Source of the DNA: Zanthoxylum bungeanum
Lineage: Eukaryota; Streptophyta; Magnoliopsida; Sapindales; Rutaceae
Assembly (NCBI GenBank): GCA_019454045.1
Contig: SKCR01036108.1
Location: forward strand, 16,097 to 80,096
Direction of reading: 5' to 3'
DNA length: 64,000 nucleotides
In this document: positions 1-64,000 of the stretch, piece by piece
How positions within the stretch are numbered: position 1 is the stretch's first letter
How the letters are laid out: the number at the start of each line of letters is the position of its first letter
Program-made: the position numbers and the translations under genes
The notes under the pieces: model-generated
Seen by the model: only the letters and a program-made list of their open reading frames with translations
Database searches by the model: none
What the model was told of the DNA's origin: nothing

Positions 1-1720
1 TTCAGCCCCAGTCTACAAGCCGATACGGAAAAAGAGGTGCATTGTATCCAGACAGCAGACGTGGTTCCGGATTAGGAGTTGTGATCACTACAAGCCGATT
101 AAATGCGGCTTCAAGACTACCAACTATAAGGCTGAGTATGAAGCCTTGATAGCCGGATTAACACTGCTAAGGGAGTTAGGGGAGAAAAGGGTTGAGGTGA
201 CTTCATATTCTCAATTAGTGGTCAACCAACTCCAAGAATCTTACCAAGCTCACGGATCCCAAATGGTAGCATACGTATCAAAGGTGAAAGAAATCCAATC
301 CGTACTAGAATCTTTCACAATCTCACAAATTTCCAGAACAGAAAACATGCATGCTGACGCCCTAGCTACCCTCGGGTCCACCGTACAAGAGGATAATATT
401 CAGGCCATACCGGTAGTATATCTACAGAGGCCCACCATTGCTAAAGCAGAGGCTGGAGTCGTCGCTTCCATCGACCAAGTCGACTCGTGGATGTTGCCAT
501 TGATCAAGTACTTGGGGGAAGGCACACTACCAACAGATAAGATGCTCGCTCAAAAGATCCAACGACAAGCTGCATGGTTCACACTTTACTATAATCAACT
601 ACTGAGAAGGTCTATTTCTGGACCCTACCTCAAGTGCCTCACTCCCGAAGAAGCACGTTATGTGTTAGCCGAATTACACGAAAGAGAATGTGGAAATCAC
701 TCAAGGGCAATGAGTCTTGCGCGTCGAGCCCATACGGCCGGTATTATTGGCCAATGATGCGAGCTGACGTAGTTGACTATGCTCGTAAGTGTGAGAAATG
801 CAAAAGGTTCGCCCCAGTCTCTCATCTCCTACCAGAGAAACTCAATCCTTTTTTATCCCCTTGGCCATTCATGAAATGAGGAATAGACATCATGAGGAAA
901 CTTCCAGTCACATTGGGACAACGAGTCTACATACTGGCATTGACGGACTACTACTCTAAATGGATCGAAGCAGAAGCCTTCGCGAGGGTAAGGGATAAGG
1001 AAGTGTAGAGCTTCATATGGACGGACATCATCTGTCATTTCGGCCTACCTAGGGAGATCGTTACCGCTAATGGATCCCAATTCATCAGTCATCACTTCCA
1101 AGACTTTTGCAGAAGTTGGGGAATCAAACTAAGCTTCTCTTCCCCGCGCTACCCGCAAGTCAACGGCCAAGCCGAGTCTTCCAATAAAACCATTATGAAT
1201 ACTTTGAAGAAGAGACTGGAGAAAGCAAAAGGGGCCTGGGCAGACGAACTCCCAGGAGTTTTATGGTCGTACCGAACAAGTGTGAGATCTTCTACTGGTG
1301 AAACCTCATTCTCCCTGACCTTTGGTACTGAGGCGTTCATTCCAACTGACTATAATGTCCCATCGCCACGATACCAGTGGATTGACGAGAATACTAATAG
1401 GCAACTCTTGACCAACAGTCTCAACACCATTGACGAACTTAGGGAGAACGCTTCCATACAACTTGCAGCTTACCGATGAGGATGTCCAAACACTTCGATA
1501 AAAATGTGAGGAGTAGAACTTTCAAAGAATGAGATTGGGTCCTACGGAAAGTCTTTCAAAATACTAAGGAAGTTAAAGATGGGAAACTAGCCCTACATGG
1601 GAAGGTCCATACATCATCACGAGAGTTGTAGGTCATGGAGCCTACAAACTGAAAACTGAAGATGGTCAACATATCTATAACAGTTGGAATTTTATTCACC
1701 TCAAGAAGTTCTACAGATAA
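1..1720 (+). pseudogene. Tat-like Ty3/gypsy pol 3' part: RNase H and integrase, broken
   Basis: End of a gypsy polyprotein. The RNase H motif AEYEALIAGL lies at about 130-160, and SQLVVNQ at about 210. The next block, ENMHADALATL, marks the end of RNase H. An integrase zinc-binding segment follows (HERECGNH, then CEKC near 795), then the core (LTDYYSKW near 940, QAESSNKT near 1170), and the frame ends at FIHLKKFYR near 1720. The second RNase H domain with AEYEALIAGL is typical of the Tat/Ogre lineage. The gene is dead: a frameshift near 740, stops near 878, 1006 and 1478, a tyrosine where the SDSQ aspartate is expected, and TANGSQF where TDNGSQF is expected, so the second catalytic Asp of the integrase is lost. 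The 5' part lies outside the window. Confidence 0.9.
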
Positions 1721-2005
1721 TCACGTTTGGTGACTAATGAGTCACCCAAAAAATTGATGTCCTACCACTAAGGGGCGTGCATATCATTTGATTTTTGTTT
1801 TAGTAGTGTTTTCTGTAATTCCACCAAGTTTGATTTTAAATTGGACGCATTATTAACTATTCGACTCCATTCAGATGACAGTATAGGAATGCATTTTCAT
1901 CCAGGCGACAATTGAAAATTTATATTAAGAGTAAAAACATAGTCTAAATATTAAGGCTTTTTAAGCCAATGTTACAAAAATCAGAACAAAGAAGACAAAA
2001 TTAAA

Positions 2006-3111
2006 TCAAGCTTCTCGACCTTCAACAGGCTCAATTGAATCAACTTACTGAGTGATCGGATCAATCTCTACAGGTTGCTATAGTCCGAACTCTTCCAAGG
2101 CAGCCTTAGCAACTTTATCAACCGGGCCGTCGACGGTCGAGACATCTTCAATCGACTCAATTACGGCCCCTTCAGTCTCCTCAACTGCAGCAACTTCTTT
2201 GGAACTGACTTATGGCCCTCCTTCTGCTTCGGTGTCCTCAATCAACAAAGAGAGACCAGCCTCCAACCTCTCCCCCAGTGTAATCCATTTTTTGGGATCC
2301 CAATTGTTGTGTTCCCATGATAAGTACTGCTTCATAAGGGTATACATGTCCTTAACAATGGCTTCCATGGCCACTCCCTCCAATCTATCCAGCAATTCAG
2401 CCTTCTGTCCCTCCAACACATCGACGTTCTCTTTAAAGGCCTCCAATTCAGTCGACGTCACCTCCAATTTGGTTTTCACGGCCTTGGCTTCGTTCTCAGC
2501 TTCTCTTGCCTTCTTCTTGGAATCGTCCAAAACGGCTTTAGCTTCGGCCAGTTCCCTTCGCAGAGCTGCATTCGACTTCTCCATGTCTTTTCACTTCTTC
2601 AGACTGGCTTCCACGTACTTTTGTTGGAAGATGGCACATTCAAGAGTATGCAATAGAAAGATCAGATGTTAGTAGATAAAATAAAAAAGGCATGGATATA
2701 CGCGATAAGTGGCTACCTCGTAGCTTCGGGCGACAACTCTCTTTGCCGTTTCGAGTGGTCCCAATGTTAAGAGTCGACACTCGTCCTCCTCTAGCAATAG
2801 CCCCTCAGCAAATCCAGACACACTAGATAGGTCTGACATCACAGTTGCACTCCTCAGGATTTTGATGACTACATTCTCTAAATCTTCTTCAGGGTCAACC
2901 AGCTGCTTTCTCTTCTTTGAAGGAAGCCCCGACCCAGCCGACGTCTTACGAGTAACCTCCAATGGAAGAACGGGTGAAGCACCCCTCTTTGGCCGTGGAG
3001 GCTTAGGGACCACTTCGACCTCCTTCCCCTTAGCCTTTTTTCTTTCTCCTTTCGATCATTTCTTCGACCGACGGGATCCTGAATTAACTCGACATCCTCT
3101 CTGCTGAGCAC
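2006..3111 (-). pseudogene. Tat antisense ORF, C-terminal part with coiled coil
   Basis: Lies antisense to pol, between pol and the 3' LTR. Proline/basic segments (PKPPRPKRG, KKRKQL near 2930-3013) are followed by a clear coiled coil at 2584-2210 rich in E, K and A heptads (NAALRREL, AEAKAVLDDSKKKA). An acidic tail then runs to a stop at 2006-2008. Pieces sit in different frames, with stops at about 2209 and in the 2585-2670 gap, so it is degraded or contains an intron. It continues the antisense gene that starts at 4216. Antisense ORFs at this position are known in the Tat/Retand group; their function is not settled. Confidence 0.65.
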
Positions 3112-3463
3112 AAATTTTCTTCAAGAGTTAGAGTCCGCAAAAAGCAAGTTTCCTCGAAGAGGATTCGACACGCCCAAGTAATGAAAAGGAAAGCCAATAT
3201 GTTTTGTCAGGGGCAAGGAGATACCTTCAGGGTAGAACACCTCATTCCACAGTGGGGTCAACCTCAATCTTTTTCCTCTAATACCACCCTCAAATTCCTC
3301 TCAGGTTGCGGAATACTGAACAGAAAATTTATATTTGCAACAACCCCGGGTGTCACGTCGAAGCTGCGATTTCGATTTGAGCCTACAAAAGAAACAATCA
3401 AATGACGAACAGAACATATTGAGACTACAAGAAAATGAAGTAAGTAAGAAAAACACTCACTCG

Positions 3464-4216
3464 TTATATCCCAATATTCAGGGTTCGACCAGACCCAGTC
3501 GACCCAAATACACCCTCTCCTCTCACAAATAAATACATCTTTTTCCATCCCCCTCGATCATTCGTAGTCAACCCAGTGATCAGATGTTCCCTCTTATGTC
3601 GAAGGAACATATGATACCTCTCATTCTCGACTATGTGCTCCTTTAAATAGTATGTATACAAGATATCCTTTACTCTGAATCTAACCCCCAACTCGTACGA
3701 CAAAACCTCAACCGACATCAACACCCTCCATGTGTTTGGCATTAGCTGGGAAGGAGTTATCCCGTAGTGATCTAATACCTCCCATACGAGATTAGGGATA
3801 GGAAACCTAAACCCATCCACGAAGGGGCGCTCGTAAAATCCAACCCACCCAGGAACCTTATAATCTATACGTTCGCTCGACAAAGGCAATCTCACTTGGA
3901 CCGACTCGGGAAAGCGATATTTTATCTTCATCTCCCTCATGGTCTTTTCGGTCACTCGACTAGGTGGATTTTTGGTCAGTATATTGGTCGGCTCGCTTGT
4001 ACTGGGTTGTCCACTCGACTCTGCTGGAATTACTCGTAGTGGTGGCACGTCCTTAGGGATACCTAAAAGGGGTTCAACCGAGGCGACAGTCAGAATATCT
4101 TCATCAACACTAAATCATCCATCATACATCCTATATGGGGAGATAACCCGCAAGGGCGAATCTACATACATCTCCATCAGTGTTTCACTTGAGCTCGAGC
4201 AGCCCTCAGGCGACAT
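3464..4216 (-). pseudogene. Tat antisense ORF, N-terminal part (Transposase_28-like, 'putative gypsy type transposon' domain)
   Basis: Starts with an ATG at 4216-4214 (MSPEGCSSSSETL). One in-frame TGA near 4108 breaks it, and it is open again for 194 codons from 4048. The segment with FPESVQVRLP, GWVGFYERPFVDGFRFPIP and YGITPSQLMPNTWR matches the plant domain PF04195 as I remember it: an aromatic-rich block of about 100 residues, despite the name not a proven transposase. The conserved W-rich continuation (WVDWVWSNPEYW) lies in another frame, so there is a frameshift near 3500. It converges on pol, ending about 290 bp past the pol stop. It is not a host gene. Confidence 0.65.
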
Positions 4217-4599
4217 ATCAAATCACTCTACAAACAACGAATCAACCTAAAACCAATATGACAGAAGATCAAACCCAAAATTCTCACAAACAAAACCCCA
4301 AAAAATCCTTAAACCGTTACAAGATTAAAACTCATATTCTAGCCAAGAACAAGTTGAATCTACCATATGAACAACTTGAAGAATTAAAGAACACAAAGAG
4401 GGATATGAAGAATACCTTGAAACTTGAGGAGAGCGCTCCAACCTTACGACTTGAGAAGAAATTTTACAAATGAAGCAAATAAACCCCCTCAATACTTTAT
4501 ACTCTACCATATTTTGGCGCCTCATTTTCCCGCCAAAAAGGGGCCTCGTTATGAATGCCACATTTATTCGGTTTAAGAAATCAAGGAATGCAAGGCTCT

Positions 4600-5990
4600 T
4601 TCAAAGCCTAATAAGAATTCTGTCGACTGAGTACCTCCTCAATGCTGTCACAAGGGATACCTTATCCAAACGACATATAAAATTAACCTTCTGGTCCAGA
4701 CAACGTGAAGGCTCAGCACGGTTCATCTTCAGGACCAGTTTAGTGGATGGAGAACTTTTGGCCTTCATAAGGTCCAGTCAACGGGAAATTTCCCCAATTG
4801 GCTCATGATTGAGTTAAGCTAAATACTGGGACCTTCTTCAGGTCCAGACGACATGTAGACTCGATTTGGTCCCAATTCGGTACCAAGTGAGTGAATGATC
4901 TTCTGGCCCCCACCGGGTCTAGTCGACGGGAACCTCCCCTTATTGGCTCATGATTAAGTCAAGTTCAATACTAGGACCTTCTTCAGGTCTAGACGACATG
5001 TAGACTCGATTTGGTCCCAATTCGGTACCAAGTGAGTGAATGATCTCCTGGCCCCCAACGGGTCCAGTCAACATGAACCTTCCCTAATTGGCTCATGATT
5101 GAGTCAAGCTCAATACTGGGAACTTCTTCTGGTCCAGACAACATGTAGACTTGACTTGGTCCCAATTTGATACCAAGTGAGTGAATGATCTTCTGGCCCC
5201 CACCGGGTCCAGTCGACGGGAACCTCCCCCAATTGGCTCGTGATTAATTCAAGTTCAAGACTGGGACTTTCTTCAGGTCCAGACGACATGTAGACTCGAT
5301 TTGGTCCCTATTCGGTACCAAGTGAGTGAATGATCTCCTGGCCCCCACCGGGTCCAGTCGACGGGAACCTTCCCCAATTGGCTCATGATTGAGTCAAGTT
5401 CAATACTTGGACCTTCGTCTGGTCTAGACGACATGTAGACTCGATTTGGTCCATATTCGGTACCAAATGAGTGAATGATCTCCTGGCCCCCACCGGGTCC
5501 AGTCGACGGGAACCTTCCCCAATTGGCTCATGATTGAGTCAAGTTCAGACCTAGACCTTCATCTGGTCCGGATGATATGTAGGCTCGACTTGGTTCATAT
5601 TCGGTGCCAGTCAAGTGGCTGAATTACTGGCCGTCATCAGGTCCAGTCGACGGGAACATTCCCCAATTGGCTCATGATTGAATCAAGTTCAATAATTGGG
5701 CCTTCATATGTACCAGACAACATATAGACTCGATTTGGTCATTATTCGGTACCAAAATGAATGAGAGACCTTCTGGCCCACATCGGGTCTAGTCGACAAG
5801 ATCCTTCCCTAATAGGGAATTAGTTGAGTCAAATCGATCCGGCCTTCATCTAGTACCAGACAACATGCAAACTTGGCTAGGTTCCTATTCGTCACCATTC
5901 GAGGGAATGATCTCCCCAGCCATCATCAGGAAAGTTGAAGACCTGAACTAAGCTCGTCCAGGCGACATGAAGGCCCCATAACCCCTTTGA
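4600..5990. repeat. 145-bp tandem repeat array in the Tat 3' non-coding region
   Basis: The motif TGGCCCCCACCGGGTCCAGT recurs with starts of its GGCC at 4760, 4905, 5050, 5195, 5340, 5485, 5629 and 5775. Spacing is therefore 145 bp (144-146 in the last units). Each unit also holds GGCTCATGATTGAGTCAAG, CCAGACGACATGTAGACTC and TTCGGTACCAAGTGAGTGAA. Central copies are nearly identical; the edges at about 4600 and 5800-5990 decay. It lies between the antisense ORF and the LTR, where Tat elements are known to grow satellite-like arrays. Confidence 0.9.
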
Positions 5991-6409
5991 CCAATCGTAT
6001 GGAGTATATCAAGAAACGTCATTTGGTTCTGTAACTGGGACATGTCAAGGCAAGTATAAGACTTGGACGACATTCAATCCAGACATGAAGACTCAACTGG
6101 TCCTCTGACCATTCGTATGGAGAATACCCGGGATCACCATCTGATTTTGTTCACTAGGGACACCCCCTTGACTCATGTCGAGTCAGATTCAAAACTTTTA
6201 CAACACTGTCCAGACGACATTAAAGACACACAATCATGTTTTGGTCCAAACAACGAAGGCACGACACATGTTAAAATCAAAGGGAGTGCTTAGACCTCTA
6301 TTTAACCAACACTCTCGGCGAGTAGATTTACCCATTTTATTTCAGACGACACGACCAATGAGTACTCTCCAAGCCAATGACTCATTGACTTAGAGAGTAG
6401 GGGACAAAC
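5991..6409 (+). other. Tat 3' untranslated region with polypurine tract
   Basis: Divergent remnants of the 145-bp unit (CCAGACATGAAGACTC, ACGACATT) lead to a purine run at 6391-6404 (TAGAGAGTAGGGG). This is the probable polypurine tract, ending about 6 bp before the LTR. A matching run, TTAGAGAGTAGGG, stands in front of the related LTR at 28233. Confidence 0.5.
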
Positions 6410-6833
6410 TTTACGGGCCAAATTTGGGCTAAGGGCATTTCCGACATTTCACTTCAGGCCCTAAGTCAGATACAACCCAAAACCCCCACCAAACAGGAAC
6501 CAAACAAGACTTGGGCCAAGGCTTGGCCCAATCATCTTATCAGGCCCTTATTTAAAGAAAGATCAACCTCTTGATTTGCCGGCTGCCGAATTAAATGGCA
6601 GAACTGTTACAAGACGCATCCTACGTGAACTAAATGGCAGAACTGTTACAAGACACATCTTACGTGAACTAAATGGCTGAACCGTTACAAGCACCAAAAA
6701 CGTATATCAATTAATACATTTATGAGTCCAACCTTTGATAGCCTATAAAAGGAACCATAGTCTAGAAGAGATGGGGACACAACTCACAGCCTAAAAATAT
6801 TCTCTCTAGAGCTCTCATAATCACAGACCTACT
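6410..6833 (+). mobile_element. Tat-like 3' LTR, 5' portion only
   Basis: Begins just after the purine tract with a sequence alignable to the LTR start at 28233 (GCCAAATTTAGGCTAAGG). It contains a 45-bp direct repeat (AACTAAATGGCAGAACTGTTACAAGACGC-like, near 6590, 6630 and 6670). A plausible TATA box, TATAAAAGGAAC, lies near 6743, with the expected transcribed start (CTCACAGCC) downstream. It is cut at 6833/6834 by the copia LTR starting TGTTGGGTTCC. Confidence 0.55.
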
Positions 6834-9394
6834 TGTTGGGTTCCTAGAAAATGCCAAGGATCTTCTAAGTCATGATTCGTGTGAATACTAAAAGAAGTTG
6901 CGGAAAAACTTACATTGCTCGGTTGGATAGATGTATGAAGTTCAAAACTTTTTGTGTTGTTGAAGACCTCCAAGCTTCTCCTTGTGTTCCAAACTCTTGG
7001 GAATGGTTTCCCTAACACATTGGTTGACTCTTTTTTGTGTTAGCAATGAAGAAAATTTGAAACAAAATTTCTAAGATGGAGAAGCAAGCTCTCGGTAATA
7101 TGGCAAAAGGAGAGAGATGGAGTTTTTATTTTTGTGTTGAGTGTATTTGATTTCAAAAACCAATTACTAAATACCAAAAACCAAATTGGTATTAGTCATT
7201 CCAAATTATTAAAAAATACAAAGTGTGTTGAGCATTTGTTGAGTGAAAACAAGCAAAGCAAGATTTACACTCAACCATCAACAACTTCCATCACTAGTCA
7301 AAAGTGTGATATAAGTCAAGTGGGTCCCACCACTTGTAAATTCCGAATTTACGTCGAACAATCTCAACGCGCAACTTCGCTCGGTCTCGGGTTCGTTTAA
7401 TTCTGAATTAACGAATTTGCCGTTGCAACATTATTATTAAAGTCGCTTACGAATTAATTCTAAATTAATTCGTTCGCCCGAATTAAAATCCAATTTTAAT
7501 TCCGCTTTGAAATCTAATTTCAATTAATATATCGAATATATTATTTAATCGATTAATTCCAAATTAATTGTTCTCTCTCTCTTAATCGAATTTTATCCCA
7601 GATAAATTCTTGTCGTAATTAATCCTAGATTAATTTTCTCTCTCTTAATTAATCCAAGATTAATTCTGCTCGAGTCAAACGTCATCGGTGAATCTTTGGG
7701 AAGCGACCCATGAGATCCCTGGATATGTTGGCAGTAAATCCGGTCGTCGAAATATCTGAACACGTGCGTACCCGGTACCACGTCTTACCAATTTACAATA
7801 CATGGTTGGCTTCTAGCAAAGCATCGTGCCTACCCAATTCTCCAGAAATATTCTTTTAAGGAATACATAATCTATACCATGCGTAGTATACTAAGTATTG
7901 CTTATTGTGATCCAGTATCGGATGTCACATGCTAGGCCTGGGGCAAGAATTGTGTCTGCCCCGTACGAAGCATATATCGGATCACTAGCAACTAGTCTCT
8001 TTAATCAGATAATCATGACCTTGTCATATTATCCTGATAGTTGCAACATATTAGAGTATCAGTTCTGTATCCATGCGTGATCATCATCTCCATATGACTG
8101 AAGTGATACTTCCATCTTGACATCACACCCAATACACTACGATTCTCAATAAACCTAGAAGAGGCGTACACAGAACCTGTTAAAGTCCCGGACGAACAAA
8201 ACCAGAGCGTATTGATTGTCGCAAGTATTAGCGATGCAAGTCTCAGGTTAAGACCAAATACACCTACCCTGATTCGGATTCCTATAGACACATAGCCATA
8301 CTACCAATGAGATTCTGAGGGGTCTATCTAGAGTGAAGCTGTTTCCGTACCATCGGTAAACATAACCTCTTATTACACTTGCATGACTATCCAATACCCA
8401 AATATATGAGAACTATGCCGTTACGCTTCCATAACGCGCACAAGTGTGATACTAGTCTATTCTGCATTATCGATGTCCAGTCTCGATAATACTATGACTA
8501 TAGATATTTAATGATTAAACCTTAGTGGATTGATACTGTCTCATATCTTATTAATCTAGAACTAATCATAAGGACTTTTATCATTTATATATTCAAGTAA
8601 TCTAATTACAAAATGATAAAATGGCAATTTCCTTTGTCACTGACCGGAGCGTAATCACACGCGTATAACGCAGGCGCACGTATCGTTCAAGTAGTATAAA
8701 AAGTATCGATCCCACGAGGACTTAATACCTAATCTATTAATTTAATGAGGTCAAAGGATTACTAGTATCTAACAGGTTGATTGATTGATTTGAAATGGTG
8801 ATGATTTTAAATTTAAAAACAAGTAAATAAAATTGCATGAAAGTAGGTTTAAGAAAATTCAATATTAGGAAACTATATAGGGTTGTTAATCTTTCCAATA
8901 TCTTTTAAAAGATGAAGTGGTTATTTCATGTTTGTGTAATAAATCGGTTTACTAACCTGGAACACTAAATTATGCAAAAGCCTCTATCGATGGTCAGACG
9001 CAAATACCCAGTATAACCCAATTGAACCATATGTCTATGTCAACCAAATTACCTGGATTCATTAAGTTTAAGTTCCAATTATGGCTACCCCCGCCCGACA
9101 GGTATATGTCTATCCTGTAAGGAAATCTATTAAAGGGTTATCTATCCTCAAGGAAGATCGTGGGCTATTAAGTCTAAGGCTGAAACCTAAAATTCCTTTG
9201 TCAAGTTTATTTTAGATTACCAGATCAATCTTATTAGTGGCCAATTAACAAGACGCATTAAGCTTAAGACTTAATAAGTAAACATTTAAATTACCCAAAC
9301 TATAAAATAACCCCTTATAAACTGGTGATATTGGACTTCATCATAACCCTAGATAACTGGTTTAGTTACGACACATATTTACAGGTAGTAAAAA

Positions 9395-9655
9395 CTTAAA
9401 TAAAATAAAAGACATAAAGTAAATGCTGAAAGTAAATTGCTGAAAAGTAAATGACGGAAAGTAAATGCTGAAATTAAATACTGAAAATTAAATGCTGAAA
9501 AGTAAATGCTGAATAGTAAATGCTGAAAGTAAATTGTTGAAAAGTAAATGTTGAAAGTAAATTGCTGAAAAGTAAATTGCTGAAAAGTAAATGCTGAAAG
9601 TAAATTGCTGAAAAGTAAATAAAGTAAAAGTACAATAAAAGAAAATGCTGAGGTA
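9395..9655. repeat. AGTAAATGCTGAAA minisatellite in the Athila solo LTR
   Basis: A run of 13-17 bp units of the type AAGTAAATGCTGAA / AAGTAAATTGCTGAAA fills about 260 bp. A shorter patch follows near 9980-10100. The related LTRs at about 18300-18400 and 45535-45590 have only a few such units, so the array expanded in this copy. An apparent reading frame here is only the repeat. Confidence 0.85.
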
Positions 9656-9714
9656 AAAGGATCCATTTTTATTACTTCTATTTTAGATATCTCCCTTAAT
9701 ATAATATATTAACT

Positions 9715-9890
9715 TTGCATGATAATTACCAACCAGCCATATAGGCGGTATCCAGATTAAGTCAAATTAATAATTAATTGCCAACCGACCAATCAGGCGA
9801 TATCCAGTTTAGTCAGGTTAAAACCAATTTAAATAATTACCAACCGACCAATATGGCGGTATCCTCGTTAAGTCAGGTTTTAACTAGTTT
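9715..9890. repeat. About 60-bp imperfect repeats in the Athila LTR
   Basis: Three copies of a unit containing ACCAACCGACCAATATGGCGGTATCC followed by TTAAGTCAGGTT. The same unit occurs four to five times at about 18010-18220 (reverse orientation) and 45665-45880. Copy number differs between LTR copies. Confidence 0.75.
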
Positions 9891-10880
9891 ATATATTATA
9901 ATTAATGGAGATTAATCTAAATAATAGTAATAAAAGTTTTACCTATTACCCCAGCAAAGGGGAGTTACCTCCTCATTACTGAAAAGTAAAAACTGAAAAT
10001 TAAAGAAAGAAAAGTATTGTGCGTAAAAGTAAATTGCTGAAAGTAAAAACTGAAAAGTAAAGAAAAGAAAGTGCGAAAGCGGAAATTAATTACTGAAAGC
10101 TGTAAATAAACAAACAAGATACAATTTTCTTAGTATTCTTATGGAATTCCTTAGAAGAACGTGTGAATTTACAAATGAAATGGCTTGGTATTTATAGGCA
10201 AAATTTTCCTCCATCAAATCATCCACCAAATCCATTATTAATTGCTCCACTAATTGCTCCACCAAATCCATTATTATTGCTCCACTAATTGCTTATCATG
10301 TTTGGTGGTGATTTGATAATTTTTATTATTTATTTATTAATTTATTTTTTTGCTTTGAAAATGATTGAAAATGACTTTAATAATTACACACAACACACTT
10401 CTTGATGGTTCATCGATTTCGGGCATGAAATATTCAGAATTCGAAATTATTCTGTGTTTTAAAGTTGTATATCTTTGAGTCTTCTTTAATCTGGAACTTG
10501 AATCAGCTCAATCCGATATCGGAGTAAAAGGTTATGCCCAAAATACGATAGATGCGCAAAATTGGAATTTCCAAAACTACACTTGGTTAAAACGCCCTTT
10601 CAAGTTTCCAATCTCCAAATTAATATGTCAAGTCCAATTTTTGCCCTTATTTGACCCAAATTTCGTCCTAAATGATTTCATTGTGTCCCAATATTATTTT
10701 ATCTGTAAAATAAACTAAAACACATCAAAACATTCATCAAACCCGAGAAACTAAACAAAATATTAAGTAAAAGGGGCGGTAAATATTGATATATTTTCCG
10801 CTCATCAGTCACATAGTTAATTTGCAAAAACCACAATGTCTTTTACTAATAGTGATGTTATGGGTCATAATTGTCCAACA

Positions 10881-13800
10881 ATCTCCAACTTGGCCTATAG
10901 CCAATCACTCAAGTATCTAACACATGAACTATGTACATTGTCATCTGATGTGACCTTCTCGATCTTCACATCGCCACGATGTATGATCTCACAAATCAGA
11001 AGGAAACATCGAAGTACATGTTTGGATCGTTGATGAGACCACGGTTCCTTAGCCTGCGTTATAGCCCCGTTATTGTCACAATACAAAGGACGGGCTCAGT
11101 TGCTAACGGAACTACTCTAATCCAATTAGGAATTTATGGATCCAAACTGCCTTTTTTGCTACCTCAGCTGCAGTGATGTATTCCACTTCTGTTGTTAAAT
11201 CGGCAACAGTCTCTTGCTTGGAAGATTTCCAGCTCACTGCTCCGTTATTTAAACAAAATATGTACCCAGATTGCAACTTATGGTCGTCTTTATCGGTTTG
11301 GAAACTTGCATCGGTAAACCCAGTTACCTCAAGTTCTCCATCTCCATAGACTAAGAAAGCATCCTTAGTCCATCTAAGATACTTAAGGATGTTCTTAACC
11401 GTAACCCAGTGACCATCACCTAGATCGGCATGATAGCGACTACACATGCTCAAAGCATATGAGAAATCAGGTCGCGTACATATCATGGCATACATGATCG
11501 ATCCGACTGCAGAAGCAAACAGGATCCGAATCATGTTGTCTCTCTCATCTTGAGTTTTAGGACACATGTCCTTAGATAGAGAGAGGCCAAGTGACACTGG
11601 CAACAGTCCTCTCTTACACTGATCCATGTTGAATCTCTTCAACACTTTATCAATGTACGTGCTCTAGGAGAGTCCAAACAGCTTTCTATATCTATCCCGA
11701 TAGATCTTTATTCCCAGAATAAAGGCTGCTTCTCCCAGATCTTTCATAGAGAATTTTAATGAAAGCCAAGGTTTCACAGATTGTGGCATGGGAATGTCAT
11801 TGTCAATAAGCAATACATCATCTACGTAAAGGACAATGAATGTCAGTGCGCTCCCACTAACCTTCTTATATACACAAGGATCATCCTCGTTTTGAACGAA
11901 ATCATTTTCTTTTATGATCTCATCAAAACATTGGATCCAAGAACGCGATGCTTGCTTCAATCCATAAATAGATTGATTTAACTTGCAAACCTTATTTGCA
12001 TGTTTTGGTACAACAAAACCGTCAGGCTGTTGCATATAAACATCCTCCAAAAGGTTTTCATTAAGGAAAGCAGTTTTGATGTCCATCTGCCATATTTCAT
12101 AATCGAAATATTTAGCAATAGCAAGAATTATCTGAATGGATTTAATCATGGCAACAGGTGAAAAAGTTTCATCGTAATCGAAACCATGTCGTTGACGATA
12201 CCCTTTCGCTACAAGCCTAGCTTTGTACATTTGTATGTTGCCATCCATGTCAGTCTTCTTCTTGAAGACCCATTTGCAACCAATAGGCTTTACGCCTTCT
12301 GGTGCATCAACCAGTGTCCAAACTTGGTTGGTGTACATGGAATCCATTTTGGACTTCATGGCAACTTGCCATAAAGCGGAGTCGATATCTTGTATCGCTT
12401 CAGCATACGTAGCCGGCTCATTATCCTCAATTAGATTAATATCTACATGAGGTGAGATCAGAAACTCATACCTCTCAGGTTTTTTTCTGACTTTCTCTAA
12501 CCTACGTGGTTCTTGTGTATTAGAAGATTGTGGTATAGTCTCATCCATGATGAACTGTTCGTGTTCAATTAAGGAATCGGTGCCAGGAACAATATCACAC
12601 CGATTTTCATCGAGTTCAACTTTCCTCCCACTTACCACTATATTTAGGAATTCCTTTTCAAGGAAAACCGCATGTAGAGCAACAAATACATTGTTCTCTT
12701 GTGGGTGGTAGAAGTAATATCTTTTGGTTTCCCTAGGATAACCAGCAAATAGGCACTTATCCGAATTGGGTTCAAGTTTGGTACCATCCAAACGTTTAAC
12801 ATATGCCCAGCAACCCCAAATCTTCAGGAATGAGAAACCTGGTTTCTTTCCTGTCCATATTTCATATGGAGTCTGTTGAACAGACTTTGACGGAACCTTA
12901 TTCAAAATAAGTATTGCACTGTTCAATGCATATCTCCAAAAGGAAATTGGTAGCTCTGTGCGACTCATCATAGACCTTACCATGTCCAACAAAGTTCGGT
13001 TTCTTCGTTCGGACACACCGTTTAATTGAGGTGTTCCGGGAGGAGTCCACTGTGAAAGAATACCATACTCTTTCAAGTAATCGAGAAAAAATTGCTTAAG
13101 TATTCTCCACCATGTTCCGACTGTAATGTTTTAATACTTTTACCGGTCTGTTTTTCTACTTCGTGTCGAAACTCTTTGAATTTCTCAAAAATTTCTGACT
13201 TGTGTCTCATAAGATACACATAACTATAACGCGATGCATCATCCATAAAGGTTACGAAGTATTCATATCCACCTCTAACCTGGCTACAGATGGGACATCA
13301 TACGTCACTATGAACGAGGGCTAACAGTTCGGTGGCACGTGCATATTTACCGCTAAAAGGTGTTTTTAGGCATTTTGCCTAATAAACAAGATTCGCAGAT
13401 ATCATAGGAATTTGGATCAAATCCGTCCAAGTATCCACTCTTCGAAAGTGTGGATATACGAGTCTTGTTAATATGTCACAAACGATAATACCACATATAA
13501 GTTTCATCTTTGTTACTTAGTTTAAGCCTTTTATTTGTCATAATATATGTTTGAGATTGATTTATATTCAAAATATAAAGACCATTATTAACATCAGCAC
13601 TGCATATCTCAAAATTATTTTTATAAACAAAACACTCGGTGTTTCTGAATACAAAAGTATACCCACATTGGGTTAAGCAAGATACATATATAATGTTTCT
13701 AGTCAAACTAGGTACATAATAGCAGTTTGATTAATTAAGTACATGTCTCGAGGACAGTTCCAAAATATAGGTCCCAACATCCAAAACAGCGACTCTAGTC

Positions 13801-14470
13801 CCATTTCCAACTCGGAGGTCGATCTCTCCTGAAGCCAGTCTCCTGCTAATCAATAGATCATGCACATCAGTACATATATGAGTACCACAACCAGAATCAA
13901 AAATCTAATTTTTAAGACTAGAAGTAGACATGTTTATTTCAATAACAAACATACATGAAGCCGGAGTCTTGCCCGCCTTCACTTCCTTCATGTGCGCCTT
14001 GTACTCACGGCAGTCACGCTTCCAGTGACCTTGTTTGCCACACTGTAGTCAGACATCTTGGGATTTTTCCTTTGTCTTCCCAAAAGACTTTGATGATTTG
14101 GACTTGCCCTTTTTCTTCTTCTTCTTCTTCACGCCTCCAGTAGCCTTTGGCCAAGCCTTGGCAGACTAAGATGTTGAAGCGAAGTGCGCCTCGCGCTTCT
14201 TGCCCTTCAAAATCTCTTTTTCTACTTCTCGCAGCATTGCCATCAACTCTCCAAGAGTATAATCTTGGTTCATCATATTTTAGTTCATGATGAACCCGCT
14301 CCAGCTGTCAGGAAAAGACTGTAAGATCAAATTTATGGAAGTCTCAGCCTATAAGGTTATGCCTAGCTGACCCAGCTGTTAAGGTTCATATCCTAGTCAT
14401 GAAAGTTCGTACCATTAAAGAGATTTTCGCCAATGATAATGTCCCTAACGTTGATCTTTCCGGACATCTT
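10881..14470 (-). pseudogene. Copia element A gag-pol polyprotein (degraded)
   Basis: Reads right to left. A gag start (MSGKINVRDII near 14470) and a zinc knuckle (CGKQGHWKRDC near 14030) come first. Next are the protease DSGCGTHIC near 13900 and a pre-integrase segment ending YMWYYRL near 13480. Integrase core fragments fill 13400-13080. A 470-codon open stretch at 13076-11664 then carries the integrase C-terminal part (GVSERRNRT) and reverse transcriptase (YVDDVLLIDND). RNase H follows at 11645-10895, with TTEVEYITAAE and YCDNNGAI. The domain order PR-INT-RT-RH defines Ty1/copia. Damage: most of the gag core is deleted near 14300-14400, there are several frameshifts, the integrase reads SEHGGEYL where SDRGGEYL is usual, and the RNase H end is shortened. 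Confidence 0.9.
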
Positions 14471-16667
14471 AATTGCAATAGTCTAACTATTCAATTAATG
14501 ATTTTGGGTACAGTCCAACTGTTACAATAAAAATAATAAAATATTAGTCCAACTAATAAATATATAAAATGACGAAAATAATTTGAAAGCGCGTATTTGG
14601 CAAGTATTTGAACGAAATTTCAAATTCAATACTGGCATCCCACTATTTTTCGGCGAGCCTCTAACCCTCTGTTGAGTACTCGGGAAACCTAGTTTCCTAG
14701 TGGGCTAGGATCCCGTTAAATAACACACAACATTGACTTTGGCCAACAAGCTGTATGATATTTAACTAGGTAGATCTCTAAGATCAATTGGATCCCATCC
14801 AATTCCTAGATCTGGTAGGTGGACCTCCAAGTCTGAAACATATATACAATATGTATGTTAATATATCCAATATATTTCCTAACCTTTTCCTCTGAATCAA
14901 CTAAGCATTGGCTTTGGCTCAACAAGCTTAATGATTCCAGTTAAGCGGGACCCATTGAAAATGGGAAAGCTTCGTAATCCACGTCAATGAACAAGAAGTG
15001 ACCTTGACTTTAACCAACAAGTCACAACTTGCCCAAGACATGCGATATGGAACAAAGCTTTCGTGGTTCAAACACATCAGCGATGGACATTGATCTTGAC
15101 TTTGGCCAACAAACCAATGCCAATCTTGGATCTTGAGAGAGAATCACTCAATGGAAGGAATTCACTTAATATTTGTTTGAGGGTTTTTTGCATAAATTGG
15201 CAACCAATTTAGTATCTTTGATTAGGTCTCATCATACACTCTTAAGCATGCATTCTAAAAGCATAATAAGGCGCGAAATAAATATTAAAACGATATGCGG
15301 ATGGATATTTAACAATTTTTTCCTAGAACAAATCTCTATCTTTCCTCTCTCTGGCTAGCATTATTCAAACTTTTACCCAATTACATAATACATTAAAGAA
15401 ACCTTATTTACTTTGAGGGAAATTGGTGAGAAGAGAAGTACAAAGAGTTAAGAGATAAAAGGCTGGACACGCATGTCCAATTTAATAAATTCTAAATTTA
15501 TTACAATAATTTCCAAAATTGCTCTCACCCTTCTAATATCCATCTGATATACATTATTCATACGATACATCCATGTATTCACACAAAGCATGTTATTCAA
15601 TCAATCTAATCCAATTAATTAATCTTTGAATTAATGATCATCCAATGTTCAAACAACGATTTGATTTGCGCGAGTCCAACTCGTTTAAGAATAAGTACTC
15701 AAAGTGCGTATTCTTGAATTATATCGAACTACAATTTTAAATCCGATTTAATTTGTATTCAATACTAATTCTAATTTAATTCCAAATTAAATAATTACAC
15801 ACTTATATTTGTGCCTTTTAGACTTAGATTCTAAATCCAATCTAAATGGGTCTCAAAGGCCCAATTAACATCCAATGTCAATTTAATTAAAGTCCAATGG
15901 GCTTTTAATTAATTCTTAAGGCATGGAGTTTGGAAACCAAAGCCCAATTAAGGAATCACCTTATTTGCCATAAAATTAATTTTGGCCCATTAGGCCCAAT
16001 TAAATTTTTAAAGGCCCAATTATTCTATTTGGACTTTATGGAATGGTTTTGGGCCCAATTTGGATCCAATCCAATTGTCCTAAACCAACTTGGCCCAACC
16101 AAGCCCATTAAGCCCAAATACAACAATTTTAGCCCAATTCAAAATAAAGGCTTATTATAATTAATACAAAATTCAAAATCTCACATTAATTTTAATTAAA
16201 GTGTATTAGCCATAATTAATTAGTTAAATTAATATTTCCAAAACACCAATTTATCTAATTAATCATGCTTTGACATATTCAATTCATGTCCAACACAATT
16301 GAAGCAAAATCAATCATATCATGCTTCCTAACTCACGGAAATATGCATGAATTATATCCAATTTTGATTTCAATCTAATTAAATCAACAATCAATATACT
16401 CATCATGTTTTAAACACATCTAATGGTCTAAAATCAAAAATTACCATGATATATCTAGGGCTTATAGTTTCGGTCAAGGCTAGCAAAATTAGGGAAAAAT
16501 TATCCAATTCATTTTCTCAAATTTTAAGATGCATAAATCTAATTCATCATCATCCAAGCTCAACCAAACCATCAATTTGAAGAAATCATGCTCAAATCAC
16601 AAAAACCCCAAATTAAAGTATATAAACCCTAAATTCATTTCATGCTTAGACAAGGCTCTAATACCAT
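14471..16667 (-). other. Copia element A long 5' leader, with primer-binding site
   Basis: About 2.2 kb of non-coding leader between LTR and gag, AT-rich with many short GGGCCCAAT-like blocks. It aligns in order with 24082-26000 of element B. The primer-binding site is at 16654-16666 (minus strand TGGTATTAGAGCC, close to the initiator-Met tRNA site TGGTATCAGAGCC). Four hairpin-forming repeats lie at 14724-15119 and are listed separately. No coding region seen. Confidence 0.7.
14724..15119 (-). other. Four hairpins with a common GGCC loop, leader of element A
   Basis: In the element's sense, four units share the loop TTGTTGGCCAAAGTCAAG (two units vary slightly). Spans on the plus strand are 15088-15119, 14998-15025, 14900-14932 and 14724-14757. 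Stems are CATTGGT/ATCAATG, GTGAC/GTCAC, ATTAAGC/GCTTAGT and CATACAGC/GTTGTGTG, so loops are conserved while stems differ. The same four units, in the same order, are in element B with compensating stem changes. Folding was done by eye. Confidence 0.65.
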
Positions 16668-17027
16668 TGTTGGGTTCCTAGAACATGTCAAGGATCTTCT
16701 AAGTCATGATTCGTGTGAATACTAAAAGAAGTTACGGAAAAACTTACATTGCTCGGTTGGATGGATGTATGAAGTTCAAAACTTTTTGTGTTGTTGAAGA
16801 GCTCCAAGCTTCTCCTTGTGTTCCAAACTCTTGGGAATGGTTTCCCTAACACCTTGGTTGACTCCTTTTTGTGCTAGCAATGAAGAAATTTTGAAACAAA
16901 ATTTCTAAGATGGAGAAGCAAGCTCTCGACAATATGGAAAAGGGAGAGAGAGAGAGTTTTTGTTTTTGTGTTGAGTGTATTTGATTTCAAAAACCAATTA
17001 CCAAATACCAAAAACCAAGTTGGTATT
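16668..17027 (-). mobile_element. Copia element A 5' LTR, first 360 bp only
   Basis: Starts TGTTGGGTTCCTAG and follows the LTR at 6834 base for base with few changes, as far as CCAAGTTGGTATT. There an Athila-type LTR begins (TGATGAGTGG at 17028). The rest of this LTR was not found to the right, so it was lost after the insertion. Confidence 0.85.
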
Positions 17028-19113
17028 TGATGAGTGGTAAATGTATCACTATTTCCCACTCATTTGACCTAATATTTTGTATAGTTTCTTGAGTTTTGTG
17101 AATATTTTGATGTGTTTTGTGTTATTTTGTAGATAAATAAAGTTTCAGGACATTCTGGAGGTGATTTGGGGACAAAATAGTGAAAAATAGACAAAATGGA
17201 AAAATCATCTTTTGGCGGGTCGCGACGCGCAAGCCTTCTGCGTCGCGACGCTTAACGTGCACCGCTCCATGCTAACATGCGCCGGGGACACGTGTCAGAA
17301 TCTGAGAAGTTTGACTTTGCTAACATGTGCCATGCCATGTGTCAACATCACAACCCATCTGCTAACGTGCGCCGTGCCACGTGTCATCATCCTATGGTGC
17401 CGACAATCGCCATCGCCACATGTCACCACGTGTCACCCCACGTGTCAGCCATGTCATCGCCATGTCAGCAGAAGACCGAGTCAACTTTTCCACGTCACCG
17501 CCACATCATAATCAGCCAATCATAGCGCGCCACTTGTCACAATCCTACGGTGCCGATAATCCCTATTGCCACGTGTCGCCACGTCATTGCCACGTCACTG
17601 CCATGTTAGCTCAATTATTGAATTAATCATCCAAAATGCCACGTCATCAGATAAGAATCTCGGTGAAACCAATCAGAACGTGACACGTGTTGCGTCGTGA
17701 AGCGTGATCCTTGCGCGTCGCGACGCGAAGAGCCTATCGACGCCTATAAATTCAGCTCGATATTTCAATTTCAGATGTACCTTCCTATATGAATTCTCTG
17801 ATGTAAATATGGAGTTTTATATCTAGTTTATTTTAATTTCAGTTTTGTAATTAATTTTAATTACTTTCTGTAATAATAATTTACTTTCTTTACTTTTTCA
17901 GTTTTTACTATTCAACATGATGAGGTAACTTCCTCCTGCTATGGTGAAAGGTAACTCTTTATTACTGCTATTTAGATTAATCTCCCTTAATTATAATTTA
18001 TTCACTACTTAAAATTTGACTTAACAAGGATACTGCTATATTAGTCGGTTGGTAATCAATTATAAACTGGTTTTAATTTGACTAAGCAAGGATACCGTCT
18101 GGTTGGTCGGTTGGTAATTTACCGCCTATATGGTTGGTTTATGGACAAATATTGATACCGCATTTATGGCAGGTCGGACTTAATTTGACTTAATCAGGTT
18201 ACCGCCTATATGGCTGGTTGGTAATGTTATCACAAGTTAATATATTATATTAAGGGAGATATCTAAAATAGTAGTGGTAAAAGTAGATCCTTTAACCCTA
18301 GCATTTTATTTTATTGTAATTTTACTTTTCAGTATTTACTTTACGCATTTACTTTTCAGCATTTTACTTTATGTATTTTATTTTTAAGTTTTTACTTGCC
18401 TTGGTTATGTGTCGTAACTAAGTTAGTTATCTAGGGTTGTGATGAAATCCAATATCACCGTTTATAAGGGGTTATTTTATAGTTTAGGTAATTAAAATGT
18501 TTACTTATTAAGTCTTAAGCTTAATGCATCTTGTTAACTGGCCATTAATAAGATTGATCTGGTAAATCTAAATAAACTTGACAATGGAATTTTAGGTTTC
18601 AGCATTAGACTTAGTAGCCCACGATCTTCCTTGAGGATAGATAACCCCTTGATAGATTTCCTCATAGGATAGACATATACCTGTCGGGCGGGGGTAACCA
18701 TAATTGGAACTTAATCTTAATGAATCCAGGTAATTTGGTTGACATAGACATATGGTTCAATTGAGTTATATTGGGTATTTGCATCTGGCCATCGACAGAG
18801 GCTTTTGCGTAATTTCGTGTTCCAAGTTAGTAAACCGATATATTACACAAACATGAAATAACCACTTCATCTTTAAAATGATATTGGAAGAAATCACAGC
18901 CCTGGATAGTTTTACAAATTTGAATTTTCCTCAACCTACTTTTGCGCAATTTTATTTACTTGTTTTTAAATTTAAAGTCATCATCCAATCAATCAATCTA
19001 TTAGATACTAGTAATCATTTGGCCTCATAAAAATTAATAGCTTATGTTTTATACTTTTTATACTACTTGAACGATACGTGCGTTTGCGTTATACGCGTGT
19101 GAAAGCACCGGTC
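17028..19113 (+). mobile_element. Athila-like element, 5' LTR
   Basis: Starts TGATGAGTGG and ends CACCGGTCA, 2,086 bp long. The PBS follows 7 bp later. It contains CG-rich palindromic stretches with GCGTCGCGACGC near 17220-17250 and 17705-17725, and a dense set of CACGTG motifs at 17280-17700. The 60-bp ACCGCCTATATGG repeats lie at 18010-18220, and CACACGCGTATAACG in reverse near the end. The second LTR of this element is missing. Confidence 0.88.
17285..17700. promoter_or_regulatory. Cluster of G-box/ABRE-like CACGTG motifs in the Athila LTR
   Basis: Six CACGTG hexamers (five as CACGTGTC) near 17290, 17379, 17427, 17440, 17573 and 17685, among many CATGTC/CACGTC near-copies. The related LTR at 44766-46830 carries the corresponding stretch, reversed, at about 46140-46620. 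CACGTG is the core bound by plant bHLH and bZIP factors. Whether it acts as an enhancer here is inference; it could equally be the decay of a short tandem repeat. Confidence 0.5.
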
Positions 19114-19120
19114 AAGTTTT

Positions 19121-19138
19121 TGGCGCCGTTGTCGGGGA
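19121..19138 (+). other. Athila-like primer-binding site
   Basis: TGGCGCCGTTGTCGGGGA, the usual Athila/Tat-type site (complementary to the 3' end of tRNA-Asp) with one change (GTC for GCC). It lies seven bases after the LTR end. The minus-strand Athila copy has it intact at 44742-44759. Confidence 0.85.
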
Positions 19139-19244
19139 CTTATTTATCTTTCACTATTAGTTTTGTGGTTGATACCTTTACTTGTATCTAATTTCTTTTA
19201 CTTATTATTTATATTTTCTTGTGTTTGAGGTTCTCATAAACTAC

Positions 19245-20543
19245 ATGAGACAAACCAGAAGCATTGAAATCCGACCGCTCGACCCATAAATTGAAAGAAC
19301 CATCAGACAGTTGAGAAAGGAAATGCGTGAAGGCCAATAAGCTTTAGTCAACATGGAACCTGAACCTTTGGAAGTTGCACCACCAATTCCCATTCGAGAC
19401 AGAACTATTTCGATTATCGACGGCTTTATTTCCTGTATTGTACTTCCTCATTTACCAGCAAATGCGTGTGACATCAAAACATGCATTCAGGTGATTCAGC
19501 AGTTAGTGCAATTTGGGGGGAATGCAACTGAAGATCCTAATGCCCACATCAGCAACTTCCTGGAAGTTTGTGGCACTTTCAATTACAACCGAGGAGCTGA
19601 ATAAGCTATGAGACTGCGGGTTTTTCCATACTCATTGAAAGACAGAGCTAAAGCTTGGCTACATTCACTACCAGCAGGTTCCATCACAACTTGGAACACT
19701 TTAGCCACCAAATTCCTAACAAAGTATTTTCCACCAGCCAGAACATCAAAACTTAGGAATGACATCACATTCTTTATACAACAAGACTCGGAAACTCTCT
19801 ACGAAGCTTGGGAAAGGTACAAAGATTTGCTCCGGAAATGTCCTCACCATGAGATTCCAAAATGGCTTCAAGTCCAAATCTTCTATAATGGACTTTCTGG
19901 ACTGATGAGAATCACAATTGATGTTGCTGCTGGAGGAGCTTTGATGGAAAAATGAGAAGATCAAGTCTGGGACTTAATCGAAGAAATGGCTAACAATCAT
20001 TCCTTGTGGCCAACAGAAATGAGCATGATTCAAAGAATTGGTGAAATTTATGAAGTTGGAGCCAATTCAGTAGTCAACGCCAAGCTGGATCAGATATGTA
20101 AATTCATGGAGACTCTCAGCATTGGATCCACAAGTTCACCATATGGAGGAGCACCAGAACCAAACCAACTTGAAGAGATGGTGAATTATGTCAAAAATTT
20201 CAACAGACAGGGGAACAATCCATATTCCAACACCTACAACCTATGGTGGAGGAATCATCCCAATTTCTCATGGAGCAACAACTCAAGGCAAAAGAACTAT
20301 CCACCACCAGGATTCCAACAGCAAAACTAGGAGTTTGAAAAAGAACCAAAAATGAAAGAATGGATTGCAGAGATGTTCAAAAAGCAACAAGTAGCATATG
20401 ATGCTATTTTTCAGAGCCAATCAGCTTCCATCAAAGCACTGGAGAATCAAATTGGACAACTGGCCAATGCACAGAGTTACAGACCGCCAGGGAATCTTCC
20501 TAGCTACACAGAAACAAATCCAAGGAATCGAGAGAAGGAATAA
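19245..20543 (+). pseudogene. Athila-like gag
   Basis: One reading frame from MRQTRSIEIRPLD at 19245 to about 20543, interrupted only by point stops (near 19287, 19338, 19602, 19953 and 20328). The core, with RVFPYSLKDRAKAWLHSLP and TTWNTLATKFLTKYFPPA, is the Retrotrans_gag domain as seen in Athila elements. Downstream come QNQLEEM-type linkers and a coiled segment (ALENQIGQLAN). The minus-strand copy at 44657 reads glutamates (EEAMRLRVF) where this one has a stop, confirming mutation. The stops are mostly what C-to-T change would give. Confidence 0.9.
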
Positions 20544-20565
20544 TGTCAAGCCATTACCTTGAAAA

Positions 20566-21440
20566 GTGGTACTGAAATCAACAAGATGTTGGAATCAAGG
20601 TAAACAAAGAAGAAGTTCCAAAAGATGCAGTTCCACAGATGGAGGAAAAAGAAGCAAAGGAAAAAAATCAAGAAAAATTCACTCCACCGCCACCTTTTCC
20701 ACAGCGTCTTCAGAAAAAAACAAACTGGACAAGCAGTTTGCTCGATTCTTGGAGATTTTCAAAAAGCTGCACATCAACATCCCATTTGCAGAAGCCTTGG
20801 AACAAATGCCCAGCTATGTCAAATTCATGAAAGACATTCTTTCACGAAAACAGAGATTGGGAGATTTCGAGACAATAGCATTATCAGAAGAATGCAGCGC
20901 TATCATTCAGAGGAAGCTTCAACCAAAATTGAAAGATCCTGGCAGTTTTACCATTCCTTGCATCATAGGAGAGCATAACTTCGGTAGGGCTTTGTGTAAT
21001 CTAGGTGTAAGTGTTAACTTGATGCCTTTTTCTATTTTCAGGAAATTACAGATTGGATAAATAATGCCCACCTCAGTCTCTCTACAACTTGCTGATAGAA
21101 CACTCATATTTCCGAGAGGTGTAGTTGAGATGTGCTGGTCAAAGTTGAAAAATTCATTTTCCCAACAGATTTTATTATCCTTGATATGGAGGAAGATGAA
21201 GATGTGCCGATTATCCTTAAGAGACCATTCTTAGCTACAGGTCGAACCATTATTGATGTACAAAAATGAGAACTAACCATGAGGGTACAGGACCAAGAAG
21301 TAACATTCAACGTTTTCAAAGCCATGAATTTCCCGAATGACGAGAAAGAGGAATGTTTCAGACTTGATGTGATAAATAGTACCATCCAGACTTGCGATGC
21401 AATGCAAAGTTCTACTAACAAACTTAAAGCATGTCAATAG
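20566..21440 (+). pseudogene. Athila-like protease region
   Basis: Follows gag after a frameshift near 20550. The aspartic-protease region reads QMPSYVKFMKDILSRK, then GRALCNLGVSVNLMP near 20990. Athila proteases have CDLGASVNLMP here, so the catalytic Asp is changed to Asn. The frame breaks at 21060, but the next family blocks (VSLQLADRT, RVQDQEVTFNVFKAMNFPND) continue in other frames to about 21440. Reverse transcriptase, RNase H and the integrase core, expected next, are absent. Confidence 0.8.
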
Positions 21441-21479
21441 CCGAAAGATAAAGTGTACTGAAGAAGCCAATTATTGCAC

Positions 21480-21920
21480 TGAAAGCAACATAAGAGAAAC
21501 AGTTCCACCAACTCAATGAATTGGAGGAATTTCACATACAGCCTTTTGAGAATGCCAAATTGTACAAAGAAAATGCAAGAAGAGACATGATGAGAAGTTA
21601 ATGCGCATACAACTGGAACCAGGGCAGATGGTACTGTTAAACAAGTCAAGCTTGAAACTCTTCCCATGGAAGCCAAAATAACGATGGTCAGGTCCATTCT
21701 TAATCACCAAGGTTTTACCAGATAGAGCCGTTGAGTTACATGATCCTGACTCCAACAAAACATTCAAGGTTAAAAACAAGCGTGTCAAGCACTACTAGGG
21801 AGAATCATTTGAGCGACAAAAAGAAAGTGTCACACTTTCAGATCCAGCCTAACGTTCGAGAAATCACGTCTAGCTGACGACGTTAAACTTAGCGCTAGCA
21901 GGGAGGGAACCCATGTAATT
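21480..21920 (+). pseudogene. Athila-like integrase C-terminal remnant
   Basis: Begins QLNELEEFHIQPFENAKLYK near 21507, the tail segment of Athila integrase, joined almost directly to the protease region. About 2.5-3 kb of pol is therefore deleted near 21440-21485. The end carries GACGTTAAACTTAGCGCT followed by AGGGAGGGAACCC, a segment I recognise as commonly conserved just after Athila integrase. Confidence 0.75.
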
Positions 21921-21990
21921 TTTACATATATTGTGATTTGGTGTGATTTCATTTTGTGTGTTTAGTTTTTGCAGCTTAAGTTATTTCAGG

Positions 21991-22032
21991 ATGGAAGAAG
22001 TTCTCACAAATTTTCACAAGCAAATTCCTTCT
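21991..22032 (+). pseudogene. Athila-like third ORF, first 14 codons (exon-like piece before element B)
   Basis: ATG at 21991 opens MEEVLTNFHKQIPS, then copia element B interrupts at 22033. The target duplication CTTCT (22028-22032) ends exactly on a codon. Leaving out B and one CTTCT, the frame continues without a stop from 27366. Details are under the second part. Confidence 0.6.
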
Positions 22033-24081
22033 TGTTGGACAATTATGACCCAAAGCATCACTATGTGTACAGATCATGGTGTTGTTGTACAAATTAACTA
22101 TGTGACAAAGAAAATTACCCTTTTATCATTTGTAATTAGATTACCAAGATGTATAAATGATAAAAGGTCCTTATGATTAGTTCCGGATTGAGATGATATG
22201 AGACAATATCAATCCACGAATGTTTAATCATTAAATATCCCTAGTCAGAGTATTAACGAGATTGGAAATCGATAATGCATAAAAGACTAGTATTACACTT
22301 GTGCGCGTTGTGGGAGCATAACATCATAGTTCTCATATATTTGGGTATAGGATACTCATGCAAGTGTAATAGGAGGTTGTGTTTACCGATGGTACGGGAA
22401 CAGCTTCGCTCTGGATAGACCCCTCGAAATTCCATTAGTAGTATGACTATGTGTCTATGGAAGTCCGAATCAGAGTAGGTGTATTTGGTATTAACCTGAG
22501 ACTTGCACCGCTAATACTTGCGACAATCAATATACTTTGGTTTTGGTCGTCCAGGGCTTTAACCGGTTCTGTGTACGCCTCTTCTGGGTATATTTAGAAT
22601 CGTAGTGTATTGGGTGTGATGTCGAGATGGAAGTATCACTCCAGTCATAGTGGAGATGATGATCACGTAGGATACGGAACTGATGCTCTTATATGCTGTA
22701 GCTATCGGGATATTATGACTAGGTCATGTTTATCTGATTATAGAGACTAGTTACCAGAAATCTGATATGTGCTTCGTACGGGGCAGACACAATTCCAGCC
22801 CCAGGCCTTGCACGTGACATCCGATACTGGATCGTAATACGCAATACTACGTATACTACGTCTGATATAGATCACATATTCCTTTAAGAATATTTCTGGA
22901 GAATTGGGTAGGCACGGTGCTTTGCTAGAAGCCAACCATGTCTTGTAAATCGATAAAAGCGTAGTACTAGGTACGTACGTCTTCGGATAGTCCGACGACC
23001 GAATTTACTGCCAACATATCCGGGGATCTCATGGGTCGCTTCCCGAAGATTCACCGATGACGTATGACTCGCACTTTATTAATCTGGGATTAATTTTATG
23101 AGAGAGAAAATTAATCTGGAATTAATTACAGAGATATTTTATCTGGGATAAAATATTATTTAAAGAGAGAGAACGATTAATTTGGAATTAATCGATAAAA
23201 TAATATATTCGATATATTATACGAAATTGGATTTCGACGCAGAATTAAAATTAGATTTTAATTCGGGTGAACGAGTTAATTTACAATTAATTCGTTAGCG
23301 ACGTGAATAGTAATTTTGCTAGGCATAATTATTTAATTAAATTTGATTTAATTACGTCGCAATGGAAAATTCGTTAATTCGGAATTAGCGAACCCGAGCC
23401 CGAGACTTTTTGTGGGCCCACTCGCATTTCGAATTCAAGTGCGGCCCAAAAGTCACATCAAGCGTCAAATCACTAGTCAATCAAGTGATGGAAGTCACAT
23501 CATTTTGAGTGAAGTGATGCTTGTCATTATTGATTGATGTGAATAGTGATGTAAGTTGTTGTAGGCATTTATTGCCAATTTGGTTCAAAATTTTGTTGAC
23601 CTTTTGAAAGGCATTTACAAAATTTTGGTATATCATTTAATTATTTTTAGAAATCAATTAAGTGTATTAGATACACAAACCAACAACCAACTCACTCTCT
23701 CTCTCTCTCCCTCCTTCTACCTCTCGGCCTAGGGCCAATTCTTTCTTTTTTTGGCTTTCCAAAACCGTGAGCAAGAACAAGAACAAGAAATTTTTGTGGC
23801 AAATTTTTCTTATGCTAGCATATGAAGAGTCATCCAAAGATGATAGGGAAACCCACCCATGGGCATGGAATGCACACCCAAGCTTGGAGCTTGGCCGAGC
23901 AAATGGAGCACAAAATCCCCTCAAATGCCGAGAGCTCAAGGAAGGAAAAGCTTGAAGATTTTGTTGTTCCTCGCATCGCAAAAGCCGATCATTGTAAGTA
24001 TGATTCTGCCATACTTCTTTTGAGTATTCACCTATATTTCATTGCTTGAATTGATCTTGGGACTAATCTAGAAACCCAACA
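22033..24081 (+). mobile_element. Copia element B left LTR
   Basis: 2,049 bp, TG...CA ends (TGTTGGACAATTATGACCC to GGGACTAATCTAGAAACCC plus AACA). Reverse complement of the A LTR at 6834-10880 (without its insertion) and of the solo LTR at 38063-39920. A CT-rich tract at 23693-23735 precedes the probable transcribed part. A 62-codon frame at 23767-23955 also occurs in the right LTR and is not considered a gene. Confidence 0.88.
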
Positions 24082-25267
24082 ATGGTATCTTGAGCCATTT
24101 TGAGCATGAAATTTGATTAGCGTAAAATTTGGGTAAATTGGATTTGAGCATGTTTTGACTAAATTACTTGTTTGAGCATGCTTGTATATGGATGACTTGG
24201 AGTTGTTTGTGATCAATTTTGTGAAAAAATATATTAGATCAATTTTTCCCCAAATTTGAGGCTTGGCCGAATCTTGGATGTTGCCCTAAGTCATGGTGAT
24301 TTTTGATTTTGATCATTGGATGAGTTGAAATCATTTGGGAAATGTTGATTTAGGATTTAATTGGATTGAATTCGGAATCGGACATGAAAATCCCTAATTG
24401 CCGTGAATGATGTAGCATGTAAAATGATATGATTTTTGATTCAAATGTGTTGGACATGTGTTGATGATGATAAGCATAATTAATGAGTAAATTAGTGTTT
24501 TGGAAATGTTAATTTAGTTAATTAATTCTGACTATACACTTTAGATTAATTAATTGTGAAATTTGGAATTTTGTAAGTTAATTAATTGGGCCAAATTTGG
24601 AATTGGGCTTGTAAAGTTGTAATTGGGCTTAATGGGCTTGGTTGGGCCAAGTTTGGTTTAGGCTAATTGGTTGGATCCAATTGGGCCCAAAACCATATCC
24701 ATAAAGTCCAAATATGACTTAATGGACCTTTAATATTAATTGGGCCTAAATTGGTTTCTTAGCAAATAAGGGTGATTCCTTAAATGGGCTTTGGTATTTG
24801 GGTTTGACCCATATTGACCAAAAGTCCATGCCTTAAGAAATTAATTGAAAGCCCATTGGACTTTAAATTAAATTGACATTTGATGTTAATTGGGCTTTGA
24901 GACCCGTAAAGATTGGATTTAGAATCTAAGTCGTAAAGGCACATTAAAAAGTGTAATATTTAATTTAGAATTAAATAGAGAATTAGTATTAAATACAAAT
25001 TAAATTGGATTTAATATTGTAGTTTAATATAATTGGAGAATTCGTACTTTTAGTGCTTATTCGCAAAATGTGTTAAGTATCCGTCCGCATATCATTATTA
25101 TTTTATTTATACGCGCCTTATTATGTTTTAGAATGCATGTTTAAGGGTGTATGATGATGAGACCTAACAAAGATAATTAATTGGTTGCCAATTATGCGAA
25201 AAACCCTCACAAAATATTAAGAGTTTTTCCTTCCATTGAGTGATTCTTACTCAAGATCCAAGATTGG

Positions 25268-25660
25268 CAATGGTTTGTTGGCCAAAGTCAAGACCTTTGT
25301 CCGTCGCGGATGTGTTTAAATCATGAAAGCTTTGTTCCATATCAGTGTCTTGTCCAAGTTGTGATTTGTTGGCCAAAGTCAAGATCACTTCTTGTCCATC
25401 GACATCGATTACGAAGCTTTCCATGGTCAATGGGTTCCGCTTAACTGGGATTATTAAGTTTGTTGTGCCAAAGCCAAGGCTTAATTGATTCAGAGGAAAA
25501 ATGTTAGGGAATATATTGGATATATTGGCATATATGAGATATATATTTCGGACTTGGATGTCCACCTACTGGATCTAGGAATTGGATGAGATCCAATTGA
25601 TCTTAGAGATCTACCTAGTTAATTATCATACAATTTGTTGGCCAAAGTCAAGATTGTGTG
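25268..25660 (+). other. Four hairpins with a common GGCC loop, leader of element B
   Basis: Units at 25268-25299, 25361-25388, 25453-25485 and 25627-25660. The loop is TTGTTGGCCAAAGTCAAG in three; the third has TTGTTGTGCC then AAAGCCAAG. Stems are CAATGGT/ACCTTTG (one mismatch), GTGAT/ATCAC (plus CAAG/CTTG beyond a small internal loop), ATTAAGT/GCTTAAT and CATACAAT/ATTGTGTG. Inside each loop, TTG and CAA can pair further, leaving an apical loop with the palindrome TTGGCCAA. Compared with element A, several stem pairs change on both sides. Confidence 0.65.
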
Positions 25661-26049
25661 TTATTTAACGGGATCCTATCCCACTGGGAAACAAGATTTC
25701 CCGAGTACTCCACAGAGGGTTAGAAGCTCGCCGAAAAATAGTGGGAGGCAAGTATTAAATTTGAAATATTCGTTTAGTTACTTGCCAATACGCGCTCATT
25801 TCTTTTTCTTCAATATAAATTAATATATTAGTTGGACTAATATTTAATCGTTGTTTTAAATTAAACAGTTGGACTGTATTAAAACTACTTCAAATTATAG
25901 TTGATTATATAATTGGATTATAGTAATCAATATATTTGAATTAACCAATTAATTATAGTTGATTATATAGTTAGACTATAGTAATCATTATAATCTATAG
26001 TACCTATAATCGTTGATTTAATAGTTAGACTATTGGAATCAAGATAATT

Positions 26050-26443
26050 GAAAGATTAGCGTTTAGAACATAATCCTGGAAAAAAATATCTTTAAACGGC
26101 TTTAATTTTCAAATTGGGAATAAAATCTCAGGATAGTTCTGGAGACCGAGAAGTTACTTTATTTGATATAGTGACGTCTCGAGCCTAAGCCCGGAGTTGA
26201 ACAAATAAGTAGAACATAATCTTTGGAAGATTCATGTGATGATAACTTTAGTGCTTAATCCATTATGCTTGCCACAAAGACTCCTTAATTTCTTAGTCAG
26301 AACTAAGGATTAGATCCTTATAATATGATAATGAAATTGAAGGATCTTTATAGATCTATCCTTATATCTTAGAAGTACAAATTGCAATAGAAAACTCTTG
26401 GAGAGTTAATGGCTATACTCAAGGAGACAAAGCCAGAGTTTGC
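26050..26443 (+). pseudogene. Copia element B gag remnant
   Basis: Broken reading with recognisable copia gag phrases in shifting frames: DDNFSA..SIMLATKTP near 26240, LDPYNMIMKLKDLYRS near 26320, then LGELMAILKETKPEF at the end. It stops at the deletion junction 26443/26444, where the right LTR resumes mid-way (AAGAGAGAGAACG, matching 23164). Confidence 0.6.
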
Positions 26444-27360
26444 AAGAGAGAGAACGATTAATTTGGAATTAATTGATAAAATAATATATTCGATATATTA
26501 TACGAAATTGGATTTCGATGCGGAATTAAAATTAGATTTTAATTCGGGCGAACGAATTAATTTAGAATTAATTCGTTAGCGACGTGAATAGTAATTTTGC
26601 TAGGCATAATTATTTAATTAAATTGATTTAATTACGTCGCAATGGAAAATTCGTTAATTCGGAATTAGCGAACCCGAGCCCGAGAGTGTTTGCGGGCCCA
26701 CTCGCATTTAGAATTCAAGTGCGGCCCACAAGTCACATCAAGCGTCAAATCACTAGTCAATCAAGTGATGGAAGTCACATCACTTTGAGTGAAGTGATGC
26801 TTGTCATTATTGATTGATGTGAATAGTGATGTGAGTTGTTGTAGGCATTTATTGCCAATTTGGTTCCAAATTTTGTTGACCTTTTGAAAGGCATTTACAA
26901 AATTTTGGTATATCATTTTAATTATTTTTAGAAATCAATTAAGTCTATTAGATACACAAACCAACAATCAACTCACACTCTCTCTCTCCCTCCTTCTACC
27001 TCTCGGCCTAGGGCCAATTCTTTCTCTTTTTGGCTTGCCAAAACCGTGAGCAAGAACAAGAACAAGAAATTTTTGTGGCAAATTTTTCTTATGCTAGCAC
27101 ATGAAGGGTCATCCAAATGTGATAGGGAAACCCACCCATGGGCATGGAATGCACACCCAAGCTTGGAGCTTGGCCGAGCAAATGGAGCACAAAATCCCCT
27201 CAAATGCCGAGAGCTCAAGGAAGGAAAAGCTTGAAGATTTTGTTGTTCCTCGCATCGCAAAAGCCGATCATTGTAAGTATGATTCCGCCATACTTATTTT
27301 GAGTATTCACACGTGTTTCATTGCTTGAATTGATCTTGGGACTAATCTAGAAACCCAACA
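26444..27360 (+). mobile_element. Copia element B right LTR, 5'-truncated
   Basis: 917 bp matching 23164-24081 of the left LTR at high identity. The first 1.13 kb is absent, removed by the same deletion that took pol and the polypurine tract. It ends CCCAACA and is followed by the target duplication. Confidence 0.88.
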
Positions 27361-27365
27361 CTTCT

Positions 27366-27871
27366 CTCCCTCAAAAATATCTGATGAAAGTCTACAAAGC
27401 TCGCTTGGAACGAATGAGACTACTGATGATCAAAGGTATTCCAACTGAAATTCGTTGGATTATTGAAGCACGGGTCCGATTCACAAGTGAGTCTTCTGAC
27501 TCTTTTATTTCACATCTGTCTGGTTTAGGAAGAAGTACCTATGCTAAAAGAGAAGAGCCAAAAGAATGTGTGTTTGTTATAAATGTGCTCGTATGTTTTG
27601 TGATACTCATTGTCGTTCTTTAGGAATGGTGTCTGATAACCGCGAAGATAAGATTAATTTCATTAGGGATGGCTTGAGTAAGGAGTCTTTGGATGACATA
27701 TCTAAAACTCTTGAGACGCATCCCAGTGGATATGTGTATCATGAAATTCACGTGTTATATACACAATTCCAAAGAGAAATACAACAGTTAAGTCTCGGGA
27801 ATCTGACTCAAAAAGACCTTGTTTGCCAATTTATAAGAAAATTGGATGGGAAGCTTGTCCCTGACGCATAG
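27366..27871 (+). pseudogene. Athila-like third ORF, main part, cysteine-cluster protein of unknown function
   Basis: Continues the frame begun at 21991. The first part is basic (KVYKARLERMRLLMIKGIP, then EIRWIIEARVRF). Near 27566 one frameshift leads into a cysteine cluster, CVCYKCARMFCDTHC, in the pattern C-x-C-x2-C-x3-C-x2-H-C. Then come REDKINFIRDGLSKESLDD and a final helical stretch ending KLDGKLVPDA and a stop at 27869-27871. Total about 180 residues, with no membrane segment and no signal peptide, so it does not look like an envelope-like protein although it sits in that position after integrase. The family is not one I can name. Confidence 0.6.
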
Positions 27872-28062
27872 TCGTCATTCAAGCCGCTTCCTAATATTTT
27901 CATTATTATTTATGTCATTATATGATATCGAATAATGTGTTTAGGTAAAATATGAATAAATTATAGATATATGATATCGAATAATTTATTCGGTAACTTT
28001 AAAAGTTTTAAAAATTATGATTTCGCCCGAACCGTGTTTCCGCTGCGTATGACCCCAACAGG
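27872..28062 (+). mobile_element. Short LTR 3'-end fragment, copia family C-like
   Basis: AT-rich, ending CCGTGTTTCCGCTGCGTATG then ACCCCAACA. This is similar to the ends of the LTRs at 53650 (TTCCGCTGCGTTACCGG) and 54657 (GCCCCAACA). Left boundary uncertain. Confidence 0.4.
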
Positions 28063-29370
28063 ACCTTCATCTGATATAATCGGCATTGATGACTCTCTGA
28101 CCTTCATTGGGTCCAGTCAACATTGGAAGTCTAAGCGACATTGAAGACCCAATCAACTTGGAAACCCCATATGACATACTCGTCGATTACTCCTAAGCAA
28201 TGACTCATTGACTTAGAGAGTAGGGAAATAACTGTGCATGCCAAATTTAGGCTAAGGACCCAAATGACATTGTGTCTCAATCGACAGTAAAATCCCAGAC
28301 GGCATATATTGCCATCCAATATATCCATGTGACAAACTCGTATGGAATCATGTCTCGTGGCTTTCATCTGCTTAAATGACTCCATGGGCTGCTACCAAGG
28401 CCCAATCAACATGAGTTTCGGTCCATACTAGAGCCCCGGTAGATATGAGGAGTCCAGTCGATAAGGACTTTCCAGTCGATAGTCACTTTCAATTGACATC
28501 TGGTCTACTAGATTAATATATGCTCAAACGCAAGGTAAGCAACAGCCAGACTTTCGTAAGCCTACAAATTGGGCCTACTCATAGGCTAGACCTAATTCCA
28601 GCCGTCAAGAGTAAATCCAGTCGATGTCTATTGAAATTTGACTGCTCATCGCATGATTATCAACAAACAGGCTATCAACAGCCTTGGGCCTACACACATA
28701 ACTCACATACAGGCCCACGAGCCCATGCACTCTCAAAAGGGAAGAATCCACATGACTTAAGGTCTCCAAGAGACCCTGACCATATTACTCAATGTACCAG
28801 GCAACATCACCTCGAGATACACAATGTCCCAGTCGACATTGCCTCATGATATGCAATATTCCAGTAGACATTGTATGTTAGTCTACACACGACTAATCCC
28901 TTTCTCAACAAGGAAAATCAAGTATCAAGACAAACTTCCTACAAACACGGTAGTCCAATCCAAATACAATTAGGATTACACCTAATCTCATACACTAAGC
29001 ACTTCTAATTTAATCCCAACTCGACTACCCTCTCCTAATAGGATTGGAATTCAATCCTTCCAATGAGTGCTTATATAAGTAAAAGTCTACATCTACAGCC
29101 TACAAATAGAGAGGGAACCGAATGGATTAATTCATTCAATAATTTAAGCTTTGTCTCTCACACTCAAGTTCTCAAAGCACATCATTCCCTAACATCAGTC
29201 TATCATCCTCACGGCAACAAACCACGAAGATCGATGTAACCATTTGTCTTGTCCTTTCTTTTTTCCGCTCGTCATCTCTACTGACTTGAGCATCAGAGTG
29301 CCAACGGTATCCACCATACCAGTGGGTAGTTACTCTGCGCTATTTCTACCTTTGTTTTGCGGGATCGTTG
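28063..29370 (+). mobile_element. Tat-like 3' region and LTR fragment
   Basis: 28063-28232 resembles the non-coding end of the first Tat element (ACCTTCATTGGGTCCAGTCAAC, purine run near 28212-28226). The LTR starts TGTGCATGCC at 28233. TATATAAGTAAAAG near 29071 is a likely TATA box. TACTGACTTGAGCATCAGAG near 29280 matches the usual Tat LTR end region. No protein-coding remnant follows. The right edge is not defined; 29360-29640 shows nothing recognisable. Confidence 0.55.
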
Positions 29371-29640
29371 GTGCCTCCATCCTATGAATTCTCAATTATG
29401 TACTGAAGGCGAAATTCAATGTGTATAGTACATGGATTTTTTTATTATTATTATTATAGTTGGGTGTCATATATTGGATGTTGATTTTGGTTATCATAAA
29501 ATTTTCGAATACCCGATCGTTTGTCATCCCTAATTACAACTAAACCCCTAAATATCGCATCTTGGAAAAAATAAATATACATCATCAGAAATTATGAATT
29601 AACAGTAACTAACTAATTCTCAACTTAATGGAAACAGTAA

Positions 29641-30193
29641 TGGCAACCCCAATGGTAAACATGATTTTGGTGCAAGACTTGTACCAAATTTTACATCAAA
29701 TTATACACCCATCTCCAACCCATTACTTCAAATTTTACTCTAAAAAAATATTCCTAAGAATATTTCATTTTAAATATTTCTCAACAATTAACATTTCACC
29801 CATTGACTAATATAATATTTACATTTAAACGTTTGACTATTTCGTATTAATCTTTAAAAATGAATTAATAAATTAAATCTATTATAAAAAAAATAATTAT
29901 ATTAATTAATAAAAATAAATATTTATTTTTCATTATTTATTTATAGCAAAAATATAATAAAACGGATTAATAAAATAAAATGTGGGATACAAATAGTAAA
30001 TTTATTTTAGTGGATCAAAATACAATTATATAAGGGTATAAATGACACAATTTAAAACTATTATGGACTAAAATTAATTTAACAAATTCTTTAAAAAAAC
30101 AAATTGACCCAATGAACACTAGCGCACCAAATTCTACAACCATACGCCAAAAGCACGAGTGACGTACTCAATAGCGCGCCATTGGGGTTGCTC
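29641..30193. mobile_element. Harbinger-like MITE, 553 bp
   Basis: Terminal inverted repeats TGGCAACCCCAATGG (left) and CCATTGGGGTTGCTC (right) match at 13 of 15 positions. They are flanked by TAA on both sides (29638-29640 and 30194-30196), the 3-bp target type of PIF/Harbinger. The interior is very AT-rich with no coding potential. Confidence 0.7.
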
Positions 30194-30196
30194 TAA

Positions 30197-31178
30197 CCTT
30201 TTCTTCCTCACTGATTCCAACAATTTCTATGATTCTATGGCCATTCTCGTTTAACTTTAACTTTGACCTGGAAATTTAGAGGTTTTATTAGCTTATAGTT
30301 ACAAGATAGGGCAGTCCAAAATTTGCACATGCATAAATATGAAAAAATCAGGGCACAAATCAATATAGACTTGTTAGGTTCGATTCTTTATGATGGTGTG
30401 AGAACATAAAGAATTCATATAATTAATAATTTTTTAGTAATGTACTAGAGCCCTTCGACCATGATTCTATCAATTTATGTCTTGATCTCATATCCTTTAG
30501 AGCCTAATTAATGATGATCTACTAAGCGAAATCTAATCTATATGGAAACAATAAGAACTTTCGGATTCACATTTTTATAACAAAATAACATAATATACAT
30601 GAGGAATAGACTTGGACCTTCTTTAAAACATATAAGAAACAAGGAGATGGACTAAAAGGAAAAACTGAGACAATGAGTTTGTAGGTTCATGGTAAAGATG
30701 TTTTGGTAGGACAATAGTTTCTCCATCAACATCAAAATGACAGTTCAATGCCCAAGGAAATTCATCCTCTGAAACATCACTACACTGTTTTGTAGGCAAA
30801 CATTAATTTGACATTTAACACAAGTTACAGACTCATGCATAATTACAAGACAGAGATGTACAAAGTACACACTAAGAACAAGATACAACCACCCATTTGT
30901 ATTTTTTTTACCTTTGAATGCATGGACAAACATTGGTTGACCAAATTTTTGTAGAAAAAGAAAAAAGCCACATGCAGAGGAAGGCATGAAGATATTTGTG
31001 TCTGAAGGACCATCTTGTCAACTCAGTGCAGTGCATTAGCGAACCCATCTCGAGACTCTGGAGACTAACCTCACTGTTTAACATAATTCACTCGTATCAG
31101 CAGCAAACTTCAATCTGCAAAGTTATGTCCTTGAGGATAAATCCCCTTTTATACAGATTCAAAAGAATACCAAAGTCA
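30197..31178. other. Intergenic/3' flank of the PMIR1-like gene
   Basis: AT-rich and without recognisable elements. The part next to 31178 (downstream of the minus-strand stop) should hold the 3' UTR. No start-to-stop frame here looks like a gene. Confidence 0.5.
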
Positions 31179-34100
31179 TCACTTCAATCTAATTGTTTCA
31201 TTTGGAAGAATTACATTGGGATTTCGTTTAAGGGGGTTGAGTGCCGCCAATTCCTTCCTTTGTGTTCCAGTATTATTAATATGGGATGAGATACTCCACA
31301 AAGTATCGGATTGCACTGTTGTAACAGGGGCTGCAGCTGATTTTGAAACAGTCTTTGACTTCATAATTGTATTCTTATTGCTCTTCCCCATTCCATTAGC
31401 CAGCAACCAGCGAGAACCAGACTGTTGTTGAGTTTTGGTACCCCAAAGCTTCTTCTTACCAGGCTCAGTCTTCAGTCCTGCAACATGGACTTCAGTGACT
31501 CTGTATTCAGGTATTCCTTCCTCTTCAGAAATTTTCTCTTCTTTCACCTTCTCTTGTACCTCTTTCACCACTGACTCTGACTCATCATCCTCTTCATTGT
31601 TATTTCTTACCTCTGAGACTACTCTATATATTTTTGGTTTTGGTGGGACAAAAACTCTCTCTACCTGAATAAGAGAAAGCATCGGGGCACCAACTGGCTC
31701 ATAGTTTCTCAAAGGATCACGAAGTTGCACCATTAGTGCTACGGTGAAGTTATTCCCCAACAGACCACACTTTCTACCAGCTCCTTTTCCCCGCCTTCTC
31801 TCCCCCTTTGACCCCCCACGAATCAAGTCCAAGGAGGTAGCGTGATGGGCTGCAAGGATCTTTGAAGTCCGCTCGCTGATTTGATCTTCATCATAAATGT
31901 CACCAGAATCTAGCCTCATCCATTCATCAAGAGTCAGCGACAGACCCATTAATCCATCAATTTCATCACCGGTGTCTTTTATATCCAACAACTGCAACCC
32001 AGCAGTTCCCTCCAAACCAAGGGCCCCAGTGATGTTAGCCCCCATACCCTGAAATGCCGAAATTTCCCCAATAGACTGTGCGCTGATGTTTGAAGGCGCT
32101 TCCTCATCCGACATGCCAGATTGAATTCTCAAGCCCTCCATTGAAAGTGCTTCAATCTTATCCATAGCCAAAGGAGCAAGATCTTCTAGGGATACATATT
32201 CCGAACCCACCTGATTGCCGACTGACAGAGAACTGAACTCACTGGACCTGGCTCCAGAAGATCTTTTAACTCTCTTTTTCCCACTGGATAAGTCTTGCCC
32301 TACCTCTGATTCATGCTGCAAAATGTACTGACTGTACCATTGAACAAAGAATTTGTGATAAGAAAAATTATTTTACCAGCACTCATTTAAGCAAAACATA
32401 TTGCGCATCCAAATACATAATAAACAGCAAAAATTAGGCTAACAAACCTTTCAGTTCCCTCTAGGGTCGGTGCAGCTTCCCATGCTACTTGTTGCATTGT
32501 CTTACCGGTTATATCTTCCAGTGGCATCAACTTATTCGCTTGCATAGAGAGCTTTTCAATACCAACAGATGCCAATACCTGTAGTATCTCCATTATACCA
32601 GACCCCATTTCTGCAGGTACCACAACCGGGCTAGAAGCCTGCATGATCAAGTTCCCGGTGCTTTTAGCTTTGCTAAAAAGTGAAGGATTCATAGACCGCA
32701 AAAATCCTCCATTCTTTGTCTGAAGAAATGGACCCAACCCTTCTCCAAGTGGAGGCGGTTCAAGCGGCTCTTCCAGAGGCACATCAATTGGACTCCCAAA
32801 CCCAGTGGAGCTTTTATGCGGAGAACACAGAAAAGCCTTCTCATCCAATCCCAACTCATGCATTAAAGCTTCTGTCTCCAAGTCTTCTAACATTGTGGCC
32901 CTCATTTTGCTCTTCACATTCTGAGTTTCCATTCGATGCTCCTCAGCTGCTTGAATGGCTGATGAAAGTTCAAAATCCTTGGAGAAATCGCCCCACTCAG
33001 GAGCAGTTGGTTCATTGTAGCCACATTCTGCTTGGTCCTCATCACCCAGCCCAAAATCAAATAGCGAAAAGCCACCAGTTACGGTATCCTTCTCAAATTG
33101 CCTTAACAAACGCTCCCTCGGGGACTCGGGCTCACTCTCAGAACTCAAGCCAAATGGACTATGCTCAATTCCCAGCATGTTCAAGAACTCACTTGCCACA
33201 GTTTCAGTAACATCATCCAAGCTATGTGACCTTCCCAACCTGTTAGGTGTATGATCCATTTTAACTCCCATATAATTCTCTTGGCCATCAGGAGATCCTA
33301 GAGCTTCTGTCTCCAAATTAGACACACTAATCAAAGCTGACTCTAATTCTTCCATCAGTGAATCTTTGGAGCATATGTCATCAACTTTGGAACCACAATC
33401 AAGCTCCATCAGCTCACTGCCACCGTCACCATCTTGGGGAAGCTCATTTCCCTCTTCAAAAGCTACCAGTGCAGAAGCGTCAACTTCAGCACTTTCTACA
33501 GAAAAATCAGCAGCAGCTGTTGTGGCATCTTCCTCTGGATTCTCTTGTTCCTCCAATGGCAATTCTATCCCTTGTTCAATTACAGAGAACTCATTGTCTT
33601 CACGTTCATTTTCAAAATCTACTCTTCCAGAGTTGGAAATGAGATAAAAATCTGGTTTGATGGGCTCAACATGTTCAATGAAGACATCAAGTTTAGATGA
33701 GTCCAATTTTTCTTCATCAAATTTCTGATATAGCATACTCACTGAACTGTCAACTTCAGCAATTTCTACAGAAAAATCAGCAGCAGCTGTTGCAGCACCT
33801 TCCTCTGGCTTCTCTTGTTCCTCCGATGGCAATTCTATCCCTTGTTCAATTACAGAATCTTCACGTTCGTTTTCAACATCTACTCTATCAGAGTTGGAAA
33901 TGAGATAAGAATCTGGTTTGATAGGCTCAACATGTTCAATGAAGACATCAAGTTTAGAAGAGTCCAATTTTTCTTCATCAAATTTCTGATATAGCATACT
34001 CACTGAACTGGCAAGTTCTGATTTTGATATTGGCAAAACCTCATGAAGATCTTTTATGTCCTCTACAGATTGAGATGAGGCATGAGACCGCTGATTAAAT

Positions 34101-34984
34101 TTACTATGGAGGCTTCCAACAGGTTGCATTGTGTCCTTGCCATCACTTGGACCAAATTTAGCAGCTGGCTTCAACAAAGTCAAGTTGTTCTGCTTCATAT
34201 TCAACACCGGATGAACACTTAGATTATTTCCACTGGGACAATTATCCCCAATGACTGTATACCCAAAACTAACATTCATTGTAGCACCTCTAGCTTTTCC
34301 AGATAACTTAAAACTCGTAGTCCACTTACCAGAGCTCTTCTCCTCCTCCAGTTCTTCCAATGTAAGAGGAAGCAACCTTGTGAGGTCGACCCGGTGCTTC
34401 CCCAAATCAAGTTCTGGTGCTTCAAACACGGAAGCATAGAGCAAGAAATGCTTGGCCTCATAATTGGCCGAATGATGGGGTCCATTCCTACTACCATAAA
34501 CCAAGCATGTGTGTGTCAATTTCTCATCAAACTCAACCGTTCCATCACAAACCTTGGCCGGACGAGTCACCAAACCCCCGTCCCGCCTCTTCCAGTGTAC
34601 AACAAAACTAACATCATTAAATCTCGGGGGCAACCCTTCAATAGAATGCGCTTGAAGAGAAAAACAGCACTTAAACCTACGGTTTTTCACACTAGAAAAG
34701 GCCTTCAAAGGCTTCCAATTTTTCCAAATGGATTTCTTATCCTTATGAGGGAGATCCTCATTGGTATTGGATTTGAACTTGACTTTGGCATCAGGCAATG
34801 GAACTTTTCCCGTGAATTTGGACCTAGACCTGGTATTGGATGTAGAACTCGAACCCGTTGTTTTATTTTCAAGATAAAAAGCTTTGCTTATAGCATCAAT
34901 CTCATTTAACAACTTATTATTATTTGAACCATCGCCTATCTTCTTCCCAGCTTCAACTTTTGACAACATCATCTTTATTTTCAA
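31179..34984 (-). CDS. PMIR1: PLASTID MOVEMENT IMPAIRED1-RELATED1 type protein
   Basis: Two coding exons, 34984-32448 and 32331-31179, with a 116-bp GT-AG intron. They join in frame (GTE-S-QYILQHESE) to give 1,229 residues, near the length of Arabidopsis PMIR1 (about 1,160). Residues 100-245 are an N-terminal C2-like (NT-C2/EEIG1-EHBP1) domain (FKCCFSLQAHSIEGLPP, WTTSFKLSGKARGA). A low-complexity acidic middle follows, then the conserved blocks FLNMLGIEHSPFGLSSESEP, SGIMEILQVLASVGIEKLS and LMPLEDITGKTMQQVAWEA. The C-terminal half ends NVILPNETIRLK. PMI1-family proteins act in light-driven chloroplast and nuclear positioning through cp-actin filaments. Residues of about 326-412 are tandemly duplicated at 413-502. 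Start choice: Met at 34984, with alternatives at 34972 and 34969 (MLSKVEAGKK). Confidence 0.92.
33480..34010 (-). repeat. Tandem 87/90-residue duplication inside the PMIR1-like exon 1
   Basis: The nucleotide period is 261 bp (ATTTCTGATATAGCATACTC at 33721 and 33982). Both units start SVSMLYQKFDEEKLDSSKLD and run through VFIEHVEPIKPD, EQGIELP and TAAADFSVE. The second has three extra residues (NEF). The copies are highly similar, so the duplication is recent relative to the family. The frame is kept. Confidence 0.92.
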
Positions 34985-35330
34985 ACAATAAATAAATAGA
35001 TAAATAAATAAATTAGAATTAGACTAAACAAACTTCATAAGAAAATAATTTAGATTCACTGAGTAATTCATGTTTATATTTCTACAACAATGAAAATACA
35101 AACCCAAATCAGCAATAAAAAAAAAAATCAGAAAAACAGAAAGTACCCGATAGAGCTTATGGGACTTGCGAAGATTTTGATATATTCAACAAATTAAAAA
35201 TTAAAAATTTTAAAAAAAAAATAGAGATTGGAATTGGATTTAGGGTTTCTTACACTTATAGAAACAGAAAGACTTGCAGTGTCTGTATTGCCGCTGCCCC
35301 TGTCTGACTTTCAATTTCAAAATTGGTATA
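34985..35330 (-). promoter_or_regulatory. 5' UTR/promoter-proximal region of the PMIR1-like gene
   Basis: Contains an A-rich stretch near 35110-35220 and a telo-box (AAACCCTAA on the minus strand, 35240-35248). A C/G-rich patch lies at 35280-35310. No TATA position can be assigned; a 5' UTR intron is possible but not proven. Confidence 0.35.
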
Positions 35331-37270
35331 TTATTATTATTACATAGTAATTATCGTTGGCACTTTTAGTCTATTATACATTGTAATTTAAGTTGGCCCC
35401 CCTTATCTTCTATGAAATATTGTTTCCTATATGATACTTTTACCTATTTGGTTTATTGACCCATCATCGATACTATATCAAATTTAATATATTTTAGTAA
35501 ATTATAGTAATTTTAATATAATGCAATACACCAATCGCACCTATATTTGAATTGACGAGAGTGAATGATTTATAATATAATTTAACTTAATTCAAAAGTC
35601 ATTATTTGGTTAGATAAAAGAGTATGGAATAGGGTGTAATAAAAAGAATCCATCAACCATTGATAATCAGCTGGGGATGAAATATAAATAGAAAAAATAA
35701 TGTTATTTATAAAGATGTAATTGCCCCTTATAAAACCTACAAATAATATTTTTATATTTATTTCATCACTTTTTATTTATTAAATAATAAATGAAGTATT
35801 ATATTAGAAATCCATTTTTCTAGTCAAATAAAGTTATGTTATATTAGTCTTCATTTCTTTCCATTTTACTCTATAAAATTACATATAAATAATCTCATTT
35901 CATCTATGTAAATATAACCTTAATTATATATGACCATATATAACATAGCTTTTGCACAAAAATTTAATGCTTTTGGATTCTACACAAATTAAATTAACTA
36001 AAGAAAGATTAATTGGCAAGAAAAAAAATATAAGGTAAAATATAAGGCACTCATCCTTTTGTAATATTAGTTCGGTTTTAGCCAAATAAAAAGTATAAGT
36101 ATATTATATTGTGAATAATGAAACACGAAAGGATTATAAACCTAATTATCAATTGTAAAAAGTTTAAAATTGCTAAAAACAAATTGTAAAATTAATAGAA
36201 AATGAAAGTTATTGGGGGTGAGAATGAAATAAGAAACAAATTTAGAAAACGAAAAGTGAAATGTGAGGAAAGATGGGGGCTTGTCTTTTGTTAGTACCGT
36301 AAACGCTAGAGCTTGTAAGTTGTAAGGATTAGCTCTCCCCATTGTTCTTCGAAAAGAATAGATGCTGACACCAAACGGCTTCCTTTTTAAGTTTATTAAT
36401 ACCCACATACTCATTTCCCAAAGGAGTAAACAAATGGCGTGTCGAGTCGAGTTGGGTAGTATTAATTTTTTTATCGATTCAATTAAGTTGAATTAAGATA
36501 AAATTTAAATTTAAATTTGATTAAGCTTAATACGAAACTCGATGTAAGTTGATTGTTAGGATCAAATTTCAAAATTAAAATAATTTTTTATTTAAAATTA
36601 AAAAATGTGGGTTATAGGGTTTAACATTTTAATTCACCCCAAACTTATATATATCTAGAATCAGATCGAGTCAAATTTACTATTTTTTTTTACAAGTACG
36701 AGATCCAATTCGATGAATTTAATATCTCAAATTCAACTAAATCGGGTCAGGTCGGGTCATCGATATGATCCAATTTTTTAATACACCTATTTCTTTATAT
36801 CTTTCAATTAATTATTTTCATTTTATTTTATTTTTAAATTCAACAGCTTATTATCGTCAATTTTTTTTCAATTTTTATTATCATCCAAATCTTAGAAAAC
36901 AATTGGATATTATTATCATCCAATTGTTTTCTTTCAAGACCTAAATTTAAATTTTAAAATTTTGAAAATGTAAAGAGGATATTCCCTTCCTGAGAATCAC
37001 GCAAGGAGTGGACTGAAGTTTCACAACTTCCAAAAAGCAACACATTAAATTAAATTATATAATTCTTCAACCCATTTTTTAAAAAAAAAAATTAATATTA
37101 GTGGGGCCAATTTCCAGATGATTCCAAGAACAAAGTAACTTATGACGTGCACTTTAAATAAATTTGAAATTTGTGTTTTATTGGTTGATAGCCAACTCAA
37201 AATATTCAAAATGACGCGCCAACCCAATTATTTGGATAATACCATGCTATTTCACAAAATAATGTCCCAT
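35331..37270. other. AT-rich intergenic sequence with a possible decayed hAT-like copy
   Basis: No coding region seen. 36430-36795 starts near GGCGTGTCGAGTCGAG and ends near GGGTCAGGTCGGGTCATCGA and AATACACCTA. The composition recalls the MITE at 63249, but no target duplication could be found. Confidence 0.3.
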
Positions 37271-37559
37271 TGTTATGAAAATATAAAATTATATGGATGT
37301 TTATTAAATTAATTTTTTTTATCTCTCATTAGTAATTTTTTATATTCCTATAATTCCCACAATTTCCTTAAATTAAGGATTATTCCTTATATTATGATAT
37401 ATTTACGTGCCTCATTATGTCTATAAAATGAGGGTTTGTCTCAACACTTTGTATACTCGAAAGATTACATAATAAAAGAAAAAAGAATGAGTTCATATGG
37501 TTGAAAAATTTTGTTATATTTTATCTTTACAATTTCTTCTTTACCTCTATTATTTAACA
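37271..37559 (+). mobile_element. Copia family F, left LTR
   Basis: 289 bp, TGTTATGAAAATATAAA to TATTTAACA. A TATA-type box with CTATAAAATGAGGGTTTGTC lies near 37421. Immediately after it, GTTATCAGTATGAGACTC resembles the PBS region TTATCAGCACGAG of short-LTR plant copia elements. Its partner is at 58278-58541, about 80% identical by eye. Confidence 0.8.
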
Positions 37560-38062
37560 TGTTATCAGTATGAGACTCTAGCTACAACAGAGTTTTCTAT
37601 CATCCTATTAAATATGGTAAATATTTCTCTCTTTTGATATTTCTTATAAATGTATGAATTAAAATATATTCATTTTGAATTGAAATCATGTGATATTTAC
37701 GAATTTTGATAATTGATAATAATGTGTGAATGAATTCGTAAATTTATTAATCATTACTTATATCCTGATTACAATTGAATTGCAATGTTGATCTAGTTTC
37801 AATTGAATTGCAATGTTGATCTAACTTTCATTTGTTAATATTATTATTGCTTGACATCTCTTATATATTATTGAATTACTATATAAAAATTATGATATTA
37901 TTAATCATTTTTGTCCTTGAAGGATTGAGAAATTAAAAGATTACAAATTTCCTTCATCATATTTGTCCTGAAGGAAGAAAAAAATTATATATTTATGAGA
38001 AAATTGATCAATTTTTTCCTTGAGACAATTTGAAGGAAAAAAATATCATCAAGAGTTTCTAA
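37560..38062 (+). mobile_element. Copia family F internal, left piece
   Basis: PBS region followed by AT-rich leader-like sequence with TTTGTCCTTGAAGGA and TTTGTCCTGAAGGA repeats (37910-37980). No open coding remnant. Interrupted by a solo LTR at 38063 and continues at 39926-40226. Confidence 0.55.
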
Positions 38063-39920
38063 TGTTAGTGTTCTACACATGCCCAAAGTCTCTAAACAAC
38101 ATTTGTGTGTGAATAAATCAAAAATAAGTTACCGAAAAAAACTTACATTGATTGGGAGAAATTCAAAATTTCTTTGTGAATGTAGAAGCTCCAAGTTTTG
38201 TGTAGAGTTCCAAACTCTTGGGTGAATTTCTCTATCACCTTAATTTAACTCCTTAAATGCTAGCTAATAGAATTTTTACAACAAAAATTCCAAGAGAAGA
38301 AGAAGCAACTCACGGCCTTGAGAGGGAGAAGAGAGAAAATGGTGAATAGTACTTGACTTGGTTGGTTTGTGTGTTTAAATGCAACATTTAATTAGCCAAC
38401 TACTTTCATCACAAATAGTGACAAGTGATATAAGTAAAGTGAGTCTCACCACTTTCAAATTCCAATTTGAGTTGGCTTACACAACACACTTTGAGTCCGG
38501 ACTCGTTTAATCCGACTAAACGAATTTTCTGTCGCTAGATAATTAAATCCAATTTAATAAAATAATAATGCCTCGCAAAATTATTACGATAGTCGCTTAC
38601 GAATTAATTCCAAATTAATTCATTCGCTCGAATTAAAATCTAATTTTAATTCCGTATTGAAATCCAATTTCAATTAATATATCCGATATATTATTTTAGC
38701 CCAAATGAATAAATTAAATAGAAAATCTAATTTAACTATTAAATTTATTTTACCGATTAATTCCAAATTAATCGCGTTCTCTCTTCTGTACGAATTTAAT
38801 CCCAGATAAATTCTTACTGCAATTAATCACAGATTAATTTTCTCTCTCATAATTAATCTCAGATTAATTCTGTTCGAGTTAAATGTCATTGGTGAATCTT
38901 TGGGAAGTGACCCAAGAGATCCCTGGATATGTTGGCAGTAAATGCGGTCATCGGACTATCCGAACAAGTGCGTACCCCGTACCACGTTCTCACCGATTTA
39001 CAAGACATGGTTGGCTTCTAGCAAAGCACCGTGCCTACCCAATTCTCCAGAAATATCCACCGAGGAATATTATCTGTATCAGGCGTAGTTATACAATGTA
39101 TTGCTAATACGATCCAGTATCGGATGTCACATGCTAGGCCTAGGGCTGGAATTATGTCTGCCCCGTACGAAGTATATATCGGATCACGCGTAACTAGTCT
39201 CTGTAATCGGATAATCATGACCCAGTCATATTATTCTGATAGCTGCATCATTTAAGAATACCAGTACCGTATCATGTGTGACCATCATCTCCATATGACT
39301 GAAGTGATACTCTCATCTTGACATCACACCCAATACACTACGATTCTCAATAAACCCAATGAGAGGCGTACACAGAACCTGTTAAAGTTTCAGACGACCA
39401 ATATCAAAGTAAACTGATTGTCGCAAGTATTAGCGATGCAAGTCTCAGGTTAAAGATCACATACACCTACTCTGATTCGGATTCGGATTCCCATAGACAC
39501 ATAGTCATACTACCAATGAGACTCCGAGTGGGTCTATCCAGAGCGAAGCTGTTCCCGGTCCAACGGCTAACAGAACCTCCTATCACACTTGCATCAGTAT
39601 CCAATACTTAAATATATGAGAACTATGTCGTTAAGCTTCCATAACGCGCACAAGTGTAATACTAGTCTATTCCGCATTATCGATGTCCAGTCTCGATAAT
39701 ACTACGACTATGGATATTTAATGATTAAACCGTTCATGGATTAATATTGTCTCATATCTTATTAATCTGATTTAATCATATGGACTTTTATCATTTATAT
39801 ATCCAAGTAATCCAATTACAAAATGATAAAATAGAAATTTCCTTTTGTCATATAGTTATTTTGTACAAAAACACAATGTCTTTTACAAATAGTGATGTTA
39901 TGGGTCATAATTTTCCAACA
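38063..39920 (-). mobile_element. Solo LTR of copia family A/B
   Basis: 1,858 bp from TGTTAGTGTTC to TTTTCCAACA, flanked by the perfect target duplication TCTAA (38058-38062 and 39921-39925). It aligns with the LTR at 6834-10880 in the same orientation, for example at CCCAAGAGATCCCTGGATATG, GGATGTCACATGCTAGGCC and GTGATGTTATGGGTCATAA. Confidence 0.92.
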
Positions 39921-39925
39921 TCTAA

Positions 39926-40226
39926 AGCTCATATGATTAAGATACTATAAAAAATATTATAAGGCTCAAATAAGTTCCAGAAATAACAAACAAATCATGC
40001 TAATTTCAAGTGATATCTAGATATCAAAAATATTATGAAAGAAAAATAAGAATCTAAGAATGATTAAATAATTATTAAAAATATTCTTTCATATGTCGGT
40101 GAAGTATTATTGAAAATTATAATTTGGTCATGGTATCCTTATAGGACTATAGAAAATATCATGATTTTCTATAACAACAAATCTCCTAAAAGGAGTAAGA
40201 GTTGATTTATTTATTATTGAAATAAT
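39926..40226 (+). mobile_element. Copia family F internal, continuation
   Basis: AT-rich non-coding sequence between the solo LTR and a family C LTR fragment, assigned to F by position only. Confidence 0.35.
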
Positions 40227-40782
40227 TGTTGGAGTTGGTGCTTTGAGTGACAATCCGAACAATGTATTGTACAATATATTTTTAAATAACCACATCTTCA
40301 TTTCAATTTTTTAATGGTAATTATTATTGTGTCATTATCTCTCAATGCATAATGGTTTAATATATACATATATATTTATATGTCGAGAATGACATCGACC
40401 TTAGAATAGTCATATAGTAATAATATACACTGGGTATGGTCCGATATTGGGATAATACTACTATTATAAACTATTCATAAAGTGTGTGTGTGTATTCCTA
40501 ATTGTTAGTTTTCGAATACGGTTGAATTCTTATAACCTATAAGACTAGCACTTGTCATATATTAGAATTAGAGTTTCAATGGTCTAATCCAATGGACCAT
40601 GAGCAAGGGAAGACCATATAGACATGTGAGTATTCTTTGGAGCGAATACTGAATGATTCACGGATGATTCCTAATAGTTGGCAGTACACGTCGACGTCAA
40701 TATATATTTCCTCAAGTCGAGTAGCATATGTGATCCTTTAACTATTGGATAATATTGGTTTTGTGTGTAACCCTCCACATAA
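40227..40782 (+). mobile_element. Copia family C LTR fragment (5' part)
   Basis: Starts TGTTGGAGTTGGTGCTTTGAGTG and follows the first 550 bp of the LTR at 49718: CGAACAATGTATTGTACAAT, GAATGACATCGACCTTAGAA, CCTCAAGTCGAGTAGC. It ends near TTTTGTGTGTAACCCTCCAC, where gypsy sequence takes over. Confidence 0.75.
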
Positions 40783-40839
40783 AATTTTTCAAAAGGGGCT
40801 GGACAGTTCGACTAAGAAAGGGAAAAAATAGAAAAATTT

Positions 40840-41935
40840 TCAAGGTCGATCCCGGTGCCTAAGCCGATTTTGCTGTGTTAGAATATCGGTACTTACAAAG
40901 GTAAGTATAAAAAACATCACATATATTGGTTAGAAACTTTTCCATATCCGTTATAAACAAGGTAAGGAGAACATAGTGGTAGATGCTTTGTCACGCATGT
41001 ATGTCTTACTTACTTCTATGAGTGCTAAAATGTTGGGTTTTGAATTTATTAAAGAACTATATGCATGTGAATCTAATTTCTCAGTTGTTTATGATGCATG
41101 TTCTAAATCTGCATTTGGTAAGTTCTATCAACATTAAGGTTACCTATTTAGAGAAAATTAATTGTCCATTCTTGTTTATTCTATCTGTTAGGTATTGATT
41201 GGGGAAGCACATGGGGGTGGATTAATGGGTCACTTTGGGATTAGTAAAACCTTAGAAGTATTATATGAATACTTTTATTGGCCTAAAATGAAACGAGATA
41301 TCATAAGAATTTGTGACAGGTGCATAACATGTAGAAAGACTAAGTCTATAGTGATGCCCCATTGGTTGTGTACACATTTACCTGTACCTAGTTGATATTT
41401 CAATGGACTTTGTTTTAGGCTTACCTAGGTCGAAATGGGGGAGGGATTCCATATTTATTATGGTTGATAGGTTAGTAAAATAACACACTTCATTACTTGT
41501 CATAAAACTGATGATGCCACAAACATTGCTGATTTACGACCTTTACCTGTTGATAAGAGGTTGGGTTTGGATGGAAAGAGAAATGCGGAGTTGGTAAAAT
41601 TTATTCATAAGAAAGAAAAACATAATATTGAGAAAAGAAATGAGTAATTTGCATCTCATGCCAAAAAAGATAGAATGCGGGTCGTATTCGAACTTGGTGA
41701 TTGGGTTTGGGTACATATGTGCAAAGAGAGATTTCCCGCACATAAGAGATCTAAGTTGCAAGTAAGAGGAGATGGACCATTTCAAGTATTGGAGTGCATC
41801 AACGACAATGCTTACAAACTGGATCTTCCTGGTGAGTATAATATTTTTGCTAATTTCAATTTTGCTGATTTATCTTTCTTTGATACAAGTTCTGATTTAA
41901 AGACGAATCTTTTAAGGAGGGAGGAAATGATCTGA
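40840..41935 (+). pseudogene. Ty3/gypsy pol remnant (RNase H end, integrase ends, core deleted)
   Basis: The RNase H end has ENIVVDALSR-like VVVDALSR near 40985. Then come the pre-integrase phrase GFEFIKELYACESNF and the integrase zinc-binding HHCC segment (EAHGGGLMGHFGISKTLEVLYE... CDRCITCRKTKS, 41195-41350). The core starts [12 protein letters not shown] near 41400. It jumps after about 41530 to the C-terminal part (FELGDWVWVHMCKERFP, RGDGPFQVLECINDNAYKLD, 41675-41840). The catalytic core D and E segments are missing. Lineage within gypsy left open. Confidence 0.85.
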
Positions 41936-42567
41936 ATCAAGGATTGCCCTCAAAGATGGATCCATTACATGTTCCAGAAAGGTCAATCACAAGGCAATGA
42001 GCTACAAAGATCAAGAAAATAATGCAGGGTCTAGTCCTGAAGACCTTGGCCGAACCATGAAACACAAATAGAGCAAAATCTTTTCAAATAGGCTTACTTA
42101 AAGTGGGTCCAAGCTACATTCATCTGACCCAGTTATTTGAAGATATTTAATTTAATATTTTAATTTATTTATTGGGTTAGGCTAAATTAGGGCTTAGGCT
42201 TAAGGTTTATTAGAGTGGAGTGATGATTTTGAATCCTGATTATATTAGGATTTTATTTTAGTTTCCGATTTGGATATTGAAGTTTTGTTAAATTAGGATT
42301 TTTATCTTATTTTCCTAGTTGGAATAGGGTTTCTAAGGCTTATTATATCAAGAGGTCTTATGCATTAATAAAATCAGATTTTTCAGATTAAAATTATTAT
42401 GAGAGAAGATAGTGTGAATTTCTCTTGTTCATTAAATTGAACACCCGATTATCAAATGGATTGCATCTTTTATGGCGTCCAACTGCTAGTAAGGTTTCTT
42501 TCTTGATTCCAAAAGGATTTTCAAGGGCATATTATTTGAGGGTCTAATTCGATCTTGGAAGAGTTTT
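41936..42567 (+). mobile_element. Ty3/gypsy 3' region, probable LTR
   Basis: After the pol tail (DPLHVPERSITRQ near 41955), AT-rich sequence with a TTATTATATCAAGAGGTCTTATG segment and polyadenylation-like AATAAAATC near 42368. No clean LTR boundary found. It ends where a family C LTR starts at 42568. Confidence 0.45.
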
Positions 42568-43305
42568 TGTTGGAGTCGGTGTTTGGAGTGCCAATCCGAA
42601 TAATGTATTGTATATTTTATTATTTATTAATAAAATAACTACATTTTCATTTCACACCTTATTAATAGAATTGTTATTATGCATATTAGATTGACGTATA
42701 AATATGTTAAGAATGACATCGATATTAGAATAGTCTTGTAGTAATATTGGACACTAGGTGGTCCGACATTGAGATAAATATTGCTATTGTAAACTATTCT
42801 TAAAGTAAATATTATAGTCGTTGGTTTTGGAATACGGTCGAATTCCTATAACCTAAAAGACTAACACATGTCGTATATTGGAATTGGAGTTCCAATGGTT
42901 TAACCGATGTACCATGAGCTTTGGAAGCTCGTATAGACGTGTGGGTATTGGTTAGACCGAATACTGAATGACTCATAGGTGATTCCTACTAGTTGGAAGT
43001 ACACACCACTGTCAATAGGAATCTCCTCGAGTCGAGTAGCGTATGTAATCCTTTGACTATAGGATAACATTGATTTTGTGTGAGATCCACCACACTTTGA
43101 TGACATATATGTCAGAAACCATTCATGGTCTGGCCTCTAGATGTTCCTTGTGTATGGACCGATGCACTCATTAATCAAGCGCTAATCAAGATAAAATCTG
43201 TCGACCAGTATATGTATCATAAGAGGTTTAGGTATCCATGTAAGTAAGTCGCGATTCTTAAAACTTTGGCCAAAGTCGATCACTTAGGATGGATCGCATC
43301 AGTTG
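42568..43305 (+). mobile_element. Copia family C LTR fragment (5' part, 738 bp)
   Basis: TGTTGGAGTCGGTGTTTGGAGTG onward aligns with 49718-50450 (CTCCTCGAGTCGAGTAGC, CCTCTAGATGTTCCTTG, AAGAGGTTTAGGTATCCATG) and stops at CATCAGTTG. Confidence 0.75.
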
Positions 43306-43988
43306 AGGATTTGGCATCGCGGAGCCAATTCTAGCGCCGCGATAGAATCCCATAATCTTAATTAAGTTATATTTTACATGCACGAGGACTCCAGGACTTC
43401 CTTTATATTATAGAAGCTTGTCTAAAACCCTAAAATATGGAGACAAATACACAACTAAAAAGTTCAACACATATTTTAGAGAGATATAAAGAGGAAGATT
43501 AAAGAGCGACAAGAGGAGACGAAAGCGGGATGTCCGAAGATAAAGGGATTCGATTCGGGTTTAATCTTCTAGTTTCGTTATTTAAACTCTAATGATTTCT
43601 ATTAGATTCATGACCATATTTTCATTGTTTTTATCTTTGGTCATGAATTAACTCTATTATTCTAGAGGATAATGTAGCCATTGCTTGAACCTATGTATTG
43701 ATTGCGAAATTAATTGTTACGAAGTCTTATTTCAGTTTATTTATATTCTATTGTGTTTAATGCTTCTAGTTTGTTGGTCACAAATTGAGATGTTGCATGT
43801 TTAGAATCTATCACTCAGGAGAGAGGATTTTGAATAGGATCTAGAGAATATAACTTATGAGATTTGTAGAGTTCGGGAGAATCTATAATCCATTTGAAGT
43901 CGTTAATAAAAAATCACAGAGCGTAATGAATTATTAATTACTATATTTTTATAGGGATATCGAAGTCTGTAATTGATATAGAAAGTCT
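43306..43988 (+). mobile_element. Unclassified LTR-retrotransposon leader/LTR fragment
   Basis: Begins with GC-rich CATCGCGGAGCC and GCGCCGCGATAG. A short TATA-like TTTATATTATAGAAGC follows near 43403, then A-rich transcribed-leader-like sequence. It may continue at 46831-47155 beyond the Athila insertion; the join is inferred from position. Confidence 0.35.
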
Positions 43989-44657
43989 ATTATAGAATGT
44001 TTTGACATGAAGCCATTTTGGAATCTCATGGTGATGACATTTTCGGAGCAAATCTTTGTACCTTTCCCAAGCTTCGTAGAATGTTTCTGAGTCAAGTTGT
44101 ACAAAGGATGTGATTTCATTCCTCAGCTTTCCAGTTCTGGCTGGTGGAAAGTACTTTGCAAGGAATTTGGTGGCTAAAGTGTTCCAAGTTGTGATGGAAC
44201 CTGCTGGTAGTGAATGTAGCCAAGCTTTAGCTCTGTCTTTCAAGGAGTATGGAAAAACACGCAGTCTCATTGCTTCTTCAGCTTCTCGGTTGTAATTGAA
44301 AGTGCCGCAAACTTCCAGGAAGTTGCTGATGTGGGTATTAGGATCTTCAGTTGCTTTTCCCCCAAACTGCACTGACTGCTGAATCATCTGAATGCATGTT
44401 TTGATGTCACACATATTTACTGGTAAGAGAGGAAGTACAATACAGGAAATGAAGCCGTCAACCACCGGAATAGTTCTGTCTCGAATGGGTATTGGTGGTG
44501 CAACCTCCAAAGGTTCAGGTTCCATGTTAATGATTGCTTCTTGGCCTTCTCGTCTTTCCCTTCTCAACTGTCTGATGGTTCTTTCAATTTCTGAGTCAAG
44601 CGATCGGATTTCAAAGCTTCTGGTTCGTCTTATGTAGTGTCTGAGAACCTGAAACAC
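43989..44657 (-). pseudogene. Athila-like gag, N-terminal part (second copy)
   Basis: Open from 44657 (near MFQVLRHYIRRTRSFEIRSLD) through EPEPLEVAPPIPIRDRT, RVFPYSLKDRAKAWLHSLP and CHHHEIPKWLHVKTFYN without a stop. It breaks into unrelated sequence near 43988. About 220 residues of the family's much longer gag remain. It is much better preserved than the copy at 19245, and shows which of that copy's stops are mutations. Confidence 0.9.
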
Positions 44658-44741
44658 AAGAAAATAAAAATAATAAGTGAAAAGAATATAGTTACAAGTA
44701 ATGATATCTAACCTAAAAAATAATAGTGAAAGATAAATAAG

Positions 44742-44759
44742 TCCCCGGCAACGGCGCCA
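44742..44759 (-). other. Athila-like primer-binding site (second copy)
   Basis: Minus strand TGGCGCCGTTGCCGGGGA, the standard Athila/Tat site, seven bases from the LTR edge at 44766. Confidence 0.88.
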
Positions 44760-44765
44760 AAAACT

Positions 44766-46830
44766 TGACCGGTGCTTTCACACGCGTATAACGCAATCGC
44801 ACGTATCGTTCAAGTAGTATAAAAAGTATCGATCCCACGAGGACTTAATACCTAATCTATTAATTTAATGAGGTCAAATGATTACTAGTATCTAATAGTG
44901 TGATTGATTGATTTGAAATGGTGATGATTTTAGACTTAAAAACAAGTAAATAAAATTGTGCAAAAGTATATTGAAGAAAATCCAAATTTATAAAACTATC
45001 CAGGGTTGTGAATCTTTCCTATATCTTTTAAAAAATGAAGTGGTTATTACATGTTTGTGTAATATATCGGTTTACTAACCTGGAACACGAAATTATGCAA
45101 AAGCCTATGTCGATGGTCAGATGCAAATACCCAGTATAACCCAATTGAACCATATGTCTATGTCAACCAAATTACCTCGATTCATTAAGATTAAGTTCCA
45201 ATTATGGTTACCCCCGCCCGACAGGTATATGTCTATCATGTAAGGAAATCTATTAAAGGGTTATATATCCTCAAGGAAGATCGTGGGCTACTAAGTCTAA
45301 GGCTGAAACCTAAAATTCATTTGTCAAGTTTATTTTAGATTTATCAGGTCAATCTTATTAGTGGCCAGTTAACAAGACGCATTAAGCTTAAGACTTAATA
45401 AGTAAACCTTTAAATTACCCAAACTATAAAATAACCCCTTATAAACCGGTGATATTAGAATTCATCACAACCCTAGATAACTAACTTAGTTATTACACAT
45501 AACTAGGGCTAGTAAAAACTTAAAATAAAAGACATAAAGTAAAATGTTGAAAAGTAAATACTGAAAAGTAAAATTACAATAAAATAAAATGCTAGGGTTA
45601 AAGGATCCACTTTTACCATTACTACTTTAGATATCTTCCTTAATATAATATATTAACTTGTGATGATATTACCAACCAGCCATATAGGCGGTAACCCGAT
45701 TAAGTCAAATTAAGTCCGACCAGCCATAAAGCCGGTATCAATATTTGTCCATAAACCAGCCATATAGGAGGTAAATTACCAACCGACCAACCAGGCGGTA
45801 TCCTTGCTTAATCAAATTAAAACCAGTTTATAATTGATTACCAACCGAACAATATAGCGGTATCCTCATTAAGTCAAATTTTAAATAGTGAATATATTAT
45901 AATTAAGTGAGATTAATCTAAATAGCAGTAATAAAAGTTTTACCTTTCACCTTAGCAGGGGGAAGTTACCTCATCATAGCTGAATAGTAAAAACTGAAAA
46001 GGTAAAGAAAGTAAATTACTATTACAGAAAGTAAATAAAAATTAATTACAAAACTGAAATTAAAAGAAAACTAGATACAAACTCCTTATTTATTCAGAGA
46101 ATTACAGAGAGGAAGGTACATCTGAAATCAGAAGAATGAGCTGAATTTATAGGCCTCGGTGGTGGTGACGCGTCGCGACGCGCGTGATTGGCGACGTGGA
46201 ATGCGGAGAGCTCGACACGTGGCAATGGATAAGGTGATAAGGTTACACATGGCAGAGGCGGCTGGGAGCTGAATGATTGAACTGACGTGGTAATGATGTG
46301 GCGACATGTGGCGATGGCGATTGTCGGTACCGTAGGATTACGACATATGGCGCGCTGTGATTGGCTGATGATGACGTGGTGGTGATGTGGCAAAGTTGAC
46401 TCGGTCTTCTGCAGACATGGCGATGACGTGGCTGACACGTGACGATGGCGATTGTCAGCACCATAGGATGATGACACATGGCACGACGCACGTTAGCAGA
46501 TGGGCTGTGATGTTGACACGTGGCACGACACACGTTAGAAAAGTCAAACTTCTCAGATTCTGACACGTGTCCCCGGCACATGTTAGCATGGAGCGGCGTA
46601 CGTTAGACGTCGCGACGCAGAAGGCTTGAGCGGCGCGACGCGCCAAAAGATGATTTTGACCTTTTATCTGTTTTTCACTGTTTTGTCCCCAAATCACTTT
46701 CAGAATGTACTGAAACTTTATTTATCTACAAAATAACACAAAACACATAAAAATATTCATAAAACTCAAGAAATTATACAAAATATTATGTCAAATGAGT
46801 GGGAAATAGTGATACATTTACCACTCATCA
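44766..46830 (-). mobile_element. Athila-like 5' LTR (second copy)
   Basis: 2,065 bp, TGACCGGTGC to CCACTCATCA. Reverse complement of the LTR at 17028-19113, sharing the GCGTCGCGACGC stretches (46160-46180, 46605-46640), the CACGTG-rich zone and the ACCAACCGACCAA repeats (45665-45880). It belongs with the PBS and gag to its left; the remainder of the element is lost. Confidence 0.9.
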
Positions 46831-47155
46831 ACTTGGGAAATAGAGTTAGAATAACTTAGGGTTCTTAGTTTTTAAACAATGCAATTGAGTAATAATTGAT
46901 TGGCATAACAAATACTTAGGGGATAGCTAGGTGAAATTAGACTATAGAATCTCTCTTATCTTAGTTTCTCTTAATCAAACGTTATAATATCTTGTCATTT
47001 TAGTTTTTAGTTTTAAATTCAGATTATTTTAAATTGTTTCTAAATAAAGTTAGGTTTACTAAATATAGTATTTAGTGAGAGTTTGATTACAATCCATGTG
47101 GGTTCGATACTCATACTTATCTTTTACTAAAACTTGACATCGTATACTTGCGGTA
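46831..47155 (+). mobile_element. LTR 3'-end-like fragment of another retrotransposon
   Basis: The stretch CCATGTGGGTTCGATACTC, then TTTTACTAAAACTTGACATCG and TATACTTGCGGT, is the kind of ending seen in many plant LTRs just before PBS or internal sequence. Family unknown. It abuts the copia integrase that follows. Confidence 0.4.
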
Positions 47156-49704
47156 TGAAAATCTCACAACATAAGTCATGTATCCAAGGAAAGATGGCAA
47201 AGGCCCTATTTCTTGGTGTTGGACACCGTGCTAGAGATTTATTGGAACTAATACATAACGATGTGTGTGGTTTATTAAATCATTTCGCTCATGATGGTTC
47301 AACACATTTCGTGACTTTCAAGGATGATAAGTCAAGATATGGTTATGTCTATTTGATGAGATATAAATCAGAAATATTTGACAAGTTTAAAATATTCCGA
47401 AACGAAGTAGAAAAATAAACCAGTAAATTCATTAAGTGTCTTCGATCAGATCGAGGTGGTGAATACATGAGTGAAGAATTCAAAAATTATTTAAGGGAGA
47501 ATGAAATTCTTACCCAATATAGCCCACTAGGAACACCTCAACACAATAGTGTGTTTGAGCTTAGAAATCGTACTTTATTGGATATGGTGCAATCCATGAT
47601 GAGCTATACAGATATTCCTTATTACCTTTGGGGTTACACTTTACTTACTGCTGTCCACATACTTAATAGGGTTCCATCGAAACCTGTTTCTACGACTCCC
47701 TATCAAATATGGTTCGGTAGAAATCAATGTCTTAGGTATTTAAATATTTGGGGTTGTCCTGCATACATTAGTGTTGCGCAGCCGGATAAACTAGCACCCA
47801 TAGGGTATAAATGTAGGTTCGTTGGATATCCTGATAATTCCATGGGATATCAATTCTACGATTCTGAGCAACGAAATGTATTTGTTGTTCTTTTTGCCAC
47901 TTTCATTGAAAAGAAATTTTTGAGAGAAAGTGAGAATTGTAGAAAGATTGAACTTGATGAGTTTGATCCCAACAGTAAGAAACCTGAGATGGAACCAGAG
48001 GTCCAACTAGGTGAATGATCTACAACACAGGTTCTACGTAAGTCGAATAGAATATCAAGGCCTTCTGAGAGATTATTTTTAACATCTTATGTGAGCCTTT
48101 ATGTTTTCTTCATAGAGGAAACAGATCCGACTACGTATAAAAAAGCGATATTGGATATCGATCCGGAAAAATGACAGGAAGCCATGAAATCCGAGATGGA
48201 TTTTATACATGACAATCAAGTCTGGGACTTAGTTGAAATCCATGAAAGGAGTTAAACCTATTGGTTGTAAATGGGTTTACAAAAGAAAGCAAGGGCCCGC
48301 TGGAAAAGTGGAAACCTTTAAGGCCTGACTAGTAGCAAAAGGTTACACTCAACGTCCTGGGATCGACTATGAGGAAACCTTTTGACTAGTAGCCATGCTA
48401 AAATCCATTAGGATTTTTTTTAGTCATTGCTGCATATCACGATTATGAGATATGACAGATGGATGTGAAAATCACTTTCCTAAATGGATTCCTTGAGGAG
48501 GATATATATATGGAACAACCAGAGGGTTTCGTATCCAGTGAGACTTCAAACTTGGTTTGTAAGATCCAGAAGTCTATTTATGGACTTAAATAGGCATCCT
48601 GAAGCTGGAATCGTCGTTTTGATGAGATAATTAGATTATCTGGATTCATCAAGAACGAGGAAGAACCGTGTGTTTATAAGAAAATTAATGGGAGCATGAT
48701 AGTTTTCCTAGTCTTATATGTAGATGACATCCTTATCATTGGGAATGATATATGATTGATGCAAAGTGTGAAAGATTACATTTGCAAGAACTTCTCCATG
48801 AAAGATATGGGTGAAACTTCATATATACTAGGTCTAAGGCTCTACCGGGATAGAGGTTGGGAAGCCTATAGGGTTATCGCAATCGACGTACATAGATAAG
48901 ATGTTAGAAAAGTATGATTTTACAAACTGTAAGGCAGCAAATATACCTTTTCGATACGACATACATCTTTCGAAGAAAATAGAACCTCAGTCTGATGAAG
49001 AGAGAGTTATGATGTCTAACTTGCCATATGCTTCTTGTATTGGAAGCATAATGAATGATATGCTATGTACAAGACCTGACATTAGTTTCGGCGTCAGTGT
49101 GACTAACCGATATCAATCAGATCCGGGTAATGATTATTGAATAGCCGTGAAACATATCCTAAAATATCTTAAAGGTAATAGGGATAAGTTTCTGATATAT
49201 AGAGAAGATGAGCTACAAGTTAAGGGTTATACAGACGCCGACTTCTAGGGAGATCCAGATGATAAAAAACCTACATCCGGATACATATTTACCCTTAACG
49301 GCGGTGCGGTCAGTTGACGTTGTTCAAAGCAAGGCTCTACAGCTGATTCCACTACTGAGGCGGAATTCATAGCGGCTTCGGAAGCTGCTAAATAAGCTGT
49401 ATGAATTAGAAATTTTATCACAGAACTTGGCTTTGTGCCTAGTATTACGGATTCGATCCCATTGTACTGTGATAATAGCGGAGTCATTGCGCATGATAAT
49501 GAGCCGATGGTGCATTCCAAGTCTAAGCACGTGGAAAGGAAATACCGCGTAATTAGAGAGATTATTGAATGAAAATATATGGTGGTCTTAAAGGTTCAAG
49601 GACTAGAAAACATAGCAGACCCGCTTACAAATACCTTACCCCATAAGTTATTCGATAAACATATGGAGGAGATAGCACCGCGGTACCATCCAGATTGGCA
49701 CTAA
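47156..49704 (+). pseudogene. Copia element C pol (integrase, RT, RNase H)
   Basis: Gag and protease are missing. Integrase starts at the zinc segment end (KSCIQGKMAKALF). Its core has HNDVCG, FVTFKDDKSRYGYVYLM and RSDRGGEYMSEEF, so both Asp sites are kept, but HNSVFELRNRT stands where HNGVSERRNRT is usual. RT covers KPIGCKWVYKRK-like 48250 to YVDDILIIGNDI near 48725. RNase H covers 49080-49700 with STTEAEFIAASEAAK, YCDNSGV and ADPLTNTLPHKLF, ending in a stop at 49702-49704. Several stops and frameshifts (near 47416, 48018, 48172, 48250, 48755, 49138). Confidence 0.9.
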
Positions 49705-49717
49705 GCAATTGACAGTT

Positions 49718-52700
49718 TGTTGGAGTTGGTCCTTATAGTGCCAATCCGAATAATATATTGTACAATTTATTATTTATTAATAAAATAAATACATTATCAT
49801 TTCATATCTTATTAATGATATTGTCATTATGCATATTAATTGATGTATAAATATGCTAAGAATGACATCGACCTTAAAATAGTCTTGTAGTAATACTGGA
49901 CACTAGGTGATATTGGGAAAAGTATTACTATTGTAAACTATTCTTAAAATAAATATTCCTAGTCGTTGGTTTTGGAATACGATCAAATTCTTATAACATA
50001 GAAGACTAGCACATGTCGTATATTGGAATTGGAGTTCCAATGGTTTAACCCGATGTACCATAACCTTTGGAAGCTCGTATATACATATGAGTATTGGCTG
50101 GACCGAATATTGAATGACTCACAGGTGATTACTAATAGTTGAAAGTACACACCACCGTCAATAAGAATCTACTCGAGTCGAGTAGAATATGTAATCATTT
50201 GACTATAGGATAACATTGATTTTGTGTGAGATCTTCCACACTTTGATGCCATGTATGTCATAAACCTTTCATGGTCTAGCCTCTAGATGTTCCTTGGGTG
50301 TGGACCGATGCACTCGTTAATCAAGTGATAATCAAGATAAAATCTGTCGGTCCATGTGTGTACCATAAGAGGTTTAGGTATTCATGTAAGTAAGTCACAA
50401 TTCTTAAATTTTTGTCAAAGTCGATTGCCTAGGGTGGATCATATAAGTTGTAAAGAATCGTGGACATGTCAAGATGAGATGTGAGCCTCAGAAACTTGAC
50501 GGTGTATTCTATGTTTCCTAAGCACAACTCGAAAAGCATACGACGGAGGGATTGTTAAACATATGTGATGACCTCGACTTGTATAGTTCAGAAAGGTCGT
50601 TCGTGTTCTTCGCAAATTCAGAGGTGGCCAAATTGCGTACATATTAGCTAGGCTTATATGTCGAATGCGTCTGAACTTAGAGAGTCCCAATATGAAATGT
50701 ACTCGTTGAGCACTTGGGTAACCGATTAATTTTGATAAAAGATAATATTCGATATTATACTTATCAACTAAAATAATAAAGTGTTATTTGATAACATTGA
50801 TTATTTAATTTCACCTAGTTGGATTAATTGGATTAATTAAACAAGGGATTTGTCGTAATTTCATAATTATCTCTACCATTTGAGGATATTATGTAATTGC
50901 AAGTATGTAATTATAGGTATTTTTGGCTTGATTTAATTGGATTAAATCAAAATGGAAGACATGTAACTAATCTATTAATTAAGCTTTGTCTTGACTTAAT
51001 TGGATTAAATCAAAATGGTAGATAATTATGATTAGTCACACCTAATTATACATATTTGGAAAATTAGATTAAGCCCACATAAAAGTTGATTAAAACTTTT
51101 ATAATTAAAAATTACCTAAGTTTTGCTATAAATAGCAATCTTGAGCAATGGTTTTAAAAAAGCTTGAGAAATCTAAAAACAAGCATTATTGGAGAAATTA
51201 GCCTAAGTTAGAGAAGTGTTTAGAGAAGCTTTGTGAGGTCACTGTTGGGGTTGGTGCTCAGAGCGCCAATTCCCGGTTGTATTTCTGTTAAATACTTCTG
51301 TAAAACATTATTATTATGAATAATATATGCAGTTTCTATAATATAATCTATATTTCTATATGGTAAAGACGTAATGACCCTAGAATGATTAGTCATGATA
51401 CAGTTGCAAAAGCGTCGCAACGGACATTGAGTAGTATCATGACGTTGTCATTCTCAGACAGTTCCTGGTCAAGGTTTACACTACTTGGTCAGTATAGTAA
51501 ACCCGTTGAGACCGGTACATGTTGTATACTGGAATATATGATTCCAATGGTTTCTCAATGAACCATTAGTCTTGGAGACTAGTATAGACGTGTAGGTGTT
51601 TATAGCGGATAAACACTGAACGACTCACCGAAGATTCTTAATGGATGGTACACCAGCGTCAATAAGAATCTTCTTGGGTTGAGTAGCACTTGTGATTCTT
51701 AGACTTGAGATGCCATTGTGGGCACATGAGACATCTTCTACACTTAGACGGCAGTCACGTCACCGATCTATTTAGATCAGACCTCCGCCTGTTCGTTGGG
51801 TGTAGACAGATCCTCAGGGTGTCCTATGTGTATCAAGATAAGATCCGTCAGTTCTGTGTATCAGAGCATAGGTAGTCCATATGATTAGCAATCAGATAAA
51901 ACCATGGGCCCGTGGTAAAGTTTAGAAGCTAGTTCTAAACATTCTTTTGAGATTGCTAATAGAATAGTCGACTGGATAATCCCGATAGAGATTTGACGTT
52001 TACATCTATATCTCTGGGATTTATCCGGATACCTGTGACGGAGGAATTATACATTTGCCATGACCTCGACCTGTATGGTTCAGCGAGATTATCCGTGATC
52101 GTCATAATCTACGGGTGGATAGATTATGGACACGAAATTGATTTTGTGACGGATATACCTGAATCTAGAGAGTCTCAATAATGAAACATACTCGTAGAGC
52201 ACTAGAGCAACATTAATAAATGATATTGTTTATTTATAAAGTCGTTTAAAGGTTAAAGCAAGATACGTGCTAAAAGAACTAATAGTCATTTGCTTAATTA
52301 TTGTGTATTTACATTTAATACTTGATTAATTTAAATACACATTAATTAATAGTCAAAATGAGTTATTTGACTTATATCCTAAATGAATATATGTTTTTAA
52401 TATTTAATGTAAATATTATACATATATTTAATATATTTGTATTTGATTAATTAATTAATTATTTAATTGTTAAATGATTAAATTAATTAAAATATAAATA
52501 TCTTACATTAGGATATATTAAGTAAATGATGTTAGTTGCAATTGTTGACTTCATAAATTATCTATAAAGTAGTTTTAGATATTTATATTAAGATAACAAA
52601 TGCATTTGTAATGAAAATGAAATGAAAAACTTGTAATTTCATGCTTGTTGAATTCGGCCATAGGCTAATTTGCACAAGTATAAATTGTTTTCATTTGCTT

Positions 52701-54657
52701 TTCATTTGGTTAACCTAATACACTTTTACAAAAGAGAGACACCATTGAAGAAACCAAAAGAAAGCTTGAGAAAGAAAGAAAACTTCAAAAGCTTGGAAAT
52801 TTAGTAAGTTTTTCAAACTTGCTATTAGTAAGGAATATGTTCCTTAGGTTCTAGGCTTTAATATATGATATTCTTAGGATGTTTCTTTCTTTGTTCCTTG
52901 TGGTTTTTGATGATGGAAGTTTTGGAGAAGTGTGAAGCATGTGTAATGAAGGAAGTGTTGTGACTATTGTAGTTATAACTATTCTTTTAAGGTTTTTTGA
53001 AACCATGTTGCTAATCTAGAGTTATTGACCCACTCTTAAATGACCTAGATTTGATCTTGAGTTGTTTCATTGTGTTGAGACTTGGATTGGATGGAAGAAT
53101 GATGATTGAAGTAATTGATTTAATGTATTTGGTCTAATTTGTCCAATTTGAGGAAATTGAAAAATTAGGGTTCTTAACTAATTCCAAATTTGGGGGTTTT
53201 CATATATGTTGTGTATTTGTGTGTGTATATGATGCATATAAAGTTTCATGTTTATTGGATTACATTTAGATGTGTTTTGAGACATGAAATGACAAAGTGC
53301 ACAATTGTGCTTCCTTGTGAGGCTCTCGGCCTTGGTGAGATAATTTGGGGATTTTGGTGCTTTTGGTGTTTTGATGTTATGAACATCATAAGTTCATCTT
53401 AGAAATGATTTAGAATCATTCAAAATTGATTGGATCAATTTCGGACTAAAACGGACAAAAAACCAAAGCAAGGGCATTTCGGTAAATTCACTTAAAATTG
53501 TTTTATTGAATTTATTTTCATAATTTAATTATTGGAATATTAAATAAATATGTTTATTTAATTAATCCGAGAAAAAGTTTTGAAATCTGAAAATCGGATT
53601 TTCACCGCTTCCGCTGCGTTACCGGACTCACCCCCTAAAAAACCCCTACAGTCACTACAATATTTCATCTAGGAAAAATTAAGATTGGATCTTGGAGTGA
53701 AGCTTGCTAGCATTGGAATCAAGATTGGATCTTGGAGTCAAGCTTGCAAACCTTGGAAGTTCTCCAACCATTTCAACAAAGAGAAGGAGATTGGATCTTT
53801 GCATCAAGTTTACTAGGAAAGTTTGAACTTCTCTTAAGCTATGTTCTTCATTGTGAGACATATAGTGATGAATTATGTATTGGATGCATGATTACATAAC
53901 TTAAAGTTGTAATAAGGCTAATAAATTGTATTAGGATGCTTTGGAAGTATAAACACAATATGTTTCTTAATTAGGTCAAATATGTTCATGTTGGACATGA
54001 AACAATTAATAAAAGTTTGGAACTCTAAATTAAATCTTTGAGCTATGGCTACCATTCTAAAATCACTTGACCACCTTTGGGTGAACTAGAATTGTTCATG
54101 AGACATTTCATAGTGGGATTCTAAATTGGTTTGTGTTTTGATTCAAACAAATACATATATGTATTTAGAAAAAATATATGTTAGTTGTATAGCATGTGTT
54201 GTGGTTGGTTTTGATGTTAAATTTAGTTTTAAGGTGTAGTGAAATGATAGGAGAAAATTGGAAGTGTTTAAGATTGATTTGAAGGTTTGAAATGCTCACT
54301 GCATAGGGCAGCGTCGCGACACTGACCTTCCAGCGTTACGACACTAAGCATACGACCTAGGAGCATCGCGACTCCCATTCTTCCGCGTTGCGATGGTGAG
54401 ACGTTCAGTTCTCGTAGTTGCTCTGCACTTTGGAGCGTCGCGACTCCGAGGGCTGATGAACACTAAAACTTTATTTTTTTCGTTCCGGAGTTTTCGGAGT
54501 CCGTTTTGGTCTCCGGTTTTTCCTACAGACTCGAAATAGAATGTAGTTTTACATAAAAATATTTTAAAATACACTCATCCTAGATATCCATGGGTTAGAC
54601 CCACCTTCGTTGCGTAGGTACCGATCCGACCCTAGGGGTTCCACATCTGCCCCAACA
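49718..54657 (+). mobile_element. Copia element C 3' LTR, split by a solo LTR
   Basis: Starts TGTTGGAGTTGG, 13 bases after the pol stop, and ends CTGCCCCAACA. Without the insertion 51243-53650 and one GTCAC it is about 2.5 kb. Members of the same family are at 40227, 42568 and 54658. Confidence 0.82.
51243..53650 (+). mobile_element. Solo LTR of a copia family related to C
   Basis: 2,408 bp from TGTTGGGGTTGGTGCTCAGAG to AAAAACCCCTACA, flanked by the perfect duplication GTCAC (51238-51242 and 53651-53655). Organised like the C LTR (for example TTGGGTTGAGTAGCACTTGTG, TTCCGCTGCGTTACCGG) but clearly diverged from it. Confidence 0.88.
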
Positions 54658-55578
54658 GTTTTGTTCCTACAAAATCGTGATTCGCGGTTCTTGGGGTTCA
54701 TTTAATTATGTGGTGTTGCCTAAGACTCAATCCTACTGTGCTTTCCGTCAAGATCTATACAATTTTCAACAAAATAAGAGACCTTGAAGATTTTATCTTT
54801 CATCTAAGGTTGCTAGGTAAAGTTTCGATGTTCTCTTTTTATGCTATGTTTTTCATTAATGATTTGATATCATTAGTAAAGCATATGGTGATATATTATA
54901 TATTTGATGCATATTAACATAGATTAAAGTTAAAATAAGGTTAAAGATTGGTGTATAGATACTTTAGAAGCGTAGAAACACAATATGATTGTGATTGGGT
55001 CAAGTTTTGTGTATGTTGAACATGGAACACAAAATTTGGAGTTTTGAACTCCAGATAAAAGTTTGGAATTATGGCTACCATTCTAGAATCACTTAACCAC
55101 CTTCAAGTAACTTAGAATTGTTTAATGGTTACTTCTTTGAGGGATTCTTATTTGGTTTGTATTTTAAATTCAAAATTTATACATATATGTATTTTGAATA
55201 TATTTATGTTTTGTAAAAATATTTGATATTTTAAAAAAAATATGATTTTTGTTCTTTAATTGTTTTAGACGTGTTTAAAATATTTTGATGTTTTGGGGTG
55301 TTTGGAGAAGGTTGGAAGAAAATTGAATGAAAAACCCAATTTTTCAGCTCCCTGGGTTGCACACGCTTGCATTGCAACACCAAATCCTGGTTTTTCTCAT
55401 TTTGATGCTTCTGGACTCCGATTCGTCCATGATTTTTTTTCCTATGGACTCGAAATGGAATATAGTATCTCATTTAATTTTAAAAATACACCATGTTATA
55501 TATCCGTTGGTTTAACCCGTTTTCGTTACTCGGGGCTCCGATCCGACCCTAGAGAAACCAGATCCACCCTAACTTCCA
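54658..55578 (+). mobile_element. Copia family C LTR fragment (3' part)
   Basis: Aligns with 53700-54657: TATGGCTACCATTCTAGAATC, then CACTTAACCACC; later TATATATCCGTTGG and CGGGGCTCCGATCCGACCC. Possibly the far half of the LTR begun at 40227, separated by later insertions; that join is inference. Confidence 0.6.
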
Positions 55579-58277
55579 ATGACTATTGGAAGATATTATA
55601 ATTTTAAAGCTCGTTGATTCTCTCATTGGAATTTTTGAAAAAAAAAATAAATTAGAGAAAACATGTTCAATATTTTACATCTCAAATATGCCCCGAAAGT
55701 AGCAAAAATGAGAGTGTAAATTTAAATAATATTTTAAACATGTTTCATGTTTTCTTATATTGAATAAAATAATGAGAATTTGATGAAAAATTATATATAT
55801 CGCCATCATTCCTTAAGTGGATGAATTTTTATTTATGAGAGTATAGAGCTTGAATTATTTATTTATCAAAATGATAATGATATTAGTCTTATTTTGATAT
55901 AAGAAATTAAGATGTATTAAACCGCTAGAAGTGGAATAAAAATTGAACAGATCCGAAGTTTTTCAATACTTTATTATGGTAACTTATTTATAGAATATAC
56001 GACTAGCATTATGTATTAGTATTATATATATATATATTCGAATGGATTTCCATCAAAGAACTAAATAAAATTTTTTATTAGTACTTTTTGTATTATATTT
56101 GTTATTGTTAATTTTTGTATAAATCAATTATGATGAAATTCAAGTAATGACTTGAAATTTTTATTTTATATTTAAATGGATTTCCATCAATGAACTAAAG
56201 AAATTTTTTTATTAGTACTTTTTGTATTATATTTGTTATTGTTAATTTTTGTATAAATCAATTAAGATGAAATTCAAGTAATGACTTGAAAATTTTATTT
56301 TATATGACTTATCAACTATTATTTTTTAGCTAAATATTTAAAATTAAACATTTGTTAGATATATTTTATGAATTCTCACTTTCATGAAAAAGTATTCATA
56401 CCATGAGAGGAAAGAAAATTGCATGCAACGAATGACATGATGTGATTACAATAGTATGCATCATTTTGTCTCATCTAAGTTTTATGTAAATCATTTTGAA
56501 CTTGAAGTTCAAATGAATATTTTACGTACATTATTAATTAATTATTAGATGAGTTTATTAATATAGAAAAAATTATAAAGATCACTTATTGATATCCTTG
56601 AAGGAGTATAGTCATACAAATGGATATGTGAACACCTGAAGCATGATAGATCAAGTGGTTGTACCAATATATGTAAAACGCATGAAGCAAGATTTAAAAT
56701 ATTACTTACTAGAAATATTTTAATTCTTGAGGAGATGGTGTGAAAAATATGTAAAATAATTGGTTGCTCCTCAAGAGACCATGTATGTGTATATAGTAAA
56801 ATATAGATTTATATGAAATTATTGTATAGATTTCACTTAAAGATGTGTATGTATACCAATAAGTAAATGAATTTCAATTACCCTTGAAGAGGCATATGGT
56901 GAAAAATAAAGAGATTCAAATTGCCATAAAAAGACATGCATGCATATCATATAGAGATTTGAATCGCCATTGTAGAGGCTAATAGTTTATAAATATTTAA
57001 AGTTCACATTGGGAAAATATATGAGAAACGAAAAATTTTCCTATCAATTATATATTGGTATAAAGAAATTTAGGATTTGACATAAAATTAATGTGGAAAA
57101 TATATTTGCATTTGTTGTTATTATTGATATTATAAAAGCAATATCCAACATTTGAAAAGTATAAATGTGAATGATTATCGAATTATATAATTGGCCAAAA
57201 ATATAAAATAATTGGACTTGCATTCCATACGCCTAAAGACGTAAGCAAAATTTAAAGCATTTTGAACTTGTAGTCCATATGCCTGAAATTATAAAATTCA
57301 TTAACTAAATTTGAAATGGACTTGTTGTCCAGACACTCGAAAAGTTAAAATTAGTGTGTTAAGATAGATGGCCGAAGTATGTATTTGAAGTACAAAATTA
57401 AAATCGTACATATTGAAATTATAATGATCCTAATAATACCTATGTGTGTTGCATAATTATTATAGAAAATAATTATAGTAAATAGCATATGTTAATATAC
57501 ACTTTCTCATATGATTTTATAAAAAATACTAATTGATTTTGTAATTTTTGAAAAATATATTGATGATTTCGATATAAAATAACTCATGAAGAGTTAATAA
57601 TATTGATTTAAAAATTACCTACATTAGCTAATATTATAAAAATACCTGAAGTATTTCATATAGAAAAATGATTATGAAGAATTGTTATTTTCTTATTTAA
57701 GAACATGAAATATTATTTATAGATCCAGAAGTATCATATTTTATTATAAAGTATCTTCTGCTAAATTGCTCATTATATAGTATTTGTATTCTTACAAATA
57801 AATTATTATTCATGGTAAGCTTGAAGACATGGAAATGATGTGAAAACATATACCTTTGTACAATAAATGATCAAGTTTTATTCAAGAAAATCAACACAAT
57901 TAATATGTACATGTCAGTATTTCTCAATGAAAATAGTCAAGTAACAAGCTGAAATATTTATTTATCAAGTGATCTGGCATAATGTTTCTCCTAAGGTATT
58001 ATCAATTAGATGAATGATCAATAAAGCAACAACGTCACATTGAAGGGAAACATCTATTGAGGAGAAGTTTAATTATTAAAGAGGAGTTGATGACTTGAAG
58101 GAAACTACATACACTGTATTATTTTTATTTATTAGTTTTTTTTCTTAAACATTAGATTTTTCGTAATAAGGTTTTAATGAGGGAGTGTTACACCTTCTTA
58201 AGTTATAGTGAATATTGTATTTTTTTTCCTTAGTTTTCAATTGGATTTTTACTAATAGATAAACATTCAAGGAGAAG
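55579..58277 (+). mobile_element. Copia family F internal, right piece (non-coding)
   Basis: Very AT-rich with no recognisable protein. Three related segments near 57210-57345 contain GGACTTGCATTCC, GAACTTGTAGTCC and GGACTTGTTGTCC. A duplicated 90-bp stretch (GGATTTCCATCAAxGAACTAAA) lies at 56044 and 56170. The end, with TTTTTCGTAATAAGGTTTTAATGAGG then TCAAGGAGAAGTG at 58266-58278, is the usual pre-LTR region with polypurine tract of short-LTR plant copia elements. Confidence 0.6.
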
Positions 58278-58541
58278 TGTTATGAAAATATAGAATTATG
58301 TAGATGTTTACCAACTAAATTTTTTATCTCCCATTAGCAATATTTTGTATTACTCTAACTCCCTAAATTAGGATTCATTATTCCTTACATTATTACTTAT
58401 TTACTTGTCTCATTATACCTATAAAATGAGGATTTGTCTCAACACTTTGCATACTTTAAATGAAATAATTAGTTCATATGATTGAATAAGATTTATTATA
58501 TTTTGTCTTTACAATTTCTTTTTTACCTTTATTATTTAACA
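58278..58541 (+). mobile_element. Copia family F, right LTR
   Basis: 264 bp, TGTTATGAAAATATAGAAT to TATTTAACA, with CTATAAAATGAGGATTTGTC as TATA region. Partner of 37271-37559. No shared 5-bp target duplication at the outer ends (CCCAT versus CCTGT). Confidence 0.8.
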
Positions 58542-58566
58542 CCTGTTTTTTTTTTTTTTTAATTGC

Positions 58567-59066
58567 AATCTTGGGCCCAAATAGTAATTTAAAGGCACCT
58601 TATTCACATTTTATTATTAAATTTATGGCCCAAAAAAAAAAAAAATTAAAACCCTAATCACCGCTTTTGATTAATTTTCTATTGTTATATTTTTCTGTTT
58701 TCTTTTTAACATTTCTTTTATTATTTTTCTAATAAAAATATATGTGTTATTTTTTCAATTATTTATATTTATCGGATATTAGATATACAAAGTATTAAAA
58801 ACTACATCCGACTGAAAATTATTCCAATTTCTGTTATATATTTTTCAAACTGAAACACAATTATTATATAGCATACTTCATATAACTAATTATTTTTTCC
58901 ATCAGATAAATATCAGTTATCTAAAATATCCACTCGGAGTGGGTTTAATTTACATCTTAGGATGGCTGGGCCAAAAAGAAAACGAAAGTGAAACAAAGCC
59001 CAATGGACTCCAGCCCAGCCCAGACCCACCAAGCCCAGCCCATACATCCAGAGAGTTGTATTTTTC
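58567..59066 (+). promoter_or_regulatory. Promoter of the stomatin-like gene: telo-box and six site II motifs
   Basis: A telo-box AAACCCTAA lies at 58648-58656. Site II elements are TGGGCC at 58967-58972, then AGCCCA (reverse of TGGGCT) at 58997, 59012, 59017, 59032 and 59037. Another GGGCCCA is at about 58575. Site II plus telo-box is known from promoters of plant genes for mitochondrial and ribosomal proteins and is bound by TCP factors. This fits the product. Confidence 0.7.
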
Positions 59067-59195
59067 TTGGGGAAGGGGATTCAGTTTCCATTGAATTGGA
59101 AGGGGGGCAAAGCAGAGGGTTTATCTAGGGCTTTGTCAGTAAGTTCACTGTTCATTTTTATTATTTGCTCATCTTCACCGACGAACGAACTGAAC

Positions 59196-61660
59196 ATGTG
59201 GAAAGCTAATTCTTCAGCGTTGAGATCTCTTATTAGATCATCATCTAATGTTAAGCTTCTTGGCTCTATTCTCAACCCACAATCCAATCACACTCCGCCA
59301 CCTGTATTCACCACCACCGTCCGTTACCTGCGCTCCGGCCGCGGCGATCCCAGCTCCAACCACGAAATCATTCCTCCGGTCAATTGGGGTATCCGTATTG
59401 TGCCTGAGAAGAAGGCTTTCGTCATCGAGCGATTCGGAAAGTACCTCAAGACTCTGCCTTCGGGGATCCATTTCTTGATTCCACTTGTCGATCGAATCGC
59501 GTACGTGCATTCGCTTAAGGAAGAAGCCATTCCGATCCCGGACCAATCGGCTATTACGAAGGACAATGTTAGCATTTTGATTGATGGGGTTTTGTATGTC
59601 AAGATTGTTGACCCAAAGCTTGCTTCTTATGGCGTTGAGAATCCTATTTATGCTGTTATTCAGCTGGCCCAGACTACCATGCGTAGTGAGCTTGGGAAGA
59701 TTACTCTTGACAAGACTTTTGAGGAAAGAGACACTCTCAATGAGAAGATTGTCGTAATTTTACAGCTACTCTATTTTTTTTATTTCCTTTCTTTTATTAG
59801 AAAATTATTAGTTCTAAATTTTAAATGTGTTAGTTAATTTGGGTGCTAGCTAGTTCAATGTTGTAAAATCTCGAGTTGAAACAAGAGATTTGGGGTTGAT
59901 GTTTACTCATTTTCGTTGGTGGGGAGGTGATTTAATTAGCAGTCATTATATAACAAACAAACAAAAAAAACCTTTCCCAATTAGATGGGATGGGATACAT
60001 GTATCTTTTGACGTTATTGTGCTAGTGGAATTTTGTTTAGGATCCATGTCATAGAAATTCGACAAGATGGGGTTTGCTATATAGAGCTTTTGACACCATT
60101 TTGCTAGCACAATTTTGTTTAAAATTTATAACATAGAAATTCGACAAGTTTTGCGTTGGTTGTCCGTTGTCGAGATGCTTTAATTTAAAAAAAAAATTGT
60201 TAATTAAGGTTTTTTCTTCCAATGGAATATCTATTTCAGGAGGCCATCAATGTGGCTGCAAAAGATTGGGGTCTCCAGTGCCTCCGATATGAAATAAGTG
60301 AGTGAGTGTATTTATTTGTTTGATGTCCTTTTAAACTTTAAAGAATTGAGTGACTGGCCTTTCTTTCTCCAGGGGACATATCTCCACCTCGGGGAGTTAG
60401 GGCAGCTATGGAGATGCAGGCTGAAGCCGAACGAAAGAAGAGAGCTCAAATTCTTGAGTCTGAAGGTAATGTAGTTGGTTGTTTTGATATTTTAAGTCTT
60501 TATGAGGTGAGTTTTTGTATCTTTACTTTTCTGGGTGTCTGCGGTTTATTCACTTGCAAACTTGTTGTTTAAGCATTGTTTTTATTTTTTGATAGTCAAT
60601 TAGGCAGCCTATGTATGCTTGCTTATGATTCCTCTTGCTGTTTAACAGGAGAAAGACAGGCCAACATTAATATTGCTGATGGTAAGAAAAACTCAGTCAT
60701 CTTAGAATCAGAAGCTGCAAGGATGGATCAGGTGAATAGGGCACAAGGTCTGTTCGGTTCTAAACTTCGGACGCTATATGTAATGACACCTGACAAAAGA
60801 TAGCACTATCACCTCTAATCTGAATATGCTAATTCAAGGGGGGTACCCAAAATAGTGCACTGAGAACCCACAGTAATGGAAAAAGGATTTCACATGATAA
60901 TAGATGCTGCGAGTAAATGTACTTGAATATGTGAAATTGATGGTAAAATGAAATTAGTTGTTATTGAAGTTATTTGTTCATATTCTCTTGTAAAGCCTAA
61001 TGTCTTGTTACAACCATCTACTCTCAGAGGTTTGCTTATTCTTGACCATCTGGTATTCTAATGTAGCCGACACAAATGTATTTGGAAGATAGTGTGTTGA
61101 TTGCCTTGATTTTGATCCTCTCGTACTGGTTGGGTTTTATCACCTCTCTTCATGACATCATAAATTCTCCTATGCTATGTTATCAGGTGAAGCAGAAGCT
61201 ATAATTGCTAGAGCACAGGCAACTGCCAAAGGTCTAGGTATGGTATCTCATGCGCTAAAGGAAAATGGAGGATTAGAGGTAAGGTTTTCAGCTTCTTTAT
61301 TTCATTTGTGGTAATGTTGATTTCATGTTTGACTGCTGTATGAGTAATATGGAAATAGTAAATTTGGTTGCATATATTAACTTTTAAATTAGAGGTTTTA
61401 TTTAATGGCGTGAGTTCTGACTATAAGCAAACTGTTTATTAGCGTTTACTCCAACCCCACTGAGATTACACTAGCCCTTTCCTTTTTTGGCTAATTTTCA
61501 AACACCACAATTCTAGTACAGCAATCTAAATCTACAAAGATGAGCAAGTTTTTTTTTGGTGCTTATCTGGTTGCATACTTGCATTGCTTGTACAAATTAG
61601 ATTTGTAATAGCATTTTTTAGTTCAGATTAGTGAGATGCGTTCATTTTTCTTTTTCTTTT

Positions 61661-61695
<35 letters not shown>

Positions 61696-62608
61696 TGTGA
61701 AAGAAGACTCATCGTCACCTTCACTTCATTTGTTTTTAACCACAACAAATAAAAATGAAATAAAAGAGCTAAATCAGAGGCAATTAAAAATGCCAATGCA
61801 CATGTCATGTGTTGTCAAATGTGTGAAATTTGCACTTCTAGCTAGGTAGTCAGTATTCTTGTAAACCGATGGGTTCTTTGGATTTGTTTGGTGTGAGCAT
61901 CTTTTGAGCTGATATACTCATCTTCGTAATGAAGTTCGCATCTGCAGGACTCCCTGCCTGGAAAAAAGGATGTTTGTTCAAGAATTTTTTTTTGAGGCAT
62001 TACTGTATTTGATATCTGAATTTCATTCATCGAACTTGTGGCATTTTGAAATATTAGTTTTTTGGAAGATTGATTATTTTTCTTTTCTTTTATTTTTGCA
62101 TATTCATGGTATCTGTGTACTATGCTTCTATATAATTTGCATTGAACTCAAGAGAACGGTGTGATTTGCAGGCAGCAAGTTTGAGAGTTGCTGAACAGTA
62201 TATTCATGCTTTTAGTAATATTGCCAAGGAGGTAAAAAAAAAAAAAACTAAACTATTCAGTATCTTGTGCCTGTGTTGTTGTGGAACTGACTTACTGAAA
62301 CTTTATACTAATTTTGTTCTTATACATTCCTTTCTTTTCCATTGTTCTATCAGGGTACCACAATGTTACTCCCAAGTTCTGCTTCCAATCCTGCTAACAT
62401 GATAGCTCAAGCTCTCACAATGTACAAAAGCCTAGTCAGTAATCCTAGGGAGGGTTCTCATGAAAGCTCTTCTCCAGGTTTATTACGGGTGAAGAACGAT
62501 GCTCCCTACGGAGAATCTGGGGATGTGGATGATAACCCCAAAACGACAGAAACAGGTCGTATTGGTGGACCTGGGTTTTCACTTCAGAACCCCAACAAAA
62601 GAGAATAG
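59196..62608 (+). CDS. SLP1: Mitochondrial stomatin-like protein (SPFH/prohibitin family)
   Basis: Seven exons: 59196-59753, 60240-60297, 60373-60465, 60649-60747, 61187-61278, 62172-62231, 62354-62608. All introns are GT-AG, giving 404 residues in one frame. Residues 1-60 ([17 protein letters not shown], with R/S/L and few acids) look like a mitochondrial presequence. The SPFH/band-7 domain covers about 66-225 ([50 protein letters not shown]). A charged coiled segment ([20 protein letters not shown]) and the STOML2-type C-terminal block ([22 protein letters not shown]) follow. Arabidopsis SLP1/SLP2 (about 400 residues) organise inner-membrane respiratory supercomplexes. An upstream in-frame Met at 59067 would extend it, but that stretch is the leader with promoter-like sequence; 59196 gives the proper presequence. 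Confidence 0.95.
61279..62171 (+). other. Long intron 5 of the stomatin-like gene
   Basis: 893 bp with a run of 32 T at 61663-61694, preceded by CTTTTTCTTTTTC. No inserted element recognised. Confidence 0.8.
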
Positions 62609-63248
62609 AGTCGATATCACCCAACCCTTGCATTTTAAGTGATTCTAATTATGTTGCTATCATTTTGGACCGTAGCTGTAAGTTTGAAAATTCTTCCGAA
62701 AGCAAAGCTTCAAGTTTTAAACCACTGTAGTTTTTTATTTTTTTGAATTTTTCTTTTTTTATTTACCTGGAGTTCTGCTGATGTGTTTTTGGTAATAGAA
62801 AAGCAAATTGTATAAGATCAATTCATTTTGGTTATGTAAGGGAGATCTAATTTCAATAATACCAGTCCAGCATTGCTCATACAGGTTTAAGAACCATCAA
62901 TCAAATAAAAAGTATATAATGTAGGGTTTTCGTGGGTTAATTCCGCTCTTACGCAATTAAAGATGGAAGTGGGTTGGTAAGGTTTGGTTTGGTATGAGTT
63001 TGTAATATCAAATCCGCACGTTTAAAAAATAAATTATTATAATCACATTTTATTCATTGCGGGTTTTATTTTCTATTTCCAAATTAGATTTAACAGATTC
63101 ATATATGTTACCAAACCTGTATTGGTATCAATTGAGATATTTTTTTGCAGATTTTTAAATTGTTTATAAATGTAAATGAGAAATTAAAATTTTAGAAGAA
63201 ATTAAAATTTCAACATTAAATATAGTAGATTTAAGGCATCAATCCAAC
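62609..63248. other. 3' UTR and flank of the stomatin-like gene
   Basis: T-rich 3' UTR, with AATAGAAAAG-type signals near 62795 and CAATAAT near 62855 as candidate polyadenylation regions. No gene seen. Confidence 0.4.
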
Positions 63249-63665
63249 TAGGCTGTTCGGGTCGAGTCGGAATTTTGTGAAATCCGGTCGGGTCAGGTCA
63301 GTCGAAATAGCAAACCCGAATCCGAAATTTGATTTGGCAAACATGAATGGGTTGGGGCGGCGAAAAAAATTATAAAATAATTATTTTGAGATATAAATAC
63401 TAATTATTTTATGTATCGAAACTTGTCATACATATAAAAGTAATAAATAACTGTAATAATAGTACAATTTTTAAAAAATAATAAAATTTTTAGAAAAATA
63501 ATAGAAAAATAATTAAAAAACTATCTTTTTGGTTCAGGTTGGGTTTCGTTGTCAAACCCGTGAACCGACCCGCAAAAATCGATTCGGGTCGGGTCAACTC
63601 GAAATTACATTAAGTTTTTTTAGAACCAGACCCGGTCAGGGTCACATCGAGTATGAACACCACTA
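63249..63665. mobile_element. hAT-like MITE, 417 bp
   Basis: Flanked by a perfect 8-bp duplication AATCCAAC (63241-63248 and 63666-63673), the hAT target length. Ends are TAGGCTGTTCGGGTCGAG and, on the reverse strand of the right end, TAGTGGTGTTCATACTCGA. Inside both ends are GGGTCGGGTC-type repeats; the middle is AT-rich without coding potential. Confidence 0.78.
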
Positions 63666-63769
63666 AATCCAACATAAATTTCTCAGTTTAATCATGAAAA
63701 TACACAAGTATTTAACTCAAAGAAAAAAAGAACAAAAGATTGAAAAAATTCATCCAATACTCTTCTCAT

Positions 63770-64000
63770 TGTTCGGGTCAAATTGACCTAATGACCCAAA
63801 CGACATGTATCGATTCTCAATGTGCTCATACGACAAACTCGCTTGAAATCATGTCTCATGACTTTCATCTGATCCAAATGACACCTTGGCTACTACCTAG
63901 GCCCAATCAATATGAAATCTAGTCGACACCAATTCCAATCGACACACCAATTCTAATCGACATCTAGTACACTGGATTAATAATACCCAAATAATATGTG
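63770..64000 (+). mobile_element. Tat-like LTR fragment
   Basis: Aligns with about 28255-28520: ATGTCTCATGACTTTCATCTG, GGCCCAATCAATATGA, CTAATCGACATCTAGT. Runs off the window end. Confidence 0.65.

What the first reader, a model, noticed from the sequence alone, without database searches (positions are those of the whole stretch)
25268..25660. Array of four covarying hairpins with one shared palindromic loop in a copia leader
Seen: in element B the leader holds four units with loop TTGTTGGCCAAAGTCAAG (unit 3 slightly changed), each framed by a different short stem: CAATGGT/ACCTTTG, GTGAT/ATCAC, ATTAAGT/GCTTAAT, CATACAAT/ATTGTGTG. Loop kept and stems different is the signature of selected RNA structure, not of simple repeat duplication. 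TTG/CAA inside each loop can pair further and expose TTGGCCAA, a self-complementary octamer. Established: retroviral RNAs dimerise by palindromic kissing loops. Inference: these could be dimerisation/packaging elements, or sites for Gag or a host factor. Their retention in element B, which lost all of pol, fits a cis-acting role. I know of no described element of this form.
Basis: partly seen in the sequence, partly recalled or inferred. Interest (0 to 1): 0.86.

Follow-up and report, generated by a model that had tools for sequence, protein, structure and literature searches.

The report
Four-armed RNA handle in plant retrotransposon
The untranslated start of a very abundant plant Copia retrotransposon folds, as RNA, into four arms whose stems may change as long as they still pair but whose heads are kept nearly letter for letter, which looks like a multi-site handle for some protein, most likely the element's own coat protein.

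Summary
The four units are real and where stated. They are a selected sense-strand RNA structure: in 102 distinct leader copies of the same genome, inherited changes in the four arms keep pairing in 60 of 72 cases, post-insertion changes in 156 of 337, slid controls in 202 of 389. The 17-18 nt heads took 5 inherited changes in 69 sites. The 17-mer core occurs 202,456 times in the 3.96 Gb genome, its reversed control never.

The head folds as a 2-nt bulge, an inner stem UUGGC/GUCAA and a CAAA tetraloop. The octamer TTGGCCAA is mostly inside that stem and is absent from unit 3 (0 of 39 sampled). The argument from element B's lost pol fails: B's junction is in none of 6 other B-like loci checked.

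Best reading: a four-site recognition platform, most likely bound by Gag for packaging; the binder is inferred, not shown. Unit 1 is the weakest. A second, strand-specific array of T-N-G triloop hairpins fills the same elements. Ten searches of the held library listed no paper describing this form.

The parts
25252..25314 (+). Arm 1 of the leader RNA; unit 1 = 25268-25299 (outer stem 25268-25274/25293-25299, head 25275-25292)
   Evidence: weakest arm (inherited changes kept 11 of 18)
25325..25421 (+). Arm 2, long irregular hairpin; unit 2 = 25361-25388 (head 25366-25383)
   Evidence: inherited changes kept 25 of 25
25445..25493 (+). Arm 3; unit 3 = 25453-25485 (head 25460-25478, one extra bulged base, no palindrome)
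   Evidence: inherited changes kept 16 of 19
25614..25672 (+). Arm 4; unit 4 = 25627-25660 (head 25635-25652)
   Evidence: inherited changes kept 8 of 10
25230..25770 (+). Leader block holding the four arms (fold z-score -4.4 in B, -6.0 in A)
24083..24089 (+). Start of a primer-binding-site-like sequence TGGTATC after the 5' LTR of element B (its identity as an initiator-Met-tRNA site is recalled)
   Evidence: element A has TGGTAT at the same place
23163..24081 (+). Element B, the part of the 5' LTR that is repeated at 26444-27360 (96.4% identical)
26444..27360 (+). Element B, second LTR piece; the 26443/26444 junction is absent from 6 of 6 other B-like loci
26050..26443 (+). Decayed start of gag in element B (stops in all three frames; recognised as gag from recall and by likeness to element A)
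15088..15119 (-). Element A, unit 1
14998..15025 (-). Element A, unit 2
14900..14932 (-). Element A, unit 3
14724..14757 (-). Element A, unit 4
11664..13130 (-). Element A, pol-type reading frame (RVT_2, retroviral SH3-like domain): Copia superfamily

Best explanation
A roughly 530-nt part of the untranslated leader of a very abundant Copia retrotransposon RNA forms four hairpin arms. Each arm ends in the same small head: a 2-nt bulge on the 5' side, an inner stem UUGGC/GUCAA (unit 3: UUG-GC/GCCAA with one bulged base) and a CAAA tetraloop. Shown by sequence evolution: the arms are selected as sense-strand RNA; the outer stems are free in sequence but must pair; the bulge and inner stem are nearly fixed. 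Inferred: something binds each head by shape and sequence, so one RNA carries four equal binding sites. Inferred, most likely: the binder is the element's own Gag, and four-fold binding between the primer site and gag selects full-length genomic RNA for packaging into virus-like particles.
For: A vs B: 11 stem substitutions leave 27 of 27 pairs in A and 26 of 27 in B, with 3 double compensations; simulated P 0.0003. Eight units: 94.8% of 96 cells paired against 77.7% shuffled, covariation score 0.658 against 0.306 shuffled and at most 0.143 slid. Stems fixed beforehand from B: inherited changes from a paired state kept 20 of 21 in units 2-4 against 42 of 75 after insertion (P 0.0006); all four units 23 of 28 against 52 of 101 (P 0.004) (counts, tests). 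Four arms: 60 of 72 against 156 of 337 (P 4e-9) and against 202 of 389 slid (P 5e-7); without the 17-mer-chosen copies 29 of 36 against 66 of 143 (P 0.0003). Sense strand: 6 G.U and 0 A.C among 54 pairs; inherited one-sided changes go to G.U 31 times, to A.C 4 times, later ones 97 and 63 (P 0.0014). Fixed head: 5 inherited against 80 later changes in 69 core sites, 288 against 855 elsewhere (P 9e-6; 7:78 against 258:727 with the other tree, P 0.0001). Genome: unit 2 as A-T pair 21,201, as G-C pair 22,062, as G.T mix 183. Setting: between primer site and gag; a zinc-knuckle-like stretch CGKQGHWKRDC in element A (motif recognised from recall).
Against: No binder is shown; Gag is inferred from position and analogy. 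Unit 1's outer stem is poorly kept (inherited events ending paired 6 of 15; arm 1 11 of 18). One slide of the fixed stems (+1) did as well as the stems as a whole: 14 of 17 kept, although all six slides pooled gave 38 of 73 (counted); slide +1 of the arms gave 31 of 44. Without the 17-mer-chosen copies the fixed-head test is borderline (4:37 against 128:428, P 0.051). The CAAA loop by itself is not shown to be more constrained than the rest (3 inherited, 12 later). The other helices of the same consensus fold are not supported (29 of 55), so the block is not one rigid fold. The arm pairs came from a fold of the same alignment, which favours them. Column-pair mutual information did not rank stem pairs first. 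In A unit 2 only four of the five inner pairs form in the predicted fold.
Confidence: 0.5

Rival explanations
1. The units are dimerisation sites: the octamer TTGGCCAA of units 1, 2 and 4 pairs between two RNAs as kissing loops or as an extended duplex.
For: Self-duplex of the octamer -11.1 kcal/mol; predicted dimers more stable than two monomers in 8 of 8 units. Ty1 RNA dimerises through kissing hairpins (PMC5454406, abstract and outline). Octamer intact in 106 of 119 sampled 18-nt heads (sample chosen by the core sequence).
Against: Octamer mostly in the inner stem; opening costs 2.3-4.2 kcal/mol in 7 of 8 units, 0.2 in A2. The A2 version UUGGUUAA has no stable self-duplex (+1.4). Unit 3 has no octamer (0 of 39) yet keeps inner stem and CAAA. 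Octamer conservation is also what inner stem plus loop would give.
Confidence: 0.2
2. The heads bind a host factor: nuclear export of unspliced RNA (like the constitutive transport element of simple retroviruses, recalled), stability, or translation through the long leader (internal entry or ribosome shunting).
For: Long structured leader before gag; repeated equal heads fit a multimeric adaptor. Plant pararetroviruses shunt ribosomes past structured leaders (PMC5902531, title and start of abstract in the listing).
Against: No direct evidence for a host binder; no Rfam family reaches its gathering score in the leader.
Confidence: 0.22
3. Selection acts on DNA (protein-bound palindromes or W-box-like TTGAC sites) and the RNA fold is incidental.
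For: GTCAA in units 1, 2 and 4 reads as a W-box core on the other strand (motif recalled).
Against: G.U pairs accepted, A.C pairs mostly not, a difference that double-stranded DNA does not make. Unit 3 has GCCAA. Outer stems vary freely in sequence.
Confidence: 0.03
4. Repeat duplication with no function, kept by recent common descent.
For: B-like copies are mostly 94-97% identical to B.
Against: Inherited changes keep pairing more often than post-insertion ones; changes in the heads are depleted on inherited branches.
Confidence: 0.03

Closest known systems
Ty1 genomic RNA 5' domain (yeast element of the Copia superfamily): pseudoknot, PAL palindromes, kissing hairpins, packaging region
   Same: Same superfamily; structured RNA near primer site and gag; hairpins needed for dimerisation and packaging (PMC5454406 abstract and outline; PMC8396678 passages)
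   Different: Ty1 has two unlike hairpins with mutually complementary tips within its first 326 nt and a proposed packaging region at +230-580; here four arms share one head, about 1.2-1.6 kb after the primer site in an untranslated leader. No pseudoknot was tested here.
Retroviral packaging signals with repeated hairpin tips (murine leukaemia virus and the like; recalled)
   Same: Several hairpins with a conserved tip on changeable stems between primer site and gag
   Different: Different head with a 5' bulge; four copies; Gag binding not shown here
BARE/Angela-type Copia elements with long untranslated leader
   Same: Untranslated leader before gag; BARE2, which cannot make its own Gag, is said to keep dimerisation and packaging signals (PMC3735527 passages)
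   Different: The passages seen describe no four-unit array; the lineage of the present family was not determined
LARD non-autonomous elements
   Same: Internal region without protein products but with well-conserved RNA secondary structure (PMC7215508 passages)
   Different: Here element A of the same family carries pol-type sequence; B is non-coding through a deletion not seen in 6 other B-like loci
MS2-type coat-protein hairpins and the Mason-Pfizer constitutive transport element (both recalled)
   Same: Bulge plus fixed head on a free stem; repeated identical binding sites
   Different: Unrelated sequence; no binder known

Membership tests
Copia (Ty1) LTR retrotransposon | RVT_2-type reverse transcriptase and retroviral-type integrase tail | tested here: met
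   element A 11664-13130(-): RVT_2 4.4e-66, SH3_retrovirus 2.1e-19
Copia (Ty1) LTR retrotransposon | Long terminal repeats and primer site next to the 5' LTR | tested here: met
   LTR pieces 23163-24081 / 26444-27360 at 96.4%, 6833-7193 / 16667-17027 at 95.0%; TGGTAT after the LTR end in A and B
Retroviral/Ty1 kissing-loop dimerisation site | Self-complementary or complementary sequence exposed in the loop | tested here: not met
   octamer mostly in the inner stem in the predicted fold; absent from unit 3, 0 of 39
Retroviral/Ty1 kissing-loop dimerisation site | RNA dimer that depends on the loop | not testable with these tools
   needs native gels; stable duplexes are predicted
Gag-binding packaging signal | Structured region on genomic RNA between primer site and gag | tested here: met
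   (gag recognised from recall)
Gag-binding packaging signal | Specific Gag binding and preferential packaging | not testable with these tools
   no binding data
LARD (large retrotransposon derivative) | Family as a whole lacks coding sequence | tested here: not met
   element A carries pol-type sequence; B's junction is absent in 6 of 6 other B-like loci
Known Rfam RNA family | Match at the curated score | tested here: not met
   only two snoR71 matches in the window, neither in the leader
Constitutive transport element (export) | Binding of the NXF1/TAP export receptor | not testable with these tools
   not tested; family recalled

The most novel reading that the evidence does not exclude
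The RNA of this family carries a two-tier recognition code: four identical bulged CAAA-loop arms in the leader as the nucleation site, plus tens of perfect hairpins with U-N-G triloops spread over LTR and leader as dispersed sites, so that Gag loads the RNA by many equal contacts, as in capsid-directed packaging of small RNA viruses. None of the listings I saw names such a code for an LTR retrotransposon.
Probability: 0.15. Interest if true: 0.9.

Novelty: new variant of a known kind. Interest (0 to 1): 0.7.

Why it matters
How LTR retrotransposons mark their own RNA for particles is poorly known; even for Ty1 the mechanism is called unclear (PMC8396678, passages). This family offers over 200,000 exact core sequences in one genome, so nature has already run a mutational scan: which stem, bulge and loop changes were inherited and which were not can be read directly. 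A four-site handle is also short enough to test with one purified domain.

Tried and rejected
Relatives outside the genome: exact 17-mer scans gave 3 stretches in viral contigs and 48 in bacterial and archaeal genomes, each with a single match; by my own estimate this is about what chance gives for collections of that size, and they were not followed. A pol search of viral contigs found nothing. Rfam at gathering scores: no leader match. Mutual information over 22,710 pairs of variable columns: dominated by subfamily differences; of 27 stem pairs 10 could be ranked, between 52 and 8,258, the other 17 were not variable on both sides. Kissing-loop model: not supported as stated. B as a natural experiment on cis elements: rejected. 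Reading frames of 120 aa or more in three fetched loci (L110, L055, L116): none; the coding state of the family at large was not determined. Never answered: the unit-2 A.C count, the fourth cell of the 2x2; the unit-3 pattern count (73, 77, 95, 97, 101, 105); a genome-wide junction search (79, 82, 84, 86, 89, 91), for which looked at the fetched loci instead.

Rows dropped: started from 107 usable fetched loci plus A and B (109), merged to 102 distinct; L181 and L192 (truncated blocks) were left out. Loci L052-L059 were left out there because they repeat places already fetched. Of the 100 listed 17-mer places, 40 regions were fetched; the last five clusters on C23 and C24 were not.

Full report
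What is there. The window is plant DNA. A host gene for a PLASTID MOVEMENT IMPAIRED 1-RELATED type protein lies at 31179-35023(-). Its three best matches are unnamed; the best named ones are Xanthoceras, Acer and Pistacia, so the host is probably in Sapindales (inference). The genome held is 3.96 Gb in 51,709 contigs. Two related Copia elements matter. Element B (+) has LTR pieces 23163-24081 and 26444-27360 (96.4% identical), a primer-site-like TGGTATC at 24083 and a leader up to a decayed gag start near 26050. Element A (-) has LTR pieces 16667-17027 and 6833-7193 (95.0%), the same kind of leader, a decayed gag with a zinc-knuckle-like CGKQGHWKRDC (gag and motif recognised from recall) and a pol-type frame with RVT_2 and SH3_retrovirus domains.

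The observation. The four units are at 25268-25299, 25361-25388, 25453-25485 and 25627-25660, with the quoted stems and loops. The same four stand in element A at 15119-15088, 15025-14998, 14932-14900 and 14757-14724. In 60-base windows that start from 25230 to 25740, A and B agree at 48 to 57 of 60 bases; in windows that start from 24060 to 24420 at 36 to 45. A stretch between (about 24840-25050) is also well kept, at 48 to 57, so the units are not the only conserved part. A covariance model of the eight units finds nothing else in the window above 14.6 bits.

Covariation in the window. Between A and B there are 11 substitutions in the 54 stem positions; A has 27 of 27 pairs and B 26 of 27. 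Three pairs changed on both sides (A-T to T-A once, T-A to C-G twice). Placing the same substitutions at random gave a mean of 21.9 pairs, and 27 with frequency 0.0003. Across the eight units 94.8% of 96 cells pair against 77.7% in shuffles, with 23 double-change cells against 8.3; every slid version is far below.

Shape of the unit. Folded alone, seven of the eight units give the same picture: outer stem, two unpaired bases on the 5' side, an inner stem UUGGC/GUCAA (with one bulged base in unit 3) and the loop CAAA; A unit 2 forms four of the five inner pairs with a six-base loop. Changes within the heads fit this: in unit 3 GUCAA reads GCCAA (G.U to G-C), and in A unit 2 the C-G pair could become U.G. 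The octamer TTGGCCAA is thus mostly inside the inner stem. Opening it costs 2.3-4.2 kcal/mol in seven of eight units and 0.2 in A unit 2. In a sample of 158 units the octamer is intact in 106 of 119 heads of the 18-nt kind and in 0 of 39 of the unit-3 kind; the inner stem is complete in 104 of 119 and 33 of 39. An exposed palindrome is not the common feature; inner stem and loop are.

Strand. Of 54 stem pairs in A and B, 6 are G.U and none A.C. Antisense units have z-scores from -1.6 to +1.2, sense units from -0.9 to -3.9. This points to the sense RNA, not to DNA.

Genome copies. The own-genome search gave 40 scored matches to B's block, B included, 96-100% identical (of 2,325 candidates), and 40 to A's block, A included, 95-100% (of 3,244). 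The exact 17-mer TTGTTGGCCAAAGTCAA occurs 202,456 times, its reversed control 0 times. Of 40 regions around the first-listed matches, 36 hold all four units, three hold three and one holds one. Stem variants in these regions are compensatory in several ways: unit 1 GGT/ACC, GGC/GCC, GGG/CCC; unit 2 GTGAT/ATCAC, GTGGT/ACCAC, GTGAC/GTCAC; unit 3 AAGT/GCTT, AGGT/GCCT; unit 4 AAT/ATT, AAC/GTT. Genome-wide, unit 2 with the A-T pair is found 21,201 times, with G-C 22,062 times and with the G.T mix 183 times; the A.C mix did not complete. These counts show association but not the number of events, since two large subfamilies could give them.

Tree-based test. 102 distinct leader blocks were aligned and changes placed on a tree by parsimony. 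Changes on inner branches were inherited from elements that still moved; changes on tips mostly arose after insertion. For stems fixed beforehand from B, inherited changes from a paired state kept pairing in 23 of 28 cases, later ones in 52 of 101; for units 2-4, 20 of 21 against 42 of 75. Six slid versions pooled gave 38 of 73, but the slide by +1 alone gave 14 of 17 (counted). For the four arms of the consensus fold (102 pairs) the figures are 60 of 72 against 156 of 337 later and 202 of 389 slid; the best slide (+1) gave 31 of 44. Arm 2 kept 25 of 25, arm 3 16 of 19, arm 4 8 of 10, arm 1 11 of 18. The other helices of the same fold kept 29 of 55, so they are not supported. With only the copies not chosen by the 17-mer the arms still give 29 of 36 against 66 of 143 (P 0.0003). 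One-sided inherited changes went to G.U 31 times and to A.C 4 times, later ones 97 and 63 times.

Fixed heads. The 69 head sites took 5 inherited and 80 later changes, the rest of the block 288 and 855; with the other tree 7 and 78 against 258 and 727. The bulge (1 and 21) and inner stem (3 and 45) carry this; the CAAA loop alone (3 and 12) is not distinguishable from the rest. Without the copies chosen by the 17-mer the test is 4:37 against 128:428, P 0.051, so part of its strength may be sampling. Outer stems change in sequence as fast as the rest (0.78 against 0.66 inherited changes per site) while pairing is kept. That is the signature of a free stem carrying a fixed, recognised head.

Mechanism. 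Shown: a selected, sense-strand, four-armed leader RNA with a shared head. Inferred: each head binds one molecule of a partner, and four heads give avidity. The position between primer site and gag, the zinc-knuckle-like Gag and the parallel with retroviral packaging hairpins (recalled) and with Ty1 (PMC8396678 passages; PMC5454406 abstract and outline) make Gag-driven packaging the likeliest use, at about one half. Dimerisation through the octamer of units 1, 2 and 4 is possible but does not explain unit 3. A host export or translation factor is about as likely as dimerisation.

Element B. Homology of 6 other B-like loci (two of them alike) to B stops at 26445-26448, at B's junction to the second LTR piece, while a near-identical duplicate contig shares it. 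The loss of pol therefore looks private to this copy, and B's array says nothing about what a moving non-coding element needs.

Literature. Ten searches of the held library listed no title or abstract on a repeated hairpin array of this form in a retrotransposon leader; three listings were cut (20 of 56, 15 of 25 and 15 of 16 papers), and most subscription papers are not held. Passages were seen of PMC3735527, PMC8396678, PMC6911290 and PMC7215508 and the outline of PMC5454406; no whole paper was read. PMC3735527 mentions conserved dimerisation and packaging signals in BARE2 without describing their form in the passages seen.

A second array. Perfect hairpins of 6 bp or more with a T-N-G triloop on the sense strand number 26 of 29 triloop hairpins in B, 21 of 34 in A and 8 of 11 in a third LTR at 38158-39923, against shuffle means of 0.14, 0.19 and 0.05; the antisense form C-N-A occurs 0, 1 and 0 times. 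In 38 distinct leader copies there are 367 T-N-G, 1 C-N-A and 124 others. Their stems in the leader kept pairing in 10 of 17 inherited against 16 of 62 later changes for B's hairpins and in 4 of 9 against 4 of 37 for A's: suggestive, weaker than the arms, and unexplained.

Noticed in passing
22033-27360 (+), 6833-17027 (-), 38158-39923 (-): Dense, strand-specific set of perfect hairpins with a T-N-G triloop (26 of 29 triloop hairpins in B; shuffle mean 0.14), with varied stems, in the leader and at the LTR start. Unexplained.
   Followed up: partly
47058-61607 (+): Further T-N-G hairpins outside the three elements (18 of 50 triloop hairpins in 27361-38157 plus 39924-64000, shuffle mean 1.1), perhaps in other LTR elements.
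   Followed up: no
19749-19855 (-) and 44023-44129 (+): Two matches to plant snoRNA R71 (Rfam RF00097) inside two copies of one 2.2-kb repeat, suggesting a snoRNA carried by a repeated element.
   Followed up: no
4771-5915: Tandem array with a unit of about 145 bases.
   Followed up: no
L177: Leader with units 1 and 2 present three times before units 3 and 4: a local duplication of the first half of the array.
   Followed up: no
L052 (G000:C44082): Contig 99.9-100% identical to element B including its junction: a duplicate or second haplotype of the same locus.
   Followed up: partly
31179-35023 (-), 58992-59837 (+): Host genes: PLASTID MOVEMENT IMPAIRED 1-RELATED type (NT-C2 domain) and a Band 7/SPFH protein.
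   Followed up: no
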